Shown piece after piece: positions 1-64,000 of a DNA stretch of 64,000 nucleotides; positions within the stretch are counted from its first letter, which is position 1; every line of letters begins with the position of its first letter. The translations under genes and the position numbers were made by a program. Location of the stretch: the NCBI RefSeq assembly GCF_003751445.1, contig NZ_RJUU01000001.1, positions 5,260,001 to 5,324,000 on the forward strand. Reading direction: 5' to 3'. This DNA comes from Streptomyces sp. 840.1. Its GTDB lineage: Bacteria > Actinomycetota > Actinomycetes > Streptomycetales > Streptomycetaceae. The notes under the pieces are model-generated. The model was not told where the DNA came from. It saw nothing but the letters and a program-made list of their open reading frames with translations, and did no database searches.

Positions 1-1357
1 GCCGAGGGCGGGCTTCCTCCTGCTGTTCGTGGAAAATCCGCCGCTGGGTAAGCCGCTGCTCGTCCTGAGCGTCTTCGCTGCCCCGCTCGTCGACGGCCAG
101 CTGGTTCTCGGCGCGCAGCCCCGGGGTGCGCCAAGCGATCGCGAGATCTTCCTCGTGGAGGCGCGCGCAGACGGCGAACAGCTTCCGGGACATACCGAGA
201 TGTACCTCGGTGCTGGGGATACGACAGGTGAGGAAGTCGTCGATCCCCCAGGAACGGATCTGGGCACGTGAGAGGTGCGACTTGCCGTGAAGTGCCGCTC
301 CGCGGAGGTCGTCCCGCATGGCGAGGGTGCGGTCGTCCTTCTCCAGCGGTGTGGTCAGTCCGTGGCGTCGGTGGCGCGAAGTGCGGTCGGCCGGCACCGG
401 CACCGTGCGCAACTGCGAGGCCGACGCGGAGCGCAGCGCCAGGTAGACGAGCATCTGGGCGCGGGCCGCGCCGATGAGCGCGTCGTCGTTCTCGCCGAGG
501 TGGTCTTCGAGGTTGCCCTCGCCCACTGCTGCCTCGCCGTCGGGGTCGGATCCGGCCGGGGGAAGGGGCGGCTGGCCGGGGTACAGCGCGTGGTCGATAG
601 TCAGGAACAGGTCGTCCCCGGGCCGCACGGCGGCTCCAACCAGGACGCTGCGGTGCGCGTACGAGCCGAGGACCTTGCTCCCGGCCCCCAGCTGCGCCCA
701 CCCGTCGCGCAGGGTTTTGAAGTCGCAGATACCGCCCTTGGCCTCGATCAGCCAGTACACCTTCTCCGCCTCGTGCCGTCCCCACAGGTCCGGCAGCTTC
801 CTCTTGGGGTCCTTGAAGGTGGCGCTCAGGGCGGGGATGGGGCCGCCGAGTTCGAGGTGCTCGGTCTGCCCCAGACCCAGCAGCGAGCGGCAGACCCACT
901 CGGTCATCGTCATGCCCAGCCGGTAGGCGGCAGCGCTCTTCGCGGTGCGCTCGGTGCCGTACGCGTAGACCGGGTTCAGCGTCAGGCGCTGGCCCGTGGC
1001 ACCCGGCACGGGGGGCTGATGCTCGAAGGGGTGCGCACCGAGGTAGGCATACAACGGGGCGACTCGGGCGACGAGCTCCCCGTGTGCGTACTGCGGCTGG
1101 TTCTGCAGGTGCGGGGTGATGTCGCGGCCGACCTCAGTGGCCGCCTTGATGATCTCCCGCCACGTGGTGGTCGGGGCATACCAGCCGTCCGCCTTCGGGA
1201 ACCCGTCCGTCGCGCTCCACGCCTTGTGCTCGGCCGTCCGCCACTGCTTCCTGGGCTTGGCCGCAGGCCCGGTACGAAACAGGACCGGTATGTCGAAGCT
1301 GTCGGCGTAGGTGAGTGGCGGCTCGTCGGGGACGTGCGCGGGGATCATCGGCGTCAT
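1..1357 (-). CDS. Hypothetical protein with PD-(D/E)xK nuclease-like motif (partial, runs off left edge)
   Basis: An uninterrupted reading frame runs leftward from an ATG at 1357 (alternative ATG at 1348) off the window edge, so at least 452 residues are present and the C-terminus is missing. Codon use is typical of the genome, with G/C in third positions. I do not recognise the family as a whole. The middle of the protein has PDLWG, about ten residues, then WLIEAKGG. This spacing matches the PD-x(n)-E-x-K signature of the restriction-endonuclease-like nuclease fold. A hydrophobic strand and DFKTLRDGWAQLG follow. The gene lies in a mobile-element-rich stretch, so a defence or DNA-processing role is possible, but this is inference from one motif. 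Confidence 0.6.
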   Translation of the reverse strand, partial: MTPMIPAHVPDEPPLTYADSFDIPVLFRTGPAAKPRKQWRTAEHKAWSATDGFPKADGWYAPTTTWREIIKAATEVGRDITPHLQNQPQYAHGELVARVAPLYAYLGAHPFEHQPPVPGATGQRLTLNPVYAYGTERTAKSAAAYRLGMTMTEWVCRSLLGLGQTEHLELGGPIPALSATFKDPKRKLPDLWGRHEAEKVYWLIEAKGGICDFKTLRDGWAQLGAGSKVLGSYAHRSVLVGAAVRPGDDLFLTIDHALYPGQPPLPPAGSDPDGEAAVGEGNLEDHLGENDDALIGAARAQMLVYLALRSASASQLRTVPVPADRTSRHRRHGLTTPLEKDDRTLAMRDDLRGAALHGKSHLSRAQIRSWGIDDFLTCRIPSTEVHLGMSRKLFAVCARLHEEDLAIAWRTPGLRAENQLAVDERGSEDAQDEQRLTQRRIFHEQQEEARPR

Positions 1358-1471
1358 GGGGCAACCCTGGCACGAGCCTCGACGCCCCGGGGACCAGGCG
1401 GCGGGCTCCGGCCCCGCTCGACGGCTACCCGCCGCCGTCTTTGGGCTGCTTCGCGTGGCTAGGCCTTGGGA

Positions 1472-2093
1472 GTGACCGACCTTTCCACGCTGCTCGGAGA
1501 CCCCTCCGAGCAGCGTCTGTGTATCTCCTACACCGACGATCTCGCGATGCCCCACAGGCCGACACGCTGGAGCGGTGGGACGTGGCCGTCATCCATGAGG
1601 AGAGGATGGTTGGGTCGATCAGCTTCTATCGGGTGCATCTCGACCGGGGCATGAACGCGGTCCGGGTCATGGAGGAGGCGTCCGAAGAGCTCGACGAGAT
1701 TGCCCAGGCCCTGCTGGATTCCGAGGACAGGAAACTTCACCGAGGACGCTGGCGGGTGGCTTCCGTATGTGGGTTCCTCCCTGCTCGTCATGGACAAAGT
1801 GACCCTGGATGAGCCGTGGCGCGGGCACGGCTCGGCACCATCCTCGCCACGGAGGCGATCCACAGGCTCACGACTGGCTGCCGGGCCGTCGCGTGCCCGC
1901 CCGGTGTGACCGACTTCAGCAGCGACCGCCTGAGGAACCGGACGGAGTGGAACCGGGTGACCGCCAAGATCGCCAAAGGATGGGCCAGCATCGGGTTCCG
2001 CCTCTACCAGGGCAACATCTACCTCCTCTCCCCGGGGCTCGCTGGAGCTGGAGGAGCAGCGCGGGGCGATGAGAGAGCGACTTGCAGAGCTAG
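1472..2093 (+). pseudogene. GNAT-like acetyltransferase pseudogene, multiply frameshifted
   Basis: Coding-like sequence starts around GTG 1472 (VTDLSTLLGDPSEQR) and continues by switching reading frame at about 1550, 1720, 1815 and 2040. Joined, the pieces give a protein with VAVIHEERMVGSISFYRVHL and SSLLVMDKVTLDEPWRGHG, then LGTILATEAIHRL. The latter resembles the beta4-alpha3 acetyl-CoA-binding motif (R/QxxGxG/A) of GNAT acetyltransferases. The last readable stretch (ELEEQRGAMRERLAEL) ends directly at the left end of the IS481 element. Four frame changes mean the gene is dead, unless the assembly is poor here. The GNAT assignment rests on the motif only. Confidence 0.55.
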
Positions 2094-3156
2094 TTGTTCT
2101 GTCCACGGAGGTTGGTGACAGGTTCACGGTGGGGTGATCTTGAACGAGTGAGGGCCTTCCGGGTTCGGTGTGGATTGCGACGTCTACACCGACCAGAAAG
2201 GCCCTCGTGCCCCACCGTAATGCACCCCTGACCGAGACCGGACGTCTGCGTCTGGCCCGCTGCGTCGTGGACGACGGCTGGCCTCTGCGTCGGGCCGCCG
2301 AACGCTTCCAGGTCTCCCCGACCACCGCCCAGCGATGGGCTGTCCGCTACCGCGAGCAGGGCGAGGCCGGGATGGCCGACCGCTCGTCCCGGCCCCACCA
2401 CAGCCCGTCCCGGACCCCGACCCGCACCGAATGCCGGATCATCAAGGTCCGCGTCCTGCGCCGCTGGGGGCCGGCCCGCATCGCCTACCTCCTCGGCCTG
2501 AACCCCGCCACCGTCCACCGCGTCCTGACCCGCTACCGCCTCGCCCGGCTCACCCACCTGGACCGGGCCACCGGCCGGGTGATCCGACGCTACGAGCGTG
2601 ACCGGCCCGGCGAGCTGGTACACGTCGATATCAAGAAGCTCGGCAACATCCCCGACGGCGGCGGCCACAAGACCCTCGGACGCCCGGCCGGCCGCAAGAC
2701 CCGCTCCGGCGCCGGCAACAGCTACCTCCACAACGCCGTCGACGACCACTCCCGCCTCGCCTACAGCGAGATCCACCCCGACGAGAAGAAGGAAACCGCC
2801 GTCGGCTTCTGGACGCGGGCCCACGCGTTCTTCACCCGGGCCGGGATCACCGTCGAACGTGTCCTCACCGACAACGGCGCCTGCTACAAATCCCACCTCT
2901 GGCGCACCTCCCTTGCGGAGGAAGGCATTTCACACAAACGCACCCGCCCCTACCGGCCCCAGACCAACGGGAAGGTCGAGCGCTTCAACCGCACCCTCCT
3001 GGACGAATGGGCCTACGCCAAGCCCTACCGCAGCGAGGCCGAACGACGCGCCGCCTACCCCGCCTGGCTCCACACCTACAATCACCACCGCGGACACACC
3101 GCGCTCAAGGGCCAACCACCCGCCAGCCGCGTCCCCAACCTCACAGGACAGAACAC
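2094..3156 (+). mobile_element. IS481-family insertion sequence, apparently intact
   Basis: Terminal inverted repeats start TGTTCTGTCC at 2095 and end with its complement at 3146-3155. They extend to about 21 bp (AGGTTGG is also shared) with four internal mismatches. The element is flanked by CTAG at 2090-2093 and CTAG at 3157-3160, the target known for IS481 relatives. The bases outside CTAG differ between sides (gCTAGt versus cCTAGg), and the flanking genes differ too (GNAT pseudogene left, IS1380 remnant right). The element therefore probably took part in a deletion or recombination after insertion. Confidence 0.85.
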
Positions 3157-3160
3157 CTAG
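2207..3160 (+). CDS. IS481-family transposase
   Basis: DDE transposase of 317 residues starting at GTG 2207. The N-terminus has a helix-turn-helix (TETGRLRLARCVVDDGWPLR, then SPTTAQRWAVRYREQG) and a second DNA-binding domain (ARIAYLLGLNPATVHRVL). The catalytic core shows VHVDIKKLG (first Asp), VLTDNGACYKS (second Asp) and NGKVERFNRTLLDEW (Glu), in the order and spacing of the family. Length is normal and no frameshift is seen, so it may still be active. The TAG stop lies in the CTAG target copy, just outside the inverted repeat, so the host target site supplies the stop codon. Confidence 0.9.
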   Translation: MPHRNAPLTETGRLRLARCVVDDGWPLRRAAERFQVSPTTAQRWAVRYREQGEAGMADRSSRPHHSPSRTPTRTECRIIKVRVLRRWGPARIAYLLGLNPATVHRVLTRYRLARLTHLDRATGRVIRRYERDRPGELVHVDIKKLGNIPDGGGHKTLGRPAGRKTRSGAGNSYLHNAVDDHSRLAYSEIHPDEKKETAVGFWTRAHAFFTRAGITVERVLTDNGACYKSHLWRTSLAEEGISHKRTRPYRPQTNGKVERFNRTLLDEWAYAKPYRSEAERRAAYPAWLHTYNHHRGHTALKGQPPASRVPNLTGQNT

Positions 3161-3417
3161 GCCGCTTCCCCTCCCGCACTTCCCGGTGAACGCGGCCTGG
3201 CTGGAGCTGTCCCTGGCCGCTATCGACCTGCTCGCGTGGACCCGCACTCTGCTGCTGGACGGCGACCTCGCCGCCGCCGAATCCAAGAAACTCCGCTACC
3301 GGCTCCTGCCCGTCGCCGACCGCCTCACCCGCGGCGGCCGCCGCCTGCACTTGCGGATCACCAGAACCTGGCCCTGGCGGAATGAACTCGCTGTCGCCTT
3401 CCACCGTCTTGCCGCAT
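3161..3417 (+). pseudogene. IS1380-family transposase C-terminal remnant
   Basis: Between the IS481 and IS3 elements an open frame encodes NAAWLELSLAAIDLLAWT, AAESKKLRYRLLPVADRL and RGGRRLHLRITRTWPW, ending FHRLAALN. This is the typical C-terminal end of actinobacterial IS1380-family transposases. There is no N-terminal part or catalytic core: the left side is cut by IS481 and the right side by the IS3-family end at 3418. It is a fossil of an older insertion now sandwiched by younger ones. Confidence 0.75.
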
Positions 3418-3467
3418 TGAACCGTTCCGGGTTCGATAGAGACTCGATTCCGTGAAGGGATCGAGTC

Positions 3468-3794
3468 ATGGCGCGTCCTTCCTCCTATCTCGTTGAGCTG
3501 CGCAAACGAGCGGTCCGTATCCTCACCGAGGCCCGTAGTGACTATCCGAACGAGTCAGCCGCCGTGAGGGCGGTAGCCCAGAAACTCGGGATCGGTTCGG
3601 CCGAGACCCTGCGGAACTGGGTGAAGCGGGACGAGATCGACTCCGGGAAGCGTCCAGGGACGACCACGGAGGAGTCCGCGCGGATCAAGGCGATGCAGAA
3701 GGAGATCGCCGAGCTGAAGCGGGCGAACGACATCCTGAAGGCTGCGGCGTCTTTCTTCGCGGCCGAGCTCGACCGGCCACACGCGCGCTCGTAG
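3468..3794 (+). CDS. IS3-family transposase OrfA
   Basis: OrfA of 108 residues begins ATG at 3468 with MARPSSYLVELRKRAVRILT. The N-terminal helix-turn-helix (AVRAVAQKLGIGSAETLRNW) binds the element's ends in this family. The C-terminal stretch (IKAMQKEIAELKRANDILKA) is the leucine-zipper-like oligomerisation segment. Length and layout are normal. Its end overlaps the start of the orfB frame at 3791, where family members use programmed frameshifting to make the fused OrfAB transposase. Confidence 0.85.
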   Translation: MARPSSYLVELRKRAVRILTEARSDYPNESAAVRAVAQKLGIGSAETLRNWVKRDEIDSGKRPGTTTEESARIKAMQKEIAELKRANDILKAAASFFAAELDRPHARS

Positions 3795-4714
3795 CGTTCA
3801 TCGACGAGCACCGGGCCCGCTTCGGCGGTGTCGAGCCGATCTGCCGCGTGCTCACCGAGCACGACTGCAAGATCGCCCCCTCCGCCTATTACGCCCACCG
3901 CAAGCGGCTCCAGCCCCGTCCGCCCGCACGGTCCGCGATGCCGAGCTGAAGCCGCTCATCCGGGAGATCTTCGAGTCCAACTACCGTGTCTACGGGGCCA
4001 GGAAGGTCTGGCGCGAGCTGCATCGCCGGGGCCACGTCGTGGCCCGGTGCACTGTTGAACGCCTGATGCGGGAGCTCGGCGTCTCCGGCGCGGTTCGCGG
4101 AAAGAAGGTCATCACCACGATGGCGGACAGCTCCGTCGAGCGGGCGCCGGACCTGCTGGACCGCAAGTTCGTCGCGCCGGCTCCGAACCGCTGCTGGGGC
4201 GCGGACTTCACACACGTCAGTACCTGGTCGGGAGTCGTCTACGTCGCCTTCGTCGTGGACACCTTCTCCCGCCGGATCGTCGGCTGGGCCGCCGCCCTGT
4301 CGAAGGAGACACGGCTCGTCCTGGACGCCCTGGACACGGTGGCAACGCGACCGCAACGAACAGCCGCATCAGCGGCGCGAGTTGATACATCATTCCGATG
4401 CCGGGTCGCGATATACGAGTTTCCGGCTCGCCGAGCACCTGGACGCCGTCGGCATCGCGGCCTCGATCGGCTCGGTCGGCGACGCCTACGATAACGCTCT
4501 CATGGAGAGCGCGATCGGTCTGTTCAAGACCGAGCTGGTCAAGCCCCGACGTCCATGGAAGACGCTTTCCCAGGTCGAACTCGCCACCGCCGAGTGGATC
4601 GACTGGTACTGCCATCGCTGACTCCACGGTGAGATCGGGCACATCCCACCAGTCGAATATGAGAACAAATACTACCTCGCGACCCCGGAACCCCAGGTCA
4701 CGACCACAGTCTGA
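3791..4714 (+). pseudogene. IS3-family transposase OrfB, broken (two frameshifts and one stop)
   Basis: OrfB can be read in pieces: VAFIDEHRARFGGVEPIC from 3791, then a frame change near 3925 into AELKPLIREIFESNYRVYGA. The DDE core WGADFTHVSTWSGVVYVAF carries the first Asp. A second frame change near 4340 leads into LIHHSDAGSRYTSFRLAEHL (second Asp) and DNALMESAIGLFKTELV (Glu). An in-frame TGA at 4619 interrupts CHR-stop-LHGEIGHIPP, and the natural end is TGA at 4712. All catalytic residues remain, but the chain cannot be made as one protein. Confidence 0.85.
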
Positions 4715-4741
4715 AGTCTCTAAAGAACCCGGAACGGTTCA

Positions 4742-4795
4742 GTCCTGGCCGAGCTGATGGACAGCGATGCGGAGATCCTGGACTACCTGAAGTGA
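4742..4795 (+). pseudogene. Antitoxin C-terminal remnant (17 codons)
   Basis: Right of the IS3 end, 17 codons remain open: VLAELMDSDAEILDYLK followed by TGA at 4793. They overlap the GTG of the Doc toxin by 4 bp (GTGA), the usual antitoxin-toxin layout. The 5' part of the gene is gone. The identity as an antitoxin is inferred only from position and coupling to the toxin. Confidence 0.55.
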
Positions 4796-5187
4796 CCCAC
4801 GTGCGCTACATCCATATCGACGAGATCCTGGCCATCGCTCGCACGGTCAACGACACCGAGCACAGCGTGGGTGACATGGGACTTTTGGTGTCAGCGATCG
4901 AACGGCCCCGGACGAACGTATTCGGGGCCGAGCTGTATCCCACGCTGCACGAGAAGGCGGCGGCGGCACTGCTGCACTCCGTCGCTCGCAATCACGCGCG
5001 GATCGACGGCAATAAGCGCAACGCCTGGCTTGCCATGCGTGTCTTCTTGCGGTTCAACGGTGGCAGCGCCAGTACCGCCCCGCCACCCGTCTCCGCGGCT
5101 GGCCCGTTCGTTGAGGGAGTCGCGCAGGACAACATCGATGTACCGGCTATTACCAAGCGCCTGTCGACCTGGTTCCCCGTTTCCTGA
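4792..5187 (+). CDS. doc: Doc/Fic-family toxin, antitoxin lost
   Basis: Protein of 131 residues in the Doc size range, starting GTG 4792 within GTGA. Doc toxins use a Fic fold to phosphorylate EF-Tu and are held in check by the C-terminus of a Phd-type antitoxin. The Fic motif here reads NHARIDGNKRNAW: the histidine, the D-G-N-K-R anion-binding loop and the following tryptophan are present. The third motif position, usually hydrophobic (HALVDGNKR-type in actinobacterial Doc proteins, from memory), is arginine. Together with loss of most of the antitoxin, this suggests the toxin is weakened or silent. Its original promoter lay upstream of the IS3 insertion. Confidence 0.8.
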   Translation: MTHVRYIHIDEILAIARTVNDTEHSVGDMGLLVSAIERPRTNVFGAELYPTLHEKAAAALLHSVARNHARIDGNKRNAWLAMRVFLRFNGGSASTAPPPVSAAGPFVEGVAQDNIDVPAITKRLSTWFPVS

Positions 5188-5552
5188 CGTTAGACGTCGG
5201 GGGTACGGGGCCGAATGAGGTTCTGGGAGCGGTGCTGGCTTCCGGCAGTCCGCCGGGGGACTGACCCGTTCGTTCAGCGGGTGGATTCGTGTGCTTTCGC
5301 GAGACGGGGCAGCGGGTCCGCTCGGCGCGCGAATGGCGTCCCACGCGCCTTCTCGTTTGGGCGGCAGGCAAGGCCCACATTGGCTACGGCGGTCTCTTCC
5401 CAACCAACACCCGCCCCTGCTTTCCCGGCGGTTACGGAACGCGCTGTCAGTGCCCCTCACACCCCCGTGCGCACTGAGCCGGTCCTCTCGCCTCCAACAA
5501 GTTGTGTCTGCGGTATCCACCGTCCACGTCCACAGCTTGGAGGGGGGACAAG
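5188..5552. other. Gap without a recognisable gene
   Basis: I see no convincing coding sequence. Several short overlapping open frames exist because of high GC, but none has a ribosome binding site together with a plausible protein. The stretch is probably mobile-element junk between the Doc gene and the restriction-enzyme fragment. Confidence 0.5.
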
Positions 5553-5860
5553 GTGCCGGGGGAATGGATACGGGCTCTCGTGGCGGACTTTGGATCCGAG
5601 TGCAGGGAGCGTCTGCGGGTCAGCGACACGGAGGCGTCCATCAGCCAACCGGTGGCGAAGCTTGTGGGAACATTCGGGGCGCGCCGGAAGCTGAGTCCTC
5701 GCCTTCTTCCTGAGTATCCCTTGCCCGAGGCCCGGGTGCGTCCGGACTACGCGGTGGAGACATCGGGGCGCATCACCGGCTTCCTGAAACTGGAGGTGCC
5801 AGGGCACGACGTCACACTCGACGGCTATACGAAGCGGGACCGGGAGCAGTGGGAGCTGAT
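5553..5860 (+). pseudogene. N-terminal fragment of a type ISP-like restriction-modification enzyme
   Basis: GTG 5553, preceded by GGAGGGGG, opens a frame reading VPGEWIRALVADFGSECRER, then VRPDYAVETSGRITGFLKLE and YTKRDREQWELM. This resembles the N-terminal nuclease domain of large restriction-modification proteins, where RPDYAV...GyiEvKaPG...KQWEkLk is typical (from memory). The expected E-x-K is replaced (KLEVPG), and similarity stops near 5860, where the frame becomes antisense to a hydrolase pseudogene and ends at 6062. Complete family members exceed 1,000 residues. This is a short, probably inactive remnant. Confidence 0.5.
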
Positions 5861-6370
5861 GCGGACCGCGGTGGCCCGGTGCCAGTCCGGTTCCTGCGGG
5901 CACAACTCTGGCGCGCAGGTGCGCCGGGACGAGGGCTCGTGCGGCGGGTCGGGGTTCTCATCGGTGGCCTCGGCAGCGTCGAAGGCCGGGACGCAGCCCG
6001 GCCCGTGCTCCGCGTCGTCGAAGTTGTCCAACCTGGCCTTCGGTGCGGGAGACGCCGTGTAGGCGTCGCTTCCCCAGTCCTGCAGGTCGGAGAAGATTGG
6101 GTGCGTGCCAGTCCTTCGTGCCCACGACGACGAGGACCTTCGGGGTCATCCCCTCGAAGGCGGTCGTGGCGAGCGGTGCGTAGGGCTGGGCCGCCGAGCC
6201 GTTCAGATCCGCGCCCCGGCCGGGCGCGGCGATCGCCGGCGGGCTCACGAACTGGTCGGCGCGCGCGACCAGTCGGCCGCCGAACCGCTCGGCGAAGAAG
6301 GAGGGTATCCCTTCGCCCTCCGATTGCCGAGCAGCCGTGGAGAACCGTACGGCGCACGTCGGCGGCGAAC
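5835..6370 (-). pseudogene. Alpha/beta-hydrolase-like pseudogene
   Basis: On the minus strand, pieces in different frames read GIPSFFAERFGGRLVARADQ, YAPLATTAFEGMTPKVLVVV, GTKDWHAP, then after a frame change LDNFDDAEHGPGCVPAFDAA and LCPQEPDWHRATA. This order (nucleophile-distal sheet, GxKDWHA, then AEHGLGG-like histidine and a C-terminal helix) resembles actinobacterial alpha/beta hydrolases. The N-terminal nucleophile elbow is missing and at least one frameshift is needed. The family name is tentative. Confidence 0.45.
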
Positions 6371-6438
6371 AGCCCGTCGTAGGAGGCAGGGCCGCACGGC
6401 TCCGTGGCCGATGCCACGGAGCCGCACGGCGGTTACCG

Positions 6439-6714
6439 TCAGAAGCCGACGCTCGGATCGTCCGTGTCCTCTTCCGGGTCCACGCTGTACAGCGGGCGGT
6501 CCTCGATCCCCAGGGCGCGCATCAGCTCGTTGGTCGGAATCCTGTACCTACGTCCGATGCGGAGGACGGGGCAGGGGAACTCGTGCTCGCGGATCAGCCG
6601 GTACGCGGTCGTTGAGCCGATTCCGAGTGCTCGGGCCGCCGTGCGCAGGTCCACTGCGACGGGCAGGTCGAACATCTCCGTGAAACTGAGGCGGCGCTCT
6701 GCCGGGTCCTTCAC
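6439..6714 (-). CDS. Helix-turn-helix (excisionase-like) DNA-binding protein
   Basis: Small protein of 91 residues starting GTG 6714, overlapping the upstream gene's stop by 4 bp (GTGA), so the two are translationally coupled. It contains a MerR/excisionase-type winged helix: VDLRTAARALGIGSTTAYRL, IREHEFPCPVLRIGRRYRIP and TNELMRALGIE. Such proteins bind DNA as recombination directionality factors or regulators. No integrase is visible nearby, so a regulatory role with its partner is as likely as an excisionase role. The acidic C-terminal tail (DPEEDTDDPSVGF) is unusual for excisionases. Confidence 0.75.
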   Translation of the reverse strand: MKDPAERRLSFTEMFDLPVAVDLRTAARALGIGSTTAYRLIREHEFPCPVLRIGRRYRIPTNELMRALGIEDRPLYSVDPEEDTDDPSVGF

Positions 6715-7478
6715 CCTCGCCTCCCCGCAGGGCGGACCGGCCGGGTGTCCGCGCGGCGCCCGAGCCGTCGCCTCTTCCCGGGGCTGTGACCCGCCGAACG
6801 GCCCTGCGATCCCTCGTCGGTGTCGATGAAGATTCCCTGTCGGCGCAGATGTTCCGGACGCACCCGGAAACGCAGCGGTGCGCACAGCCCGTCCGGGCCG
6901 TCCGGACGGTCGACCCGTACGTCCAGGCTCTCCGCCGCCGGAGCGTCCGCCTCCTCGCCGGACGCAGTGAGAGCGTGCTCCTCGGTGATGCGTTCGATCT
7001 TGGTGGAGGGAAGCTCCCGCAGCCCTTCCCGGGCGAGACGCCACGCCCTGGCGCGCGCCGCGTGCAGCAGGGAGGAGTCGGTGAGACAGCTCGCGCCGTC
7101 CCGATCCGCCAGCTTCTCCAGGAGAGTCAGGACCATCTCGGCCTCCACGTCCGACTGGTCGGCCCGCAGGCGAGTGCAGACCCGGTGGACCGTCCCGGTC
7201 AACCGGGGCAGGGTCAGCCAGATCGCCAGGAGTTTCCCCGTGCTGTCTGGAGTCAGGTCGCTCTGCGCCGTGCGGATGACCTCCTTCCAGACCGCGGTGG
7301 CGAACTTCGGGTCGAAGCCGGGGCCGTACAAGGCTTCGTGCGTCTCGGCGGCGGTCAGCCGGACCGGATCAGCCTCGTCGGCGTCCGTGGGGACGAGCAC
7401 GAAGACCGCGTCACTGGTCCGGGGATCGTCGAAGTGCCGCCTCACCGAGGCGAACGCACTGCTATGCGGTGGATACAT
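6711..7478 (-). CDS. Conserved hypothetical protein upstream of HTH gene
   Basis: Protein of 255 residues, ATG 7478 preceded by a GAAAGGA-type ribosome binding site. I do not recognise a named family. The first two thirds look globular and mostly helical (AVWKEVIRTAQSDLTPDSTG, TVHRVCTRLRADQSDVEAEM, LLHAARARAWRLAREGLREL), loosely reminiscent of sigma-factor-like or replication-associated helical bundles. The last 60 residues are Arg/Gly-rich and probably disordered. It forms a two-gene operon with the excisionase-like gene, which suggests joint function. No membrane segment or signal peptide is seen. Confidence 0.65.
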   Translation of the reverse strand: MYPPHSSAFASVRRHFDDPRTSDAVFVLVPTDADEADPVRLTAAETHEALYGPGFDPKFATAVWKEVIRTAQSDLTPDSTGKLLAIWLTLPRLTGTVHRVCTRLRADQSDVEAEMVLTLLEKLADRDGASCLTDSSLLHAARARAWRLAREGLRELPSTKIERITEEHALTASGEEADAPAAESLDVRVDRPDGPDGLCAPLRFRVRPEHLRRQGIFIDTDEGSQGRSAGHSPGKRRRLGRRADTRPVRPAGRRG

Positions 7479-7726
7479 CAGGAAATGTCCTTTCTTCGGA
7501 CTGCGAAAACCTGAGTCCGGAGGTGCTGGAGATACCGAGACGCTGGACGAGTGGGGGCGTACCGCCTTATATCCGCGTCAAGCGGAGACGAGTCCCATCA
7601 GCCTCGCTTTGATGCGTGAGCATGCGGTGGTGGTCTGCTCGACCAGGTAACGCCGCCTTTGACCATGAGCGTGTAACAAGCGAGGCATCCAGGCCGCGTG
7701 CTCGCCGTGACGAAGTTCGCGAGGCT

Positions 7727-7757
7727 CGTGGGTGCCCGTACAGAACGGGCACCCACG
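7727..7757 (-). terminator. Perfect 13-bp hairpin terminator
   Basis: CGTGGGTGCCCGT at 7727-7739 pairs perfectly with 7745-7757 around a 5-nt loop. It lies 11 bp after the stop of the small minus-strand ORF at 7769-7927, where a terminator would be expected. Confidence 0.7.
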
Positions 7758-7768
7758 AACTGTTGTAC

Positions 7769-7927
7769 TCAGGCGGTCTCGGAGGACGAGGTGTCCGGCG
7801 CCTCGGTGGGCGGGGTCGCCGGGGTGGTGTCCTCGGTCCGGACGGCCGCCCGCCGGCGGCGGCTCGGCGGCCAGTCGGGGGACTGGCGCAGACGGGCTGC
7901 CCGGCGGTTGCGCTGACGGCTGTTCAT
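7769..7927 (-). CDS. Small basic protein, 52 residues, unknown function
   Basis: ATG 7927 with AGAGGA about 13 bp upstream opens a 52-residue protein: MNSRQRNRRAARLRQSPDWP, then an Arg-rich stretch and a Thr/Pro/Glu-rich acidic tail (TPATPPTEAPDTSSSETA). A perfect hairpin follows the stop, which supports it as a real transcription unit. The basic head and acidic tail resemble nucleic-acid-binding or disordered accessory peptides, but I cannot assign a function. Confidence 0.45.
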   Translation of the reverse strand: MNSRQRNRRAARLRQSPDWPPSRRRRAAVRTEDTTPATPPTEAPDTSSSETA

Positions 7928-8173
7928 CGGGTTCGCGGTTCCTCTCTGATGAGTCGATGGATGACTAAGCCGCCGTTTCGTGCCTCTGCGAGCGGCTGGT
8001 GCCATCGTGCCCGGGGGTGAAGCGGGGCCGCAGAGCGAAAACTGAGGGATAACTGAGTCCCCGGGGGGCGTGAAGAAGCAAGCGCGTGTGAAGCAGCGCA
8101 GCGCGGCGCACAGATGAAGGAGCGCCGGCGAGAGGCCGGATCACTGATCTGCGACGCGGTGAGGGGGAGGGCG

Positions 8174-10933
8174 ATGGAGGGGTACGTGCTGGGCCCGGTG
8201 CGAGCCGAAGGGGACGGTGGCAGGAGGGTGGTCGAAGGGTCGAAGGTGGCGGCCCTGTTCGCCCTCCTGGTGACCTCCCCGGACTGCCGATGCAAGAGGA
8301 AGGACGTAGCCGAAGTCCTCTGGGAGGGCGTCGAAGACGTCGGCGATCTGGTCAACCGCGTCGTCGCCGACCTGCGGAAGCGGCTGGGCCAGGAGTCCGT
8401 GCCCCATAGCGGCAAATCGGGTTACTGCACGCTCCGCGTGCCGGTGGGAGACGTCGACCTGCTCCGTTTTCGCGCAAAGGTGAAGCAGGCTGAGGGGCTG
8501 ACCTGCAAAGCGCAGTTCGAGCTGCTCGGCGCGGCCTTGGGGGAGTGGGACGGCGAGGACGAACCGCTGCACGGACTGTCCGAGACCGGCTTCCACTTGC
8601 GTCGGGATGAGCTGCGGGCCGAGTTGATGGCCGCCGTGTACGCGCGGCTGGATGCAGCCTACAAGTCCAGGGAGGTCAAATGGCTGCGCGAGGAGACGGA
8701 GAAATGGTTCGAGCGCACGCCGGAATCGCCCCAGATCTTCCGGTTCTACCTGCTCGCCCACGCAGACCTGCCGGAGTCCCAACGTGAGCGGCTCATCGAG
8801 AAGTGGGAGAAGCGCAACGGAAAGGCGGATGTCGATGTACAGAGCGCCATTGACCAGGTCCGGGGAGAGAGCCGCCGGCCAGGCGGGGCGCTCCTGCCCC
8901 CCGTTCCCGACCAGTTGCCCGGCGGTAGGCGCGAGCCGATCGGGCAGGACGAGCTGATCGGCGACCTCTTCGAGGCCGTGTGCGAGGAACAGGATGCCGG
9001 CAATCTGGCGCTGGTCCTGATCAGCGGCATGGCGGGTGTCGGGAAGACAACGGTGGCCGAGAACCTCGCCGGTCGGCTGCGGGAGCGGTTTCCCGACGGG
9101 GTGCTGCGCGGCGCACTGAACGGATTCGTCGACGGAGACGTGCGGCCCACCGAACCGGACGAGGTCCTGGACGGCTTTCTGGCCGCGCTGCCGCCCTACA
9201 CCACGGTGACCGGAACGGAGAGCAAGAGCAACGCGCTGCGGTCGGCGCTGGCGCACCGGTCGGCGCTCATCGTCCTCGACGACGCGCTCAGCGCCCAGCA
9301 GGTGCTGCCGCTGCTTCCCGGAGACGGTACCTGCGCCGTGATCGTCACCAGTCGTAACGACCTCTTGCGGCTGCAGTCCGAGAGAAAGGTGCTGTTCCGC
9401 AAGATGGAGCCGCTGCACGAGGCGGACGCGCTGGAGGTGCTCCAGGAGAAAGTGTCGGCCGAGGACCGGGCCAAGCACGCCATGGCCTTCAGCGAACTTG
9501 TCGGCCTCTGCGGCGGACTGCCGCTGGCCCTTGTGGTGGTGGCCCGGCTCCTGGACGTTGGTGCGCGTCCGCTGCACACCCTCCCTCTCCTGGTGCGAGA
9601 GATGAAGGAGGAGCGGAAGCGGGCGATGTTGGACACCCTGGACCTGCCCGAGCACGAACTGTCGGTCCGCGCAGCACTCAACTGCTCCGTGCGCGTGCTG
9701 AATGAGGAAGCCCGACTGCTGCTGTGGCAGCTCGCCGTCCACCCGGGGCCCAGCGCTTCCTGGGAGGCGGTGATGGATCTGGGACGGGCAGTGGACGAAG
9801 GGACGCGTACCGACCGGGCCCTGGTGGACCTCGTGGCGGCGAACCTCGTGGAACATCACGGCGACCGCTACGGGCTGCACGACCTTGTGCGGGCCTTCGC
9901 CCTTCGGTACGTGCGGCCGGTGCCGGACGGAGAGAGCGCGGAGATCGAGCGCGCGACCGAACGGCAGGTGCTGGAACACCAGCTGCACAACGTCCGAGCC
10001 TGCGACCGGGTGCTCGACCGCGAACGCACCCTGCCCACCGGCGAGCCCGGAGCGGTCGGGGTCACCGACCCCGCGGACCTCGCGGAGGCGATGGCGTTCC
10101 TGGACGAGGAGTACCCCGCCGTCCAGCGAGGCATTCGCTTAGCGATCAATCGGCGTATCGACCGGTACGTGTGGCTGCTTCCGATGACGCTGGTCATCTA
10201 CCAGTGGCGCCGTCGCCTGCTCGATGATGCGCGGCAGAACCTCCAGTGCGCCGCAGAGGCGGCGGAAACCGTCGCCGGCCCGGTCGATTGCGCCATGGTC
10301 TACCGGTCGCTTGCAGGGACCCATTGGCGGCTCGGTGAGTACGGCTTGGCTGTGGGCAACCTGCGCAGGGCCGTCCGTCGCAGCGAGGAGGACCGCAGCA
10401 CGGAAGGCCGGCTGAGTCTGGCCCGTACGCTGCACCGGCTCGGGCTCACCCTGCGCAGGCAGGGCGACCGGACGGGAGCGGAGGAAGCGCTCAGTCGCGC
10501 ACTGGAGTTGTGCCGAGAGCTGTCCGACCGGGTCGGGGAGGCGGCTGTTCTGAACGTCCTCGGCGCGATCGACCTCGACCGGGGCGAGCACGAGCAGGCG
10601 CTCCGTCGGTGCGCCGACGCCCTGGGCGTGGTGGAGCGCACGACGGAGCGCAGCGGCCTGGCCGATGTGCTGTTCACCCTGGCCAAGGTGCACCTGGCCC
10701 GTTCCGAACGGGACGAAGCCATCACCCTGTACCGGCAGGCCTCCGACATCTACCGCGAACAGGAGAACTGGCCCAACGAGGACAAGGTACGGATGCTCTT
10801 CGCTGAGGTCCTGGTGTCCGCCGGCGACACCGACGCGGCGGTGCGGGAGCTGGAGAGAATCATCGTGCTGCGTGAGCGGATGGACAGTGAGGGGGCTCGG
10901 GAGGTCCGAGAGCGGCTGGAAGGGCTGAGGTGA
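8174..10933 (+). CDS. AfsR/SARP-like STAND NTPase with TPR repeats
   Basis: Protein of 919 residues; ATG 8174 was chosen because GAGGGGGAGG lies just before it and MEGYVLGPVRA matches the usual SARP start. Residues 1-95 form an OmpR-type winged helix, 95-230 a BTAD-like helical domain, about 275-520 an NB-ARC STAND ATPase, and 690-900 TPR repeats. Walker A is GMAGVGKTT (Lys291), Walker B LIVLDD (Asp369/370), and CGGLPLAL is the GxP motif. SARP-STAND proteins are signal-gated transcription factors. The gene converges on the kinase and precedes the pPIWI_RE operon. Classical SARPs govern secondary metabolism, but no biosynthetic genes lie nearby, so the PIWI operon is its most plausible target. 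That link is inference. Confidence 0.85.
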   Translation: MEGYVLGPVRAEGDGGRRVVEGSKVAALFALLVTSPDCRCKRKDVAEVLWEGVEDVGDLVNRVVADLRKRLGQESVPHSGKSGYCTLRVPVGDVDLLRFRAKVKQAEGLTCKAQFELLGAALGEWDGEDEPLHGLSETGFHLRRDELRAELMAAVYARLDAAYKSREVKWLREETEKWFERTPESPQIFRFYLLAHADLPESQRERLIEKWEKRNGKADVDVQSAIDQVRGESRRPGGALLPPVPDQLPGGRREPIGQDELIGDLFEAVCEEQDAGNLALVLISGMAGVGKTTVAENLAGRLRERFPDGVLRGALNGFVDGDVRPTEPDEVLDGFLAALPPYTTVTGTESKSNALRSALAHRSALIVLDDALSAQQVLPLLPGDGTCAVIVTSRNDLLRLQSERKVLFRKMEPLHEADALEVLQEKVSAEDRAKHAMAFSELVGLCGGLPLALVVVARLLDVGARPLHTLPLLVREMKEERKRAMLDTLDLPEHELSVRAALNCSVRVLNEEARLLLWQLAVHPGPSASWEAVMDLGRAVDEGTRTDRALVDLVAANLVEHHGDRYGLHDLVRAFALRYVRPVPDGESAEIERATERQVLEHQLHNVRACDRVLDRERTLPTGEPGAVGVTDPADLAEAMAFLDEEYPAVQRGIRLAINRRIDRYVWLLPMTLVIYQWRRRLLDDARQNLQCAAEAAETVAGPVDCAMVYRSLAGTHWRLGEYGLAVGNLRRAVRRSEEDRSTEGRLSLARTLHRLGLTLRRQGDRTGAEEALSRALELCRELSDRVGEAAVLNVLGAIDLDRGEHEQALRRCADALGVVERTTERSGLADVLFTLAKVHLARSERDEAITLYRQASDIYREQENWPNEDKVRMLFAEVLVSAGDTDAAVRELERIIVLRERMDSEGAREVRERLEGLR

Positions 10934-10963
10934 CCCGCCCGGTCGGCGGTCGTCGGCTCACCG

Positions 10964-11872
10964 TCAAAGCCGGGGCGGATGCGTGCGGTAGTACTCGGTC
11001 GGGTCCGGGCGCAGAGGCTTCGACGGCCGTCGCGAGCCGAGCTGGGGTAGGTAGCAGCGGAGCCGTTCGAACACTTCACGGACATCCGCAGGGCGCTCCA
11101 CCGCCTTCCACCGGACCATCCACAGCGCCAGGGAGCCGAACTCCGGGGGTAGTTTGGCTAGCCGGTCGGCCGGCAGCACCGGGGTGCCCTCTTCCGCCCG
11201 CTCTTCCTGTCCGCCGTAGGGCAGGCGCATCACGGTCATCTCCAGCAGGATGCAGCCGAGTGCGAAGATGTCCGCTTGCCGCGTCAGACCTGAAGGACAC
11301 GCGTCGGACTGCTCGGGGGAGGCCCAGCCGCGCGTGCCGCGTGCGCATTCCGTCTCCTGATCCGCCACGACCGCGTGGCCCATGTCGATCAGCCGGAGAC
11401 GGCCGTCCGGCTGCACGATGACGTTCTCGGGCTTGAGATCGCAGTGCACCAGATTCCGGTCGTGGACTTCTGCCAGAATTTCGCACAATTGGCCGATGAC
11501 GGCCGCAACGGTCCCAGGATTCTTGACGGGCAGGGCCGCCGACAGGACCTTCTGCAGTTGGTGCCCTTCGACGAATTCCATTACCAGGCACCGGCGTCGC
11601 CGGTGTGTCCCCGTGGCGATGACTTCGGCAATCGCCTGGATTCCCGTCAGCATCATCATGCGTGATCCCTCTTCGAGGAGTTCATCGCCGGCCCAGCGGA
11701 AATCGCTCTCGGGTCCGAGGTCCCGGGCCTTCTGAAGCTTCAATGCCACCTTCTGCCCGCTGTTGCGGTCACGCCCGAGGAATAGGTCACCTTGGCCGCC
11801 GTCGCCGACCATGTCCAGCACTTCATAGCGCCTCTCCACATCGCCGACCTCCTCGATCTCCCTCACGGCCAT
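10964..11872 (-). CDS. Hanks-type Ser/Thr protein kinase, cytoplasmic, non-RD
   Basis: Kinase of 302 residues. Start ATG 11872 is preceded by GGAGGAAAGG; an in-frame ATG at 11902 has no such site. Visible motifs are the glycine loop GDGGQG (23-28), VALK (Lys45), catalytic loop HCDLKPEN (143-150), DMG instead of DFG (163-165) and SPEQ in the activation segment. The Arg before the catalytic Asp is Cys, a non-RD kinase, which usually does not need activation-loop phosphorylation. No transmembrane or PASTA region follows the domain, so it acts in the cytoplasm. It is divergent from the Cas4-like nuclease (33 bp between starts) and convergent with the STAND gene. Confidence 0.85.
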   Translation of the reverse strand: MAVREIEEVGDVERRYEVLDMVGDGGQGDLFLGRDRNSGQKVALKLQKARDLGPESDFRWAGDELLEEGSRMMMLTGIQAIAEVIATGTHRRRRCLVMEFVEGHQLQKVLSAALPVKNPGTVAAVIGQLCEILAEVHDRNLVHCDLKPENVIVQPDGRLRLIDMGHAVVADQETECARGTRGWASPEQSDACPSGLTRQADIFALGCILLEMTVMRLPYGGQEERAEEGTPVLPADRLAKLPPEFGSLALWMVRWKAVERPADVREVFERLRCYLPQLGSRRPSKPLRPDPTEYYRTHPPRL

Positions 11873-11905
11873 CCACCTTTCCTCCGCACGGAAATGGAGC
11901 ATGAA

Positions 11906-13468
11906 ATGTCACAGCCATGGCTGCCCCCCAACGGGGTGACCCGCACGTCCGACGTCATCACGGTATCCGCCGGAATGTTCAAGGGGGGAGAGTTCCGATG
12001 CCCCGCCGCTGACGCACTCAAGACCCGCGGGTACCACACCACCGACCCCGTACCGCGCCGCCGTGAGCGGTTGGAGCACTTCGCTCTGGGCCCCTTCATG
12101 GCTGCCTGCGACATCTGTTCCGGACCTGCCGGCCACCCGCCCCGGACACGTACCGGGCCCTTGCACGACGGTCTGCGGACCTGGTCGGAGCACGGCGTGA
12201 CGTTGTACGAGGCGGCCTTTCCCTCCGACCCGGAACGCCCCCTGCACGAGGTGCCCGAGCCGTGGACGTACCGCTACCGGCCGACCGGTCCCGACCCGCG
12301 CGACGCCCGGGAGTACCGCCTCACCGTGTGGGGCCGCTGCCTGGCCTCCCCCGACGGTGCCTACCGCGAGCTTCGTCTGCCCGTGCACCGCCTGCGGGAC
12401 CTGCCACCCGACGGGTTCACCGCGGCCGTCGCCCTGGTGCTTGCCGAGGGCGCCCCCGGACCACCGCCGGAGCACGTACGGATCGTGGAGTTTGCGCTCT
12501 TCGACGGCCGTACGCGGGAACTCTTCGCGGGAAGCCGGGAAGAGGCGCGCGCCCGGTACCGCGAACACGGACCCGCTGCCCTGGCCGGCGTGCTGGACGG
12601 ACGGGAATACCGCCCAGGGTCCGCCTGTGGCGGATGCCCCTACCTGTCGGTGTGCCCGGCCCTGCGCACAGCGCCCGGACTGTTGGGCATCAAGGCGCAC
12701 GACCGACCCCGCCGCACCTGGTCGGTCACCAACGGACGGGCCTACCGAGCCTGCCCGGCGCGTGACCATATGCGCCGGTTGCACCTGCCCACGGCGGATT
12801 CCGTCGAACGCGAGGTGACGGCCGAGCGCGGCCGGGCGCTGCACGCCTACCTCGCCGAACGGCACGCCCACGGATCGCCTCGGCCCTGCACGGTCGAGGT
12901 CCCCGAGGAGTGGGTACCGGAGGGATTCGACCTGCCCGCACACGAACGCGCACTCGGCGCCCTGCTGTTGCGGCGGCACGCCGCGGTCTGTCCGCTGCGG
13001 TACGTCGGGGACGGTACGGATGTGCGGACCGAGCCCCGGGTGGTGCGGCACGACACAGCCGCCGACGTGGTGGTCCTGGCCGCGCCCGACCTGCTCTACC
13101 GGGATGCCGGGTCATGGGTGTGGCGCGAGACCAAGACCTCCGTCATCGATCGGCGGTCCGATCGCCCCCTGCTGGAGCGTTATCCGCAGTTGGCCCTGGC
13201 CGTCGTGCTGATCGCCCGCGGTGACCTGGGCGGTGATCCGTTCCGCGCACGGGTCGAGCTGGAGGTGCTGCGCCCCGGCGGCGCCGACCTGGAAATCATC
13301 GATCCCTTCGCCCCGGCCAATCGGGTCACCGCCGAGAAGGTACTGCGGGCGATGGTGGCCGACTGGCACGGGGACGACCAGTACGCGGCCCGGCCCGGAC
13401 GCTCCTGCGAGCGGTGCGAAGTGGCCCGCTGGTGCAAGGCGTCGTCCGTCAGCGAGGCCGCGGCATGA
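11906..13468 (+). CDS. Cas4/RecB-like Fe-S nuclease, first gene of the pPIWI_RE operon
   Basis: Protein of 520 residues; GGAG 6 bp before ATG 11906. The C-terminal half has the full Cas4/AddB layout: Cys283 (AYRACPARD), His313 (RALHAYLAE), Asp395 (APDLLYR), E408-x-K410 (WRETKTS), Gln428 (YPQLALAV) and C501-x2-C504-x5-C510. The D-E-x-K residues form the PD-(D/E)xK active site and the four cysteines should hold a 4Fe-4S cluster. The N-terminal half has its own C241-x2-C244-x5-C250 after a beta-rich stretch, so it may be a second, degenerate copy of the fold. Classical Cas4 is about 200 residues. The stop overlaps the next start (ATGA). No cas genes are present. Confidence 0.8.
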   Translation: MSQPWLPPNGVTRTSDVITVSAGMFKGGEFRCPAADALKTRGYHTTDPVPRRRERLEHFALGPFMAACDICSGPAGHPPRTRTGPLHDGLRTWSEHGVTLYEAAFPSDPERPLHEVPEPWTYRYRPTGPDPRDAREYRLTVWGRCLASPDGAYRELRLPVHRLRDLPPDGFTAAVALVLAEGAPGPPPEHVRIVEFALFDGRTRELFAGSREEARARYREHGPAALAGVLDGREYRPGSACGGCPYLSVCPALRTAPGLLGIKAHDRPRRTWSVTNGRAYRACPARDHMRRLHLPTADSVEREVTAERGRALHAYLAERHAHGSPRPCTVEVPEEWVPEGFDLPAHERALGALLLRRHAAVCPLRYVGDGTDVRTEPRVVRHDTAADVVVLAAPDLLYRDAGSWVWRETKTSVIDRRSDRPLLERYPQLALAVVLIARGDLGGDPFRARVELEVLRPGGADLEIIDPFAPANRVTAEKVLRAMVADWHGDDQYAARPGRSCERCEVARWCKASSVSEAAA

Positions 13469-14610
13469 AGGCGGGGTCGGCCGGCCGGGCCGATCGGCCG
13501 GACGCAGGCGAGGCGCCCGAGGGCGTGGGCAGTGACCTCTTCGGCGAACTCGCCCGCATGGTGGCGGCTCTCTCCGAGATCCAAGGGCTCCGCTCCTTCA
13601 CCCTGCCCTATCCCGGCCTCGCCCAGCAGGCGCTGGATCACACGGTGATGCGCTGCCTCGATGCGGGGGAGGCGCCGCCGAGGAGTCTTCCGGAGCTGTG
13701 GGAGTGGTGTCGGACCAGGCCGTCCGACGACCCACTCTTCGCGGTTCGCTCCTCCCTGGTCTCGCCGGGCACCACGCTGGTGCACCGGGTCGGCCGGATG
13801 CCGACCCGGTCGTGTCTCGAGGTGGCCTCGCACGGACCGGACGGAGGCATGGCGGGATACGCCCGCGCGCTCCTCGGAGACCTGCACGCGCGGAGTGGAA
13901 CGGAGGAGCGCTACCGGCAGTGCAGGGCGTTCCTGGCGCGTCACCCGGTCGTCCACCAGCAGGACCGCTTCGCGCCGGGTTGGAACAGGGCGGTCTGGAG
14001 CCGGGTCAAGAACCTCTACGGTCCGTTGCCCGAGTTCCTGCTCGTCGACGGAGACTTCCTGTACTGCCCCTCGTGCAGGCTCCCCGCGCTGCCCCGGGAC
14101 AGTGCCGTGCCCGTACCCGGACCGTTCGGCACCGGCGCGGAAGTCTGGTGTGAGGGGGAGGACTGCCCGCGCGACGCCCCTCCGCGGCTCATCCGTGAGC
14201 CGGACCAGGCGTGGATCCTGCAGCGCTCGCTGCGGTGGTACCTCGTACTGCCGCACCGCACCGACGTAGCCGCCCGGGAGGCACTGGAGCGCTCCGAAGT
14301 CGTGTACGAGACCCTGGCCGGTTTTCTGCCGGCCTACCGGCTCAGGGACACCGGCCCCCGCATCGTGGACATCCACGTGTACGACCGCCTGCAGCCGGCG
14401 CTCCTGGCAGCCCACCTCACCGACAACACACCCCTCGCGGACCGCACCCTCGTCGTGGTCCCCGACGCGCTTGCCGGACGGGACGGCTACCGGCGGGCCT
14501 TCACCGACGCCCTTCCCGTGCTCCTGCGGGACCGGCTGGTGCTCACCACCCCCATGGATCTCGTGCCCGACCTGGGACGGGCCCGGCGAGAGGAGAAGGA
14601 CGATGCGTAG
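13465..14610 (+). CDS. pPIWI_RE-associated protein with zinc ribbon and REase-like C-terminal domain
   Basis: Protein of 381 residues coupled by ATGA to the nuclease gene. The N-terminal part is helical (LPYPGLAQQALDHTVMRCLD, LPELWEWCRTRP). A zinc ribbon follows: C201PSC204 and C229-x4-C234. The C-terminal domain (about 295-370) alternates strand and helix: RIVDIHVYDRL, PALLAAHLTD, DRTLVVVPDAL, DRLVLTTPMDLV. Its position and shape match the restriction-endonuclease-like partner known from pPIWI_RE islands. Where active members carry D/E-x-K, this one reads D302-I-H304-V-Y-D307, so the catalytic lysine seems absent. Family placement comes from memory of those islands and needs a profile search. 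Confidence 0.6.
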   Translation: MKAGSAGRADRPDAGEAPEGVGSDLFGELARMVAALSEIQGLRSFTLPYPGLAQQALDHTVMRCLDAGEAPPRSLPELWEWCRTRPSDDPLFAVRSSLVSPGTTLVHRVGRMPTRSCLEVASHGPDGGMAGYARALLGDLHARSGTEERYRQCRAFLARHPVVHQQDRFAPGWNRAVWSRVKNLYGPLPEFLLVDGDFLYCPSCRLPALPRDSAVPVPGPFGTGAEVWCEGEDCPRDAPPRLIREPDQAWILQRSLRWYLVLPHRTDVAAREALERSEVVYETLAGFLPAYRLRDTGPRIVDIHVYDRLQPALLAAHLTDNTPLADRTLVVVPDALAGRDGYRRAFTDALPVLLRDRLVLTTPMDLVPDLGRARREEKDDA

Positions 14611-17600
14611 CCTCACCCCGCCCTTGACCGACGTGTTCAACGCGCTCAAAGGATTTCTGGGGTCCTCCGTGCCCCAGCCTGCACTGGAAGCCCTCTGCCA
14701 GGTCGAACTCGGCCTGTACCTCCAGCAGAAGATGATGCCGGGCAGCCCCGCGGGCAGCGCCTGGGTGCTGTTCAGCGGGTACGGGTTCGCCGAGGCGCAC
14801 CGGGCACCGCTGCCGTCCGATGCGGCGAAGACCCTGCGCATCGCCAGGTACTCGCTGTGGACGCTGCGCCGGAGCCGCACCTGGCTCGAGGCGCTGGACA
14901 CCTACCAGAGGTTCGACGCCAGGGTCCGCGCCTACGACGTACCGGACGCCGAGACACCCGCTGCCCGCCGCGACCTCTCCGTCGCCGGCGACCGCTTCTC
15001 CGTCTACGAACAACTGCTGCGTGCCGCACCGCCGCTGGCGGGCCGGCGCCTGCAGGTCGCGGGTCAGGGCCCGCACGCCTTCCCCGTCAATCGCACCATG
15101 GCCGTTGTCGACCTTCCGCCGGCCCCCCGCATCCCCCTCGTCGCCCACGACATGGACCTGGAACCGGCCGGCGGCGGCGAGCCCCTGATCTTCACCAGGG
15201 AGAATCTGGAGGGCACGGCGGCGGAGATGGACGCCCAGCACGCTCGCTCCGGCAAGGGCCGCGCACCACGGTGGCTGGAGCGGCTACGGTCGTTCGACCT
15301 GTCCACCAAGTCGAACGGAACCTTCCACAAGGCGAGGAAGGACGAGGACTTCGCCTTCACGGTCGACGGCATCCAGCACCTGCTCGGCATCGTCGGCGCC
15401 GGCAAGAGCACACTGCGCGACATCATCGCCGTCTATCTCGCCAAGCTAGGCAAGCGCACCACCATCGTCGTCACTGATGTCGCGGAGGTGCTGAAGCTTG
15501 TCCGGCTCTACGACCTCTACACCGACGGCGCCGCCGCACCCGTGCTCGGCTCCTCCGGCCGTGAGCGGCACGCCCAGCGGCTGCACCGCCGGCTGGCGGG
15601 CCGGGGCGAGCACCGACTGCTCGCCCACGACGACCCTGCCTTCGCCTACCTCGGCACGTCCTGCCTGCTCAACGTCAGGCGGCTGGGCGCCACGTCAACG
15701 ACCGAACCACTCGCCTACGGCGAGGCACCCTGCTCCCGACTCCGGCCCCCCTCGGCCCTGCGGCGTGACCCGAGCGACGGACGATACTCCGAGTGGCAGA
15801 AGAGGGTGACGAGCTGCCCGTACTGGTCCGCCTGTCCCCGTCACCACGGAGCTCGCACCCTGGTCGGCGCCCTGATCTGGGTGGCCACGCCGGCCGGGCT
15901 GATCGACGCCTCGCCGCCCCGCCCTCAGAACGGCGAGCGCATCCGCTTTCTCGAACTCGCCTGCCGCCGTAGTGACCTCGTGATCATCGACGAGGCCGAC
16001 CGTGTCCAGATGCAGCTCGACCGGACCTTCGCACCCGCCGTGGTCCTCGCCAGCGATGAGGACAAGGGCCTCATCGACCAGCTGAGCCGGCACAAGATCC
16101 GGGAACTCGCGGCCGGCGGACGCACCCAGCTCTCCGAACGGGACGTCGAGACCTTCGCCGCCGCCCTCAACACCGCAGGCGCGGCCACCGACCGGCTGTA
16201 CGCGATGCTCGTCGCTGGGTACGAGCTGCGCAAGTGGGTGCGGACGGGCTACTTCAGCGCCTGGACGCTCCAGTTGGGGCTCCTCGACGAACGCTACGAA
16301 CACCCCTACGACAGCGGTCCGGACCACCCTCACCACGCCCCCCGCGAGGCTCTCGGGAAACTGCTCGACGCGTTCCGGGACAACCCCTTCGGTGACCGTC
16401 ACCGCAGGACGGAGGAGGACTTCAGCCGGCTGACCGCCCTCCTCAACGAACTGCTCCACACCGGCAACCCGGAGAACACCCGGCGCCGCCTCACCGAGGT
16501 CATGGACGAGGTCTTCTCCATCGACTCGAAGTACATGGCCGCCCGGCAGCGGAAGTACCAAGAGGCGTACGCCGAGTGGCGGCGCGAGGAGGAACAGGAG
16601 GGGAAGCGCGGACACCGCAGGAAGCCCAAGCCTCCGCCCCAGACTCCCGAGGAGTGGCGGAAGCAACTCGCGGAGCGCTTCGAGTTCACACTGTTGCTCA
16701 GCGCCCTCGAACCGCGGCTCGCCATGATCAACGCCATGTGGCCCCGCGTCGAGGCTGCCCTCAGCCTGGGCTTCAACACGATGTACCGCCGGCCGCTCGA
16801 CTACGGTCCGATGGTGCCCGAGGCCCCGATGGGCAATGTGCTCGGCTTCCAGTTCCGGGTCCCGGGTGAGGATAAGGGCGGAGTCCGCAGTGGCGAACTG
16901 ACCTTCTTCCGGTGCAGCGGCGTCGGACGTGAGCTGCTGCGCACCATCCCCTATCTCACCTCCGTCGACGGCAGGCCCGGTGCCCACTTGCTGCTCATGT
17001 CGGGCAGCAGCTGGGCGGGCGCGTCCAGCCGCTACCACGTCTGCGTCCCGGTCGGTGTGGTCATCGAACCGCCGGCCGAGGTGACCGAACGCATCGCCGA
17101 CGGGAGCTCCATGCGCTTCGAGTTCATCGACGACGGCGACGAGAAACTGCGCATGTCGGGAACCCATCCGGACGACCGCCCGGAGAAGTTGCGCCGTATC
17201 GCGTGCCATCTGGGTGAGGGCGGAGACGAGTACGAGGTCACTGAAGGTGGTCCGCTCCAGCAGGAGTTGCTCTCTCTTCCTCCAGGGCGCGACCAGATCC
17301 TTCTGCTGGTCGGCAGCTATGCCGAGGCACGTGTGGTGGCCGACACACTGCACAACCTCAACGTTCGCTGGCACAGCAAGGTGCTGTGCCTGGTGTCGGA
17401 CGACGAGGAGATCACCGCGGAGGACGAGGCGCCGTCCGCCTACCACGCCCGATCACTGCGCCGGGGCGACGTCGAGCACCTGAAGGACCTCGAAGCGGAC
17501 ATCCTGGTGGCGCCCCTGCTCGCGCTGGAACGCGGCCACAACATCCTCAACGAGGACGACGAGGCGGCCATCGGCACGGTCTACTTCCTGGCACGCCCCC

Positions 17601-18109
17601 ATCCGCACCCAGAGGACCTCCACCTGGCCGTCAACGCCGTCAACGACTGGGTCGTCCGCGCCGTCACCGGCGGTGACTTCGCCACCCTGGTACGGGGACA
17701 ACCCACCGTCGAGGAAGGAGCGGAGGAGTTCCACCGCCTCGCCCGTTCGTACTGGTACCAGGTACTCGCCCGTTCGATGGCGTGGAGCCGTCTCGACGAT
17801 GATGTACGGAAACAGGTCACCTGGGACATGCTGGTCCTGTTGTGGCAGGTGATCGGGCGACTGGTACGCGGTGGCGTACCGGCCCGGGTGGTCTTCGTCG
17901 ACGCCGCCTTCGCCCCCAACCGCGGCGCCGTACCGGCGCGGCCCGACACCCCCGAATCCAGTCTGCTGCACAGCGTCCTCGCCGTCCTGGACCCGTACTT
18001 CGACGGCGGCACGAAGACCGCGGAGGAGCAGTTCATCGTCCGCGCCCTGTACGCGCCACTGCGCAGCATGCTCACCCGCCTGCTCGCCACCGTACCCGCC
18101 CACCCGTAA
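14603..18109 (+). CDS. DinG/XPD-like Fe-S superfamily 2 helicase of the pPIWI_RE island
   Basis: Protein of 1,168 residues; ATG 14603 overlaps the previous gene by 8 bp. Residues 1-240 are a helical island-specific region (ARYSLWTLRRSRTWLEALDT). Walker A is GIVGAGKST (Lys268), the DEAD box is IIDEAD (463-466), and motif VI is QVIGRLVR (1082-1089). Between motifs I and II four cysteines (C354, C377, C405, C411; SCPYWSACPRH) are placed like the Fe-S cluster of XPD/DinG helicases, which unwind 5' to 3' and resolve R-loops. A charged coiled insert (KYQEAYAEWRREEEQEGKRG) lies near residues 650-680. No frameshift is seen. The helicase class is secure; its substrate is inferred. Confidence 0.8.
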   Translation: MRSLTPPLTDVFNALKGFLGSSVPQPALEALCQVELGLYLQQKMMPGSPAGSAWVLFSGYGFAEAHRAPLPSDAAKTLRIARYSLWTLRRSRTWLEALDTYQRFDARVRAYDVPDAETPAARRDLSVAGDRFSVYEQLLRAAPPLAGRRLQVAGQGPHAFPVNRTMAVVDLPPAPRIPLVAHDMDLEPAGGGEPLIFTRENLEGTAAEMDAQHARSGKGRAPRWLERLRSFDLSTKSNGTFHKARKDEDFAFTVDGIQHLLGIVGAGKSTLRDIIAVYLAKLGKRTTIVVTDVAEVLKLVRLYDLYTDGAAAPVLGSSGRERHAQRLHRRLAGRGEHRLLAHDDPAFAYLGTSCLLNVRRLGATSTTEPLAYGEAPCSRLRPPSALRRDPSDGRYSEWQKRVTSCPYWSACPRHHGARTLVGALIWVATPAGLIDASPPRPQNGERIRFLELACRRSDLVIIDEADRVQMQLDRTFAPAVVLASDEDKGLIDQLSRHKIRELAAGGRTQLSERDVETFAAALNTAGAATDRLYAMLVAGYELRKWVRTGYFSAWTLQLGLLDERYEHPYDSGPDHPHHAPREALGKLLDAFRDNPFGDRHRRTEEDFSRLTALLNELLHTGNPENTRRRLTEVMDEVFSIDSKYMAARQRKYQEAYAEWRREEEQEGKRGHRRKPKPPPQTPEEWRKQLAERFEFTLLLSALEPRLAMINAMWPRVEAALSLGFNTMYRRPLDYGPMVPEAPMGNVLGFQFRVPGEDKGGVRSGELTFFRCSGVGRELLRTIPYLTSVDGRPGAHLLLMSGSSWAGASSRYHVCVPVGVVIEPPAEVTERIADGSSMRFEFIDDGDEKLRMSGTHPDDRPEKLRRIACHLGEGGDEYEVTEGGPLQQELLSLPPGRDQILLLVGSYAEARVVADTLHNLNVRWHSKVLCLVSDDEEITAEDEAPSAYHARSLRRGDVEHLKDLEADILVAPLLALERGHNILNEDDEAAIGTVYFLARPHPHPEDLHLAVNAVNDWVVRAVTGGDFATLVRGQPTVEEGAEEFHRLARSYWYQVLARSMAWSRLDDDVRKQVTWDMLVLLWQVIGRLVRGGVPARVVFVDAAFAPNRGAVPARPDTPESSLLHSVLAVLDPYFDGGTKTAEEQFIVRALYAPLRSMLTRLLATVPAHP

Positions 18110-18141
18110 GCGCCGAACCCCCTGTCCCAGGAGGTAATTCC

Positions 18142-20910
18142 GTGTACCACCACATTCGCGTCACGGCCTATGAACCTGACCCGCTCCACGGACCCTGGCG
18201 GGAGGAGATGAAAGTGCTGCGGCTCGGCGAGGACCTGCACGCCGAGCTCACCGGGATGCATGCCGAGGCGGGCAAGAACTCCGTCCACCCCCACCGGCTC
18301 CCCGTGCGCAGGTTCAACTCCCTGCTCCAGGCGATGGCGCCAGGCGTCATCGCGACCGGCCGCAACGCCGGGACGGATGGCCGTCTGCCGTGGCTCTACG
18401 CGCGGGAAGCCGTCCCGCCGGACGTGCTGGCCCCGGTGGTAGGAGCTTGGGCGGCGGGCATGCACCGGGAGGACGACGACTCGGAGGGCGCCGATTTCGA
18501 GGAGAGGCTCCGCTCTGGTGACCCGACCGAGACGGTACGTCTGCCCCACTGGGAGACAGAATCGGTCGACCTCGCCGAGAGCGTGCTCTCGGCGGGCGGA
18601 ACCGCCGAACCCGCCGCGCGACTCTACAGCCTGCTGCCCGAGTGGATCGCCTTCCGGCTGGCCGCCCGGACGTTCCGCACGGGCGGCACCACACTCCACT
18701 TCCGCGTTGAGAGCTCGGGTGACGGCGCGCGGCTTGTCTCCTGGCCGCCTCAGCGATACGAGCGCCGACGGCAGACCTGGTACTACTCGGCCTGCCTCGC
18801 CATCACCGTCCACACCGTGCCGTTCGCTCCGCGGTTCCGCGTCCATGTGTCCACCCAGGTACGCCGGTGGGCCACCCGACTGGACGCACGCCCCCACCAG
18901 CTCGGCGGTACGACCGTCCTGCTCGACGCTCCACTGCCGTGGCCGGAAGGGCCGGACCGGGGCCACCGGCTGATGGTGAACACACTGGGCTACGACCGGC
19001 GGTCGAAGGAACTGGCATGGCGCCGGCACAGTCCCGCACCGCTTGTGCCCGAGCTGGACATCGTGCGCAACTATCCCCGGCCCGAAGCGCTCTTCTCCGA
19101 CCCTGAACGCTGGATCAACGGTTCCGGGGACGTGGCCGCCGGCATCGTCTACCACCCGTCGATCGGCCCGCACGAGGTCGGACCCGGGCTGATGCCACAG
19201 GAGCGGGCGGATCTGGACGCCTGGGTCGAGGAAGGGCTGCGTCCCCTGCTGACCCGGGTCCCCGACCTCACGCGCGTCTCCCGGAGCAACACACCCTCCC
19301 TGCTGCCCCGTTCCGGCGCCGGACGCGTCCCGGGCGTCCGCGACGCCCAGCTAGCTCTGCAGCGGCGGGCGGCGCTGACACGCGCACTGAACGGCCGCCC
19401 CCTGGAGATCGACGTCTTCTGGCAGTCCCCGGAAACCCGTGCGGCGCTGCTCGCCGAGCTGCCCAAGCTCATTGGTCTTCCCGCCGGGCAACAAGTGCCG
19501 TCGGCCGACGGGGAGACCTGGCAGTGGCAGTGCGAGGGGGTCGATATCCGCGTCCGGGCCCGGCCCGCGGGACTCTTGGCCGACGCACTGCCGACCACCC
19601 GAGCCCGCGGGCGCCTCAGGGCCGTCCGGTTGGCCGAGGCCATTGAAGTGCGCTGCGGGCTCGTGGCGGACCGGGGGCGCCCGCTTCTCGGCGGGGCCGG
19701 AGTCGTGATCACGGAGATCGCCGGCAAGGAGCGCTTCGCTGCCGTCCCGGACTCCGACCCCAAGCACGCGCTGCGCATCGCCTGGGCACGGCAGGGACGG
19801 CTGACCCAGTTCGTGAACTCGCCCGACGACACCGACAGCGCTCTGGAACACCGGGCCCGGTGGACCTGGCTGGACGCCTTCCGGCAGCTGGGCGCGATCA
19901 GCCCGCCCGCCCACCGGGTGGGAGCCGGCATTCCGGGCGACCTTCAGTACGCGGCGCTCTGGCTCGTACGCCACACCAGGAAGGGGCCCACGCGATGCCC
20001 CGTCCACCGGCTGGTGGCGGTGCGGGTGCGCCTCGGGGACGGACCGGGCGTCATCGAGGGGTGGGACGCAGAACGAGCCGAATGGGTGCCGTATCCGAAG
20101 CTGTTGCTGCTGCTCTCCCAGGCACGGGAACCGGCGGCGAGTGGCGGGAAGGAGACCGGCACGGGGAAGCTCGTCGAGGACTCGGCAGCCCCGGGAGGAT
20201 CCCGGCCCGCTGCCCGCCCGGGCGTGGAGCAGGACAGGCAGCGGGAGACCGAGCGGCAGATCCGGGCACTGCTCTTCCAGCTCCGCGACCGCCCGACGCT
20301 GCTGCTGGCGGACGCCGGTAATCTGCGCCAGTGCTGGCCTGGCCTGCGCAACGGTGCACTGGACCGCGACACGCTCGGCTTCGGGGCCGAACCCGCCCAG
20401 CGGCACACGCTCTACGGCCACGACCTGCGGGTGCTGCTCGTACGGGACGCTAACGCCCGGGGTGAGGTGGCGGAGTGGTACGCCCACGATACCGAGGACG
20501 GGGTCGGCTTCGCCGAGGGTGTGTGGGGGACGGCGGATACGGAGGGCCGTGTCTTCGCGAGTACGGCCTCGAAGCCGCACACGGTGGTGAAACTGCCGAA
20601 GGGGCTCATGAAGCTGGTGCCCACGGCACAGGGCCGGACAGCGCCCGGGAAGACCGCGTGGAACCCCGGGCAACTGGAGATCACCGTGCTCGGCTGTCTG
20701 TCGGAGAAGGCGCTGACGGATTCGGGGCGTGCGGGTGACCCGCCCGACTGGCCGGCGGAGTGGGCGACGCTCACGCACCAGCTGCGCTACCACGACGATT
20801 ATCCACCGCTCGCCCGGCCTCTCCCGCTGCACTGGGCGCGTCTCGCCGGTGAGTACGTACTTCCGGTGGCTGGAACGAAGTCAGCGGGGAGTACGTCATC
20901 CGCTTCCTGA
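18142..20910 (+). CDS. pPIWI_RE-type prokaryotic PIWI protein
   Basis: Protein of 922 residues; GTG 18142 follows a strong GGAGG, 32 bp after the helicase stop. The N-terminal half (about 1-450) corresponds to the island's domain of unknown function plus MID-like region. The C-terminal part has the RNase H/PIWI hallmarks of this family: LLLADAGNLRQCWPGLRN (Asp724, Arg729), QLEITVLG (Glu846), THQLRYHDDY (Arg882) and the tail RPLPLHWARLAGEYVLPV. The conserved Arg and Glu that name the family are visible. Relatives are predicted RNA- or DNA-guided defence proteins working with a DinG-type helicase and a nuclease. Whether the D/E set allows slicing is not clear from sequence alone. Confidence 0.82.
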   Translation: MYHHIRVTAYEPDPLHGPWREEMKVLRLGEDLHAELTGMHAEAGKNSVHPHRLPVRRFNSLLQAMAPGVIATGRNAGTDGRLPWLYAREAVPPDVLAPVVGAWAAGMHREDDDSEGADFEERLRSGDPTETVRLPHWETESVDLAESVLSAGGTAEPAARLYSLLPEWIAFRLAARTFRTGGTTLHFRVESSGDGARLVSWPPQRYERRRQTWYYSACLAITVHTVPFAPRFRVHVSTQVRRWATRLDARPHQLGGTTVLLDAPLPWPEGPDRGHRLMVNTLGYDRRSKELAWRRHSPAPLVPELDIVRNYPRPEALFSDPERWINGSGDVAAGIVYHPSIGPHEVGPGLMPQERADLDAWVEEGLRPLLTRVPDLTRVSRSNTPSLLPRSGAGRVPGVRDAQLALQRRAALTRALNGRPLEIDVFWQSPETRAALLAELPKLIGLPAGQQVPSADGETWQWQCEGVDIRVRARPAGLLADALPTTRARGRLRAVRLAEAIEVRCGLVADRGRPLLGGAGVVITEIAGKERFAAVPDSDPKHALRIAWARQGRLTQFVNSPDDTDSALEHRARWTWLDAFRQLGAISPPAHRVGAGIPGDLQYAALWLVRHTRKGPTRCPVHRLVAVRVRLGDGPGVIEGWDAERAEWVPYPKLLLLLSQAREPAASGGKETGTGKLVEDSAAPGGSRPAARPGVEQDRQRETERQIRALLFQLRDRPTLLLADAGNLRQCWPGLRNGALDRDTLGFGAEPAQRHTLYGHDLRVLLVRDANARGEVAEWYAHDTEDGVGFAEGVWGTADTEGRVFASTASKPHTVVKLPKGLMKLVPTAQGRTAPGKTAWNPGQLEITVLGCLSEKALTDSGRAGDPPDWPAEWATLTHQLRYHDDYPPLARPLPLHWARLAGEYVLPVAGTKSAGSTSSAS

Positions 20911-21424
20911 GCGAGGTGCCGCCTGCATGGGGTGTCCCAAACGATCGACGCTGATAAGGATCAATGCTTCCCTCGTGTGAGCATCGAAGCCTGAACCTGA
21001 CCACGGGGACGGCATCTGGTGCACTCCTTGCTGGGATCACTGGGCGTCCGCCGTGACGCTCGTTTGACGCTCCCAGCGCATGGTGGCCCCAAGACGGAGA
21101 CGAGACGGACCTGACCTGGGGTTTTCTCTGAGTTCACCCGGGTGACGTGCTTCCGATGACGCACCATGTGGAGTGCGTGGCGATTCTGGAGCCGGTGAAG
21201 AAGGAGGACTCACCTGCCGTTTCGCTTGTGCGCGCCAGGTACGGTGTCCGCGTTGCGGGCGATATCCAGACACTGAAGCGGTGCTCGCGAGGCTCGTTCC
21301 GATGGCGTGCCAGGGGCCTCTTCCCGCCGTCCCCTGTCGGGCAGCGAGCATCGACGGGGCCGGCATCACGCTCCGCACCCTGTGCACTCCCTCCGGCATG
21401 GGCAGCTCCCGGAAAGATTGAGGT
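20911..21424. other. Gap after the PIWI island, no recognisable gene
   Basis: About 510 bp with lower and mixed coding character. Short open frames on both strands lack ribosome binding sites and recognisable motifs. It marks the border between the defence island and the conserved deoxynucleoside kinase gene, so it is where an attachment site or recombination scar might lie. I could not identify one. Confidence 0.5.
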
Positions 21425-22090
21425 ATGGCAGTGATCTGCGTCGGCGGCATGATCGGGATCGGCAAGACGAGTGTCGCCGAACTGATCGCCAAGGAACTTG
21501 GGAGCAAGGTCTTCTACGAGAGCGTGGAGGACAATCCGATCCTGCCGCTCTTCTACACGGCCGGCCCCGAAGAGATAGAGGCGAGGCGGTACCCCTTCCT
21601 CCTCCAGCTCTACTTCCTGCAGACGCGTTTCGCCGCGATCAAGGACGCGTACAAGCAGGACGACAACGTTCTCGACCGCTCCATCTACGAGGACTGGTAC
21701 TTCGCCAAGGTCAACCACGACCTCGGCAGGATCAGTTCCCTGGAGATGCGGGTGTACGAGGGGCTGCTCGCGGAGATGATGCGCGAGATCGACGGCCTGC
21801 CCTACCGCAAGGCACCCGATCTCATGGTGTACCTGCGGGCGGACTTCGAGACGGTTCTGCACCGCATCGGGCTGCGGGGACGCGACTTCGAACAGGACCG
21901 GAGTCTCGTCGGGTACTACCGGACGCTGTGGTCGGGGTACGACGACTGGGTGCGCGAGCACTACCGCGCCAGTGACGTCCTCGTGGTCGACATGAACGAC
22001 ACCGACGTGGTCAACAGTCCCGAGGACGCGGAGCGCGTGGTCCGGGAAGTCACAGACGCCCTGGCACTGGCGAGGTCACGGCGCGCCTGA
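21425..22090 (+). CDS. Deoxynucleoside kinase
   Basis: Protein of 221 residues, ATG 21425. It transfers phosphate from ATP to deoxynucleosides (dAdo/dGuo type) for dNTP salvage. The P-loop is GGMIGIGKTS (7-16). ESVEDNPILPLFY matches the substrate-binding region after beta-2, LDRSIYED is the DRS motif that binds the sugar and base, and LRGRDFEQ is the Arg-rich lid. Length is typical of bacterial deoxynucleoside kinases. It is a single-gene unit, separated from the next operon by a B12 riboswitch, and probably belongs to the conserved chromosome. Confidence 0.88.
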   Translation: MAVICVGGMIGIGKTSVAELIAKELGSKVFYESVEDNPILPLFYTAGPEEIEARRYPFLLQLYFLQTRFAAIKDAYKQDDNVLDRSIYEDWYFAKVNHDLGRISSLEMRVYEGLLAEMMREIDGLPYRKAPDLMVYLRADFETVLHRIGLRGRDFEQDRSLVGYYRTLWSGYDDWVREHYRASDVLVVDMNDTDVVNSPEDAERVVREVTDALALARSRRA

Positions 22091-22164
22091 TGCCGCCCGG
22101 TGGCCGGACACGACGGTGTCCCGGTACGCCGTCCGGCCGGGCTCCCGTCGCCGTGGGGCGGGTG

Positions 22165-22330
22165 ACATGATGGGCGGCGGACATGGGCGACGGCGGCCCG
22201 AGGAAACCGGTGGGAATCCGGTGCGGTACCGCCACTGTGATCGGCGAGCGGATCCCGACGCGCCACTGCCCCGCGAGGGCGGGAAGGCCGGGACGAGCAC
22301 GGACCCGAGAGCCAGGAGACTCACGCTGTC
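22165..22330 (+). ncRNA. Cobalamin riboswitch upstream of ferredoxin/FhuF-like pair
   Basis: Core elements in order are GAGGAAACCGGTGGGAATCC, GGTGCGGTACCGCCACTGTG and GAGAGCCAGGAGACTCACG (B12 box). This is the conserved AdoCbl/Cbl riboswitch layout. The aptamer ends about 55 bp before ATG 22384, so it can mask the downstream translation start or control termination when B12 is abundant. Confidence 0.9.
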
Positions 22331-22383
22331 GCCTCCTCGAATGACCCCGGGGCGGAACTCCCCGGCTAGAGGGAGGATGCGGC

Positions 22384-22776
22384 ATGCCTGAGCGGCCCGC
22401 CGACAAGAACGCGCCGACGCCGGACCGGGCGGTCCCCTGCCGGGTGGTGGTGTGCCGCGACTGCTGCTGCGGCACGGCCAAGGTGCGGGGCGATCACGCC
22501 GCGCAGACCGCGCGGTTGCGGGAGATCGCCCCGGTGCGGACATCCGAGTGCCTGGACCTCTGCGAGCAGGCCAACGTCATCGTCGTACAGCCCTCGGCCG
22601 TCGGACGGGCGGCAGGGGCCCGGCCGGTCTGGCTCGGCCTGGTCAACGACCCCGATGCCACCGAGGACATAGCGGACTGGGTGCGGGCCGGCGGGCCGGG
22701 TGTCGCGGACCGTCCCGGGATCCTCGACCTCTATCTGATCGACCCGCCGCGCCGCGTCGGGACGGCGATCTCATGA
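22384..22776 (+). CDS. (2Fe-2S) ferredoxin-like protein
   Basis: Protein of 130 residues. VVVCRDCCCGTAKVRG provides the first cysteines, and TSECLDLCEQANVIVVQPS the later pair, in the thioredoxin-like 2Fe-2S ferredoxin arrangement. VWLGLVNDPDATEDIADWV is the following helix region. Members of this family occur next to cobalamin and cobalt genes in actinobacteria. Control by the B12 riboswitch and overlap with the next gene (ATGA at 22773) suggest it donates electrons for corrinoid or ferric-complex reduction. Partner and reaction are inferred. Confidence 0.75.
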   Translation: MPERPADKNAPTPDRAVPCRVVVCRDCCCGTAKVRGDHAAQTARLREIAPVRTSECLDLCEQANVIVVQPSAVGRAAGARPVWLGLVNDPDATEDIADWVRAGGPGVADRPGILDLYLIDPPRRVGTAIS

Positions 22777-23468
22777 CCAACGGTTGGGGCGCGGCGGACG
22801 CGGTACCGGCCCACGAGGTCGTCGGGGCGCTGCGCGACGTGGCGCGGATGGGCGGATTCTTCGACCTGGACACGGCCCAGGGGCCCGGGTCCGGTGAAGG
22901 AGGGCTCACCGGGGAAGGGTTCGCCGCGCGGGCCAGGACTGTCAATGAACGCTACGACACCGCCGAGGCCCGCGTCGGAGTCTCCATCGCCCATCTCGGG
23001 CTCGCGGCACGCCTGTGGTCACCGGTTCTCGCCTGCGCGCTGTTGCACGGGATCGTGCCGGAGACGGCCACCGTGGAGTGGGCCGGTGACAGTCCGACGC
23101 TGCGGCTGGCCGAGCCCCGGGGCAGCCGTGCTCCGCAGTCGACGTCGTCGCTCGCCGATGCCGTCCGCGCTCAGGCGGACGGCGTCCTGGAGGGTGTCGA
23201 GCGGGGTCTTCCGGTGAAGGTGGCTCCCCGCCTGCTCGCGGGCAACTCGGCTTCCGCGCTGGTCGGTTCGGCGGCGCAGCTGCTGAGGTCCCGGCCCGGC
23301 CTGCGGGCACCGCTGACCGGGCTGACGAGGGAACTCCTCCAGACGGGGCGGCTGCTGGGCACGGGTGAGGTCACCGGCCCCGAGCTGACGTTCCGGCGGC
23401 GGAGCTGCTGTCTGTACTACCGGGCCCTGAACGGCTCGAAGTGCGGTGACTGCTGCCTGGCCCGGTGA
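22773..23468 (+). CDS. FhuF-like (2Fe-2S) reductase
   Basis: Protein of 231 residues coupled to the ferredoxin gene by ATGA. The C-terminus RRSCCLYYRALNGSKCGDCC is the four-cysteine CC-x(n)-C-x2-C signature of the FhuF family, which binds an atypical 2Fe-2S cluster and reduces ferric siderophores in Escherichia coli. The middle (AHLGLAARLWSPVLACALLH, SASALVGSAAQLL) matches the helical FhuF body. Here the gene is under a B12 riboswitch, so the substrate may be cob(III)alamin or another imported corrinoid rather than iron-siderophore. That is inference. Confidence 0.78.
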   Translation: MTNGWGAADAVPAHEVVGALRDVARMGGFFDLDTAQGPGSGEGGLTGEGFAARARTVNERYDTAEARVGVSIAHLGLAARLWSPVLACALLHGIVPETATVEWAGDSPTLRLAEPRGSRAPQSTSSLADAVRAQADGVLEGVERGLPVKVAPRLLAGNSASALVGSAAQLLRSRPGLRAPLTGLTRELLQTGRLLGTGEVTGPELTFRRRSCCLYYRALNGSKCGDCCLAR

Positions 23469-23538
23469 CCGGAGCGGAGCGGAGCGGAGCAGGCCGTCGG
23501 GGCCCGGCCCGCCCGTTTCCGAACGCGTCCGGGATCTG

Positions 23539-23573
23539 CTCACCGCGACGCAGGCAGCCCGCGTCGCGGTGAG
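23539..23573. terminator. Bidirectional hairpin terminator
   Basis: CTCACCGCGACGC at 23539-23551 pairs perfectly with 23561-23573 around a 9-nt loop. It lies between the convergent FhuF-like gene (ends 23468) and the ABC ATPase gene (ends 23649). A GAGCG microrepeat (four units near 23471-23490) precedes it. Confidence 0.7.
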
Positions 23574-23648
23574 TCCGGCGTCCCGGATCCGCCGCCGCAG
23601 GCCGGCTCGTACCCCGGTACCGGCGTCCAGCTGACCGAGGGCGCCCGG

Positions 23649-24449
23649 TCACCGGTTCGCGTCGGGCACAGGTGCGTCCGCCGGCAGGAACGTCACCTGG
23701 GGACGGCCCGTGCGAGGATGCACCGCGACCTCGGCGGTCACCTCGTAGACCTCCGCGAGCAGGCGCGGAGTGAGTACCTCGTGCGGCGCTCCGGAAGCGA
23801 CGACACCGCCGTCGCACAGAACGAACAGGCGATCGCAGTAGTACGCGGCCAGGTTGAGGTCGTGCAGGGCGACGAGGACCGTCGCGGGCAGTCTGCGCAG
23901 TACGGTCAGGATCTCCAACTGGTGCCGGATGTCCAGGTGGTTGGTCGGTTCGTCCAGGACGAGCAGCGACGGCTCCTGGGCCAGAGCACGGGCGATCAGA
24001 ACCCGTTGGCGCTCGCCGCCGGAGAGCCGGTCGAAGGCGCGGTCGGCCAGGGGGACGGCGTCGACCGAGGTGAGTGCCGCCTCGATCAGCGCGGCGTCCT
24101 GCGTCGTGTCGCCCGACAGCAGTCGCTTGTGCGGGGCGCGGCCCATCGCGACGACCTCACGCACGCTCAGATCGAGGCCGGAGGGAGCGTCCTGCACCAC
24201 TGCGGCCAGGGTGCGTGCCAGTTGGCGCGGTGGCAGTGACCAGGCGTCTTCGCCGTCGACGCGGACCGTTCCGGCTGCCGGCCGCAGTATCCGGTAGACG
24301 GCGCGCAGCAGGCTGGACTTGCCGCTGCCGTTCGGTCCGACGAGGCCGATCGTCTCCCCGGGGCGGGCCGTGAGCGTGACGTCGTGGACCAGCCGCCGTG
24401 CCCCGGCCGTGAGCGTGACGCCCTCGACGCGCAGTTCGGCCGCCGTCAT
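23649..24449 (-). CDS. btuD: ABC transporter ATP-binding protein, corrinoid/iron-complex type
   Basis: ATPase of 266 residues. Walker A is GPNGSGKSS, the Q-loop VVQDAPSG, the signature LSGGERQR, Walker B LLVLDEPTNHLD and the switch ALHDLN. The protein powers uptake through the FecCD-type permease encoded upstream, which it overlaps by 4 bp. The operon stands behind a cobalamin riboswitch, so the substrate is most likely a corrinoid. FecE/BtuD proteins cannot be told apart by sequence alone, so regulation decides the name. Confidence 0.85.
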   Translation of the reverse strand: MTAAELRVEGVTLTAGARRLVHDVTLTARPGETIGLVGPNGSGKSSLLRAVYRILRPAAGTVRVDGEDAWSLPPRQLARTLAAVVQDAPSGLDLSVREVVAMGRAPHKRLLSGDTTQDAALIEAALTSVDAVPLADRAFDRLSGGERQRVLIARALAQEPSLLVLDEPTNHLDIRHQLEILTVLRRLPATVLVALHDLNLAAYYCDRLFVLCDGGVVASGAPHEVLTPRLLAEVYEVTAEVAVHPRTGRPQVTFLPADAPVPDANR

Positions 24450-25537
24450 GCCGTGCCTCCCGCGTTCTTACGGGCGTCGCGTCGCATCAGCCACAGGAAG
24501 AAGGGCCCCCCGCACAGGGCGGTGAGGACCCCGACCGGCATCTCCTGCGGTGCCGCTACGGTCCGTGCCGCGATGTCCGCCAGGACCAGGAAGGACGCAC
24601 CCCCGAGCGCGGCGGCGGGCAGCACCCGCCGGTGGTCGCCGCCGACGAGGAGCCGCACGGTGTGCGGCAGCATCAGTCCGACGAAACCGATCGGTCCGGC
24701 CGAGGCCACCAGCACCCCGGTGACCAGCGAGACGAGCACGAACATCCGGGCCCGGAACCGGGCGACGTCCAGGCCCATGGTGGCGGCGGCCTCCTCGCCG
24801 GCGAGCAGCAGGTTCAGGTTCGGGGACTGCACCATGAGGACGGCGATGCCGAGCAGCAGCGCCAGGCCCGGCAGCCACAGCGAACCCCAGGACACGCCGC
24901 CCAGGCCGCCCAGCGTCCAGGCGAGGACGGTGCGTGCCTCGTTGCCGTTGTCCGTCGTCAGGAGCATCAGGTTCAACAGCGCGCTGAGCACTGACGCCAC
25001 CGCGACCCCGGCCAGGATGAGCCGCAGCGAGGTGATGCGGCCGCCGGTACGGGCGGCGGCGTAGACGAGCACGAGTGCGCCCAGTGCCCCGGCGAACGCG
25101 GCCGCCGACAGGGACACCGTCCCGAAGAAGCTCACCCCGAACACGATCACCGAGACCGCGCCGAGCGAGGCGCCGGAGGACACTCCGAGGAGGTACGGCT
25201 CGGCGAGCGGATTGCGCACCAGAGCCTGCAACGCCGTGCCGACGACGGCGAGACCCGCGCCGGTGACCGCGCCGAGCAGGACGCGGGGCCCGCGCACGTC
25301 GAGGACGATCGTCTCCCGCGCTCGGCTCCAGGTGGGTTCCGTCCAGTCGGCGCCGAGCGCGTGCGTGACGATGCCCCACACCTGGCCGGGCGGCACGTGC
25401 ACCGAGCCGAAAGCGAGTCCCGCGGTCAAGCAGGCGGCCAGGAGCACGGTGAGCCCGACCAGGGTGAGCGCGAACGCGGCCCGGCGGCGCGGCTTCACCA
25501 GGGCGGTGTTCTCGGCGTCCGTGGTGGACGCGGTCAC
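24446..25537 (-). CDS. btuC: FecCD-family ABC permease, corrinoid type
   Basis: Permease of 363 residues starting GTG 25537 inside the preceding stop (GTGA). About ten hydrophobic segments are visible, beginning FALTLVGLTVLLAACLTAGL. Family motifs include RGPRVLLGAVTGAGLAVVGT, NPLAEPYLLGVSSGASLGAV and GPIGFVGLMLPHTVRLLVG. Two copies form the membrane channel with two ATPase subunits. Order permease-ATPase behind the binding protein is standard for BtuFCD importers. Specificity is inferred from the riboswitch. Confidence 0.87.
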   Translation of the reverse strand: MTASTTDAENTALVKPRRRAAFALTLVGLTVLLAACLTAGLAFGSVHVPPGQVWGIVTHALGADWTEPTWSRARETIVLDVRGPRVLLGAVTGAGLAVVGTALQALVRNPLAEPYLLGVSSGASLGAVSVIVFGVSFFGTVSLSAAAFAGALGALVLVYAAARTGGRITSLRLILAGVAVASVLSALLNLMLLTTDNGNEARTVLAWTLGGLGGVSWGSLWLPGLALLLGIAVLMVQSPNLNLLLAGEEAAATMGLDVARFRARMFVLVSLVTGVLVASAGPIGFVGLMLPHTVRLLVGGDHRRVLPAAALGGASFLVLADIAARTVAAPQEMPVGVLTALCGGPFFLWLMRRDARKNAGGTA

Positions 25538-26601
25538 TTGAAGCTGTCCGGGTGCAGTCCGCGCGCCAGGTCGCCCACCGCGTCCGCCGAGCGGACGCCG
25601 ACGAGGGTGTCGGTCAGCGGCAGCACCACGAAACGCCTGTTCTTGATCGCGGGCACATCGGCGAGGGCCGGCTGGGAGAGCAGGAACTTCTTCTTCTGCG
25701 CGACGCCGGTGCCCGCGTAGTCGTAGATGGCGATGACGTCGGGCTTGCGGTCGACGACCTGCTCCCAGGAGACGTCGCCGAACACGTCGTCCAGGTCGGA
25801 GAAGACGTTCCTGCCGCCTGCCAGTCTGATCAGTTCGTTGCCCAGGCCCTTGCCACCGGCCGTGAAGGCGGACTTGTCGCCGCTGTCGTAGACGAACACG
25901 GAGACGTCACGCGCGTCCTTCACGGCCTCGCTCGCCTTGCGGGCGCGGGTGCGCAGCTCGGAGACGAGGGTGGAGGCGCGGTCCGAGACGCCGAAGATCT
26001 TGCCGATCGTGCGTATCTCGGTGTACGTGTCCTCCATGGTCACCCCCTTCTCTCCGGCGCAGTTCTCCCGGTTGAGGTAGGTGTCGATGCCCGCGTCCTG
26101 GAACGCCTTGCGCGAGCGGCCCTCCTTCTCCGCGAACGCGCTGGCGTAGCCGCCGTAGACGAAGTCGGGATCGGTGTCGAGGGCCTTCTCGAACGACGGC
26201 GCCCCCTTCGACAGCTGCGGGATCGACGCGAAGTCCTTGCGCAGAGCGGGCAGGACCGCCGAGTCCGGGTACGACGTACCGGCCATCCGGTCCTTGAGCC
26301 CCAGCGAGAGCATCACTTCGGTCGGATGCTGGTGGATGGTCACCGCACGGGACGGCGGCTCGGTGTACGTCGTCCTGACACCACAGTTGTCGATGGTGAC
26401 GGGGAAGCCCTTCGCCGCCGAGGCGCTCGCCTCCGGGGGGCCGGCGGTGGCGCCGGACGAGCCGCAGCCCGACGTCAGCGCAATCGCCGACAGCACGGTG
26501 AGGGCTGCGGTGAGGCGCACGAGCCCGCGGCCGCGTGGGGCTGCGTACACCGCAGGCGAGGGGGAGAGCGAGAAAAGGGGACGGCTGTGACCGTCGTGCA
26601 T
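25534..26601 (-). CDS. btuF: Corrinoid/iron-complex ABC transporter substrate-binding lipoprotein
   Basis: Protein of 355 residues; ATG 26601 with GGAGG about 6 bp upstream. After a basic N-terminus, the segment LVRLTAALTVLSAIALTSGC is a lipoprotein signal with the lipobox cysteine. The rest is a class III periplasmic-binding fold: SRAVTIHQHPTEVMLSLGLK, DFVYGGYASAF, VSFVYD-like strands and SWEQVVDRKPDVIAIYDYAG. It captures the substrate outside the membrane and delivers it to the permease (4-bp overlap downstream). The riboswitch upstream supports a B12 or cobinamide substrate. Confidence 0.86.
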   Translation of the reverse strand: MHDGHSRPLFSLSPSPAVYAAPRGRGLVRLTAALTVLSAIALTSGCGSSGATAGPPEASASAAKGFPVTIDNCGVRTTYTEPPSRAVTIHQHPTEVMLSLGLKDRMAGTSYPDSAVLPALRKDFASIPQLSKGAPSFEKALDTDPDFVYGGYASAFAEKEGRSRKAFQDAGIDTYLNRENCAGEKGVTMEDTYTEIRTIGKIFGVSDRASTLVSELRTRARKASEAVKDARDVSVFVYDSGDKSAFTAGGKGLGNELIRLAGGRNVFSDLDDVFGDVSWEQVVDRKPDVIAIYDYAGTGVAQKKKFLLSQPALADVPAIKNRRFVVLPLTDTLVGVRSADAVGDLARGLHPDSFK

Positions 26602-26639
26602 GGGAAGCCTCCTGCGGAGTCCGCGCTCCTCGGATCGGG

Positions 26640-26765
26640 CCCGCGGCAGGTCAGTGACCTGACTTCCGCACACGCCCCGTGGGACATGCGCGGTCACAGT
26701 GGCGGGACCGCGCCGGACTCGCACCGGCTTCCTGGCTCCTGCTGCGGCATTGACCTGGTGATCGT
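26640..26765 (-). ncRNA. Cobalamin riboswitch upstream of btuFCD
   Basis: Read on the minus strand: CAGGAGCCAGGAAGCCGGTG, GAGTCCGGCGCGGTCCCGCC and ACTGTGACCGCG, then GGAAGTCAGGTCACTGACC as the B12-box region. The aptamer ends about 40 bp before the ATG of the binding-protein gene, so it can control the importer operon in response to B12. Confidence 0.88.
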
Positions 26766-27283
26766 ACGTAATGACCGGGTGAACGAGGAAACCGGTCCGT
26801 TCCTGGGGAGAGGTTCCTGGAAGACCGCGCGAGCGAGTACCGAGTACGGAACAGCGCGCGATCATCGCCATCGCCACGACATCGGGGCAGGTGATCTCCA
26901 TCAATTGACCCCTTTTGACCCTTCAAGCCGTGAAGGCGATACGGTGCGCCGACATCTTCTTCATCGTCGGCAAGGGACCCCACGAAGCGAAGCGGCCTGC
27001 CCGACCGGTGCCACCAGATGATCGGGGAGCACGCGCGGGGTCCGTACCGCGTGGTGAAGGTCGAAGACCCCGGCCGTGACCGGCGCCCAAGGGACCGCTC
27101 CGATTACACGGCGGCCGTGCAGGACCGGGGGGGGCTTGCCCCCGGGCACGTAGGTGGGGACCTGCGGACCGCCGGCTCCCTCTGCGCCTGGCACGTCTGC
27201 TGCCGGAGTCGACACAGGATTCAACCGTGAAACCGGGTGCACGCTGAACTCCATGACTCGCGGGGAGAGGAACTGCTACTGAC
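26766..27283. other. Gap between riboswitch and IS5-like element
   Basis: About 520 bp. It should hold the promoter of the riboswitch-btuFCD transcript on the minus strand. Two opposing open frames (26961-27254 minus, 27018-27230 plus) have no convincing ribosome binding site or motif, and I do not call them. Confidence 0.45.
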
Positions 27284-28073
27284 GAGCTCGTGCATGGTTG
27301 GCGGTGAGACGTCGAGCTCTGGATAGTCGATCATGGTTGCGTGGTGACGAACGTGACGCGTACCGCGATCATCAGCAACCGGAGGATCACGGGGCTTTCG
27401 GCCGCTGTGGTCGCTGAACTCGTTTCAGAGGTTGGGCCGTTGTGGCACGAATGTCACCAAGCCAGGCTCGTGCACCTTCGCCACGGGGTCACTCATGGTG
27501 TGCTGGCCTGCTGGTTCGGCGTGGACCGCTCGTCTGTCCCCCGGGCCATCGGCGAAGTGCGGCCCCTGCTCGCCGAGCGGGGATGCACTATCAGCCCCGG
27601 CGTGCGGCTGCGATCCCTGGCCGAGGTCGTTGACCATCTCGGCACGACCGGGAAGACCGGCATCATCGACGGCACTCGGATTCGTGTCCGCCGCCCGGCC
27701 GTTGGCAGCAAGAACCGGGACCGGTTCATCTCCGGCAAGAACAAGCAGATCGCCGTGAAGGTCATGGTGTTCACCGACGGGGACGGGCGGCTGCTGTTCT
27801 GTAGCCTGACCAGACCCGGGAGTTGCGCGGACATCACCCACACCCGAGAGTGAGGGCTGGTCAAGTTCCTGGCCGACGGGTCAACGGTCGAGATCCTGGC
27901 GGATGGCGGCTACCAAGGACTCGGAGCACAGACCGGCGGACGCGTCGTGACACCACCGCACCCCGGCCCACTGCCCCAGCAGCAAACCGCAGGCCGAATC
28001 CTGGCTCGGCAGATGTAAGCACCGAGACGCCGCCCTGGCCTTCGATGTCCCACTGCTAACCGTGCACGAGCTC
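27284..28073 (+). mobile_element. IS5-family insertion sequence remnant
   Basis: Imperfect terminal inverted repeats, GAGCTCGTGCATGGTT at 27284-27299 and the complement of GAGCTCGTGCACGGTT at 28058-28073, bound a transposase pseudogene. The length of about 790 bp fits a small IS5-group element. The transposase inside is broken, so the element is not autonomous. Confidence 0.75.
27341..28060 (+). pseudogene. IS5-family transposase pseudogene
   Basis: From GTG 27341 the frame reads an N-terminal HTH region (LACWFGVDRSSVPRAIGEVR) and the first DDE aspartate (TGIIDGTRIRVRRP), up to ADITHTRE. A TGA at 27851 stops it. The same frame goes on with GLVKFLADGSTVEILADGGY, containing the second catalytic aspartate, before degenerating near 27960. 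The C-terminal Glu region is not recognisable. A nonsense mutation plus 3' decay make it a pseudogene. Confidence 0.8.
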
Positions 28074-28086
28074 ATTAGCTCCGGCA

Positions 28087-28121
28087 TTGAGGGGCCAGCC
28101 GACGGGCGGCTGGCCCCTCAA
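28087..28121. terminator. Perfect 15-bp hairpin terminator
   Basis: TTGAGGGGCCAGCCG at 28087-28101 pairs perfectly with 28107-28121 around a 5-nt loop. It sits 29 bp after the stop of the minus-strand hydrolase at 28151 and can also end read-through from the IS5 remnant. Confidence 0.8.
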
Positions 28122-28150
28122 CCCGGGATGAAGGGTCGGGTGTTACTCGG

Positions 28151-29047
28151 TCAGACGGCCAGGTGCTCCAGGATGTCGACCAGTTTCGCGGGCTGGAGCA
28201 CGAACCCGGTGTGGCTGGTGTTCATCGTGTGTACGTCGTACGGATTGTCAGGGGTCAGCGCGTCGCATTCGGCGATCAGACGGTCCTGCATGGCCACGGG
28301 GATCGTCCGGTCGTCGGCCAGACGGATGTACGTGCGTGCGATGGTGCCCCAGGTGGCGGCGTCACCTCGCGCGTCGGCCGTCATCACCGCCAGCGATTCG
28401 TCCGGCTGGAGGATGTTGAGGAAGGCACGGAACTGTTCATCGGTGCCGTCCGCCATTATGGCCGCCTTGAGCAGGGCGAGCAGAACAGGGTCGGACGTAC
28501 GGTAGTTGGCCCGGCCGGCACCCAATTCGGCGGGATCGCCGACGTTCAGTGCTGCCAGCGGTGCCAGCAGGTTCTCGCTGAACTCGGGCTCCTGCATGTA
28601 CTCGATGGGGTTCGCGCGCTGTACGCACGACCACGCGGAGACGTAGACGAGCCGGTTCACCAGGTCGGGGACGGTGTTGCCCACCCCGGTGATAGTGGTC
28701 CCGCCGAGGCTGGCGCCGACGAGGACCACCGGCCCGTGCTCGGCCACCTGCCGGACGACGTCGACGACCATGTCGACGTTGTCTTCCAGGGTGACCGCAG
28801 CAAGGGTCGACGGCACGGCCGCCCACGCTTCGAGGTCCTGCGGCGCCTGGTAGGCGGCCGGATACTGTGCGTCGAATCCGTGGCCCGGAAGGTCGACGGC
28901 GAAGCTCCGATGGCCACGCAGCGCCAGTTCGCGCTGGACGGGAGCCCAGAGCAGCGAACTGGAGCACGAGCCGTGCACGAGCACGAACGTCGTATCCGCC
29001 TCGCGGGCCTGCCGTGGGCGCAGAGAGGTGCTGGGAACAGAAGTCAT
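28151..29047 (-). CDS. Alpha/beta hydrolase
   Basis: Protein of 298 residues. TFVLVHGSCSSSLLW carries the oxyanion HG motif, VVLVGASLGGTTI the nucleophile elbow G-x-S-x-G, and the C-terminal TSHTGFVLQPAKLVDIL the probable catalytic histidine. The fold resembles esterases of the plant methylesterase/hydroxynitrile-lyase-like branch of the superfamily, common in Streptomyces. The first ten residues are Arg-rich but there is no signal peptide, so it is cytoplasmic. It stands alone between a terminator and a gene-poor stretch. The substrate cannot be predicted. Confidence 0.8.
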   Translation of the reverse strand: MTSVPSTSLRPRQAREADTTFVLVHGSCSSSLLWAPVQRELALRGHRSFAVDLPGHGFDAQYPAAYQAPQDLEAWAAVPSTLAAVTLEDNVDMVVDVVRQVAEHGPVVLVGASLGGTTITGVGNTVPDLVNRLVYVSAWSCVQRANPIEYMQEPEFSENLLAPLAALNVGDPAELGAGRANYRTSDPVLLALLKAAIMADGTDEQFRAFLNILQPDESLAVMTADARGDAATWGTIARTYIRLADDRTIPVAMQDRLIAECDALTPDNPYDVHTMNTSHTGFVLQPAKLVDILEHLAV

Positions 29048-29732
29048 ACGGGTCAGTCCTATGTCCGATGTGCGCTACGGCAGGCATGGCCGAGGGGCTG
29101 ATGCCGCCGAAGCTGAGTGAGAAACGGACGCGCCTGTGATCAGGCGCATCCGGTTCAGTGGCCGTGCACACCCGTGCCGAGGGCAGCGGCAACCACCGCG
29201 TGCCGACCAGTGGCAGCACGCGTAGGGATGCGCTCACCGCAAAGGGGCGCGCGTCGCCTTGGGGTCGATCGGCACCCGCAGGGCAGTGGACTCCGTGAGA
29301 CCGCGGTGGTCTCCTGCGGGTTGCGCGACTGGTCCCGGTCGCGGAGCAACTAAGGCGACAGGCGGTTCTCAGACGGTCCGGAGACGGACGTAAATGTAGG
29401 ACATGACAAGCACCCTAACCGATGTTCGATCATTGGCGAGGGCATTAATTTGGCAGCCTCGGTGACGATCCAACTCCGCCGCTGCGTTGGGAAGTGGCTC
29501 CGAGATCGTCACAGTCGGCCTGACGTCCACGCGGTCATTGAGGGTGGGGCAGCTCGCTGGGGGCTTGATGAGACACGTGTGGGAGACGCCAGGGCGGTGA
29601 AGACCCGCTCCCAGACGTCCGGTCCGCGAGCAACGGCTCGGTCCGCGAGCATGGTGCATCAATTAACGGCATACTCGGGCCGACGACCGACTGATCCAAA
29701 CGAAACGTCTAAGGGCTGTTCCTGGGCTGCTT
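29048..29732. other. Gene-poor stretch
   Basis: About 685 bp with lower GC in places (around 29380-29460). No convincing gene is visible. Short open frames on both strands lack ribosome binding sites or recognisable motifs. The part near 29048-29110 probably contains the promoter of the hydrolase. Confidence 0.5.
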
Positions 29733-29777
29733 ACGCGTGTGCCCCCTCGGACCTGTTGACCGAGAGGGCACACGCGT
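29733..29777. terminator. Long hairpin terminator (18-bp stem)
   Basis: ACGCGTGTGCCCCCTCGG at 29733-29750 pairs with 29760-29777 with one mismatch around a 9-nt loop. It lies 10 bp after the stop of the lipoprotein gene on the minus strand. Confidence 0.78.
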
Positions 29778-29787
29778 TGCGGCGAGG

Positions 29788-30342
29788 CTACTGCTCGACC
29801 TTGAGTTCCAGTTCGCAGTCGAGGATCTGCGTGAATTCTTCATTTCCCTGACGGTACTCGAACCGGCAGCGCTTGATGTTTTTCTCGGGTGGTGAGGTGA
29901 TGTGAAGTTTGGCCTGGAAGAACATTTCGCTTTCCTTCTTGGCCGGGACCTTCACCGGCGAGACCGCGTAGTTCTTCAGGCGGGCGAAGTCGGGTGTGTC
30001 GGATTCCCCTTCGAGCGCCAGCAGGGGTAACCCATCGGTGTCCTGCAGGTTGTAAGCGGCGTAGCTGACCACCTTGAGTCCCTTGGGGGAGTCGACGACA
30101 CTCGCTCCGGTGATCTCGATGGGCCGGCTACTCACATTGCGGGGCACGGGGAGTGCGAAGTACCACGTCTGCCCAGTCTTCGCGTGGGTGTTGCCGACCG
30201 TGCCGCTCGACTGTGTTCCTTCCGTGTCCAGCGCCTTGCCCTGGCTCTGCGAGTCGGAGCAGCCGGCGAGGAGGAGAAGGATCAGCAGCGCCGCACCTTC
30301 AGTACGAGTAGAAGACGCCCGGCTTGCCCGAAAGAATGTCAT
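29788..30342 (-). CDS. Hypothetical lipoprotein
   Basis: Protein of 184 residues; ATG 30342 preceded by GGGGAAAG. The N-terminus MTFFRASRASSTRTEGAALL leads into LILLLLAGCS, a lipoprotein signal whose cysteine is about residue 28. The mature part looks like a beta-sandwich (TWYFALPVPRNVSSRPIEIT, CRFEYRQGNEEFTQILDCEL) with two cysteines that could form a disulphide. I do not recognise the family. It is a surface-anchored protein with its own terminator. Confidence 0.7.
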   Translation of the reverse strand: MTFFRASRASSTRTEGAALLILLLLAGCSDSQSQGKALDTEGTQSSGTVGNTHAKTGQTWYFALPVPRNVSSRPIEITGASVVDSPKGLKVVSYAAYNLQDTDGLPLLALEGESDTPDFARLKNYAVSPVKVPAKKESEMFFQAKLHITSPPEKNIKRCRFEYRQGNEEFTQILDCELELKVEQ

Positions 30343-30429
30343 TCTTTCCCCAGATGTAGTGCTTGGAGTTCTTCCTGTCACCGGCGAGGATGCGCTGCCT
30401 GGTCCGTGGGCCGCACGATATGGGACTAG

Positions 30430-30613
30430 GTGTCCTGTCCGTTGACGAGGTGGGGATCGAAGCCGGTCGGCAGGTCCCCGGTCGCGTTCCGCCACTTGGT
30501 GAGGTAGTCCGACACATTGGTCTGGCACGTCGACAAAGCGAAAGTCCTGGCGGATTCCGCCGTGGACTGCGGAGCCGCGATCGCGCCCGCAGTCAAGGTC
30601 CGCCATGTGAAGG
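30430..30613 (-). pseudogene. Possible coding remnant, unknown
   Basis: On the minus strand an open stretch reads TAGAIAAPQSTAESARTFAL, STCQTNVSDYLTKWRNATGD and LPTGFDPHLVNGQDT, then a TAG. It looks like the C-terminus of a protein, but the frame has a stop upstream and no start with a ribosome binding site. It may be the remains of a gene once next to the lipoprotein. Confidence 0.3.
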
Positions 30614-30684
30614 ATCTTCAGTGGCGCAACGACGGGTAGGCCTGTTCGTGCCGAGTCGGCTGTTCGAAATGAATGAGGGAACTC

Positions 30685-30819
30685 ATGGAAAATATTCTGA
30701 CACTGGCGGCGGCTGGGCAGGGCAGGAAAGAGTTGCCCCCCTGGGGGATTGCGGTCTTCCTGGTGATAGTGGCCATGGTGGGGGTTTTCCTTCTCTTCAG
30801 ATTCAAGAAGCGCCGGTAA
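30685..30819 (+). CDS. Small single-pass membrane protein (44 residues)
   Basis: ATG 30685 with GAGGG 6-10 bp upstream. MENILTLAAAGQGRKELPPW is followed by one hydrophobic segment (GIAVFLVIVAMVGVFLLF) and a basic end (RFKKRR), the positive-inside signature of a type I-like single-pass protein. Codons and the ribosome binding site support expression. No family is recognised. Confidence 0.55.
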   Translation: MENILTLAAAGQGRKELPPWGIAVFLVIVAMVGVFLLFRFKKRR

Positions 30820-31227
30820 TGAGGAGTCCGGCATCGTCTTCTGTCGCGTAACTCACTGACGGGAAACACGGGAAGGAGTAGACCTCGTCGACGGCTGGGT
30901 GAAACGCCGAGACCGTTGCCATGGGGCGGAGGGCGGAACCGCTCCGGTTCGTCAAAAGCTCGTAACGCGATCATGGTCGATTCTTCTTGAGGCACCTCCA
31001 GCAGATGAGGGCAAGAGCCCCGATCTCGGTGACAAGGTCCTACGGCTCCGCCCCGAACCGCGACGCGCTGTTCTGCGTTGCGCACGCGCAGTGATCCCGC
31101 CCGGCACCTCCTGCAAGGATCGTCCCAACGGCTCGAGGGCCTGGGCAGGGTCCGCTGTGCATGTCTCTTCGATTCGCAGATGATCGAGAAGTTCTACCGC
31201 CCGGCCCGCTCTGCGAGAATGAGCCGT
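30820..31227. other. Gap before the RsbQ-like operon
   Basis: About 400 bp without a convincing gene. It should contain the promoter of the RsbQ-RsbP-RsbV-like operon, but I could not pick a clear sigma-factor box. Confidence 0.4.
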
Positions 31228-32037
31228 ATGAGCGTGCGTAGGAGGAACCGGGTGCGGGTGTCAGGCCGCCCAGGCGCACCGGTGGTGGTGCTGGCGCACG
31301 GCTTCGGGTGCGACCAGAACATGTGGCGCCTGGTCGCGCCGACTCTGGAGCGGGACTTCACGGTGGTGGTCTTCGACCACGTGGGCGCCGGCCGGTCCGA
31401 TCTGGAGGCATGGAACAGGGACCGGTACTCCAGCCTGGACGGGTATGCCGAGGACGTCCTGGAGATCTGCCGCGACCTGGACCTGGGGCCGGTGACGTTC
31501 GTGGGGCACTCGGTGAGCGCGATGATGGGCGTGCTGGCCGCCGCCCGGCACCCCGAGCTCTTCGCGGGCCTGGTCCTCCTCGCCCCGTCGCCCTGCTTCA
31601 TCGACGACCCCGCGGTCGGCTACCGCGGCGGCTTCAGCGCCGAGGACATAGAGGAGCTCCTCGAGTCCCTGGACGCGAACTATCTCGGCTGGTCGGGCGC
31701 CATGGCCCCGGTCATCATGGGTAACCCCGAGCGCCCCGCGCTGGGCGAGGAGCTGACGAGCAGCTTCTGCGCCACGGACCCGGAGATCCAGCGGGTCTTC
31801 GCCCGGGTGACGTTCCTGTCCGACAACCGCGCCGACCTGGAGCGGGTGACCGTGCCCACCCTGGTCGCCCAGTGCTCCAGCGACGCCATCGCCCCGCCCG
31901 AGGTCGGCGTCTTCGTCCAGGCCCAGATCAAGGGCAGCCGCCTGATCACCCTGACCGCCACCGGGCACTGCCCCCAGCTCAGCGCCCCGGAGGAGACCGC
32001 CGAGGCGATCGGCCGCTTCGCGGGAGCCCTGGGGTGA
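31228..32037 (+). CDS. rsbQ: RsbQ-like alpha/beta hydrolase
   Basis: Protein of 269 residues from ATG 31228 (alternative ATG 31219). VVVLAHGFGCDQNMWRLVAP is the hallmark N-terminal stretch of the RsbQ/KAI2/D14 group. TFVGHSVSAMMGVLAA holds the nucleophile Ser (GHS-x-S), a Phe/Ser-type lid region follows, and TLVAQCSSDAIAPPEVGVFV and ATGHCPQLSAPEE supply Asp and His. In Bacillus, RsbQ is needed for activation of the phosphatase RsbP under energy stress. Here the next gene, overlapping by one base (TGATG), is exactly such a PAS-PP2C phosphatase. Confidence 0.85.
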   Translation: MSVRRRNRVRVSGRPGAPVVVLAHGFGCDQNMWRLVAPTLERDFTVVVFDHVGAGRSDLEAWNRDRYSSLDGYAEDVLEICRDLDLGPVTFVGHSVSAMMGVLAAARHPELFAGLVLLAPSPCFIDDPAVGYRGGFSAEDIEELLESLDANYLGWSGAMAPVIMGNPERPALGEELTSSFCATDPEIQRVFARVTFLSDNRADLERVTVPTLVAQCSSDAIAPPEVGVFVQAQIKGSRLITLTATGHCPQLSAPEETAEAIGRFAGALG

Positions 32038-33296
32038 TGTGCCGGACCCAGGGCGACCAGGACCGCGAACCGGAGTCCGGCGGACGCCCCGACGACGACC
32101 AGACGTTCTCCGCCCTGCTGGAGGACAGCGCCGAGGACCTCTACGAGCACGCCCCCTGCGGCTACCTGTCCACTCTGCTCGACGGCCGGATCGTCAAGAT
32201 CAACACCACGCTCCTCGACTGGCTCGGCCACCGGCGCGGCGATCTGGTGGGCCACAGGAAGTTCTCCGATCTCCTCACCGTCGGGGGCCGGCTCTACCAC
32301 GAGACCCACTTCGCCCCGCTGCTGCGCCTGCAGGGCGAGATCAGCGGCATCGCCCTGGAACTCAAGGCCGCCGACGGCCGGCGTCTGCCGGTCCTGGTGA
32401 CCTCGACGGTCAAGACCGGCAGCGACGGGCAGCCGCTGCTGATCCGTACCACCGTCTTCGACGCCCGCGACCGCCGCTCCTACGAGGAGGAACTGCTGCG
32501 CGCCCGCCGGGAGTCCGAGCGCGAGCGCGAACGCCTGCAGCAGCTGACCACGACGCTCCAGCAGACGCTGCTGCCCCCGACCCTGGCCGACGTGCCGGGC
32601 CTGAACGTGGCCGCGCACTACCACATCGCCTCGGTCGACGAGGTCGGCGGTGACTTCTACGACCTCTTCCCCCTCGCCGACGGAACCTGGGGCATGTTCC
32701 TGGGCGATGTGTGCGGCAAGGGCGCGGCCGCCGCTGCCGTCACCTCCCTGGCCCGCTACACCCTGCGCGCGGCCGCGGTGTACGACCCCGACCCGGCCGC
32801 GGTCCTGAGCAACCTCAACACCGTCCTGAACCACGAGTACAACGGCATCGATCCCAGGTTCTGCACCGTCCTGTTCGGCCTGCTCACCCCCGACGGCGAC
32901 CTGGGCGGGTTCGAAATCACCCTGGCCAGCGGCGGGCACCCGCCCGCGCTGCTGATCCGCGCCGACGGCACCGCCGACTACCTGCCCACCCCCGACGGCC
33001 AGCTCATCGGCGTCCTGCCCGACGCCCACATTTCCACCACCACCTTCCACCTCGATCCAGGCGACACCCTGCTCCTGCACACCGACGGCCTCACCGAGGC
33101 GCACACCGCCATCGCCGGCGACCGCTACGGCGACGAGGCGCTCCTCGACTTCGGCCGCGCCCTGGCTCCCACCACCGCCGAGACCACCGTCTCCGCGATC
33201 CGTGAACTCCTGGACACCCTCGGCACCGGGGTGGACGACGACACCGCCGTCCTGGCCATCCATGTGCCCCGGCCCGACCGTGAAGAGCAGCAGTGA
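32037..33296 (+). CDS. rsbP: PAS-PP2C (RsbP/RsbU-like) serine phosphatase
   Basis: Protein of 419 residues. Residues about 35-160 are a PAS domain (YEHAPCGYLSTLLDGRIVKI, then NTTLLDWLGHRRGDLVGHR). A short coiled linker (RARRESERERERLQQLTTTL) leads to a PP2C/SpoIIE phosphatase domain (190-415). Metal-binding motifs are VGGDFYDLFPLADGTWGMFL, GDVCGKGAAAA, ASGGHPPALL, LLLHTDGLTEA and DDDTAVLAI. Such enzymes dephosphorylate STAS anti-anti-sigma factors to release sigma factors. The STAS gene follows with a 4-bp overlap and RsbQ precedes, so the set is a complete energy-stress-type input module. Translation may start at GTG 32034 or ATG 32037. Confidence 0.87.
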   Translation: MCRTQGDQDREPESGGRPDDDQTFSALLEDSAEDLYEHAPCGYLSTLLDGRIVKINTTLLDWLGHRRGDLVGHRKFSDLLTVGGRLYHETHFAPLLRLQGEISGIALELKAADGRRLPVLVTSTVKTGSDGQPLLIRTTVFDARDRRSYEEELLRARRESERERERLQQLTTTLQQTLLPPTLADVPGLNVAAHYHIASVDEVGGDFYDLFPLADGTWGMFLGDVCGKGAAAAAVTSLARYTLRAAAVYDPDPAAVLSNLNTVLNHEYNGIDPRFCTVLFGLLTPDGDLGGFEITLASGGHPPALLIRADGTADYLPTPDGQLIGVLPDAHISTTTFHLDPGDTLLLHTDGLTEAHTAIAGDRYGDEALLDFGRALAPTTAETTVSAIRELLDTLGTGVDDDTAVLAIHVPRPDREEQQ

Positions 33297-33649
33297 CCCA
33301 GCTCAGCACCACCTCGCGCACCACCCCCGCCGGGCCGGTTGTCACTCTCAGCGGCGAACTCGACCACCACAGCGCACCTCAGGTCCGCGCCGTGCTGCCC
33401 GGACTGGACATCGGACCGGGACAGCAACTCGTCGTCGACCTCGGCGGTCTCACCTTCTGCGACTCCAGCGGCATCACCGTCCTGATCGCCGCACGCAACC
33501 AGGCCCTCGCCAGGAACGCCGGCATCGTCCTGGTCGCCGTCCCCGAACGCGTCAGGCGGATCTTCGCCATCGTCGGCCTCGACCAGGTCTTCCCGACCCA
33601 CCCCACCGCCCAGGCGGCCGAAGCCGCCTGGACACCCCCGGCCGGTTGA
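33293..33649 (+). CDS. STAS-domain anti-sigma factor antagonist (RsbV-like)
   Basis: Protein of 118 residues, GTG 33293 overlapping the phosphatase stop (GTGA). VVTLSGELDHHSAPQVRAVL and LVVDLGGLTFCDSSGITVLI form the STAS core. The phosphorylatable Ser sits in DSSG, with conserved Asp before it. The dephosphorylated form binds an anti-sigma kinase and frees the sigma factor. No RsbW-like kinase or sigma gene lies in the window, so partners are encoded elsewhere. Confidence 0.88.
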   Translation: MTQLSTTSRTTPAGPVVTLSGELDHHSAPQVRAVLPGLDIGPGQQLVVDLGGLTFCDSSGITVLIAARNQALARNAGIVLVAVPERVRRIFAIVGLDQVFPTHPTAQAAEAAWTPPAG

Positions 33650-33820
33650 GCGAGCCGGCCGACGCGGGAGGAGCTCGACGCAGGGGCGTCGGTCACGGCA
33701 CTCCCCGGCACTTGAGGGTTCGCGCCACCTGGGCTGAAAAGGCGTCGTTCCGCCAGGACTTGAGCTGGCAGACCCTGAAAGGAGAGGGAAGAGGGCACGG
33801 GCTGAGCAGAGGGAGCCGCC

Positions 33821-34903
33821 ATGTCCGGACCGCTGTACGTTCCCGTCCTGCCGGCAAGGCGCCATGCCACGGCGGCGTACCGGAGTCTGAGTCCCGCCGT
33901 CCAGAGCACCGTGATCCCGCTCTGGAACCTTCCGCCTCGCCACGGACTCGGGCCCGACGCGCTGACCGTCTTCGTGCGGCGGGAAGCCCATGACGTCAGC
34001 AGGGTGCAGCGCCACCATCCGGCCTGGGTCGACGCCCCGTTCGCCGATGAGATCCAGATGCGGGTCTTCGCCTCGGTGCTGGCCGATCTGGGGGAGATGA
34101 GCGCGCTCCGGCCGGTCACCGGGCCCGACCGGCCCGAACAACAGCAAGCCATGGCGCTGCAGTTGGCACGTCGCAGCGCGAGCGGAGTCGGGATACGGCT
34201 CGCCCTGGCGGGCGAGTGGGACGACAGCCGCATCCAGACCGTCCGGGAACTGCTCGCCCGCCTGGACCCTGCCGACGAGGTGGATCTCCTGCTCGACCTG
34301 GGGGCCGTACGCAGTGACCGCCCCGATGCGGGAAAGGAGACGATGCGCGCGCTCGACGCGTTGATTCCGCTGACGCCTTGGCGGACGTCCGTGGTCCTGG
34401 CCGGCGGGTTCCCCGAGGTGACCGCGCAGATGCTCGAGCAGGGGCTGTGCGCTGAGCCCCGCACGGACTGGAGCACCTGGAACGAGCTGAGTTCGAGCGG
34501 CCGAAGCTACGTCCCCCTGCTCAGCTACGGCGACTACGGCATCCAGCCCGCCCGAGCCATCGGCCGCGAGCCGGCGTCGGGCAGTGGCGGTCCTCCCTGG
34601 GGTGTACTCCGCTACACCACCGCCGAGTCGTTCGTCCTCGCCAAGGTGCTGGGGCGCGGCGAGGACAGGATCGCCGTCAACCGGGCGGCGGCCCGGCAGC
34701 TCCTTGAACTGCCCGATTTCCGCGGCGCGACGGCCGGCGCGGGCGAGAGCTGGTTACGGGACTGCGCGCACGGCCACGGCCCGACCGGCACCGGCAACGC
34801 CTCGGATTGGCTGCGCGTCGGCAACGTCCAGCACATGACATACGTCGCACGGAGCCTGGGCCTCGGGCCCGGACCTCAAGCACCGGGCAGTCCGCTCGGC
34901 TGA
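33821..34903 (+). CDS. Beta-family protein (phage T4 beta-protein-like)
   Basis: Protein of 360 residues, ATG 33821. MSGPLYVPVLPARRHATAAY, VPLLSYGDYGIQP, GVLRYTTAESFVLAK and NVQHMTYVARSL match the beta-family proteins that are frequent in Streptomyces. The fold is probably a TIM-barrel-like alternation of strands and helices (VDLLLDLGAVRSDRPDAGKE). The biochemical role is not established. In other genomes such genes sit near HTH regulators and phage-defence genes. Here it stands alone after the Rsb operon. Confidence 0.75.
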   Translation: MSGPLYVPVLPARRHATAAYRSLSPAVQSTVIPLWNLPPRHGLGPDALTVFVRREAHDVSRVQRHHPAWVDAPFADEIQMRVFASVLADLGEMSALRPVTGPDRPEQQQAMALQLARRSASGVGIRLALAGEWDDSRIQTVRELLARLDPADEVDLLLDLGAVRSDRPDAGKETMRALDALIPLTPWRTSVVLAGGFPEVTAQMLEQGLCAEPRTDWSTWNELSSSGRSYVPLLSYGDYGIQPARAIGREPASGSGGPPWGVLRYTTAESFVLAKVLGRGEDRIAVNRAAARQLLELPDFRGATAGAGESWLRDCAHGHGPTGTGNASDWLRVGNVQHMTYVARSLGLGPGPQAPGSPLG

Positions 34904-35314
34904 ACAGCGGCGCCGGGCCGCAGCCGAGGCCGTCCGCGGCACGGCCGTGGCCTGTTGACCGAACGGTCCCGGAACCGCCGACGGCTTCAAAGGGACTGGC
35001 GAACCCTCGGGCGAGGTCGAGCAGTTGCTCGTAGAAGCCGCCGAAACCCCGGGCGCGGTCCACGAGGTGGAGTTCGAGGATCCAGGGGCAGACCCGGCTC
35101 CGGCCTTGTCGGTTCGCCGCAGTGGGGTGTCGTTCTCGTCCACTACTTTCCCCAGGGCTCGCTGACCCTCAACAAGCCCTCCCTGGAAGCTACTTGGACC
35201 TCGGGCTACGAGCACTTCACCGTCGGCGCCGACGCCCGCCTCGCCTTCGCCCAACGAGCCAGGAACGGCCAACCTCGTCCCGGCTCCGGGTCCCCCCCCG
35301 GCGCGGAGCCGGGC
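34904..35314. other. Gap with possible coding remnants
   Basis: About 410 bp. One plus-strand stretch (EVEQLLVEAAETPGAVHEVE, then FEDPGADPAPALSVRRSG) has normal Streptomyces codon use but no start and ends at a TGA near 35160. A second frame continues with SLEATWTSGYEHFTVGADAR. It may be a decayed gene, but I cannot name it. Confidence 0.4.
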
Positions 35315-36472
35315 TCAGTCCGCCGGCTTGCCGGGCTGGTCGTGGGTGGAACAGTGGATACCGCCGCCGCCGGAGGCGATGGTGTCGATCCGGACCGGTA
35401 CGACGTCGCGGTCGGGGAAGTGCTCCCGCAGGATGCCCCGGGCCCGGTCGTCGGCCTTCCGGTCGCCGAACCGGGGCATGAACACGGAGTCGTTGGCGAC
35501 GTAGAAATTGGCGTAGGACGAAACGAAGTCGTCGCCCTCGCCGGTGATCCTGTCCAGGTCGGGCTGGGGGAGGTCGATGACCTCGAAGCGTCGGCCCCTG
35601 GCGTCCGTCGCCTTCGCGAGTACGGAGCCGGCCTGGTCGGCGGCGCGTGACCAGGAGTCGGCGGGCATGCCGGGGAAGGCCTTGTCCAGCAGGACCACGC
35701 CGGGGGCGGTGAACCGCGCGAGGCTGTCCACGTGCGCGTCGGTGATGTCCTGGCCCCGGACCCCGGCCAGCCAGATCACCTTCTCCACACCCAGGGTCTC
35801 GATGAGCTCGGCCTCGACCTGGTCGCGGCTCTTGCCCCGGTTGCGGTTGTTGTTGACGATCGAACTCTCGGTGATCAGGAGCGTGCCCTCACCGTCGGTC
35901 TCGAACGAGCCGCCCTCGGCGACCAGGGGAGCCTGGACGCGGGGGATCCCGTACTTCGCCAGGAGGGTGCGGGCCACCCGGGCGTCGTTCCCGTGCTGCT
36001 GCTTGTTGCCCCAGCCGTTGAAGTTGAAGTCGATACCGAGGAGGTCGTCCCCCTCCTCGACGAACACCGGAACGGTGTCGCGGGCCCAGAGATCGTCGAC
36101 GGCCAGGGGAATGACCTCGACGCCCGAGCCGCACGCGCGCTGCGCGGCCGCCCGCTGCTCGGGCCTGGCCATCATGACGACGTACTCGTACTCGGCGACG
36201 GCACGGGCGATGCGGGCGATGTCCTCGCGTACGTAGGGGAGGTCCTCGCCCCACACCGACTCCAGCGCCGGCCACGACATGAAGGTACGGGTGTGGCTCT
36301 CCCACTCGGCCCCGAACCGGCGCTCGGTGTCCGTCGCGGCGTCTTCGGTGGTGGGGGAGGACCCGGCTGACGAGGAGCCGCCGGGGCCGCAGGCCGCCGC
36401 GCCGGAGACCAGGGCGCCTACTCCGGCCAGGACGCGGAGGGTCGCTCGCCGGGTGGGGGGACGACGGTGCAC
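35315..36472 (-). CDS. aguA: Exported agmatine deiminase (peptidyl-arginine deiminase family)
   Basis: Protein of 385 residues; GTG 36472 is chosen for GGAG 7 bp upstream (in-frame ATG 36502 lacks one). The N-terminus TRRATLRVLAGVGALVSGAA is a twin-arginine-like signal ending in a lipobox-like AAC. The enzyme hydrolyses agmatine to N-carbamoylputrescine and ammonia. Active-site features are DDLWARDTVPVF, NFNGWGNKQ, AEGGSFETDGEG, ITDAHVDSLARF and SGGGGIHC with the nucleophilic Cys. Export is unusual because agmatine deiminases are normally cytosolic. A TetR-operator-like palindrome lies at 36656-36675, upstream of this gene. Confidence 0.85.
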   Translation of the reverse strand: MHRRPPTRRATLRVLAGVGALVSGAAACGPGGSSSAGSSPTTEDAATDTERRFGAEWESHTRTFMSWPALESVWGEDLPYVREDIARIARAVAEYEYVVMMARPEQRAAAQRACGSGVEVIPLAVDDLWARDTVPVFVEEGDDLLGIDFNFNGWGNKQQHGNDARVARTLLAKYGIPRVQAPLVAEGGSFETDGEGTLLITESSIVNNNRNRGKSRDQVEAELIETLGVEKVIWLAGVRGQDITDAHVDSLARFTAPGVVLLDKAFPGMPADSWSRAADQAGSVLAKATDARGRRFEVIDLPQPDLDRITGEGDDFVSSYANFYVANDSVFMPRFGDRKADDRARGILREHFPDRDVVPVRIDTIASGGGGIHCSTHDQPGKPAD

Positions 36473-36655
36473 GGTGGAACTCCGATCGTGATCTCTCAAC
36501 ACTACGAGGTGGCTGCCGTCCGGGCGCGGTGAGGCGCGGCAGGGGCGGCGGGGATGTGGCGGGGATGGCGGGGGGCGAGGGGCCGGAAGGGCGCGCCGCA
36601 GGTGCTGCGACGGCCGGTGGCGTCATCGCCTCACCCTCATGTCCCCACTCTGACA

Positions 36656-36675
36656 CTGACTGGAAATTCAGTCAA
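36656..36675 (-). promoter_or_regulatory. Palindromic operator O1 (TetR-type)
   Basis: CTGACTGGAAATTCAGTCAA on the plus strand is a near-perfect palindrome matching three other copies in the window. On the minus strand TTGACT could serve as the -35 box of the agmatine deiminase promoter, with CAGAGT 17 bp downstream as a weak -10. Confidence 0.7.
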
Positions 36676-36700
36676 ACATTGCGAGGGTGACCTTGCCCCG

Positions 36701-37342
36701 TCAGTGCAGCGTGTACTCCGCGACGGTTTGGCGCGGCAGGCCTCCGAGGGGTGCGGGCCGAGGCTGTCGGTCCAGATGGGCCAGCTCCACCGCGACGGCT
36801 TCGCGCAGCAGGCCGCGCGCCCTCTCCAGCGGCAGGATTCCGCTCAGCCAGCGGGCGCTCACCCCTTCGACCAGTGAGGTCAGACGTTCCGCAGCCGCGA
36901 CGAGGGCCAGGTCCGGGGGGCCGGGGCTTGCCCGGCCGAGGAGGTCCGCCACCTCGCGGACCCAGCGGCGGCCGGCTCGGGCCAGGTCGTCCCGCAACCG
37001 GGGGTCGAAGACCGCGCTGGCCTTCAGCTCGCCCCACGCGATGCTGTTCTCCCGCACCTCGTCCTTGTTCTGGAACTCCAGCAGCAGGACCCTCTCCAGC
37101 TCCTGGCGGGCTCCGGCCGGAGGGCCCGGGTCCGGCCGCTGCCCCGTTCCGCGCCCCGCCCGGGTGTTGATGAATTCGAGTGTGTGGCGCAGCAGGTCGG
37201 CCCGGTCCGCGTAGTGGTGGTAGATCAGCGCCTTGGACACCTGCGCCTCGGCCGCCACCTCTTCCACCCGCAGCGCTCGGGCTCCTCGGCGCGAGAGGGT
37301 GCTGGCTGCTGCCCGCAGGATGGCTGTTCTGCGTTCCGGCAC
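36701..37342 (-). CDS. TetR-family regulator A
   Basis: Protein of 213 residues. The N-terminal TetR helix-turn-helix reads RTAILRAAASTLSRRGARAL, VEEVAAEAQVSKALIYHHYA and DRADLLRHTLEFI. The C-terminal ligand domain shares blocks with its divergent neighbour (EVRENS-x-AWGEL-AS-VF, RWLSG-L). The two regulators are paralogues from a local duplication. The gene reads toward the exported agmatine deiminase gene. Conserved palindromes in the intergenic spaces suggest autoregulation and control of the urease/agmatine genes. Confidence 0.88.
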   Translation of the reverse strand: MPERRTAILRAAASTLSRRGARALRVEEVAAEAQVSKALIYHHYADRADLLRHTLEFINTRAGRGTGQRPDPGPPAGARQELERVLLLEFQNKDEVRENSIAWGELKASAVFDPRLRDDLARAGRRWVREVADLLGRASPGPPDLALVAAAERLTSLVEGVSARWLSGILPLERARGLLREAVAVELAHLDRQPRPAPLGGLPRQTVAEYTLH

Positions 37343-37383
37343 TGTGTGCTCCTTCTTTCGCTCCTGACTAATCGCTCTCCATA

Positions 37384-37403
37384 TTGACTGAATCTTTAGT
37401 TAG
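37384..37403. promoter_or_regulatory. Palindromic operator O2 between divergent tetR genes
   Basis: TTGACTGAATCTTTAGTTAG is the most degenerate of four related palindromes. It lies between the starts of the two divergent TetR genes and partly overlaps the first unit of a 35-bp tandem duplication, so both regulators can be controlled from it. Confidence 0.6.
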
Positions 37404-37461
37404 AGGCACGATCGACTTCTGTTCAGTCCTTTAGTTAGAGGCACGATCGACTTCTGTTCAG
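37395..37461. repeat. Tandem duplication, 32-bp units, 35-bp period
   Basis: TTTAGTTAGAGGCACGATCG plus the next 12 bp occurs at 37395-37426 and again at 37430-37461 without mismatch. The duplicated unit carries the right half-site of operator O2, so it adds a second half-site upstream of regulator B. Confidence 0.9.
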
Positions 37462-37524
37462 ACCGCCTCGCCGCGTGGCAGCCCGGATCATGTGGCCGAA
37501 CGCGGCCGGATAAGGTGGGTGGTC

Positions 37525-38106
37525 ATGGCGTCGCGCAGCACTCAGATCCTCGAAGCGGCCGCCCGGGTGATCGCCCGGCGCGGGGTCCGCGGTCTCCGTG
37601 TGGAGGAACTCGCCGCGGAGGCGGGCGTCTCCACCGGGCTGATCTATTACCACTTCAAGGACCGGACCGGGATCCTCCGCCACACGCTCGAGTTCATCAA
37701 CGACCGCGCCGAGCGCTACACCACCGCGCACGTCGCCGAAGCCGGGCCGCTCGGCCCGCGCGAGGAGCTCGACCAGATCCTCCTGCTGGAGCTCCAGGAC
37801 ACCCCAGAGGTGCGTGAGAACAGCTCGGCCTGGGGTGAGTTGCGGGCGAGCGCCGTCTTCGAAGAGGTGCTGCGCGAGGACCTTGCCAAGGCGACACTCG
37901 TCTGGGTGCAGGAAGTGGCGGGCCTGCTCGGTCAGGTGCAGCCGATGGCTTCTCCCGCCGCGCTGGCCGGCGCCGCCGAGCGGCTGACCGCCCTGCTGGA
38001 GGGGCTGAGTATGCGGTGGCTCAGCGGAGGACTGCGTATCGACCATGCGCGGGACCTGATGCACGATGCCGTCGAGGCTGAGCTCGGGCAGCTGCGGCAG
38101 GCGTAG
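37525..38106 (+). CDS. TetR-family regulator B
   Basis: Protein of 193 residues from ATG 37525 (GTG codons at 37519 and 37522 are alternatives). TetR helix-turn-helix: STQILEAAARVIARRGVRGL, VEELAAEAGVSTGLIYYHFK, DRTGILRHTLEFIN. The ligand domain has TPEVRENSSAWGELRASAVF and RWLSGGL, shared with regulator A. It faces the urease-like operon, whose upstream region has operator O3. The ligand is unknown; agmatine, carbamoylputrescine or a urea derivative would fit the neighbours. Confidence 0.88.
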   Translation: MASRSTQILEAAARVIARRGVRGLRVEELAAEAGVSTGLIYYHFKDRTGILRHTLEFINDRAERYTTAHVAEAGPLGPREELDQILLLELQDTPEVRENSSAWGELRASAVFEEVLREDLAKATLVWVQEVAGLLGQVQPMASPAALAGAAERLTALLEGLSMRWLSGGLRIDHARDLMHDAVEAELGQLRQA

Positions 38107-38455
38107 CGCCGCCGTCCCCGCCGCCGCTCTCCGTTTCCGCCGGGACCCCCGTTCCCGCTGAGGTCCCTGCTCCGGCCTGAGCCTCCGCTCGACGTCGGAA
38201 CTCCTGTTCGCTCAGCTGTAACCAGAGTATTGACTGATTTTTCAGTCAGTGCCACAGTGACTCCACTGCCGCAGCGGCAACCCGCCGCTCGCTCGCTTCC
38301 TGGGTCACGTCGACCGCGTCGAAGCGGCCCGCACCGCGCTTTCCCGTAACGGGTATCCCGCGCGGCGGGGCCGGCAGTCTGCCGACTTCCCGGAGAAGGA
38401 AGACCATCATGTACCCGACCGGCATTTCAGTCCGGGCAGTCGATCGGGGGCCGGC
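38107..38455. other. Regulatory gap before ureAB
   Basis: This 349-bp stretch holds the C/G-rich 3' flank of tetR B, the operator O3 at 38230 and a short leader ORF at 38409-38465. No other gene is seen. Confidence 0.6.
38230..38249 (+). promoter_or_regulatory. Palindromic operator O3 upstream of ureAB
   Basis: TTGACTGATTTTTCAGTCAG is a near-perfect palindrome. TTGACT doubles as a -35-like box and CACAGT 17 bp downstream may be the -10. It lies 226 bp before ureAB, upstream of the leader ORF. Confidence 0.75.
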
Positions 38456-38465
38456 GTGCCCCTGA
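38409..38465 (+). CDS. Possible 18-codon leader peptide ORF
   Basis: ATG 38409 follows GGAGAAGGAAG, the best ribosome binding site in the region. The ORF MYPTGISVRAVDRGPACP ends at TGA 38463, overlapping the ureAB start by 10 bp. It may couple translation to ureAB, whose own GTG has a weaker site. No known attenuator motif is seen. Confidence 0.4.
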   Translation: MYPTGISVRAVDRGPACP

Positions 38466-39172
38466 TGCCCAACGAGCGGGACCGCCTGCTGCTGTTCACC
38501 GCCGCCGAGCTCGCCAGGGCCCGCCGGGGCCGGGGGCTGCGGCTCAATGTTCCCGAGGCCACCGCGCTGATCGCGGACACCGTCTGCGAGGCGGCCCGCG
38601 ACGGGCTGCGCCTGACCGACGCCGTCGAACGCGGACGCCGCCTGCTGGGGCCCGAGGACGTGCTGCCCGGGGTGACCGACGTGGTCACCGAGATTCAGGT
38701 CGAGGCCGTCTTCGACGACGGCACCCGCCTCGCCGTGATCAGCCGGCCGTTCGGCGCCCAGGGCGGATGGATCGCTGACGACGACGAGGCGCCGGGCGCC
38801 GTGCTGCCGGCCCCGGCCGGTGTGCGGGTGCCGGAGCCCGCGGTGAGGGTGGCCGTGCGCAACACCGCGGAGGTGCCGATCAGCGTGACGTCGCACTTTC
38901 ACTTCTTCGAGGCCAACCCCCGGCTGGACTTCGACCGGGCGGCCGCCTACGGCATGCGCCTGGCCGCGCCCGCCGGATCGTCCACCCGGTTCGACGCGGG
39001 CCATCGCGTCGAGGTCGGCCTCGTCCCGATCGGTGGGGCCCGGGTGGTGATCGGCTTCGCGGGACTCGTCGACGGGCCCCTCGACGCCCCGGGCGCCAAG
39101 GAGGCCGCCCTGCGCAAGGCGGCGGCCTGCGGCTACCGCGGCGTGACCGCACCGGAAGGAACGGACGTATGA
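38456..39172 (+). CDS. ureAB: Urease gamma-beta fusion subunit, non-canonical cluster
   Basis: Protein of 238 residues. Residues 1-100 are UreA-like (ERDRLLLFTAAELARARRGR, LLGPEDVLPGV) and 120-225 UreB-like (VRNTAEVPISVTSHFHFFEA, NPRLDFDR, RFDAGHRVEVGLVPIGG). GTG 38456 gives VPLMPNERD, matching the usual MxLxPxERD start. In ureases the subunits scaffold the alpha catalytic subunit encoded next, with a 4-bp overlap. No ureDEFGH accessory genes follow, so nickel loading would depend on genes elsewhere. Confidence 0.88.
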   Translation: MPLMPNERDRLLLFTAAELARARRGRGLRLNVPEATALIADTVCEAARDGLRLTDAVERGRRLLGPEDVLPGVTDVVTEIQVEAVFDDGTRLAVISRPFGAQGGWIADDDEAPGAVLPAPAGVRVPEPAVRVAVRNTAEVPISVTSHFHFFEANPRLDFDRAAAYGMRLAAPAGSSTRFDAGHRVEVGLVPIGGARVVIGFAGLVDGPLDAPGAKEAALRKAAACGYRGVTAPEGTDV

Positions 39173-40917
39173 GCAGGCCCACCCGGCACAGTGACCACTG
39201 CGGCCCCGGCAGCCGGCACATCGACCGGCATGAATACGTGTCCGTGCACGGGCCCCGCGCCGGCGACCGGGTCCGGCTGGGGGACTCCGGGCTGGTGGTC
39301 CGCGTCGAGTCGGACAGCCAGCTGGAGGGCGATGAGTTCCTGGCCGGGTTCGGCAAGACCGCGCGTGACGGGCTGCATCTGAAGGCGGCCGCCGTCCGCG
39401 ACACCTGCGATGTCGTCATCAGCAATGTGCTGGTCATCGATGCCGTCCTGGGTATCCGGAAGGTCTCCGTCGGGATCCGCGAGGGCCGCATTCACGCAAT
39501 CGGCCGGGCCGGGAACCCGGACACGCTCGACGGGGTCGATGTCGTCGTCGGCACCGGGACGACGATCATCTCCGGCGAGGGGCTGATCGCCACCGCCGGG
39601 GCGATCGACACCCATGTCCACCTGCTCTCACCGCGGATCATGGAGGCCTCGCTGGCCAGTGGCGTCACCACGATCATCGGCCAGGAGTTCGGGCCGATGT
39701 GGGGTGTCGGCGTCAACTCACCCTGGGCGCTGCGGCACGCGTTCAACGCGTTCGACGCCTGGCCGGTCAACATCGGTTTCCTGGCGCGCGGTTCGTCCTC
39801 CGACGACGCACCGCTCGTCGAGGCGCTCGCCGAGGGAGGAGCCTGCGGGTTCAAGGTCCACGAGGATCTCGGAGCGCACACCCGCGCCCTGGACACGGCA
39901 CTTCGGGTTGCCGAGGAGCACGACGTGCAGGTGGCCCTGCACAGCGACGGGCTGAACGAGTGCCTCTCCGTCGAGGACACCCTGAGCGTCCTTGACGGGC
40001 GGACGATCCACGCCTTCCACATCGAGGGCTGCGGCGGCGGGCACGTACCGAACGTGCTGAAGATGGCGGGCGTGCCGAACGTCATCGGCTCCTCCACCAA
40101 CCCGACGCTCCCCTTCGGACGGGACGCGGTGGCCGAGCACTACGGGATGATCGTCTCCGTTCACGGCCTGAAGACGGATCTGCCCGGGGACGCCGCCATG
40201 GCGCGTGACCGGATCCGGGCCGGGACGATGGGTGCCGAGGACGTCCTGCACGATCTCGGCGCGATCGGGATCACCTCCTCCGACGCGCAGGGCATGGGAC
40301 GCGCTGGCGAGACCGTACGCCGCACCTTCGCCCTGGCCGGCAAGATGAAGGCCGAGCGCGGCCCGATGGACGGCGACGACGTCGGCCACGACAACGCCCG
40401 GGTGCTGCGCTACATCGCCAAGCTGACCATAAACCCCGCCATCGCCCATGGGCTCGCCCACGAGATCGGGTCGATCGAGGTCGGCAAGATGGCGGACATC
40501 GTGCTCTGGCGGCCCCCGTTCTTCGGGGCCAAGCCCCAGATGGTCATCAAGAACGGCTTCCCCGCCTACGGCGTCACCGGCGATCCCAACGCGGCCACCG
40601 ACTCCTGCGAACCGCTGGTCCTCGGCCCCCTGTTCGGCGCCCACGGGGCGGCGCCGGCCGATCTCTCCGTCGCCTTCGTCAGCAGGGCGGCGGCCGAGTC
40701 CGGGACGTTCGGCCGGCCCCATGACGCAATGGCCACCCGGCGCCGCCGCGTCGCCGTGCGCGGCACGCGCGGCATCGGTCCGGCCGCCATGGTCGGCAAC
40801 AGCCGGCTGGGCGAGGTGGACGTCGACGCGCGTAACGGCCTCGTCACGCTCGACGGGGAACCCCTGCGGTCCGAGCCGGCGCACGAGGTCTCCCTCAGCC
40901 GCCTCTATTTCATCTGA
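39169..40917 (+). CDS. ureC: Urease alpha-subunit homologue with flap Cys replaced by Val
   Basis: Protein of 582 residues, ATG 39169 overlapping ureAB. Compared with Klebsiella urease (residue numbers from memory), metal ligands are kept: H149/H151 (THVHLL), K229 carbamylation site (GFKVHED), H231, H258, H284 and D372 (SSDAQGMGR). The flap that normally reads MVCHH is here IVSVHG: the reactive Cys319 equivalent is Val331, His320 remains as H332, and the next His is Gly. The Trp of HEDWGA is Leu. This pattern marks a divergent urease-like amidohydrolase. The agmatine-deiminase neighbours suggest a substituted urea, such as N-carbamoylputrescine, as substrate, which is a hypothesis. Confidence 0.88.
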   Translation: MSRPTRHSDHCGPGSRHIDRHEYVSVHGPRAGDRVRLGDSGLVVRVESDSQLEGDEFLAGFGKTARDGLHLKAAAVRDTCDVVISNVLVIDAVLGIRKVSVGIREGRIHAIGRAGNPDTLDGVDVVVGTGTTIISGEGLIATAGAIDTHVHLLSPRIMEASLASGVTTIIGQEFGPMWGVGVNSPWALRHAFNAFDAWPVNIGFLARGSSSDDAPLVEALAEGGACGFKVHEDLGAHTRALDTALRVAEEHDVQVALHSDGLNECLSVEDTLSVLDGRTIHAFHIEGCGGGHVPNVLKMAGVPNVIGSSTNPTLPFGRDAVAEHYGMIVSVHGLKTDLPGDAAMARDRIRAGTMGAEDVLHDLGAIGITSSDAQGMGRAGETVRRTFALAGKMKAERGPMDGDDVGHDNARVLRYIAKLTINPAIAHGLAHEIGSIEVGKMADIVLWRPPFFGAKPQMVIKNGFPAYGVTGDPNAATDSCEPLVLGPLFGAHGAAPADLSVAFVSRAAAESGTFGRPHDAMATRRRRVAVRGTRGIGPAAMVGNSRLGEVDVDARNGLVTLDGEPLRSEPAHEVSLSRLYFI

Positions 40918-40939
40918 CCTTATTCATTTGACCTTGCTC

Positions 40940-40959
40940 TTGACTGAAAATTCAGTCAA
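40940..40959 (+). promoter_or_regulatory. Perfect palindromic operator O4
   Basis: TTGACTGAAAATTCAGTCAA is a perfect 20-bp palindrome, the best of four copies. It lies 39 bp before the start of the cytoplasmic agmatine deiminase and 22 bp after the ureC stop, marking a second promoter in the locus. Confidence 0.8.
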
Positions 40960-40998
40960 TGCGTGCCCAGTCATGACGACCAGACGATGAGGAAAACC

Positions 40999-42012
40999 AT
41001 GAGTCCCTTCCGTATGCCCGCCGAATGGTCCGAGCACGAGGGCTGCCTGATGGCCTGGCCCACCCGCGAGGACCTCTGGGGCACCGTCCTCGACGAGGCC
41101 AAGGGGGAGTACGCCGACGTCGCACGGGCCATCGCGGCCTTCGAGCCCGTCACCATGGTCGCCCCGCCCGGCTTCGGAGACGACGCCCGTGCCCGGTGCG
41201 GCGAGGGCGTGACCGTGGTGGAACTGCCCCTGGACGACTCGTGGTTCCGGGACTCGGCCCCGCTGTTCGTGCTCGACGGCGACGGCCGGCGCGCGGGCGT
41301 CGACTTCCGTTTCAACGCCTGGGGCCGCAAGCACCACCCCTACGACGCCGACGACCGCGTCAGCGGCGTGCTCCTCGACCACCTCGGCATCGACCGCATC
41401 GCCTCCGACATGATCCTGGAGGGCGGCGCCATCACGGTCGACGGTGAGGGAACGCTGATCACCACCGAGCAGTGCCTGCTCCACCCCAACCGCAACCCCG
41501 GCATGGACCGGGACGGGATCGAGGCCGAGCTCACGTCGCGGCTCGGCGTCACCAAGGTGATCTGGCTGCCCTACGGCGGACTCCTGGACACCGAGACCGA
41601 CGGACACGTCGACGGCTCCTGTGCCTTCGCCGCCCCCGGGAAGGTCGTCGTCTCCCTGCCCGGCGACCCCGCCCACCCCGACCACGCCCGGATGCGCGCC
41701 AACCGCGCCGTGCTGGAGGCCACCCCGGACGCCCGGGGCCGGCGGCTGGAGATCGTCGAGGTGCCGCAGTCCGCGTTCGTCACCATGACCGGCGGCGAGG
41801 TCGAGGTCTCCTACCTGAACTACTACGTGGCCAACGGCGGCGTCGTGGTCCCCGTGGCCGGGCTGCCCCAGGACGAGGAGGCGCTCGCGGTGATCGGCTC
41901 GGCGTACCCCGGCCGCAAGGTCGTCGGTGTCCGGTCCCCGGCGATCGCGTACGGCGGCGGCGGCGTCCACTGCATCACCCAGCAGATTCCCGTGGCGCGC
42001 CCCCGTGGCTGA
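40999..42012 (+). CDS. aguA: Agmatine deiminase, cytoplasmic
   Basis: Protein of 337 residues. ATG 40999 has GAGG 7 bp upstream and gives MSPFRMPAEWSEHEGCLMAW, the usual start; ATG 40963 would sit on the operator. Active-site features are DDSWFRDSAPLF, RFNAWGRKHHPY, LEGGAITVDGEG, ETDGHVDGSCAF and YGGGGVHC with the nucleophilic Cys. It turns agmatine into N-carbamoylputrescine and ammonia. There is no signal peptide, unlike the other two paralogues. The ABC importer genes follow 13 bp later, so substrate import and conversion look co-transcribed. Confidence 0.9.
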   Translation: MSPFRMPAEWSEHEGCLMAWPTREDLWGTVLDEAKGEYADVARAIAAFEPVTMVAPPGFGDDARARCGEGVTVVELPLDDSWFRDSAPLFVLDGDGRRAGVDFRFNAWGRKHHPYDADDRVSGVLLDHLGIDRIASDMILEGGAITVDGEGTLITTEQCLLHPNRNPGMDRDGIEAELTSRLGVTKVIWLPYGGLLDTETDGHVDGSCAFAAPGKVVVSLPGDPAHPDHARMRANRAVLEATPDARGRRLEIVEVPQSAFVTMTGGEVEVSYLNYYVANGGVVVPVAGLPQDEEALAVIGSAYPGRKVVGVRSPAIAYGGGGVHCITQQIPVARPRG

Positions 42013-42025
42013 ACGGACCACGACG

Positions 42026-43681
42026 ATGACCACACGACCGCGCACGGCCGGGCGCCGTTCGCCCCGCCGGCGGGGAGCCGCCGTGCTCGCCGCGCTGGCC
42101 TCGGCCGCCCTGCTCGCGACGGGGTGCGCCGGCCCTCCCCGTATCGGAGCGGACGCGTCCTTCTTCGCCCTGTCCGAGGGCACACCCCGCGCCGGGGGCG
42201 ACATCGGCTCCTTCACCTGGGCCGTCTACGCGGAGCCGCTCACGCTCGACTACACCATGGCGTTCGACTACCCCCAGAACACGATCCTGTCCAACGTCTG
42301 CGAAAGCCTGATGCGCTGGACCCCGGGGCTCACCCTGGAGCCGGGGCTCGCCCGCAAGGCGTCGAACCCCGACCCCACCACCTGGGTCTACGACCTCCGC
42401 AAGGGGGTGCGCTTCCACGACGGACGGACCATGACCGCCGACGACGTGGTGTTCAGCCTGGCCCGGCAGACGGACCCCGACAACGCCGCCGCCTGGGCAC
42501 AGACCTTCCAGAACGTCGCCCGCGTGAAGAAGACCGGCCCCCTCCAGGTCACCGTCCGGCTGAAGAAGCCCGACTCCCAGTTCCCCCAGTACATGGCGAC
42601 CGCAGCCGGCGTCGTGGCGTCCAGGGCCGGCGTCGAGAAGGCCGGCCGGAACTACGGGACCACCGGCGGCCTCGCCTGCACCGGCCCCTTCGAACTCGGC
42701 ACCTGGCGCAAGGGCCAGTCCCTGGAACTCGACCGCTTCGACGGCTACTGGGGCCACCGGGCCAAGGCCGGAAAGGTGGTGTTCCGTTTCCTCACCGACG
42801 CCTCCGCCCGGACCAACGCCATGCTCAGCGGCGAGGTGGACGGCGGCTATCTCATTCCGACCGAGAGCTACGCCCGGCTGCGCGAGAGCGGCAACGGCAC
42901 CCTCTACTTCGGGGAGGGCCTCAGCACGGTCAACGTCAACATCACCAACATGAAGGGCCCGCTCGGGGACGTCCGCGTGCGACGCGCCCTGTCCCTGGCG
43001 CTGGACCGCTCCGGCTTCGTCACGGCCGGCCTCGGCGGCGGCGGGAGCCCTACCACCTCCGTCACCACCCGGGCCGCCTGGGCGGGCGCGTCGAAGCGGA
43101 TCAGGCAGTCCGCGTTCGGCGTACTGCCGCCGCCCGCACGGGACCTCGCGAAGGCCAGGGCGCTCATCGAGGAAGCCGGTGCCGGCGGGGCGCATCTGAC
43201 CGTCGCGACCAGCTCCATCGGCCAGGACGTCTCGCTCCTCGCCACCGCCGTCCAGGCGGCCGGCACACAGATCGGCCTGAACATCCGGCTCAAGTCGATC
43301 GCCCCCAACGCCTTCTCGGCACTGTTCACCGACCCCGGAGCGCGCGAGGGAATCGACATGTTCCCGCTCACCTACTACGAGTCGATCACCGACCCGCTCG
43401 ACCTGCTGACGAACTTCAGGACCGGCTCCTACCTGAACTTCGCCGGGTACAGCGACAAGCGCTACGACGAACTCGTCGACCGGGCCACCGCCGTCTACGA
43501 CCCCGACCGGCGCATGCGGATCGAGTCCGGGCTCCAGCGGCTCGCCGCCGAGCAGCTGCCGTGGATACCGGTCGCCGAGTGGCCCACCGCGGTCTTCCTC
43601 AACAAGAGGATCAGCGGCGCCCCCACCACCATCGCCTACATGTACTACCCGTGGGCCGCCGACGTGGGGGCCGCGTCGTGA
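42026..43681 (+). CDS. ABC transporter substrate-binding lipoprotein (peptide/nickel family 5)
   Basis: Protein of 551 residues. A basic start (TTRPRTAGRRSPRRRGAAVL) and hydrophobic stretch end in the lipobox LLATGC. The mature part is a family 5 binding protein: LTLDYTMAFDYPQNTILSNV, TTWVYDLRKGVRFHDGRTMT, VRRALSLALDRSGFV and NFAGYSDKRYDELVDRA. It supplies substrate to the two permeases encoded next (4-bp overlap). The family binds di/oligopeptides, nickel, opines or polyamine-like compounds. Placement after an agmatine deiminase favours a cationic, agmatine-related ligand, but nickel for the urease is a serious alternative. Confidence 0.85.
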   Translation: MTTRPRTAGRRSPRRRGAAVLAALASAALLATGCAGPPRIGADASFFALSEGTPRAGGDIGSFTWAVYAEPLTLDYTMAFDYPQNTILSNVCESLMRWTPGLTLEPGLARKASNPDPTTWVYDLRKGVRFHDGRTMTADDVVFSLARQTDPDNAAAWAQTFQNVARVKKTGPLQVTVRLKKPDSQFPQYMATAAGVVASRAGVEKAGRNYGTTGGLACTGPFELGTWRKGQSLELDRFDGYWGHRAKAGKVVFRFLTDASARTNAMLSGEVDGGYLIPTESYARLRESGNGTLYFGEGLSTVNVNITNMKGPLGDVRVRRALSLALDRSGFVTAGLGGGGSPTTSVTTRAAWAGASKRIRQSAFGVLPPPARDLAKARALIEEAGAGGAHLTVATSSIGQDVSLLATAVQAAGTQIGLNIRLKSIAPNAFSALFTDPGAREGIDMFPLTYYESITDPLDLLTNFRTGSYLNFAGYSDKRYDELVDRATAVYDPDRRMRIESGLQRLAAEQLPWIPVAEWPTAVFLNKRISGAPTTIAYMYYPWAADVGAAS

Positions 43682-44637
43682 ACTTCCTGAGATTCGCCCT
43701 GAGACGGACGGCGGAGATGGCCGCCACCCTCTTCGTCGCGTCGTTCGTGGTCTTCGGCGCGATGTACCTGGCACCTGGCAGCCCGGCCTCCTTCCTGCTC
43801 TCCGGCCGCTCCGCATCCCCCGACGCCATCGCCGCGATCAACGCCCAGTACCACCTGGACGACCCCTTCCACGTCCGGTACTTCCGCTGGCTCGGCGGCA
43901 TGCTGCAGGGCGACTTCGGAAGGTCCATCACCTACCGCACCGACGTCTCGCGCCTCCTCACCGACCGCCTCCCCACCACGTTGCTCCTGATCGCCATGGC
44001 GCTTCTCGTGGTCGTGAGCGTCGGCCTGCTGCTCGGCACGGTCGCGGCGGTACGGGGCGGTGCCACCGACAACGCCGTCCTCCTCACCACGACGATCGCC
44101 GTCGGCACCCCGTCCTTCGTCGCGGCCGTCCTGCTCCAGGGCCTGTTCGCCGTCAGGCTCGGCTGGTTCCCCAGCAGCGGTGCGGGCGACGGCTTCGCGG
44201 ACATGCTCCGGCACCTGGCCCTCCCGGCCCTCGCCCTCGCCCTCTACCTGATCGGCATGCTCGCCCGGGTCACCCGCTCGGCCATGCTGGAGGCACTCGA
44301 CAGCGAGCACGTCACCGTCGCCCGCAGCCGGGGCGTACCGGAACACCACGTCGTCCGGCGCCACGTCCTGCGCAACTCGCTGGGCACCGTACTGACCACC
44401 GGCGGCCTGATCGTCTCCACCCTGATGGTCTGCACGATCCTGGTGGAGACCGCGTTCAGCATCGGGGGCATCGGCCAGCTCCTCGAACTGGCCACCACCA
44501 CCAAGGACTTCCCGACCGTCCAGGCCATCTCGCTGATCATCGTCGCGCTGTTCATGGCCGTGAACCTCGTCGTCGACCTGGCGCTTCCCCTGGTCGATCC
44601 ACGGATCACCCTCGGCGTACGGGGGGCGGCCGCATGA
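43678..44637 (+). CDS. ABC transporter permease, DppB type
   Basis: Permease of 319 residues, GTG 43678 within GTGA. Six hydrophobic segments are visible, starting FVVFGAMYLAPGSPASFLLS with the family's APGDP-like motif as APGSP. The EAA loop MLEALDSEHVTVARSRGVPE contacts the ATPase. The partner permease follows with a 4-bp overlap. Confidence 0.88.
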   Translation: MNFLRFALRRTAEMAATLFVASFVVFGAMYLAPGSPASFLLSGRSASPDAIAAINAQYHLDDPFHVRYFRWLGGMLQGDFGRSITYRTDVSRLLTDRLPTTLLLIAMALLVVVSVGLLLGTVAAVRGGATDNAVLLTTTIAVGTPSFVAAVLLQGLFAVRLGWFPSSGAGDGFADMLRHLALPALALALYLIGMLARVTRSAMLEALDSEHVTVARSRGVPEHHVVRRHVLRNSLGTVLTTGGLIVSTLMVCTILVETAFSIGGIGQLLELATTTKDFPTVQAISLIIVALFMAVNLVVDLALPLVDPRITLGVRGAAA

Positions 44638-45491
44638 CCACCGTCCTCACCCGCCGCCCCGGCCTCGGCGCGATCCGGGCAGCGGCCGGCTCCCCGCTCC
44701 ACCTGATCTGCCTCGGCTTCGTCGCCCTCGTCGTCACCGCCGCCGCGGTCGCCCCCTGGGCCGCGCCCCACGCCCCCAACTCCGTGGACCTGGGCAGCGC
44801 GCTCGCCGGCCCCTCCGCCGGCCACTGGCTCGGAATGGACACGGCCGGCCGCGACACCCTGTCCCGGCTGCTCATCGGCGCCCGGACCTCGCTGCTCGGC
44901 CCGCTCGGCGTGGTCGTATTCTCCACCGTCGCGGGCGTCGCCGTCGGCACGGCCGCCGCATGGCGGGGCGGCTGGCTCGACTCCCTGCTCTCCCGCAGCA
45001 CCGAACTCGTCTTCGCGTTCCCCGGTCTGCTGCTCGCGATCCTCATCGTCTCCGTCTACGGAGAGGGGCTCCTCGCCCCCGTGACCGCCCTCGCCGTCGC
45101 CTACCTGCCCTACGTCAGCCGCCTGACCCGCTCCCTCGTCCTGGCCGAACGCCAACGCCCGTACGTCAGCGCCTACCTGGTCCAGGGCCACTCCGCACTC
45201 CAGATCTGCCTGCGCCACATCCTGCCCAACATCGCCCCCGTCGTCCTCGCCCAGTCCACCATCAACTTCGGCTACGCCCTGATGGACCTCGCGGGGCTCT
45301 CCTTCCTCGGCCTCGGAGTCCCCGCGCTCACCCCCGACTGGGGCCGCATGGTCTTCGACGGACAGACCGCCGTCCAGTACGGATACCCGCTCTCGGCGAT
45401 CCTGCCGTGCGCCCTCATCGTGCTCACCGTCGTCGCGTTCAACGTGGTCGGCGAACGCTGGGCCGACCGCGTGGCCAGGAGGGACGGATGA
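44634..45491 (+). CDS. ABC transporter permease, DppC type
   Basis: Permease of 285 residues, ATG 44634 overlapping the dppB-type gene. PSAGHWLGMDTAGRDTLSRL is the conserved N-terminal periplasmic motif (HxLGTDxxGRDxxSR) of DppC proteins. The EAA-type loop is YVSAYLVQGHSALQICLRHI. Membrane segments and length are normal. Confidence 0.88.
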   Translation: MTTVLTRRPGLGAIRAAAGSPLHLICLGFVALVVTAAAVAPWAAPHAPNSVDLGSALAGPSAGHWLGMDTAGRDTLSRLLIGARTSLLGPLGVVVFSTVAGVAVGTAAAWRGGWLDSLLSRSTELVFAFPGLLLAILIVSVYGEGLLAPVTALAVAYLPYVSRLTRSLVLAERQRPYVSAYLVQGHSALQICLRHILPNIAPVVLAQSTINFGYALMDLAGLSFLGLGVPALTPDWGRMVFDGQTAVQYGYPLSAILPCALIVLTVVAFNVVGERWADRVARRDG

Positions 45492-46465
45492 ACACACTCG
45501 ACATCCAAGGGCTGCGGATCACGCTGCCCGGCACCGCACGGCCGGTTCTCGACGGCGTCGACCTCACCGTCGCCGCCGGTGAGACCGTCGCCCTCGTGGG
45601 CGAATCCGGTTCCGGGAAGACCCTCACCTCACGCAGCGCGCTGCGGCTGCTGCCGGACCGCGCCGTCACCGAGGGCGCGGTCCGGGTCGCCGGGCACGAC
45701 GTACTCGCCATGGACGCGGGCCAGTTGCGCACCCTGCGTACCGGTACGGCGGCCATGATCTTCCAGGACCCGCGCGCCGCCCTCAACCCGCTGCGCCGCA
45801 TCGGTGACTTCCTCACCGAGAGCGTCGTCCTGACCGGGGTCATGAACCGGGCGGACGCGACGGCCCGCGCCACCGGACTGCTCCAGCAGGTCGGCCTGGA
45901 CGCGTCGGCGCTGCACCGGTACCCGAGCGAGGTCTCCGGCGGCATGCTGCAACGCGTCATGATCGCGGCCGCCCTGATGGGGGAGCCCGCGCTGCTCCTC
46001 GCGGACGAGCCGACCACCGCGCTCGACGTCACCACCCAGGCCGAGGTCATCGCCCTGCTCGGCCGGCTGCGCCAACGCCACCGTACCGGGCTGCTGTTCG
46101 TCACCCACGACCTCGACCTGGCCGCAGCCATCAGCGACCGCGTCTACGTCATGTACGCCGGACGCATCGTCGAGAACGGTCCCGCGGCCGCCCTCTTCGC
46201 CCGCCCCCGGCACCCGTACACGGCGGGCCTGCTCGCCTCCACCCCCCGCCTCACGGCACCGGGCGGCAGGCTCGCCGCGATCCAGGGGCAGCCCCCCGAC
46301 CTGCGCACGGCCCCGGCTGGCTGCGCCTTCGCCGCCCGTTGCCCGCTCGCCACCGAGATCTGCGACGAGCGGGTCCCCGACTCACGGACCGCGCCCGGCC
46401 GGCCCGCCCACCACGCCGCCTGCCACCACAGCGACCGGCTCCCGAAGGGTGCCATCGATGCCTGA
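45488..46465 (+). CDS. ABC transporter ATPase, DppD type
   Basis: ATPase of 325 residues, 4-bp overlap upstream. Walker A GESGSGKT, Q-loop IFQDPRAALNP, Walker B LLLADEPTTALD and switch VTHDLDLAA are present. The signature reads VSGGMLQR, with Met and Leu where LSGGQxQR is usual; SGGM is known in DppD proteins. The C-terminal oligopeptide-transporter extension has CAFAARCPLATEICDERVPD, a cysteine-rich motif that binds an Fe-S cluster in some relatives. Confidence 0.88.
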   Translation: MNTLDIQGLRITLPGTARPVLDGVDLTVAAGETVALVGESGSGKTLTSRSALRLLPDRAVTEGAVRVAGHDVLAMDAGQLRTLRTGTAAMIFQDPRAALNPLRRIGDFLTESVVLTGVMNRADATARATGLLQQVGLDASALHRYPSEVSGGMLQRVMIAAALMGEPALLLADEPTTALDVTTQAEVIALLGRLRQRHRTGLLFVTHDLDLAAAISDRVYVMYAGRIVENGPAAALFARPRHPYTAGLLASTPRLTAPGGRLAAIQGQPPDLRTAPAGCAFAARCPLATEICDERVPDSRTAPGRPAHHAACHHSDRLPKGAIDA

Positions 46466-47255
46466 GCACGTACTCGAAGCGACGGACGTCCGGCGCGCCT
46501 ACGGAGCCGTCCGGGCCGTGGACGGCGTCTCGTTCGTCCTGCCGGAGGGCGGCTCCCTCGGGATCGTCGGCGAATCCGGCTCCGGCAAGACCACCACCGC
46601 CCGGATCGTCGTCGGCCTGGAACGGGCCGACGCGGGCGAGGTCCGCGTCCGGGGCCGGTCCAGGACCGGCCGGGCACGGGGCCGGGCGCAGCGCCTCGCC
46701 CGCGCCCGCGAGGTCCAGATGGTCTTCCAGGACCCCTACCTCTCGCTCGACCCGAGGATCAGCGCACGGGCGGCCCTGCACGAAACCCTGCGCCTGCACT
46801 TCCCGCGCACGGACCACGCCGGACGCGTCCGCGAACTCCTGGACCAGGTCGGTCTGGGCGCACGGGCCGCCGAGGCGCTGCCCCGGCAGCTCTCGGGCGG
46901 GCAGCGCCAGCGCATCGCCATCGCCCGCGCCCTCGCGGTGGAGCCCGCCGTCCTCGTACTGGACGAAGCGGTCGCCGCGCTCGACGTGTCCGTGCAGGCG
47001 CAGATCCTCAACCTGCTCGCCGACATCCGTGAACAGACCTCGATCGGCTACCTGTTCATCACCCACGACCTCGGAGTAGTGCGCTGCGTCACCGACGAGG
47101 TGATCGTCATGCGGCGCGGCGCCGTCGTCGAGTCGGGCGCGACCGCCGAGGTGCTCGCACAGCCGCAGCACCCCTACACCCGGCTCCTGCTGGAATCGGT
47201 GCCGCGTCCCGGCTGGGACCCCGAAGCGATCGCGACGGCCCGCCGCACCCTGTGA
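46458..47255 (+). CDS. ABC transporter ATPase, DppF type
   Basis: ATPase of 265 residues, ATG 46458 with GAAGGG upstream, overlapping dppD by 8 bp. Walker A GESGSGKTT, Q-loop VFQDPYLSLDPR, signature LSGGQRQR, Walker B VLVLDEAVAALD and switch THDLGVVR are visible. The Walker B next residues are EAVAALD where EPTSALD is usual. The C-terminal extension is shorter than in classical DppF and lacks the Cys-rich motif. Confidence 0.87.
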   Translation: MPEHVLEATDVRRAYGAVRAVDGVSFVLPEGGSLGIVGESGSGKTTTARIVVGLERADAGEVRVRGRSRTGRARGRAQRLARAREVQMVFQDPYLSLDPRISARAALHETLRLHFPRTDHAGRVRELLDQVGLGARAAEALPRQLSGGQRQRIAIARALAVEPAVLVLDEAVAALDVSVQAQILNLLADIREQTSIGYLFITHDLGVVRCVTDEVIVMRRGAVVESGATAEVLAQPQHPYTRLLLESVPRPGWDPEAIATARRTL

Positions 47256-47342
47256 GGCCGCCGGACCAGCCCCCCAAAGCCAGCAAACCGCCCCCCGCGG
47301 AAAGCCCGCGCGCAGTGAGAACCCGCCACACAGGAGGCAGAA

Positions 47343-48512
47343 GTGAACGATCACGTTGTCGACCGCCCCTCAGTATCCGGTCCGAACAGGCGCAGGTTCC
47401 TGGCGGCCACGGGCCTGACCGCCGTCGGAGCGGCGCTGGCCGCGGCGACCCAGGGCCGGGCCGGCGCCGCGCCCCGCACACAGCGGACAGCCGCCCCGGC
47501 CGGCGCCTTCACCGTCCCGGCGGAGGACGCCCCGCACACCCGTACCTGGATGGCCTGGCCGGACAGCACCACGATCTGGGGCCGGTCCCTGCTCGCCGGG
47601 GTCCAGGCCGACATCGCGCTGATCGCGCGGACGGTCGCAAAGTACGAGCCCGTCGTCATGTGCGCCAACTCCGCGAGCGCCGCCAAGGCCCGGTCGATGT
47701 GCGGGGCCTTCGTCACCGTCATCACGTCCGTGCCGGTCGACGACTGCTGGATGCGTGACACCGGCCCGGTCTTCCGTACCGACGGCGCCGGCGGCCTGGA
47801 CGCGGTCGGCCTCAACTTCAACGGCTGGGGCAACAAGCAGACCCACGCCAAGGACGCGCGGGTCGCCGCCGGGATCGCCTCCTACGCCAAGGCGGCCTAC
47901 ACCTCCGCAGCCCTGGTGGGCGAGGGCGGCGCCGTCGAGCAGGACGGCCGGGGCACCCTCATGGCGACCCGCAGCAGTCTCGTCAACCGCAACCGGAACC
48001 CCGGAAAGACACAGCGCCAGCTGGAGACGGCCCTGTGCGACGCGTACGGGGCGTCCAAGGTCATCTGGTTCGACGGTGTGAACGGCCAGGACATCACCGA
48101 CGACCACGTGGACGCCACCTCACGGTTCCTGGCGCCGGGGGAGGCGCTCGTGCAGATGCCCCTGGCGTCGGACAACGACGTCTACGCCAAGGACGCGCGC
48201 CAGCAGTACCGGATCCTGACCGAGTCGACGACATCTGCCGGCGCCCCGATGGGCGTGGCTCAGCTCCAGGGACCCGACTACGGCAGGATCCGCTCCGGCG
48301 ACCCGGAGTTCCTCGCCTCCTACGCCAACTACTACGTGTGCAACGGCGCCGTCATCAGCGCCCAGTTCGGCGACACCGGGGCGGACACCGCCGCCAGGGC
48401 GACCCTGGGCCGGCTCTTCCCGGGCCGGACCGTCGAACAGCTCGACATCGACCGCCTGGGCACGGGCGGCGGCGGAATCCACTGCGTCACCCAGCAGCAG
48501 CCCCGCCCCTGA
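47343..48512 (+). CDS. aguA: Tat-exported agmatine deiminase
   Basis: Protein of 389 residues from GTG 47343, preceded by AGGAGGCAG. PNRRRFLAATGLTAVGAALA is a clear twin-arginine signal (RR-x-FL) followed by an Ala-rich segment. The enzyme domain has DDCWMRDTGPVF, NFNGWGNKQ, GEGGAVEQDGRG, ITDDHVDATSRF and GGGGIHC with the nucleophilic Cys. It resembles the exported paralogue at 35315 more than the cytoplasmic one (both have GQDITDxHVD). As the last gene behind the importer, it probably makes carbamoylputrescine outside the cell. Confidence 0.87.
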   Translation: MNDHVVDRPSVSGPNRRRFLAATGLTAVGAALAAATQGRAGAAPRTQRTAAPAGAFTVPAEDAPHTRTWMAWPDSTTIWGRSLLAGVQADIALIARTVAKYEPVVMCANSASAAKARSMCGAFVTVITSVPVDDCWMRDTGPVFRTDGAGGLDAVGLNFNGWGNKQTHAKDARVAAGIASYAKAAYTSAALVGEGGAVEQDGRGTLMATRSSLVNRNRNPGKTQRQLETALCDAYGASKVIWFDGVNGQDITDDHVDATSRFLAPGEALVQMPLASDNDVYAKDARQQYRILTESTTSAGAPMGVAQLQGPDYGRIRSGDPEFLASYANYYVCNGAVISAQFGDTGADTAARATLGRLFPGRTVEQLDIDRLGTGGGGIHCVTQQQPRP

Positions 48513-48546
48513 CCGCCCGCAGCGGTTGAGGAGGGAAGCGACGCGG

Positions 48547-48590
48547 GAGCGCCCCCGGTGCCGGTATCGGACCCGGCTCCGGGGGCGCTC
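48547..48590 (+). terminator. Hairpin terminator after the agmatine/ABC operon
   Basis: GAGCGCCCCCGG at 48547-48558 pairs perfectly with 48579-48590 around a 20-nt loop. It is 34 bp after the agmatine deiminase stop and 40 bp before the convergent membrane-protein gene. Confidence 0.7.
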
Positions 48591-48629
48591 TGCTCCGGCT
48601 CGTACGGCCGGGCCGTCGACCACGGGCGC

Positions 48630-49046
48630 TCAGCTCCGGTCGGTGCCGGCTTCCCGCCGCAGCCGGAACCAGACGACTCCGGCGACCGCCACGCCCAACA
48701 ACACGTAGAGCCGGCCCAGCCCGGCCGTGCCGTCGGGGCCGGACGCCGAGAGGACGCCCGCGCCGACGACGGCCACCACGGGGATCCAGGACCGGCTGCG
48801 CGGCCTGCGGATGCCCCGGCGGGCGCGGTTGCTCGCGATCAGAACCCAGGCGCCGATGGCCAGGGCGAGCCCGATGAGCGGGTACATCAGGCCCAGCCCC
48901 GTGTCACTTGGCCCCTGCAGGGCCACGGCGGCACCGAACATGACCGCGCACAACGGCGGCACCCAGCCGTCCAGGGGCCGGCTCCCCCGGGCGCGGGGGG
49001 ACCGGTGGGCTTGTCCGAGGCTGCTGGCGGCTTCCGCTGTGTCCAT
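48630..49046 (-). CDS. Hypothetical membrane protein
   Basis: Protein of 138 residues from ATG 49046 (ATG 49055 and 49070 are alternatives). Three to four hydrophobic segments are visible: WVPPLCAVMFGAAVAL, GLMYPLIGLALAIGAWVLIA, SWIPVVAVVGAGVLSASG and LYVLLGVAVAGVVWF, with Arg-rich loops between. No family is recognised. It is divergent from cobL. Confidence 0.65.
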   Translation of the reverse strand: MDTAEAASSLGQAHRSPRARGSRPLDGWVPPLCAVMFGAAVALQGPSDTGLGLMYPLIGLALAIGAWVLIASNRARRGIRRPRSRSWIPVVAVVGAGVLSASGPDGTAGLGRLYVLLGVAVAGVVWFRLRREAGTDRS

Positions 49047-49194
49047 GCCGGCCATTGTGGCAGTCGGCATTCGGCCGGTGGGGGTCGCGTTCCCGGTCCG
49101 GGGCCCGGTTCAGGGACCGGTCCGGTGCCAGGTCCCGGCGGCCGGATCGCGCCCGCAGGCCGGCCGTCCGCGCCGGGAGGCCGGGGGATCCTTC

Positions 49195-49275
49195 GTGCAC
49201 CTGCGCGTCACCCTCACCGACACACACGGGGCGCGGGTGAGCCAGACGGTCGTCCGCGCGTACGAGGTGCGCTGA
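49195..49275 (+). pseudogene. Secreted-peptidase C-terminal remnant
   Basis: Twenty-six codons, LRVTLTDTHGARVSQTVVRA then YEVR and TGA, resemble the C-terminal beta-strand of streptomycete secreted serine peptidases (LRVTxTDxxGNxVTQTVxRAY-type, from memory). The sequence upstream does not continue the protein. It lies in the 379-bp space between the membrane-protein gene and cobL. Confidence 0.4.
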
Positions 49276-49425
49276 GTCCCCGAGCCCCTGCTCCGGGCCC
49301 TCGGGCCGCGTACGTGACGAGGCGCGGCAGCGAAGGGGCGGCGCACCCACCTGGCCGGTGTCCTGACAAGGCCGGACAGTAGAGTTCGGGTGCGCCAGCC
49401 CCCCCCGAACACCGAGGTATCGTCC

Positions 49426-50727
49426 GTGACTCCCGAACCCGCCGACCGTCCCGTGCCGCCCGCAGTGAGCGTCGTGGGAATCGGAGCCGACGGCTGGTCC
49501 GGGCTGACCGACGCCTCGCGCCGCGAACTCATCGGTGCGCAGGTGCTGATCGGCGCCGAACGGCAGCTCGGCCTGCTCCCGCCGCAGTGCGCGGGACGGC
49601 GCGTCGCCTGGCCCTCGCCGCTGCGGCCGGCGGTCGCGGGCCTGCTCGCCGCGCACGCGGGGAGCAGGGTCGCCGTACTGGCCAGCGGCGACCCGATGTT
49701 CTACGGCATCGGCCGGGCGCTCACCGAAGAGCTCGGGGCGGACGGGCTGCGCGTCCTGCCGCACCCCTCGTCCGTCTCCTACGCCTGCGCCCGGGTCGGC
49801 TGGCCCGTCGAGGACACCGAGGTCGTCACGCTGGTGGGCAGGCCCGCCGCCCGGCTCGCGGCCGCCCTGCACGACGGCCGCCGGCTGCTGGTCCTCAGCG
49901 CGGACGCCGGCACCCCCGCCGTGGTCGCCGCGCTGTTGCGCGAACACGGCTTCGGGCCGAGCCCGTTGCGCGTCCTGGAACAGCTCGGCGGCGAGGGCGA
50001 AGCGTGTACCGAAGGGACCGCGGACACCTGGGCGCACCCACCCGGCGACCCGCTGAACGTGATCGCGGTCGAATGCCGCCCCGCCCCCGGAACCGTGCGT
50101 CTCGGCGCGGTGCCCGGCCTGCCCGACGAGGCGTACGAACACGACGGCCAGCTCACCAAGCGCCACATCCGGGCCGCCACCCTCGGCACGCTCGCACCGG
50201 CACCGGGCGAGCTGCTGTGGGACGTCGGCGGCGGTTCCGGGTCCGTGGCGATCGAGTGGATGCGCGTCCACCCCTCGTGCCGCGCGATCAGCGTGGAGCG
50301 CGACCCCGTGCGGGCCGAGCGCATCACCCGCAACGCCGCACACCTCGGGGTGCCCGCCCTGCGCGTGATCAGCGGCGGGGCCCCGGGGAGCCTCGCCCGG
50401 CTTCCCACGCCCGACGCCGTGTTCATCGGTGGCGGGCTGACCGTGCCCGGCCTGCTCGACGCCTGCTGGGAAGCGCTGCCGGCCGGCGGCCGGCTGGTCG
50501 CCAACACCGTCACGCTGGAGTCCGAGGCGCTGCTCACCGAGTGGTACCGCCGGCACGGCGGCGAGCTCGTTCGCCTCGCCGTCGCGCACGCCGTGCCGGT
50601 CGGCGGCTTCACCGGCTGGCGGCAGGCGATGCCGGTCACCCAGTGGTCGGTGCGCAAGCCCTCGGCCGGTCCGGCCGCGCGAGCCGCGGCGCAAACCCGT
50701 ACAGAACATTCAGGAGACAACAGATGA
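49426..50727 (+). CDS. cobL: Precorrin-6Y C5,15-methyltransferase (CbiE-CbiT fusion)
   Basis: Protein of 433 residues; GTG 49426 with GAGG 9 bp upstream. The N-terminal domain is a class III methyltransferase (VSVVGIGADGWSGLT, ASGDPMFYGIG, VLPHPSSVSYACAR). The C-terminal domain is a class I decarboxylating methyltransferase (LTKRHIRAATLGTLAPAPGE, LWDVGGGSGSVAIEWMR). It methylates C5 and C15 of the corrin precursor and decarboxylates the acetate side chain. cobM overlaps its end by 4 bp. Confidence 0.93.
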   Translation: MTPEPADRPVPPAVSVVGIGADGWSGLTDASRRELIGAQVLIGAERQLGLLPPQCAGRRVAWPSPLRPAVAGLLAAHAGSRVAVLASGDPMFYGIGRALTEELGADGLRVLPHPSSVSYACARVGWPVEDTEVVTLVGRPAARLAAALHDGRRLLVLSADAGTPAVVAALLREHGFGPSPLRVLEQLGGEGEACTEGTADTWAHPPGDPLNVIAVECRPAPGTVRLGAVPGLPDEAYEHDGQLTKRHIRAATLGTLAPAPGELLWDVGGGSGSVAIEWMRVHPSCRAISVERDPVRAERITRNAAHLGVPALRVISGGAPGSLARLPTPDAVFIGGGLTVPGLLDACWEALPAGGRLVANTVTLESEALLTEWYRRHGGELVRLAVAHAVPVGGFTGWRQAMPVTQWSVRKPSAGPAARAAAQTRTEHSGDNR

Positions 50728-51473
50728 CCGTGTACTTCATCGGCGCGGGTCCGGGTGCGGCCGACCTGATCACCGTGCGCGGCGCGCGTACGCTCGCCGC
50801 CTGCGGGGTGTGCCTGTACGCGGGCAGCCTGGTGCCCGCCGAACTCCTCGCCGAGTGCCCCCCGGACGCGCGGCTCGTGGACACCGCGCAGCTCGACATC
50901 GGACAGATCACGGCCGAGCTGACGGCCGCGCACGAGGCCGGTCACGACGTGGCGCGGCTGCACTCGGGCGACCCCTCGGTGTTCAGCGCGGTCAACGAGC
51001 AGATGCGGCGCCTCGACGAGGTGGGCGTCCCCTACGAGGTGATCCCGGGCGTGCCCGCGTTCGCGGCCGCCGCCGCGGCACTCAAGCGGGAGCTGACCGT
51101 GCCCACGGTCGGCCAGACCGTCATCCTCACCCGGATCGCCAACCGGGCCACGGCGATGCCCGAGGGGGAGGACCTGGCGACGCTGGGCCGCAGCGGGGCC
51201 CTGATCGTCCTGCACCTCGCCGCCAGGTACGTGGACCGGGTCGTCGACGAGCTGCTGCCGCACTACGGGGCCGACTGCCCGACGGCCGTCGTCGCCCTCG
51301 CCTCCCGCCCCGACGAGCTCATCCTGCGCGGACCCCTCGACGGCATCGCGGAGCAGGTGAAGGCGGCGGGCGTGATCCGTACCGCCGTCATCATGGTCGG
51401 CCGCACGCTCGGCGCCGACCAGTTCCGCGACAGCCACCTCTACTCGCCAGGACGCGACCGGCACGCCTGCTGA
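50724..51473 (+). CDS. cobM: Precorrin-4 C11-methyltransferase
   Basis: Protein of 249 residues, ATG 50724 with AGGAGA upstream. MTVYFIGAGPGAADLITVRG, CLYAGSLVP, LHSGDPSVFSAVNEQM and VIPGVPAFAAAAA are the conserved SAM and substrate motifs of CobM/CbiF. It adds the C11 methyl group. A hairpin at 51477-51500 follows. Confidence 0.93.
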   Translation: MTVYFIGAGPGAADLITVRGARTLAACGVCLYAGSLVPAELLAECPPDARLVDTAQLDIGQITAELTAAHEAGHDVARLHSGDPSVFSAVNEQMRRLDEVGVPYEVIPGVPAFAAAAAALKRELTVPTVGQTVILTRIANRATAMPEGEDLATLGRSGALIVLHLAARYVDRVVDELLPHYGADCPTAVVALASRPDELILRGPLDGIAEQVKAAGVIRTAVIMVGRTLGADQFRDSHLYSPGRDRHAC

Positions 51474-51476
51474 CAC

Positions 51477-51500
51477 ACCCGGCGGCACCGGACGCCGGGT
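51477..51500. terminator. Short bidirectional hairpin
   Basis: ACCCGGCG at 51477-51484 pairs with CGCCGGGT at 51493-51500 around 8 nt, between the convergent ends of cobM and cbiD. Confidence 0.5.
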
Positions 51501-52615
51501 CAGCGCACCGAGCTGCGCCCGACGACCGTGCCCGCCCGGTCGATGCAGATGACGTCGACGGCGACCGGCGAGCCGCGCAGCACGGCCAGTGCCTCGTCCC
51601 GGGCGGCCACCGCCACCAGGTCCCCGAGAGGGACACCGTGCTCCTGGCAGGAGCGGAGCGCCGCGAGGCCGGTGTTGGCGGTGGCCACCTCGGCGGCCAG
51701 GGCCTCGTCCGCGCCGCCCCGCCGGGCCAGCCCGGCCAGGAAGGGTTTGTCGACCTGGGAGCGGGCCGAGTGCAGGTCGAGGTGGCCGGCGGCGAGCTTC
51801 GACAGCTTGGCGAACCCGCCGCAGATGGTGAGCCGGTCCACCGGGTGGCGGCGCACGTACTTCAGCACGGCGCCCGCGAAGTCCCCCATGTCCAGGAGCG
51901 CGATCTCCGGCAGCCCGTACTCGGCCACCACGGTCTTCTCCGACGTCGAGCCCGTACAGCCCGCCACATGGGTGTGACCGGCCGCGCGCGCCACGTCCAC
52001 GCCCCGGCGGATCGAGTCGATCCACGCCGAGCAGGAGTACGGCACCACGACCCCGGTCGTGCCCAGGATCGACAGGCCGCCCAGGATGCCCAGGCGCGGG
52101 TTCCAGGTCGAGCGGGCGATCTCCTCGCCGTGGTCGACGGAGACCGTGACCTCGACGTCGCCCGTACCCCGGTGTGCCGCGGCGACCCGCGCGAGGTGGT
52201 CGCCGATCATCTGGCGGGGCACCGGGTTGATGGCGGGCTCGCCCACGTCGAGCGGGAGTCCCGGCAGGGTGACCGTGCCCACGCCAGGACCCGCCCTGAA
52301 CACCACGCCCGAGCCCGCCGGCAGCCGCCGCACGGTGACCCGTACGAGAGCGCCGTGGGTGACGTCCGGATCGTCCCCGGCGTCCTTGACCACACCGGCC
52401 GTCGCCCGCTCCCCGGCCAGCTCCTCCACCGCCAGCGCGAACGCCGGGGTCTGGCCCCGGGGGAGCGTGATGGTGACCGGGTCGGGGAAATCGCCGGTCA
52501 GCAGGGCCGTGTACGCGGCCGTGGCCGCCGCGGTCGCGCAGGCACCGGTCGTCCAGCCGGGCCGCAGACCGGTGTGTTTGAGTTGGGCGCCGCGCCCGCC
52601 CTTCGCCTCACCCAT
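51500..52615 (-). CDS. cbiD: Cobalt-precorrin-5B C1-methyltransferase (CbiD)
   Basis: Protein of 371 residues from ATG 52615. LRPGWTTGACATAAATAAY is the diagnostic GWTTGxCAxAA motif. GEPAINPVPRQMI, LGILGGLSILGTTGVVVPYS and CGGFAKLSKLAAG are further family motifs. CbiD carries out C1 methylation and deacylation. In the aerobic pathway CobF normally does this; no CobF is seen here, so CbiD probably replaces it. Its start codon lies 11 bp from the divergent cobK start. Confidence 0.9.
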   Translation of the reverse strand: MGEAKGGRGAQLKHTGLRPGWTTGACATAAATAAYTALLTGDFPDPVTITLPRGQTPAFALAVEELAGERATAGVVKDAGDDPDVTHGALVRVTVRRLPAGSGVVFRAGPGVGTVTLPGLPLDVGEPAINPVPRQMIGDHLARVAAAHRGTGDVEVTVSVDHGEEIARSTWNPRLGILGGLSILGTTGVVVPYSCSAWIDSIRRGVDVARAAGHTHVAGCTGSTSEKTVVAEYGLPEIALLDMGDFAGAVLKYVRRHPVDRLTICGGFAKLSKLAAGHLDLHSARSQVDKPFLAGLARRGGADEALAAEVATANTGLAALRSCQEHGVPLGDLVAVAARDEALAVLRGSPVAVDVICIDRAGTVVGRSSVR

Positions 52616-52626
52616 GGATGGACCCC

Positions 52627-53388
52627 ATGCACGTACTCGTACTCGGCGGAACCACGGAGGCCCGCCGCCTCGCCGAGCTCCTGGCCGCACAGCTGCCCGG
52701 CGCCCGGGTGACCAGTTCGCTCGCGGGGCGGGTGGCCAGCCCCAGGCTCCCGCCGGGCGAGGTGCGCGTCGGCGGTTTCGGCGGCGCCGAGGGCCTTGCC
52801 GCGTGGCTGCGCACGCACCAGGTGGACGCGCTCATCGACGCCACCCATCCTTTCGCCGGGACGATCAGTTTCAACGCGGCGACAGCCGCCTCGGCTGCCC
52901 ATGTTCCCCTGCTGGCACTCCGCCGCCCCGGCTGGGTGCCCGGCCGGGGCGACGACTGGCACCCGGTCGGCTCCCTCGACGAGGCCGCACGGGCACTGCC
53001 CGCGCTCGGGCGCCGGGTCTTCCTCACCACGGGGCGCATGGGACTGGCCGCCTTCGCCGGGCTGGACGAGCTGTGGTTCCTGGCGCGGTCGGTCGACGCG
53101 CCGGAGCCCCCGTACCCCGCCCGGATGGAGGTCCTGCTCGACCGGGGCCCCTTCACCCCCGAGGGGGAGCGCGAGCTGATCCGCCGCCACCGCCTCGACG
53201 TCCTCGTCACCAAGGACAGCGGCGGCGCCGCCACCGCCCCCAAGCTCGCCGCCGCCCGCGAGGCCGGGATCCCGGTCGTCGTCGTGCGCCGCCCGCCGGT
53301 TCCCGAGGGCGTCGCGGTGGCCGGCACCCCGGACCTGGCCCTCGCCTGGCTGCGCGGGACGGGGCCCGGGGCTCAGCCCTCCGGGTAG
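52627..53388 (+). CDS. cobK: Precorrin-6A reductase
   Basis: Protein of 253 residues from ATG 52627 (ATG 52618 adds three residues). MHVLVLGGTTEARRLAELLA is the N-terminal nucleotide-binding motif of CobK, DATHPFAGTISFNA the central motif and VTKDSGGAATAPKLAAARE the C-terminal one. It reduces the macrocycle with NADPH. Its 3' end overlaps the convergent cobIJ gene by 16 bp. Confidence 0.92.
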   Translation: MHVLVLGGTTEARRLAELLAAQLPGARVTSSLAGRVASPRLPPGEVRVGGFGGAEGLAAWLRTHQVDALIDATHPFAGTISFNAATAASAAHVPLLALRRPGWVPGRGDDWHPVGSLDEAARALPALGRRVFLTTGRMGLAAFAGLDELWFLARSVDAPEPPYPARMEVLLDRGPFTPEGERELIRRHRLDVLVTKDSGGAATAPKLAAAREAGIPVVVVRRPPVPEGVAVAGTPDLALAWLRGTGPGAQPSG

Positions 53389-54884
53389 CGGCGCGGGGTC
53401 CAGACGATCTGCTCCCCGTCGCCGCGCCGCACCCAGCGCGTCTGCGAGGACCCGACGATCAGGATCGTGCGCATGTCGACCTCGGCCGGGTCGAGATCGG
53501 CCAGCCGCACCGTGCGTACGCTCTCGGCCGGCCCGCCGACGTCCCGGCCGAGCACCACGGGGGTGTCCGGCGAGCGGTGCTCCAGGAGCAGGTCGCGCGC
53601 CTTGCCGACCTGCCAGGTCCGGCTGCGTGAGCCGGGGTTGTACAGCGCGAGCACCAGGTCCGCCGAGGCCGCGGCCCGCAACCGCTCCGCGATGACCTCC
53701 CACGGCTTGAGCCGGTCCGAGAGCGAGATCGTGGCGTAGTCGTGGCCCAGCGGCGCTCCCGCTCGGGCGGCGGCCGCGTTGGCCGCGGTCACGCCCGGCA
53801 GCACCCGGACCGGCACGTCCGCGTACCGGTCCTGGGAGGCCACCTCGAGGACGGCCGTCGCCATGGCGAAGACCCCGGGGTCGCCGCCGGACACCACGGC
53901 CACCCGCCGTCCGCGACGCGCCAGGTCCAGGGCGAACTCGGCGCGCTCCGACTCGACCTTGTTGTCGGAGCCGTGCCGGGACTGCCCCGGCCGGACCGGC
54001 ACCCGCTCCAGATAGGTGGTGTAGCCGACCACGTCGTCGGCGGCGGCCAGCACCCCGCGCGTCTCGGGCGTCAGCCACAGCGGTCCGGCGGGGCCGGTGC
54101 CGACCACGGCGACCTCGCCGCCGTCCGCGGTGCCTTCGGCCTCGGGCCGCGGAGCGTCGATCCTGCTGGGCAGCACGGCGACCGCGAAGTACGGCACGGA
54201 GCCGGGATCGATCCCGGCCAGTTCGCCCGTGCGTTCCCCGGCCATCGTGGCGCGCTCCACGTAACGGGCCTCGGGCAGCCGCCCCGACGTCTCGAAGGCG
54301 CGGCGCACCGCCGGGAACGTACGGCCCAGCTTCATCACCACCGCGGTGTCCGTGGCGGCCAGCCGGGCGGTCAGCTCCTCCTCGGGCAGGGTGCCGGGCA
54401 GGATGGTCAGCACCTCCTCGCCCTCGACGAGCGGGGTGCCGAGCCGGGCGGCCGCGGCGCTGACCGAGGTGACGCCGGGGATCACCTCGGTGGGGTAGCG
54501 GTCGGCGAGCCGCTTGTGCATGTGCATGTACGAGCCGTAGAACAGCGGGTCGCCCTCGGCGAGCACCGCGACCGTGCGCCCCGCGTCGAGGTGCACCGCG
54601 AGGCGGGCCGCGGCCTCGGTGTAGAAGTCGTCCAGCGCGCCCCGGTAGCCGCCCGGATGGTCCGTGGTCTCCGTCGTGACGGGGTAGACCAGGGCCTCTT
54701 CGATGTGGTCGGGGCGCAGGTGCTCCGCCGCGATGGACCGGGCGATCGACCGTCCGTGCCGGGCGCTGTGGTAGGCGACGACATCGGCCTGGGCGATGAC
54801 CTGGACCGCGCGCACGGTCATCAGGGCAGGATCGCCGGGGCCGAGCCCGACCCCGTACAGCCGGCCGTTCTTCTGCTCGCTCAC
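53373..54884 (-). CDS. cobIJ: Precorrin-2 C20 / precorrin-3B C17-methyltransferase fusion
   Basis: Protein of 503 residues from GTG 54884. The N-terminal half is CobI (LYGVGLGPGDPALMTVRAVQ, LAEGDPLFYGSYMHMH, VIPGVTSVSAAAARLG). The C-terminal half is CobJ (VAVVGTGPAGPLWLTPETRG, VVGYTTYLERV, VSGGDPGVFAMATAVLE, LYNPGSRSRTWQ). The fusion methylates C20 and then C17, the ring-contraction step. It starts 2 bp after the cobH stop. Confidence 0.93.
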   Translation of the reverse strand: MSEQKNGRLYGVGLGPGDPALMTVRAVQVIAQADVVAYHSARHGRSIARSIAAEHLRPDHIEEALVYPVTTETTDHPGGYRGALDDFYTEAAARLAVHLDAGRTVAVLAEGDPLFYGSYMHMHKRLADRYPTEVIPGVTSVSAAAARLGTPLVEGEEVLTILPGTLPEEELTARLAATDTAVVMKLGRTFPAVRRAFETSGRLPEARYVERATMAGERTGELAGIDPGSVPYFAVAVLPSRIDAPRPEAEGTADGGEVAVVGTGPAGPLWLTPETRGVLAAADDVVGYTTYLERVPVRPGQSRHGSDNKVESERAEFALDLARRGRRVAVVSGGDPGVFAMATAVLEVASQDRYADVPVRVLPGVTAANAAAARAGAPLGHDYATISLSDRLKPWEVIAERLRAAASADLVLALYNPGSRSRTWQVGKARDLLLEHRSPDTPVVLGRDVGGPAESVRTVRLADLDPAEVDMRTILIVGSSQTRWVRRGDGEQIVWTPRRYPEG

Positions 54885-54886
54885 GC

Positions 54887-55513
54887 TTACTCTTCCTCGC
54901 TGGCGATCGCGTTGAGGGCGGCGGCCGCCATGGCGCTGCCGCCCCGCCGGCCGCGCACGATCAGGTGGTCGAGCCCGGACGCGTGTGCGGCCAGGGCGTC
55001 CTTGGACTCGGCCGCGCCGATGAAACCGACGGGCACACCGATGACGGCGGCGGGGCGCGGCGCGCCCTCCTCGATCAGTTCGAGCAGCCGGAACAGGGCG
55101 GTGGGCGCGTTGCCGACGGCGACGACCGCGCCGTCCAGCCGGTCGCGCCAGAGCTCCAGGGCGGCCGCGCTGCGGGTGGTGCCGAGCTCCGCCGCGAGAC
55201 CGGGCACCGCCGGGTCGGACAGGGTGCACACGACCTCGTTGCCGGCGGGCAGCCGCTTGCGGGTGACACCGCTGGCGACCATGGCCACGTCGCACAGGAT
55301 CGGCGCGCCGGCCCGCAGCGCCGCACGGGCCCGCGACACCACGTCCGGGCTGAAGGCCAGATCGCGTACGAGGTCGACCATGCCGCAGGCGTGGATCATC
55401 CGGACCGCCACCTGGCTCACATCGGCGGGCAGCCCCGAGAGATCGGCCTCCGCGCGGATCGTGGCGAACGACTGCCGATAGATGGCCGGTCCGTCCTTCT
55501 CGTACTGGTGCAC
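54887..55513 (-). CDS. cobH: Precorrin-8X methylmutase
   Basis: Protein of 208 residues from ATG 55513. [33 protein letters not shown] (with the catalytic His), [17 protein letters not shown] and [17 protein letters not shown] match CobH/CbiC. It moves the C11 methyl to C12, giving hydrogenobyrinate. First gene of a cobH-cobIJ unit. Confidence 0.93.
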
Positions 55514-55535
55514 AGTGCTGTCGCTCTCTTCATCG

Positions 55536-55582
55536 GCGTGGAAAGTCGGGCGTGGAAGTGGCGTGGAAAGTCGGGCGTGGAA
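55536..55582. repeat. 22-bp direct repeat upstream of cobH
   Basis: GCGTGGAAAGTCGGGCGTGG plus AA occurs at 55536-55557 and 55561-55582, 25 bp apart. A shorter GTGGAAAGTC copy lies inside each unit's end. The repeats sit in the gap between cobG and the cobH start, where the cobH promoter or leader should be. Confidence 0.8.
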
Positions 55583-55650
55583 AGTCAGGTGAACGTCACG
55601 TTCGGCAAGTCGGGTGTGGAGAGGCCGGTCGGGTCCGGGGGCGGGACGGT

Positions 55651-56997
55651 TCAGGTGCCGAGGCTGCCCCGGGCCGTCTCCACGGCGGCCGCGAGATCGG
55701 ACGGGCTGTCGGCGACGGGCAGCGGGGCGTGCCGTTCACCGTCGCGCACCAGGGAGACCCGGTAGCCGTCCGGAGTGGCGACCACGTCGACCCATTCGCC
55801 CCGGGGATGACCGCACCGGCGCTCGCACCCCGACCAGTACACCGGCAGCGCCCCCACGGGCCCCAGGGCCGCTGTCGCCCCGGCCCGCACATCGGCGAGT
55901 GACTTGGCGCAGCCGGGACGCCCGATGCAGGCCCCCACCCCGGTCCAGGGGGAGAGGGGGCCGGTGATCAGTCCGGCGGCCCCCAGGGCGTCCAGTGCCT
56001 CCGCGGCCCGCGCACGCTCCACCCCCGGCACGACGACGCCGCGCCACGGGGTAAGCCTGAGTTCGCCGCCGCCGCCACCGCCACCGTCCCGCTGCCGGGA
56101 CGTGTCCGTCAGCGCCCGCCACTGTCGCGCGCCGAGGCGTCCCAGGGGTACGCCGACGGACAGCGCGACCGTGTCGTACGGGCCGTCCACGACACCGAAC
56201 GCGGGAGCCGCCGACTCCGAGGGGCGCACCGGCCCGGCGGTGCGCGTGGCAGGGATCCCGGCCCGAGCCAGCCGCCGGACCACCTGGTCCCGGAGGATCC
56301 CGCCGTCCGCGCGCAGGTCCGTCACGCGCCAGACGCCCGAGCCGCGCGCGGTGTCCACGAAGGTCTCGGCGGCGACGAGCGCGGCCCGGGGGGCGTGCGC
56401 GCCGGATACCCGCAGAACTGATTCGGCCGGACCGATCCGCAGAGCCGCGTCGCCGTCGGCCCGTGCCAGCAGGGTCACATCGGCGCCGAGCGCGTCCACA
56501 TCGCCCCGGCCGTCGTCGAGTGCGAACAGGAACCGGCCCGACAGCTCGGTCGTCAGCTCGCTCGCGCACACCAGCTCGTCCAGCGCGGACAGCCACGGAC
56601 GGACGTCGCGTTCTCCCCGGCCGTCGAGCCCGGAGAGCGGGGAGGCCACGATGTTGCGGACGCGCTCGTGGCGCTCGGAGGGCAGCAGCCCCGACTCACC
56701 CAGGCGGGAGGCCAGTTCGCCGCCGCACTCCGGCCGCAGACCGCGCAGCTGCACATTGCCGCGCGAAGTGAGATGCAGCTCACCATCGCCCAGCCGCTCC
56801 GCCAACTCCCGCAGCACATCCGCCCGGGTCGCGCTCAGTACCCCCCCGGGGATCCGGACCCGGGCCAGCGCACCGTCGTGCGCACTGTGCAGCCGCAGCG
56901 TGCCGGGGCAGGCGTCACCGCGGTCACGGACGGACGCGGCTCCTGTGGGCACGGGCAAAGTGGCTGGCGGGGGCATGGCGGCGAGCATACCGACCAT
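55651..56997 (-). CDS. cobG: Precorrin-3B synthase
   Basis: Protein of 448 residues (ATG 56997, with alternatives at 56988 and 56976). It is a nitrite/sulfite reductase-like Fe-S enzyme. [15 protein letters not shown] is the ferredoxin-like half-domain motif. [15 protein letters not shown] and [14 protein letters not shown] supply the cysteines for the 4Fe-4S cluster (and sirohaem-type site). It uses molecular oxygen to form precorrin-3B, which marks the pathway as aerobic. The N-terminus is close to the cobN riboswitch, so the two genes diverge. Confidence 0.92.
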
Positions 56998-57059
56998 CTC
57001 ATCAGATCCGTATGCCTCCCAGTTCTTGACCGCCCCTTACTATGCCTAGCGACGGACCT

Positions 57060-57185
57060 TCCGGTCCGTTGTCGCCACAGACGGCGACAGGGGAGGAAGC
57101 CCGGTGCGATTCCGGCGCGGTCCCGCCACTGTGAGCCCGGCCCCACCGGCCGGGCGAGTCAGGAACTCCCTTCCCCGAGCCACTC
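57060..57185 (+). ncRNA. Cobalamin riboswitch upstream of cobN
   Basis: GACAGGGGAGGAAGCCCGGT, GCGATTCCGGCGCGG, TCCCGCCACTGTGA and the B12-box region GCGAGTCAGGAACTCCC follow in canonical order. The aptamer ends about 75 bp before ATG 57260. Confidence 0.9.
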
Positions 57186-57259
57186 GGCCCGTCCGAGCAG
57201 GGGAGTCCCATTCCGACACCGCCCGGGGCGTGGATACCCCGAGGAAGGCCAGACGCCGC

Positions 57260-60200
57260 ATGATCCTGCTCCTGTCGACGTCAGACACCGACCTGCTCAG
57301 CGCCCGCGCCTCCGACGGCCCGGTCGCCTATCGCTACGCGAACCCCTCCCGGCTCCCGCTCCAGGACCTCCCCGAGCTCCTCGACGGCACCGACCTGGTC
57401 GTCGTACGCCTCCTCGGCGGGGTCCGCGCCTGGCAGGACGGCCTCGACCAGGTCCTGGCCACCGGGCGCCCCGTCGTCGTTCTCACCGGGGAACAGGCCC
57501 CCGACGCCCAGCTGATGGCCGCCTCCACCGTCCCGATCGGCATCGCCGCCGAGGCCCACGCCTACCTGGCGCACGGCGGCCCCGGCAACCTGGAGCAGCT
57601 CGCCCGCTTCCTGTCGGACACCGTCCTGCTCACCGGCCACGGCTTCGAACCGCCCGCCCCGGCGCCCTCCTGGGGCCCGTTGGAGCGCACGCCCCGCGCG
57701 ACGGACGGCCCCACTATCGCGGTGCTCTACTACCGCGCCCACCACATGAGCGGCAACACCGCGTTCATCGACGCCCTGTGCGGCGCCGTCGAGGACGCGG
57801 GCGGCCGCGCGCTGCCGCTGTTCGTCGCCTCGCTGCGGACGCCCGAACCCGAGCTGATCGATGCCCTGCGGGCCGCCGACGCGATCGTGACGACCGTGCT
57901 CGCGGCGGGCGGTACCCGGCCCGCCGAGGCGTCGGCCGGCGGGGACGACGAGTCCTGGGACGCCGGGGCCCTCACGGGCCTGGACGTGCCGATCCTCCAG
58001 GCGCTCTGCCTCACCGGTTCGCGGTCCGACTGGGAGGACAACGACGAGGGCGTCTCGCCGCTGGACGCCGCGAGCCAGATCGCCGTCCCCGAGTTCGACG
58101 GCCGCCTGATCACCGTCCCGTTCTCCTTCAAGGAGATCGACGAGGACGGCCTGCCGGCCTACGTGGCCGACGCCGAGCGCGCCGCCCGGGTCGCCGGGAC
58201 CGCCGTGCGCCACGCGCGGCTCCGCCACATCCCGAACGCCGACAAGCGCCTCGCCCTTGTGCTGTCCGCGTACCCGACCAAGCACTCCCGGATCGGCAAC
58301 GCCGTCGGACTCGACACCCCGGCGAGCGCCGTCGCGCTGCTGCGCCGGCTCCGCGCCGAGGGGTACGACTTCGGCGACGAGGAGGTGCCGGGCCTCGCCT
58401 CCGGTGACGGCGACGAGCTGATCTACGCGCTGATCGAGGCGGGCGGGCACGACCAGGAGTGGCTCACCGAGGAGCAGTTGGCCCGCAACCCGGTCCGTAT
58501 CCCGGCGGCCGACTACCGGCGCTGGTACGCGACACTGCCGGCCGAACTCCGCGAGGCCGTCGAGGAGCACTGGGGCCCGGCCCCGGGCGAGATGTTCGTG
58601 GACCGCTCGCGCAACCCCGAGGGCGACATCGTCCTCGCCGCGCTGCGCCGGGGCAATCTGCTCATCCTCATCCAGCCGCCGCGCGGCTTCGGCGAGAACC
58701 CGATCGCGATCTACCACGACCCCGATCTGCCGCCCTCGCACCACTACCTGGCCGCCTACCGCTGGATCGCCGCCTCCGCCGACGACAACGGATTCGGCGC
58801 CGACGCGATGGTCCACCTCGGCAAGCACGGCAACCTGGAGTGGCTGCCCGGGAAGAACGCCGGACTGTCCGCCGCGTGCGGGCCCGACGCCGCACTGGGC
58901 GATCTCCCGCTCGTCTACCCGTTCCTGGTCAACGACCCGGGCGAGGGGACCCAGGCCAAACGCCGCGTCCACGCCACGCTGGTGGACCACCTCGTGCCGC
59001 CGATGGCCCGCGCCGAGAGCTACGGCGACGTGGCCCGGCTGGAACAGCTCCTGGACGAGCACGCCCAGATCGCGGCGATGGACCCGGCGAAGCTCCCGGC
59101 CATCAGGGCCCAGATCTGGACCCTGATCCAGGCCGCGAAGCTCGACCACGACCTGGGGCTCGAAGACCGTCCCGAGGACGAGGGCTTCGACGAGTTCATC
59201 ATGCATCTCGACGGCTGGCTCTGTGAGATCAAGGACGCACAGATCCGCGACGGACTGCACGTCCTGGGCGGCGCGCCGGCCGGCGGCGACCGGGTCAACC
59301 TCGTCCTGGCGATCCTGCGGGCCCGCCAGATCTGGGGCGGGACCACGTCCCTGCCCGGCCTGCGCGAGGCGCTCGGCCTCGACGAGTCGGCGGCCACCCG
59401 TACCGCCGCCGACGAGATCGAGGAGCAGGCGCGCGCCCTGGTCCAGGCGATGGAGGACGCCGCGTGGGCGCCGGACGCCGTCGCCGGGGTCGCGGCCGGG
59501 CACCCGCAGGCCGTGGCCAACATCCTGGCCTTCGCGGCCGGTGAGGTCGTACCGCGCCTGGCGGCCACCACTGACGAACTCGACCACGCCGTCCACGCGC
59601 TGAACGGCGGCTTCGTCCCCGCCGGGCCCTCCGGCTCCCCGCTCCGGGGCCTGGTCAACGTCCTGCCGACCGGACGCAACTTCTACTCCGTCGACCCCAA
59701 GGCGGTGCCCTCCCGCCTCGCCTGGGAGACCGGACAGGCGCTGGCCGACTCTCTCCTGGAGCGCTACCGCACCGACAACGGCGACTGGCCCACCTCGGTC
59801 GGCCTGTCCCTGTGGGGCACCAGCGCGATGCGTACGGCCGGCGACGACGTCGCGGAGGCCTTCGCCCTGCTCGGTGTCCGCCCGGTCTGGGACGACGCCT
59901 CACGGCGGGTCACCGGCCTGGAGGCCGTCCCGGCCGCCGAACTGGGGCGCCCGCGCATCGATGTGACGCTCCGCATCAGCGGCTTCTTCCGCGACGCGTT
60001 CCCGCACACCATCGGCCTCCTCGACGACGCGGTCCGCCTCGCGGCCTCGCTGGAGGAGCCCGACGAGCAGAACTACGTACGGGCCCACACCCAGGCGGAC
60101 CTGGCCGCCCACGGTGACGAGCGCCGCGCCACCACCCGTATCTTCGGATCCCGCCCCGGCACCTACGGCGCGGGCCTGCTCCAGCTCATCGACTCCCGGG

Positions 60201-60856
60201 ACTGGCGTACGGACGCCGACCTGGCCGAGGTCTACACGGTCTGGGGCGGCTACGCCTACGGCCGTGAACTCGACGGACGCCCGGCCCGCGAGGAGATGGA
60301 GACGGCGTACAAGCGCATCGAGGTCGCGGCCAAGAACACCGACACCCGCGAGCACGACATCGCGGACTCGGACGACTACTTCCAGTACCACGGCGGCATG
60401 GTCGCCACCGTGCGCGCGCTCAAGGGCACCGCCCCGGAGGCGTACATCGGGGACTCCACCCGGCCGGAGACCGTCCGGACCCGCACCCTGGTCGAGGAGA
60501 CCTCACGCGTCTTCCGCGCCCGCGTCGTCAATCCCAAGTGGATCGAGGCGATGCGCCGCCACGGCTACAAGGGCGCCTTCGAGCTGGCCGCCACGGTCGA
60601 CTACCTCTTCGGCTACGACGCCACGACGGGCGTGGTGGCCGACTGGATGTACGACAAGCTCACCGAGACCTACGTCCTGGACCCGGCCAACCGCGAGTTC
60701 CTCCAGCGGGCCAATCCCTGGGCCCTGCACGGCATCGCGGAGCGCCTGCTGGAGGCCGAGTCCCGCGGCATGTGGGAGAAGCCCGACCCGGAGATCCTCG
60801 CCGGCCTGCGTCAGGTCTTCCTGGAGGCGGAGGGCGACCTGGAGGGAGAGGACTGA
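57260..60856 (+). CDS. cobN: Cobaltochelatase subunit CobN
   Basis: Protein of 1,198 residues; ATG 57260 with GAGGAAGG upstream. It is the large subunit of the ATP-dependent cobalt chelatase (with CobS/CobT- or ChlI/ChlD-like AAA partners) that inserts cobalt into hydrogenobyrinic diamide. Motifs of the CobN/BchH family include YYRAHHMSGNTAFIDAL, LVLSAYPTKHSRIGNAVGLD, MVHLGKHGNLEWLPGKN, GRNFYSVDPKAVPSRLAW and DYLFGYDATTGVVADWMYDK. Length is typical for actinobacteria. The upstream riboswitch represses it when B12 is sufficient. Confidence 0.94.
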   Translation: MILLLSTSDTDLLSARASDGPVAYRYANPSRLPLQDLPELLDGTDLVVVRLLGGVRAWQDGLDQVLATGRPVVVLTGEQAPDAQLMAASTVPIGIAAEAHAYLAHGGPGNLEQLARFLSDTVLLTGHGFEPPAPAPSWGPLERTPRATDGPTIAVLYYRAHHMSGNTAFIDALCGAVEDAGGRALPLFVASLRTPEPELIDALRAADAIVTTVLAAGGTRPAEASAGGDDESWDAGALTGLDVPILQALCLTGSRSDWEDNDEGVSPLDAASQIAVPEFDGRLITVPFSFKEIDEDGLPAYVADAERAARVAGTAVRHARLRHIPNADKRLALVLSAYPTKHSRIGNAVGLDTPASAVALLRRLRAEGYDFGDEEVPGLASGDGDELIYALIEAGGHDQEWLTEEQLARNPVRIPAADYRRWYATLPAELREAVEEHWGPAPGEMFVDRSRNPEGDIVLAALRRGNLLILIQPPRGFGENPIAIYHDPDLPPSHHYLAAYRWIAASADDNGFGADAMVHLGKHGNLEWLPGKNAGLSAACGPDAALGDLPLVYPFLVNDPGEGTQAKRRVHATLVDHLVPPMARAESYGDVARLEQLLDEHAQIAAMDPAKLPAIRAQIWTLIQAAKLDHDLGLEDRPEDEGFDEFIMHLDGWLCEIKDAQIRDGLHVLGGAPAGGDRVNLVLAILRARQIWGGTTSLPGLREALGLDESAATRTAADEIEEQARALVQAMEDAAWAPDAVAGVAAGHPQAVANILAFAAGEVVPRLAATTDELDHAVHALNGGFVPAGPSGSPLRGLVNVLPTGRNFYSVDPKAVPSRLAWETGQALADSLLERYRTDNGDWPTSVGLSLWGTSAMRTAGDDVAEAFALLGVRPVWDDASRRVTGLEAVPAAELGRPRIDVTLRISGFFRDAFPHTIGLLDDAVRLAASLEEPDEQNYVRAHTQADLAAHGDERRATTRIFGSRPGTYGAGLLQLIDSRDWRTDADLAEVYTVWGGYAYGRELDGRPAREEMETAYKRIEVAAKNTDTREHDIADSDDYFQYHGGMVATVRALKGTAPEAYIGDSTRPETVRTRTLVEETSRVFRARVVNPKWIEAMRRHGYKGAFELAATVDYLFGYDATTGVVADWMYDKLTETYVLDPANREFLQRANPWALHGIAERLLEAESRGMWEKPDPEILAGLRQVFLEAEGDLEGED

Positions 60857-60911
60857 GCCACGGGGCCGGTGATCCCGCCGGAGGCGACCAGGCCGGCCCG
60901 TCAACAACCTT

Positions 60912-60945
60912 CAGCGGCGGGGCGATTCACCCCGCTCCGCCGCTG
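60912..60945 (+). terminator. Hairpin terminator after cobN
   Basis: CAGCGGCGG at 60912-60920 pairs perfectly with CCGCCGCTG at 60937-60945, with further GGGG/CCCC pairing inside the loop. It is 56 bp after the cobN stop. Confidence 0.65.
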
Positions 60946-61076
60946 TCGGCTCACCACGAGCCGTCGGGCCTGGGCACGAACCGGCTCAGCCGGTAGGTGG
61001 TCGGCTGAACCAGCCGCCCGCAGAGCGCTTCCATCCGGACAGCCGTCCAGCCGATCTGCCCGTTCTCTGCCCGTCG

Positions 61077-61435
61077 TGTCTGAGGACGGGCGGCGGGTAC
61101 GAGGTGCGCCGGCACGACGTCGCCACTGATCCGCCCCGGGAGCCGGGGACGTCCGATCTGGTGCACGCCCGGCTCGTACTGGTCCATGTACCGGGCGGGG
61201 CACGGGCGTTGGCCGCGATGGCGGACGTCGCCGCGACGGGCTCCTTCCCGTTCGGCGGGTGGGCCTGCGGCCGGCTGGAGGCCCGCCCGTCCGGCACGTC
61301 CGCGGCGAACTGCTCACGGCCGGCCCGGCCGACGAGGCCGAGATCGACGCGCACCTGGCCGCCATCGACGCCGGTGAACTCGGGCTGACACGCGCGTCGT
61401 TGATCTCGGCATGGGGGCGCCGTCCGGCCGGGTAG
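61077..61435 (+). pseudogene. SAM-dependent methyltransferase remnant, frameshifted
   Basis: VRRHDVATDPPREPGTSDLV and HARLVLVHVPGGARALAAMA are the motif II-III region of class I methyltransferases (DLVHARLVLVHVPER-type). After a frame change near 61290, VRGELLTAGPADEAEIDAHL and GELGLTRASLISAWGRRPAG finish the protein at TAG 61433. The N-terminal SAM-binding motif (VLDVGCG-like) is missing. It is a truncated, frameshifted remnant. Confidence 0.55.
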
Positions 61436-61566
61436 CCGCCGGCGGCCGGTGAGGGCCTCCGGCTCTCACCGCGCGGCTCGTGGTGATGACGCGTCGAACT
61501 CCGTTGTCAGTGCCTCCCCATAGAGTTCAGGTATCACTCGGGGAGCTTCGGAGAAGGAGCAGAAAC

Positions 61567-62625
61567 GTGTCCGCCAACAGGATTCAGCACAAGGTGAATC
61601 ACGTCGCGCTGGTCGTGGACTGTTCGGGTTCCATGCGTCCGCACCAGGGTCAGCTCATTCGTGTCGTGGACGAGTTCGTGGCCGGTCTGAAGGCCGAGTC
61701 GGACAGCCTCGGTCATGAAACCCGGATCAGTCTCTATTCCTTCGACCACAGGGTGGAGAACCTGGTCTGGGACATGGACGTGAAGCATCTGCCGTCCATG
61801 CGGGGCCTGTACAGGGTCAATAACGGTGCGACGGCCCTCATCGAGGCTTCGTTGAAGTCCCTGGACGATCTGGGTCACATCTGGGAGGAATACGGCGAGC
61901 ACAGCTTCCTGCAGATCGTGGTGACGGACGGCGAGGAGAACGCCTCCGGCGGCGACCGGCGGCACGACGGCGACATGACCGTCCTCGGCCCCTGGCTCGA
62001 CCGGATCGCGGCGAAGATGGGCGGCCTCCCCGGCCACTGGACGTCCGCGATCCTCGTGCCGAACTCGCTGGCCAAGCGCACCGCCCAGAACTACGGCTTC
62101 CCGGCCGGGAACATCGCCATCTGGGACGCGGATTCGCAGGAGGGCGTCGAGGAGGCGATCGGCACCGTGCGTGCCGCCGCCACGAGCTTCCTGCGCGGCC
62201 GCGAGCAGGGTGTGCGCGGCACAAAGAACCTGTTCGCTGTCGGCCAGGGCATATCGGTTGACGAGGTGCGCGCGAATCTCGACCCGATACCGGCCGACAA
62301 GTACCGCCTCCTGAAGGTCGACAAGGAGATCGAGATCCGGCCCTTCGTCGATTCGCATCCGGGTGTGACGTACGAACGCGGCTCTTGCTATTACCAATTG
62401 GGCGCCCGCGCCCAGGTGCAGCCCAACAAGGAGGTAATCGTCGTCGAGAAGGACACCGATCGCGCCTATACGGGCGATGCCGCGCGCAATCTCCTTTTCG
62501 GTACGGGAATCCAGGGGACGGTCTCGGTGAAGGCGGGAAACAATCCCGCGCTGGAGGTGTATGTGCAGAGCCGTTCGGTGAACAGGAAACTCAAACCGAA
62601 GACGCGTCTGCTCATCATGCTCTGA
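61567..62625 (+). CDS. VWA-domain protein
   Basis: Protein of 352 residues from GTG 61567 with GAAGGAG just upstream. Residues 10-210 are a von Willebrand A domain with a perfect MIDAS: D18-x-S20-x-S22 (VVDCSGSM), NNGATALIEA and VVTDGEEN. The C-terminal 130 residues are beta-rich (VDEVRANLDPIPADKYRLLK, EIEIRPFVDSHPGVTYERGS, CYYQLGARAQVQPNKEVIVV). This two-domain architecture occurs in phage-related and tellurium-resistance-like loci. It has no signal peptide or membrane segment. The partner is unknown. Confidence 0.8.
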   Translation: MSANRIQHKVNHVALVVDCSGSMRPHQGQLIRVVDEFVAGLKAESDSLGHETRISLYSFDHRVENLVWDMDVKHLPSMRGLYRVNNGATALIEASLKSLDDLGHIWEEYGEHSFLQIVVTDGEENASGGDRRHDGDMTVLGPWLDRIAAKMGGLPGHWTSAILVPNSLAKRTAQNYGFPAGNIAIWDADSQEGVEEAIGTVRAAATSFLRGREQGVRGTKNLFAVGQGISVDEVRANLDPIPADKYRLLKVDKEIEIRPFVDSHPGVTYERGSCYYQLGARAQVQPNKEVIVVEKDTDRAYTGDAARNLLFGTGIQGTVSVKAGNNPALEVYVQSRSVNRKLKPKTRLLIML

Positions 62626-62673
62626 GCGGGGCGGCCCGAGCGGGTCCAGCGGCCCACTTCCAGGCCTTGGGAA

Positions 62674-62689
62674 ATACCCCGGGGGGTAT
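62674..62689 (+). promoter_or_regulatory. CsoR/CstR-type operator, copy 1
   Basis: ATACCCCGGGGGGTAT is the G-tract palindrome ATACCCC-N2-GGGGTAT bound by CsoR-family repressors. It lies 59 bp before the MBL-rhodanese gene, with copy 2 at 62710. Confidence 0.8.
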
Positions 62690-62709
62690 CACTGTTACAG
62701 TGGACGAAG

Positions 62710-62725
62710 ATACCCCCCGGGGTAA
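62710..62725 (+). promoter_or_regulatory. CsoR/CstR-type operator, copy 2
   Basis: ATACCCCCCGGGGTAA matches copy 1 with one changed end base; centres are 36 bp apart. TTACAGT between the copies may be the -10 box, so a repressor bound at both sites would block the promoter. Confidence 0.75.
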
Positions 62726-62747
62726 ATCGCTATGGAGGGAGACGGCC

Positions 62748-64000
62748 GTGTTCTTCGTGGACACCCTGGAGACCGAAGGCCTGGGCAACCGCAGCTATCT
62801 CGCGGGCGGGGCGTCGACGGCGGTGGTCGTCGACCCGCCGCGCGACGTGGAGCGAGTCCTGGCGGCGGCCGCCGGGAGAGGGGTGCGGATCGGGTACGTG
62901 GTGGAGACGCACATACACAACGACTACGTCACCGGTGGACTGGAACTGGCCCGGCTGACCGGTGCGCGGTATCTGGTGCCCGCGTCGGCCCGGGTCTCCT
63001 TCGACCGGGTCCCGGTCGAGGACGGCGACAGCGTCAGCGTCGACACCGGGCTGAGCCTGCGGGCGCTGGCCACCCCCGGACACACCCCGCACCACACCGC
63101 GTACGTGCTGGTCGAGGACGGGCGGGAGGTGGCCGCGTTCACCGGCGGCTCGCTGCTGATCGGCGCGGTGGGCCGTCCCGACCTGGTCGAGCCCCGGCTG
63201 ACCGAGGAGCTGGCCCGCTCCCAGTACGCCTCCGTCCACCGGCTGGCAGGAGAGCTCCACGACGAAGTCCGGGTGCTGCCCACCCATGGCTTCGGAAGCT
63301 TCTGCTCCGCCTCCCGGGCCGGCGGCGATGCCACCACCATCGGCAAGGAGCGGGCCGGTAACGACGCGCTCACCCTGGACGTCGACACCTTCGTGGCGCA
63401 GACACTCGCCGGTCTTGAGGACGTGCCCGCCTACTACGCGCACATGGGCCCGATCAACGCGAACGGCCCCGCGCCGGCGGATCTGACCCCGCCCCGGACC
63501 GCCGACGCCGAGGAGATCGCCCAGCGCCTGGCCGCCGGGGAATGGGTGGTCGACCTGCGCAGCCGTACCGCGTTCTCGCGGGGCCATGTCGCCGGGACGT
63601 TCAACTTCGAGGCCGCGGGCAGCCTCGCCACCTATCTGGCCTGGCTGATCCCCTGGGGCAAACCCGTCACCCTCCTGGCCGCCTCCGCCGAACAGCTCGC
63701 CGGCGCCCAGCGGGAGCTGGTGCGGGTCGGCATCGAGCGGCCCGCTGCCGCCGCCACCGGTGAGCCGTCCTCCTGGCTGCGGCCGGGACAGGAGCTGCGC
63801 TCCTTCCCGCGCGCGGACTTCGCCGCCCTGGAGCAGGCGCTCGGGCGCGGCGATGACGTCGTGGTGCTGGACGTACGCCGCGACTCCGAACGCGCCGGCG
63901 AGTACGTGCGCGGATCGGTGCACATCCCCTTGCACGAACTGCGCGAGCGCGCCGCCGAGGTTCCGGCCGGAGTGGTGTGGGTGCACTGCGCGGGCGGGAT
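62748..64000 (+). CDS. Persulfide dioxygenase-rhodanese (CstB-like), partial at right edge
   Basis: At least 417 residues from GTG 62748 (GGAGGGAG upstream); the 3' end is outside the window. Residues 1-235 are a metallo-beta-lactamase domain of the ETHE1 type: THIHNDYVTG (H55, H57, D59), TPGHTPHHTAYV, GGSLLIGAVGRPDLV and THGFGSFCSA. A rhodanese-like domain without a catalytic Cys (about 255-320) follows. A second rhodanese domain ends in VVWVHCAGG, with Cys414 as the active-site residue at the edge. CstB oxidises persulfides to thiosulfate. The CsoR/CstR-type operators upstream fit persulfide control. Confidence 0.87.
   Translation, partial: MFFVDTLETEGLGNRSYLAGGASTAVVVDPPRDVERVLAAAAGRGVRIGYVVETHIHNDYVTGGLELARLTGARYLVPASARVSFDRVPVEDGDSVSVDTGLSLRALATPGHTPHHTAYVLVEDGREVAAFTGGSLLIGAVGRPDLVEPRLTEELARSQYASVHRLAGELHDEVRVLPTHGFGSFCSASRAGGDATTIGKERAGNDALTLDVDTFVAQTLAGLEDVPAYYAHMGPINANGPAPADLTPPRTADAEEIAQRLAAGEWVVDLRSRTAFSRGHVAGTFNFEAAGSLATYLAWLIPWGKPVTLLAASAEQLAGAQRELVRVGIERPAAAATGEPSSWLRPGQELRSFPRADFAALEQALGRGDDVVVLDVRRDSERAGEYVRGSVHIPLHELRERAAEVPAGVVWVHCAGG

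Follow-up and report, generated by a model that had tools for sequence, protein, structure and literature searches.

How might an Argonaute-like protein with helicase and nuclease partners be kept under control, and against what would it act? The question is raised by a gene cassette in a 64-kb stretch of the 8.84-Mb genome of Streptomyces sp. 840.1 (this whole stretch is called the window below), where genes for a pPIWI-RE protein, a helicase and two nuclease-like proteins adjoin those for a Ser/Thr kinase and a large STAND regulator. In an account of the family, the three-gene pPIWI-RE island was predicted to act against invaders (Burroughs et al., 2013; PMC3702460), with guide-directed restriction as the activity proposed in 2013, and a single biochemical study was found in the literature searched. 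Our reading, to which we give a probability of about one half, is that the cassette is a regulator-gated pPIWI-RE island, in which a SARP-STAND protein would induce two arms, the PIWI protein would act as a finder, and DinG-Z, REY and PDX would take part in the ensuing degradation. Its features, in window coordinates, are:

6439..6675, minus strand: HTH_17 (excisionase/AlpA-like) protein of 78 aa, left arm (Pfam HTH_17, 41 bits, cut-off 27)
6711..7478, minus strand: orphan protein of 255 aa, left arm, with no Pfam match over the cut-off
7769..7927, minus strand: small Arg/Pro-rich protein of 52 aa, divergent from the STAND gene
8040..8057, no strand assigned: SARP-type direct repeat AACTGAG-N4-AACTGAG, 11-bp period
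8174..10933, plus strand: SARP + NB-ARC (STAND) + TPR regulator, in an ORF open from 8114
10964..11872, minus strand: Ser/Thr kinase with conserved catalytic K, D and D; longest ORF starts at 11902
11906..13468, plus strand: PDX, tandem Cas4/AdnA-like Fe-S PD-(D/E)XK nuclease (PADLOC PprPDDEXK, 693 bits)
13465..14610, plus strand: REY, Y domain, zinc ribbon and REase-like domain (PprRE, 360 bits)
14603..18109, plus strand: DinG-Z Fe-S helicase (PprDinG, 1001 bits)
18142..20910, plus strand: pPIWI-RE protein, X-MID-RNaseH (PprPIWI, 1302 bits)

Codon-position G+C gene calls and translations place all six genes of the original prediction where it had put them, with amendments: the kinase most likely starts at 11872, as judged by a Shine-Dalgarno sequence and alignment, REY starts at 13465, and the conserved unit reaches left to 6439. 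PDX and REY share an ATGA at 13465-13468, the ends of REY and DinG overlap by 8 bases, and 32 bases separate DinG from PIWI, while the kinase and PDX genes are divergent, with 33 bases between their likely starts in the window. The assignment of 18142-20910 to PIWI holds, given its Pfam matches to pPIWI_RE_X (366 bits), MID (97 bits) and RNaseH (256 bits); the zinc-ribbon protein matches pPIWI_RE_Y and REase, the helicase pPIWI_RE_Z, the Cas4-like protein PDDEXK_1, the STAND protein NB-ARC/TPR, and the kinase Pkinase. When PIWI, PDX and DinG-Z were searched against PDB sequences, nothing matched with E below 0.5.

With the three-gene island, as set out in the main text of PMC3702460, the cassette has in common the order REY, DinG-Z, PIWI with overlapping or close ends, the X, Y, Z, MID and RNaseH domains, and the R and E residues; it differs in its leading Cas4-like gene, the STAND and kinase genes, three leftward genes and loss of the REase motif. 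The term Cas4 is absent from that main text. All four operon proteins nevertheless find strong matches among the Ppr models of PADLOC-DB v2 (PprPDDEXK, PprRE, PprDinG and PprPIWI), a comparison made by model names and not by system definition. The Cas4-like gene had been put forward as a new fourth member, a claim that has to be given up, since PprPDDEXK was present in PADLOC-DB v2 of 2023, which makes this gene an already recognised pPIWI-RE partner, and PDX marks a whole branch comprising the clades A, B1 and B2 described below. No Ppr model appeared among the five PADLOC families listed for the STAND protein, nor among the best 25 of 35 for the kinase. The cassette is a variant within the pPIWI-RE family, perhaps a regulator-gated one, and its layout is, as had been supposed, one of which no account was found in the open-access literature; the same literature yielded nothing useful on ACE1, MADS or STAND-SARP defence.

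Whether the regulators belong to the operon was addressed by a genome scan by alignment of 16 PIWI proteins, which gave 37 loci (here given L numbers, and genomes G numbers), of which L037 and L038, being PIWI fragments, were dropped before counting. REY, DinG and PIWI follow in the same order in 35/35 loci, PDX precedes the REase gene, PDX and an opposite-strand kinase are found in 34/35, and the STAND gene in 33/35; missing genes are accounted for by a contig end 4.6 kb upstream of PIWI (L032) and by available sequence that stops at the kinase (L029), and in L020 the STAND gene is truncated by a contig end. Order and orientation are unchanged down to 39-40% PIWI identity to the window (Actinosynnema, Streptosporangium), which argues for more than chance, even though, at 96-98% identity to the window, a number of its nearest loci are non-independent. 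Kinase and STAND genes not conserved with the operon had been named as grounds for giving up the idea; this neighbourhood survey finds them conserved, across genera. The scan patterns were derived from clade A proteins, so this set is uninformative on other clades.

A wider survey covered 112 regions, namely 111 of 140 PF13032 places in Streptomyces (28 partial matches were left out and the remaining place is the window's own) and one from a scan of 396 genomes drawn across the phylum, of which 6 have PF13032, 5 of the 6 being Streptomyces. A PIWI tree was built from 71 cluster representatives (of 139 PIWI proteins) and the window, with profiles made from named loci; residue counts and gene trees rest on 62 chosen rows, near-identical loci being left out, whereas the survey and spacing tables contain duplicate rows of one locus from two collections (e.g., L008/L084, L009/L090, L024/L105), and rows counted there do not equate to independent genomes. 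Besides the window, clade A includes 12 of the fetched loci, each of which carries the six genes. Clade B1 (23 loci) combines PDX-REY-DinG-PIWI with a longer kinase. Clade B2 (14 loci) has the same four operon genes, and the clade A kinase profile detects no kinase next to them. Three-gene loci occur on a Nostoc plasmid (L068), on a Streptomyces plasmid (L069) and in L160, and the survey also includes divergent forms associated with DinG and forms without any detected partner. Support for clade A is 1.0 in separate PIWI, DinG, REY and PDX trees and that for B2 0.98-1.0; B1 forms a clade when PIWI or REY is used and fails to do so with DinG or PDX.

Across these clades, the catalytic residues of the four operon proteins have fared differently. 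In clade A REY, K of the D-x-K motif is replaced in 22/22 proteins and D likewise in 22/22 (once by E), so that the catalytic PD-(D/E)XK residues expected of the REase in a pPIWI-RE island are absent; elsewhere the motif is kept (B1, D in 22/23, with one E, and K in 23/23; B2, 14/14; the three-gene clade C, 3/3). Three of the four zinc-ribbon Cys are invariant, and the fourth is present in 17/22 clade A proteins. In PDX (predicted model pLDDT 91), the H, D, E, K and Q and the eight Cys of both halves are invariant in 59/59; its N half is degenerate and without E-x-K, its C half has intact motifs, and the protein thereby bears the Cas4/AdnA-type signature of H, D, E-x-K and Q with a four-Cys Fe-S site. 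Walker A, the four Cys, DEAD (Ala to Val in three) and motif VI of DinG are invariant in 62/62, and with its Z domain, four Cys and helicase motifs this protein is as expected of a pPIWI-RE island. Of the original prediction, the association of the regulators with the operon and the PIWI identity stand, but not the novelty of the Cas4-like gene, and its REase-like partner has lost the catalytic motif in clade A.

For the PIWI protein itself, the accessible text on PsPIWI-RE reports that D525 and D610 are needed (Huang et al., 2022; PMC10991935). Clade A proteins have no acid at the presumed beta-1 position, and the second position is D in 9/22 (including the window), N in 11/22 and S in 2/22. 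This lack of a conserved acid at the two presumed positions suggests that clade A PIWI is probably non-cleaving. R768 and E846, taken as the conserved R and E of the PIWI beta extension and present in 22/22 clade A proteins, were matched to R639/E718 of PsPIWI-RE by spacing; all 14 B2 proteins have A in the R768 column, which may be an alignment shift.

The regulator is at family level a large SARP of AfsR type, with OmpR-type DNA-binding, BTAD, NOD and TPR domains: NB-ARC and TPR (TPR_12) were found in 19/19 members, BTAD in 13/19 and Trans_reg_C in 7/19, where the rows of L015, L016 and L024 are cut N-terminally by the locus edge. The window's own protein has no BTAD match at E 0.05 and, its N terminus scanned alone, a weak Trans_reg_C match of 14.9 bits. 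Genome-wide profile scores set both regulators apart. The STAND profile gives 1274-1302 bits in 4/4 clade A genomes, against 492 for the next best there and 548 for the best in eight other genomes; the corresponding values for the kinase profile are 451-464 bits (4/4), 206 and 216. Both proteins are thus dedicated orthologues of the island.

Upstream of the STAND gene, the repeat AACTGAG-N4-AACTGAG lies at 8040-8057, 134 bases before the STAND start at 8174, and SARP sites are described in the accessible text of PMC10936776 as direct repeats at 11 or 22 bp spacing. Shuffled upstream regions contain a perfect 7-mer repeat at the same spacing in 4% of cases; a single repeat is for this reason weak evidence, and conservation is the argument. 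The five nearest other copies for which long upstream sequence is available (L084, L090, L091, L095 and L097) retain the repeat, and L105 has it with a different spacer, while variants with an 11-base period at a similar distance to STAND occur in L104 (TCTGAGG repeats), L112 (imperfect) and L103, L106 and L111 (CGTTA-type with one mismatch), L138 being doubtful. The exact pattern occurs once in the whole genome, and allowing up to two mismatches gives six matches versus four for a reversed control. It had been proposed that the STAND protein or the kinase senses invasion and controls the operon, and that Cas4-like cleavage produces guides or degrades targets. The SARP domain and the repeat lend weight to control of expression by the STAND protein, while invasion sensing by the kinase and guide production by the Cas4-like protein are speculative.

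Between the repeat and the left end, the 52-aa gene was found in 12/13 loci including the window (ten by pattern, L097 and L106 by eye) and not in L138, where the region upstream of STAND has no clear small gene and a long palindrome near the box position. Its changes at codon positions 1, 2 and 3 (2, 6 and 9 versus L090; 10, 11 and 17 versus L105) are no more than suggestive of a coding gene. The orphan gene and the HTH_17 gene are each present in 9/12 clade A loci with upstream sequence, and the orphan protein has one full-length match in 4/4 clade A genomes and none in eight genomes that lack clade A, where a single genome shows a partial match of 47 residues.

From the gene order, the dedicated orthologues, the motif losses and retentions, the repeat and the SARP domain, all of them directly observed, we infer a chain of sensing, phosphorylation, read-through, guide use, DNA degradation and defence. 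An invasion or stress signal would switch on the SARP-STAND protein, whose activity the adjacent kinase might adjust after the pattern of AfsK and AfsR, and the activated protein would bind the 11-bp-period repeat at 8040-8057 and turn on both arms. On the left these would be the genes for the small protein, the orphan protein and the HTH_17 protein; on the right, the STAND gene itself and, through transcriptional read-through of the antisense kinase gene, the nuclease operon. Loaded with a guide and probably unable to cleave, the PIWI protein would locate invading DNA or R-loops, DinG-Z would unwind, REY may serve as a zinc-ribbon/pseudo-nuclease adaptor, and the Cas4/AdnA-like PDX would degrade DNA. 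A conserved switch, operator, kinase and surviving nuclease make the 2013 prediction testable as regards the signal, the nuclease that cuts, and methylase-marked versus switch-gated forms.

The read-through just proposed concerns an unusual arrangement of the kinase gene. STAND and kinase genes are convergent, with 8-57 bases between stops in 43/45 loci and an overlap in the other two; promoter and terminator consensus scans gave nothing above shuffles, with no promoter-like site and with terminator-like sites rarer than in shuffles (1 versus a mean of 4.2). The cassette may be viewed as a candidate noncontiguous operon (for the concept, PMC7154746), with the kinase gene antisense inside. K55, D155 and D173 of the kinase are invariant in 19 rows. 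The motif that defines RD kinases reads HRD in 11/17 clade A rows shown, HCD in 5/17 (window, L010, L014, L015 and L023) and HGD in 1/17, and HRD in 11/11 B1 rows; the description of a non-RD kinase therefore fits the window's protein, with its HCD, and is ruled out as a family trait by the HRD majority.

In clade B1, the slot in front of the operon is occupied by a rightward HTH-N6-methylase gene, a leftward kinase gene and then PDX in 20/23 loci; in L125 and L098 the methylase is differently oriented or ordered, and L078 has none upstream. Pfam N6_Mtase was found in 6/6 B1 proteins tested (L098 among them), and PADLOC gave MTase_I and weak specificity-subunit matches in 2/2. No clade A locus had a match to the B1-type methylase within available sequence, and weaker methylase matches lie elsewhere in 9/12 clade A genomes searched. 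B2 has a divergent methylase in 3/14 loci and none within reach in 11/14, some of these with an uncharacterised divergent gene set, as beside PDX in L123 (3974-7578) and L126; the three L123 proteins matched neither Pfam, above the cut-off, nor PADLOC. The B1 loci L072, L073, L092 and L094 have a further kinase gene downstream of PIWI.

These front slots bring in an alternative that we consider doubtful, namely that the kinase is the gatekeeper, derived from a methylase-kinase module of the kind still present in B1 and directly phosphorylating the helicase, nuclease or PIWI so as to restrain or free them, with STAND only tuning expression. Methylase-kinase combinations occur in Pgl/BREX and MADS, the PADLOC mad6 model is the top match of the window's kinase, and, besides the B1 order, a separate N6-methylase followed by a kinase is found elsewhere in the window's genome (L182:6842-10679; G000:C1:3242841-3246678), with similar methylase and kinase matches close together in G117, G118 and G208. 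But B2 does without an operon-adjacent kinase by profile and, in G289, the B1 island kinase scores 183 bits with the clade A profile versus 207 for another kinase of that genome, so that a shared origin of the A and B1 kinases is only conjectural. The B1 kinase ORFs, at 451-563 aa, are longer than that of the window (312 aa) and bear a C-terminal extension which, read by eye, appears TPR-like; a shared C-terminal PDPT motif and position favour orthology with the clade A kinase, whereas genome-wide scores do not. Returning to the regulator-gated island, a tentative extension, which we put somewhat below an even chance, is that two sister branches of the same topology differ in their front slot, a methylase marking self in one and a STAND switch with its own operator staying off until needed in the other. 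In this second branch, clade A, the restriction-type nuclease would be dead, the REase-like partner having lost its motif, the Argonaute-associated Cas4-like PDX would be the only intact nuclease, and the kinase gene would lie antisense inside a noncontiguous operon. If true, the cassette would represent a bacterial immune system directed by guides and gated by a nucleotide switch.

It is rather unlikely that the operon serves chromosome maintenance and not defence, resolving R-loops or replication-transcription conflicts upon induction by stress. Such a role would agree with the altered cell division and ciprofloxacin sensitivity upon PsPIWI-RE deletion, as given in the accessible text of PMC10991935, and with R-loops being substrates of DinG-like helicases (main text of PMC3702460); against it stand the patchy spread of the island (PF13032 in 111/392 Streptomyces genomes; clade A in 13/392), close islands without the window's right-flank genes, the methylase in the front slot of the sister clade, and L037, an apparent deletion remnant. 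In this Streptomyces griseoviridis locus (L037:8663-10371), sequence corresponding to window 6389-7686, the region of the orphan gene, directly adjoins the final stretch of PIWI (window 20499-20873), as would result from a deletion of some 12.8 kb within an island. No empty site could be defined, as the right flank occurs in pieces elsewhere in relatives. Directly right of PIWI lies a deoxynucleoside kinase gene (21425-22090) with close DNA matches in only 3/30 relatives; it and a [2Fe-2S]-type gene downstream were considered as cassette members and rejected, having no match in the 37 loci. Carriage of the cassette by plasmids or phages was likewise discarded, with only three plasmid records (24.5-26.4% identity) and no phage record matched. 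That STAND and kinase genes are chance neighbours is hardly credible, for although 28-50 kinase and 22-46 SARP-STAND-like profile matches per genome (12 Streptomyces genomes) make such genes common, the neighbourhood survey rules it out: whatever the genus, all clade A loci that could be reached show one order and orientation, and the orthologues are dedicated ones.

By analogy, DdmDE, in which an inactive Argonaute acts with a helicase-nuclease in plasmid defence, is the nearest working counterpart, pPIWI-RE being the nearest family. Both combine an Argonaute-like protein without (in the cassette, probably without) cleavage, a helicase and a nuclease; a weak alignment of REY to the nuclease end of DdmD would at most hint at a related fold. 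The cassette differs in encoding helicase and nuclease as distinct proteins, in having a DinG-type helicase with Fe-S Cys, and in its additional Cas4-like nuclease, STAND and kinase. The regulators resemble AfsK/AfsR/AfsS, as outlined in the accessible text of PMC10936776, in comprising a kinase, a large SARP with NOD and TPR, 11-bp repeats and a small-protein gene nearby; they differ in being island-specific, with a 52-aa protein without established kinship to AfsS, and they are neither AfsR (NCBIfam NF053617, 165.7 bits versus a cut-off of 1430) nor AfsK (NF053615, 52 bits versus 1300). ACE1, an Argonaute-associated Cas4 family protein, shares, to judge from entries 9iac and 9iab, the nuclease fold of the PDX C half and an Argonaute-like neighbour, whereas PDX, part of pPIWI-RE, carries an additional nuclease-like half, degenerate, at its N terminus.

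Elsewhere in the window, an IS481-type transposase (2168-3160) and a Fic/DOC protein (4792-5187) are encoded left of the cassette, and three PAD_porph (agmatine-deiminase-like) genes (35315-36502, 40963-42012 and 47343-48512) lie around a urease alpha gene (39169-40917).
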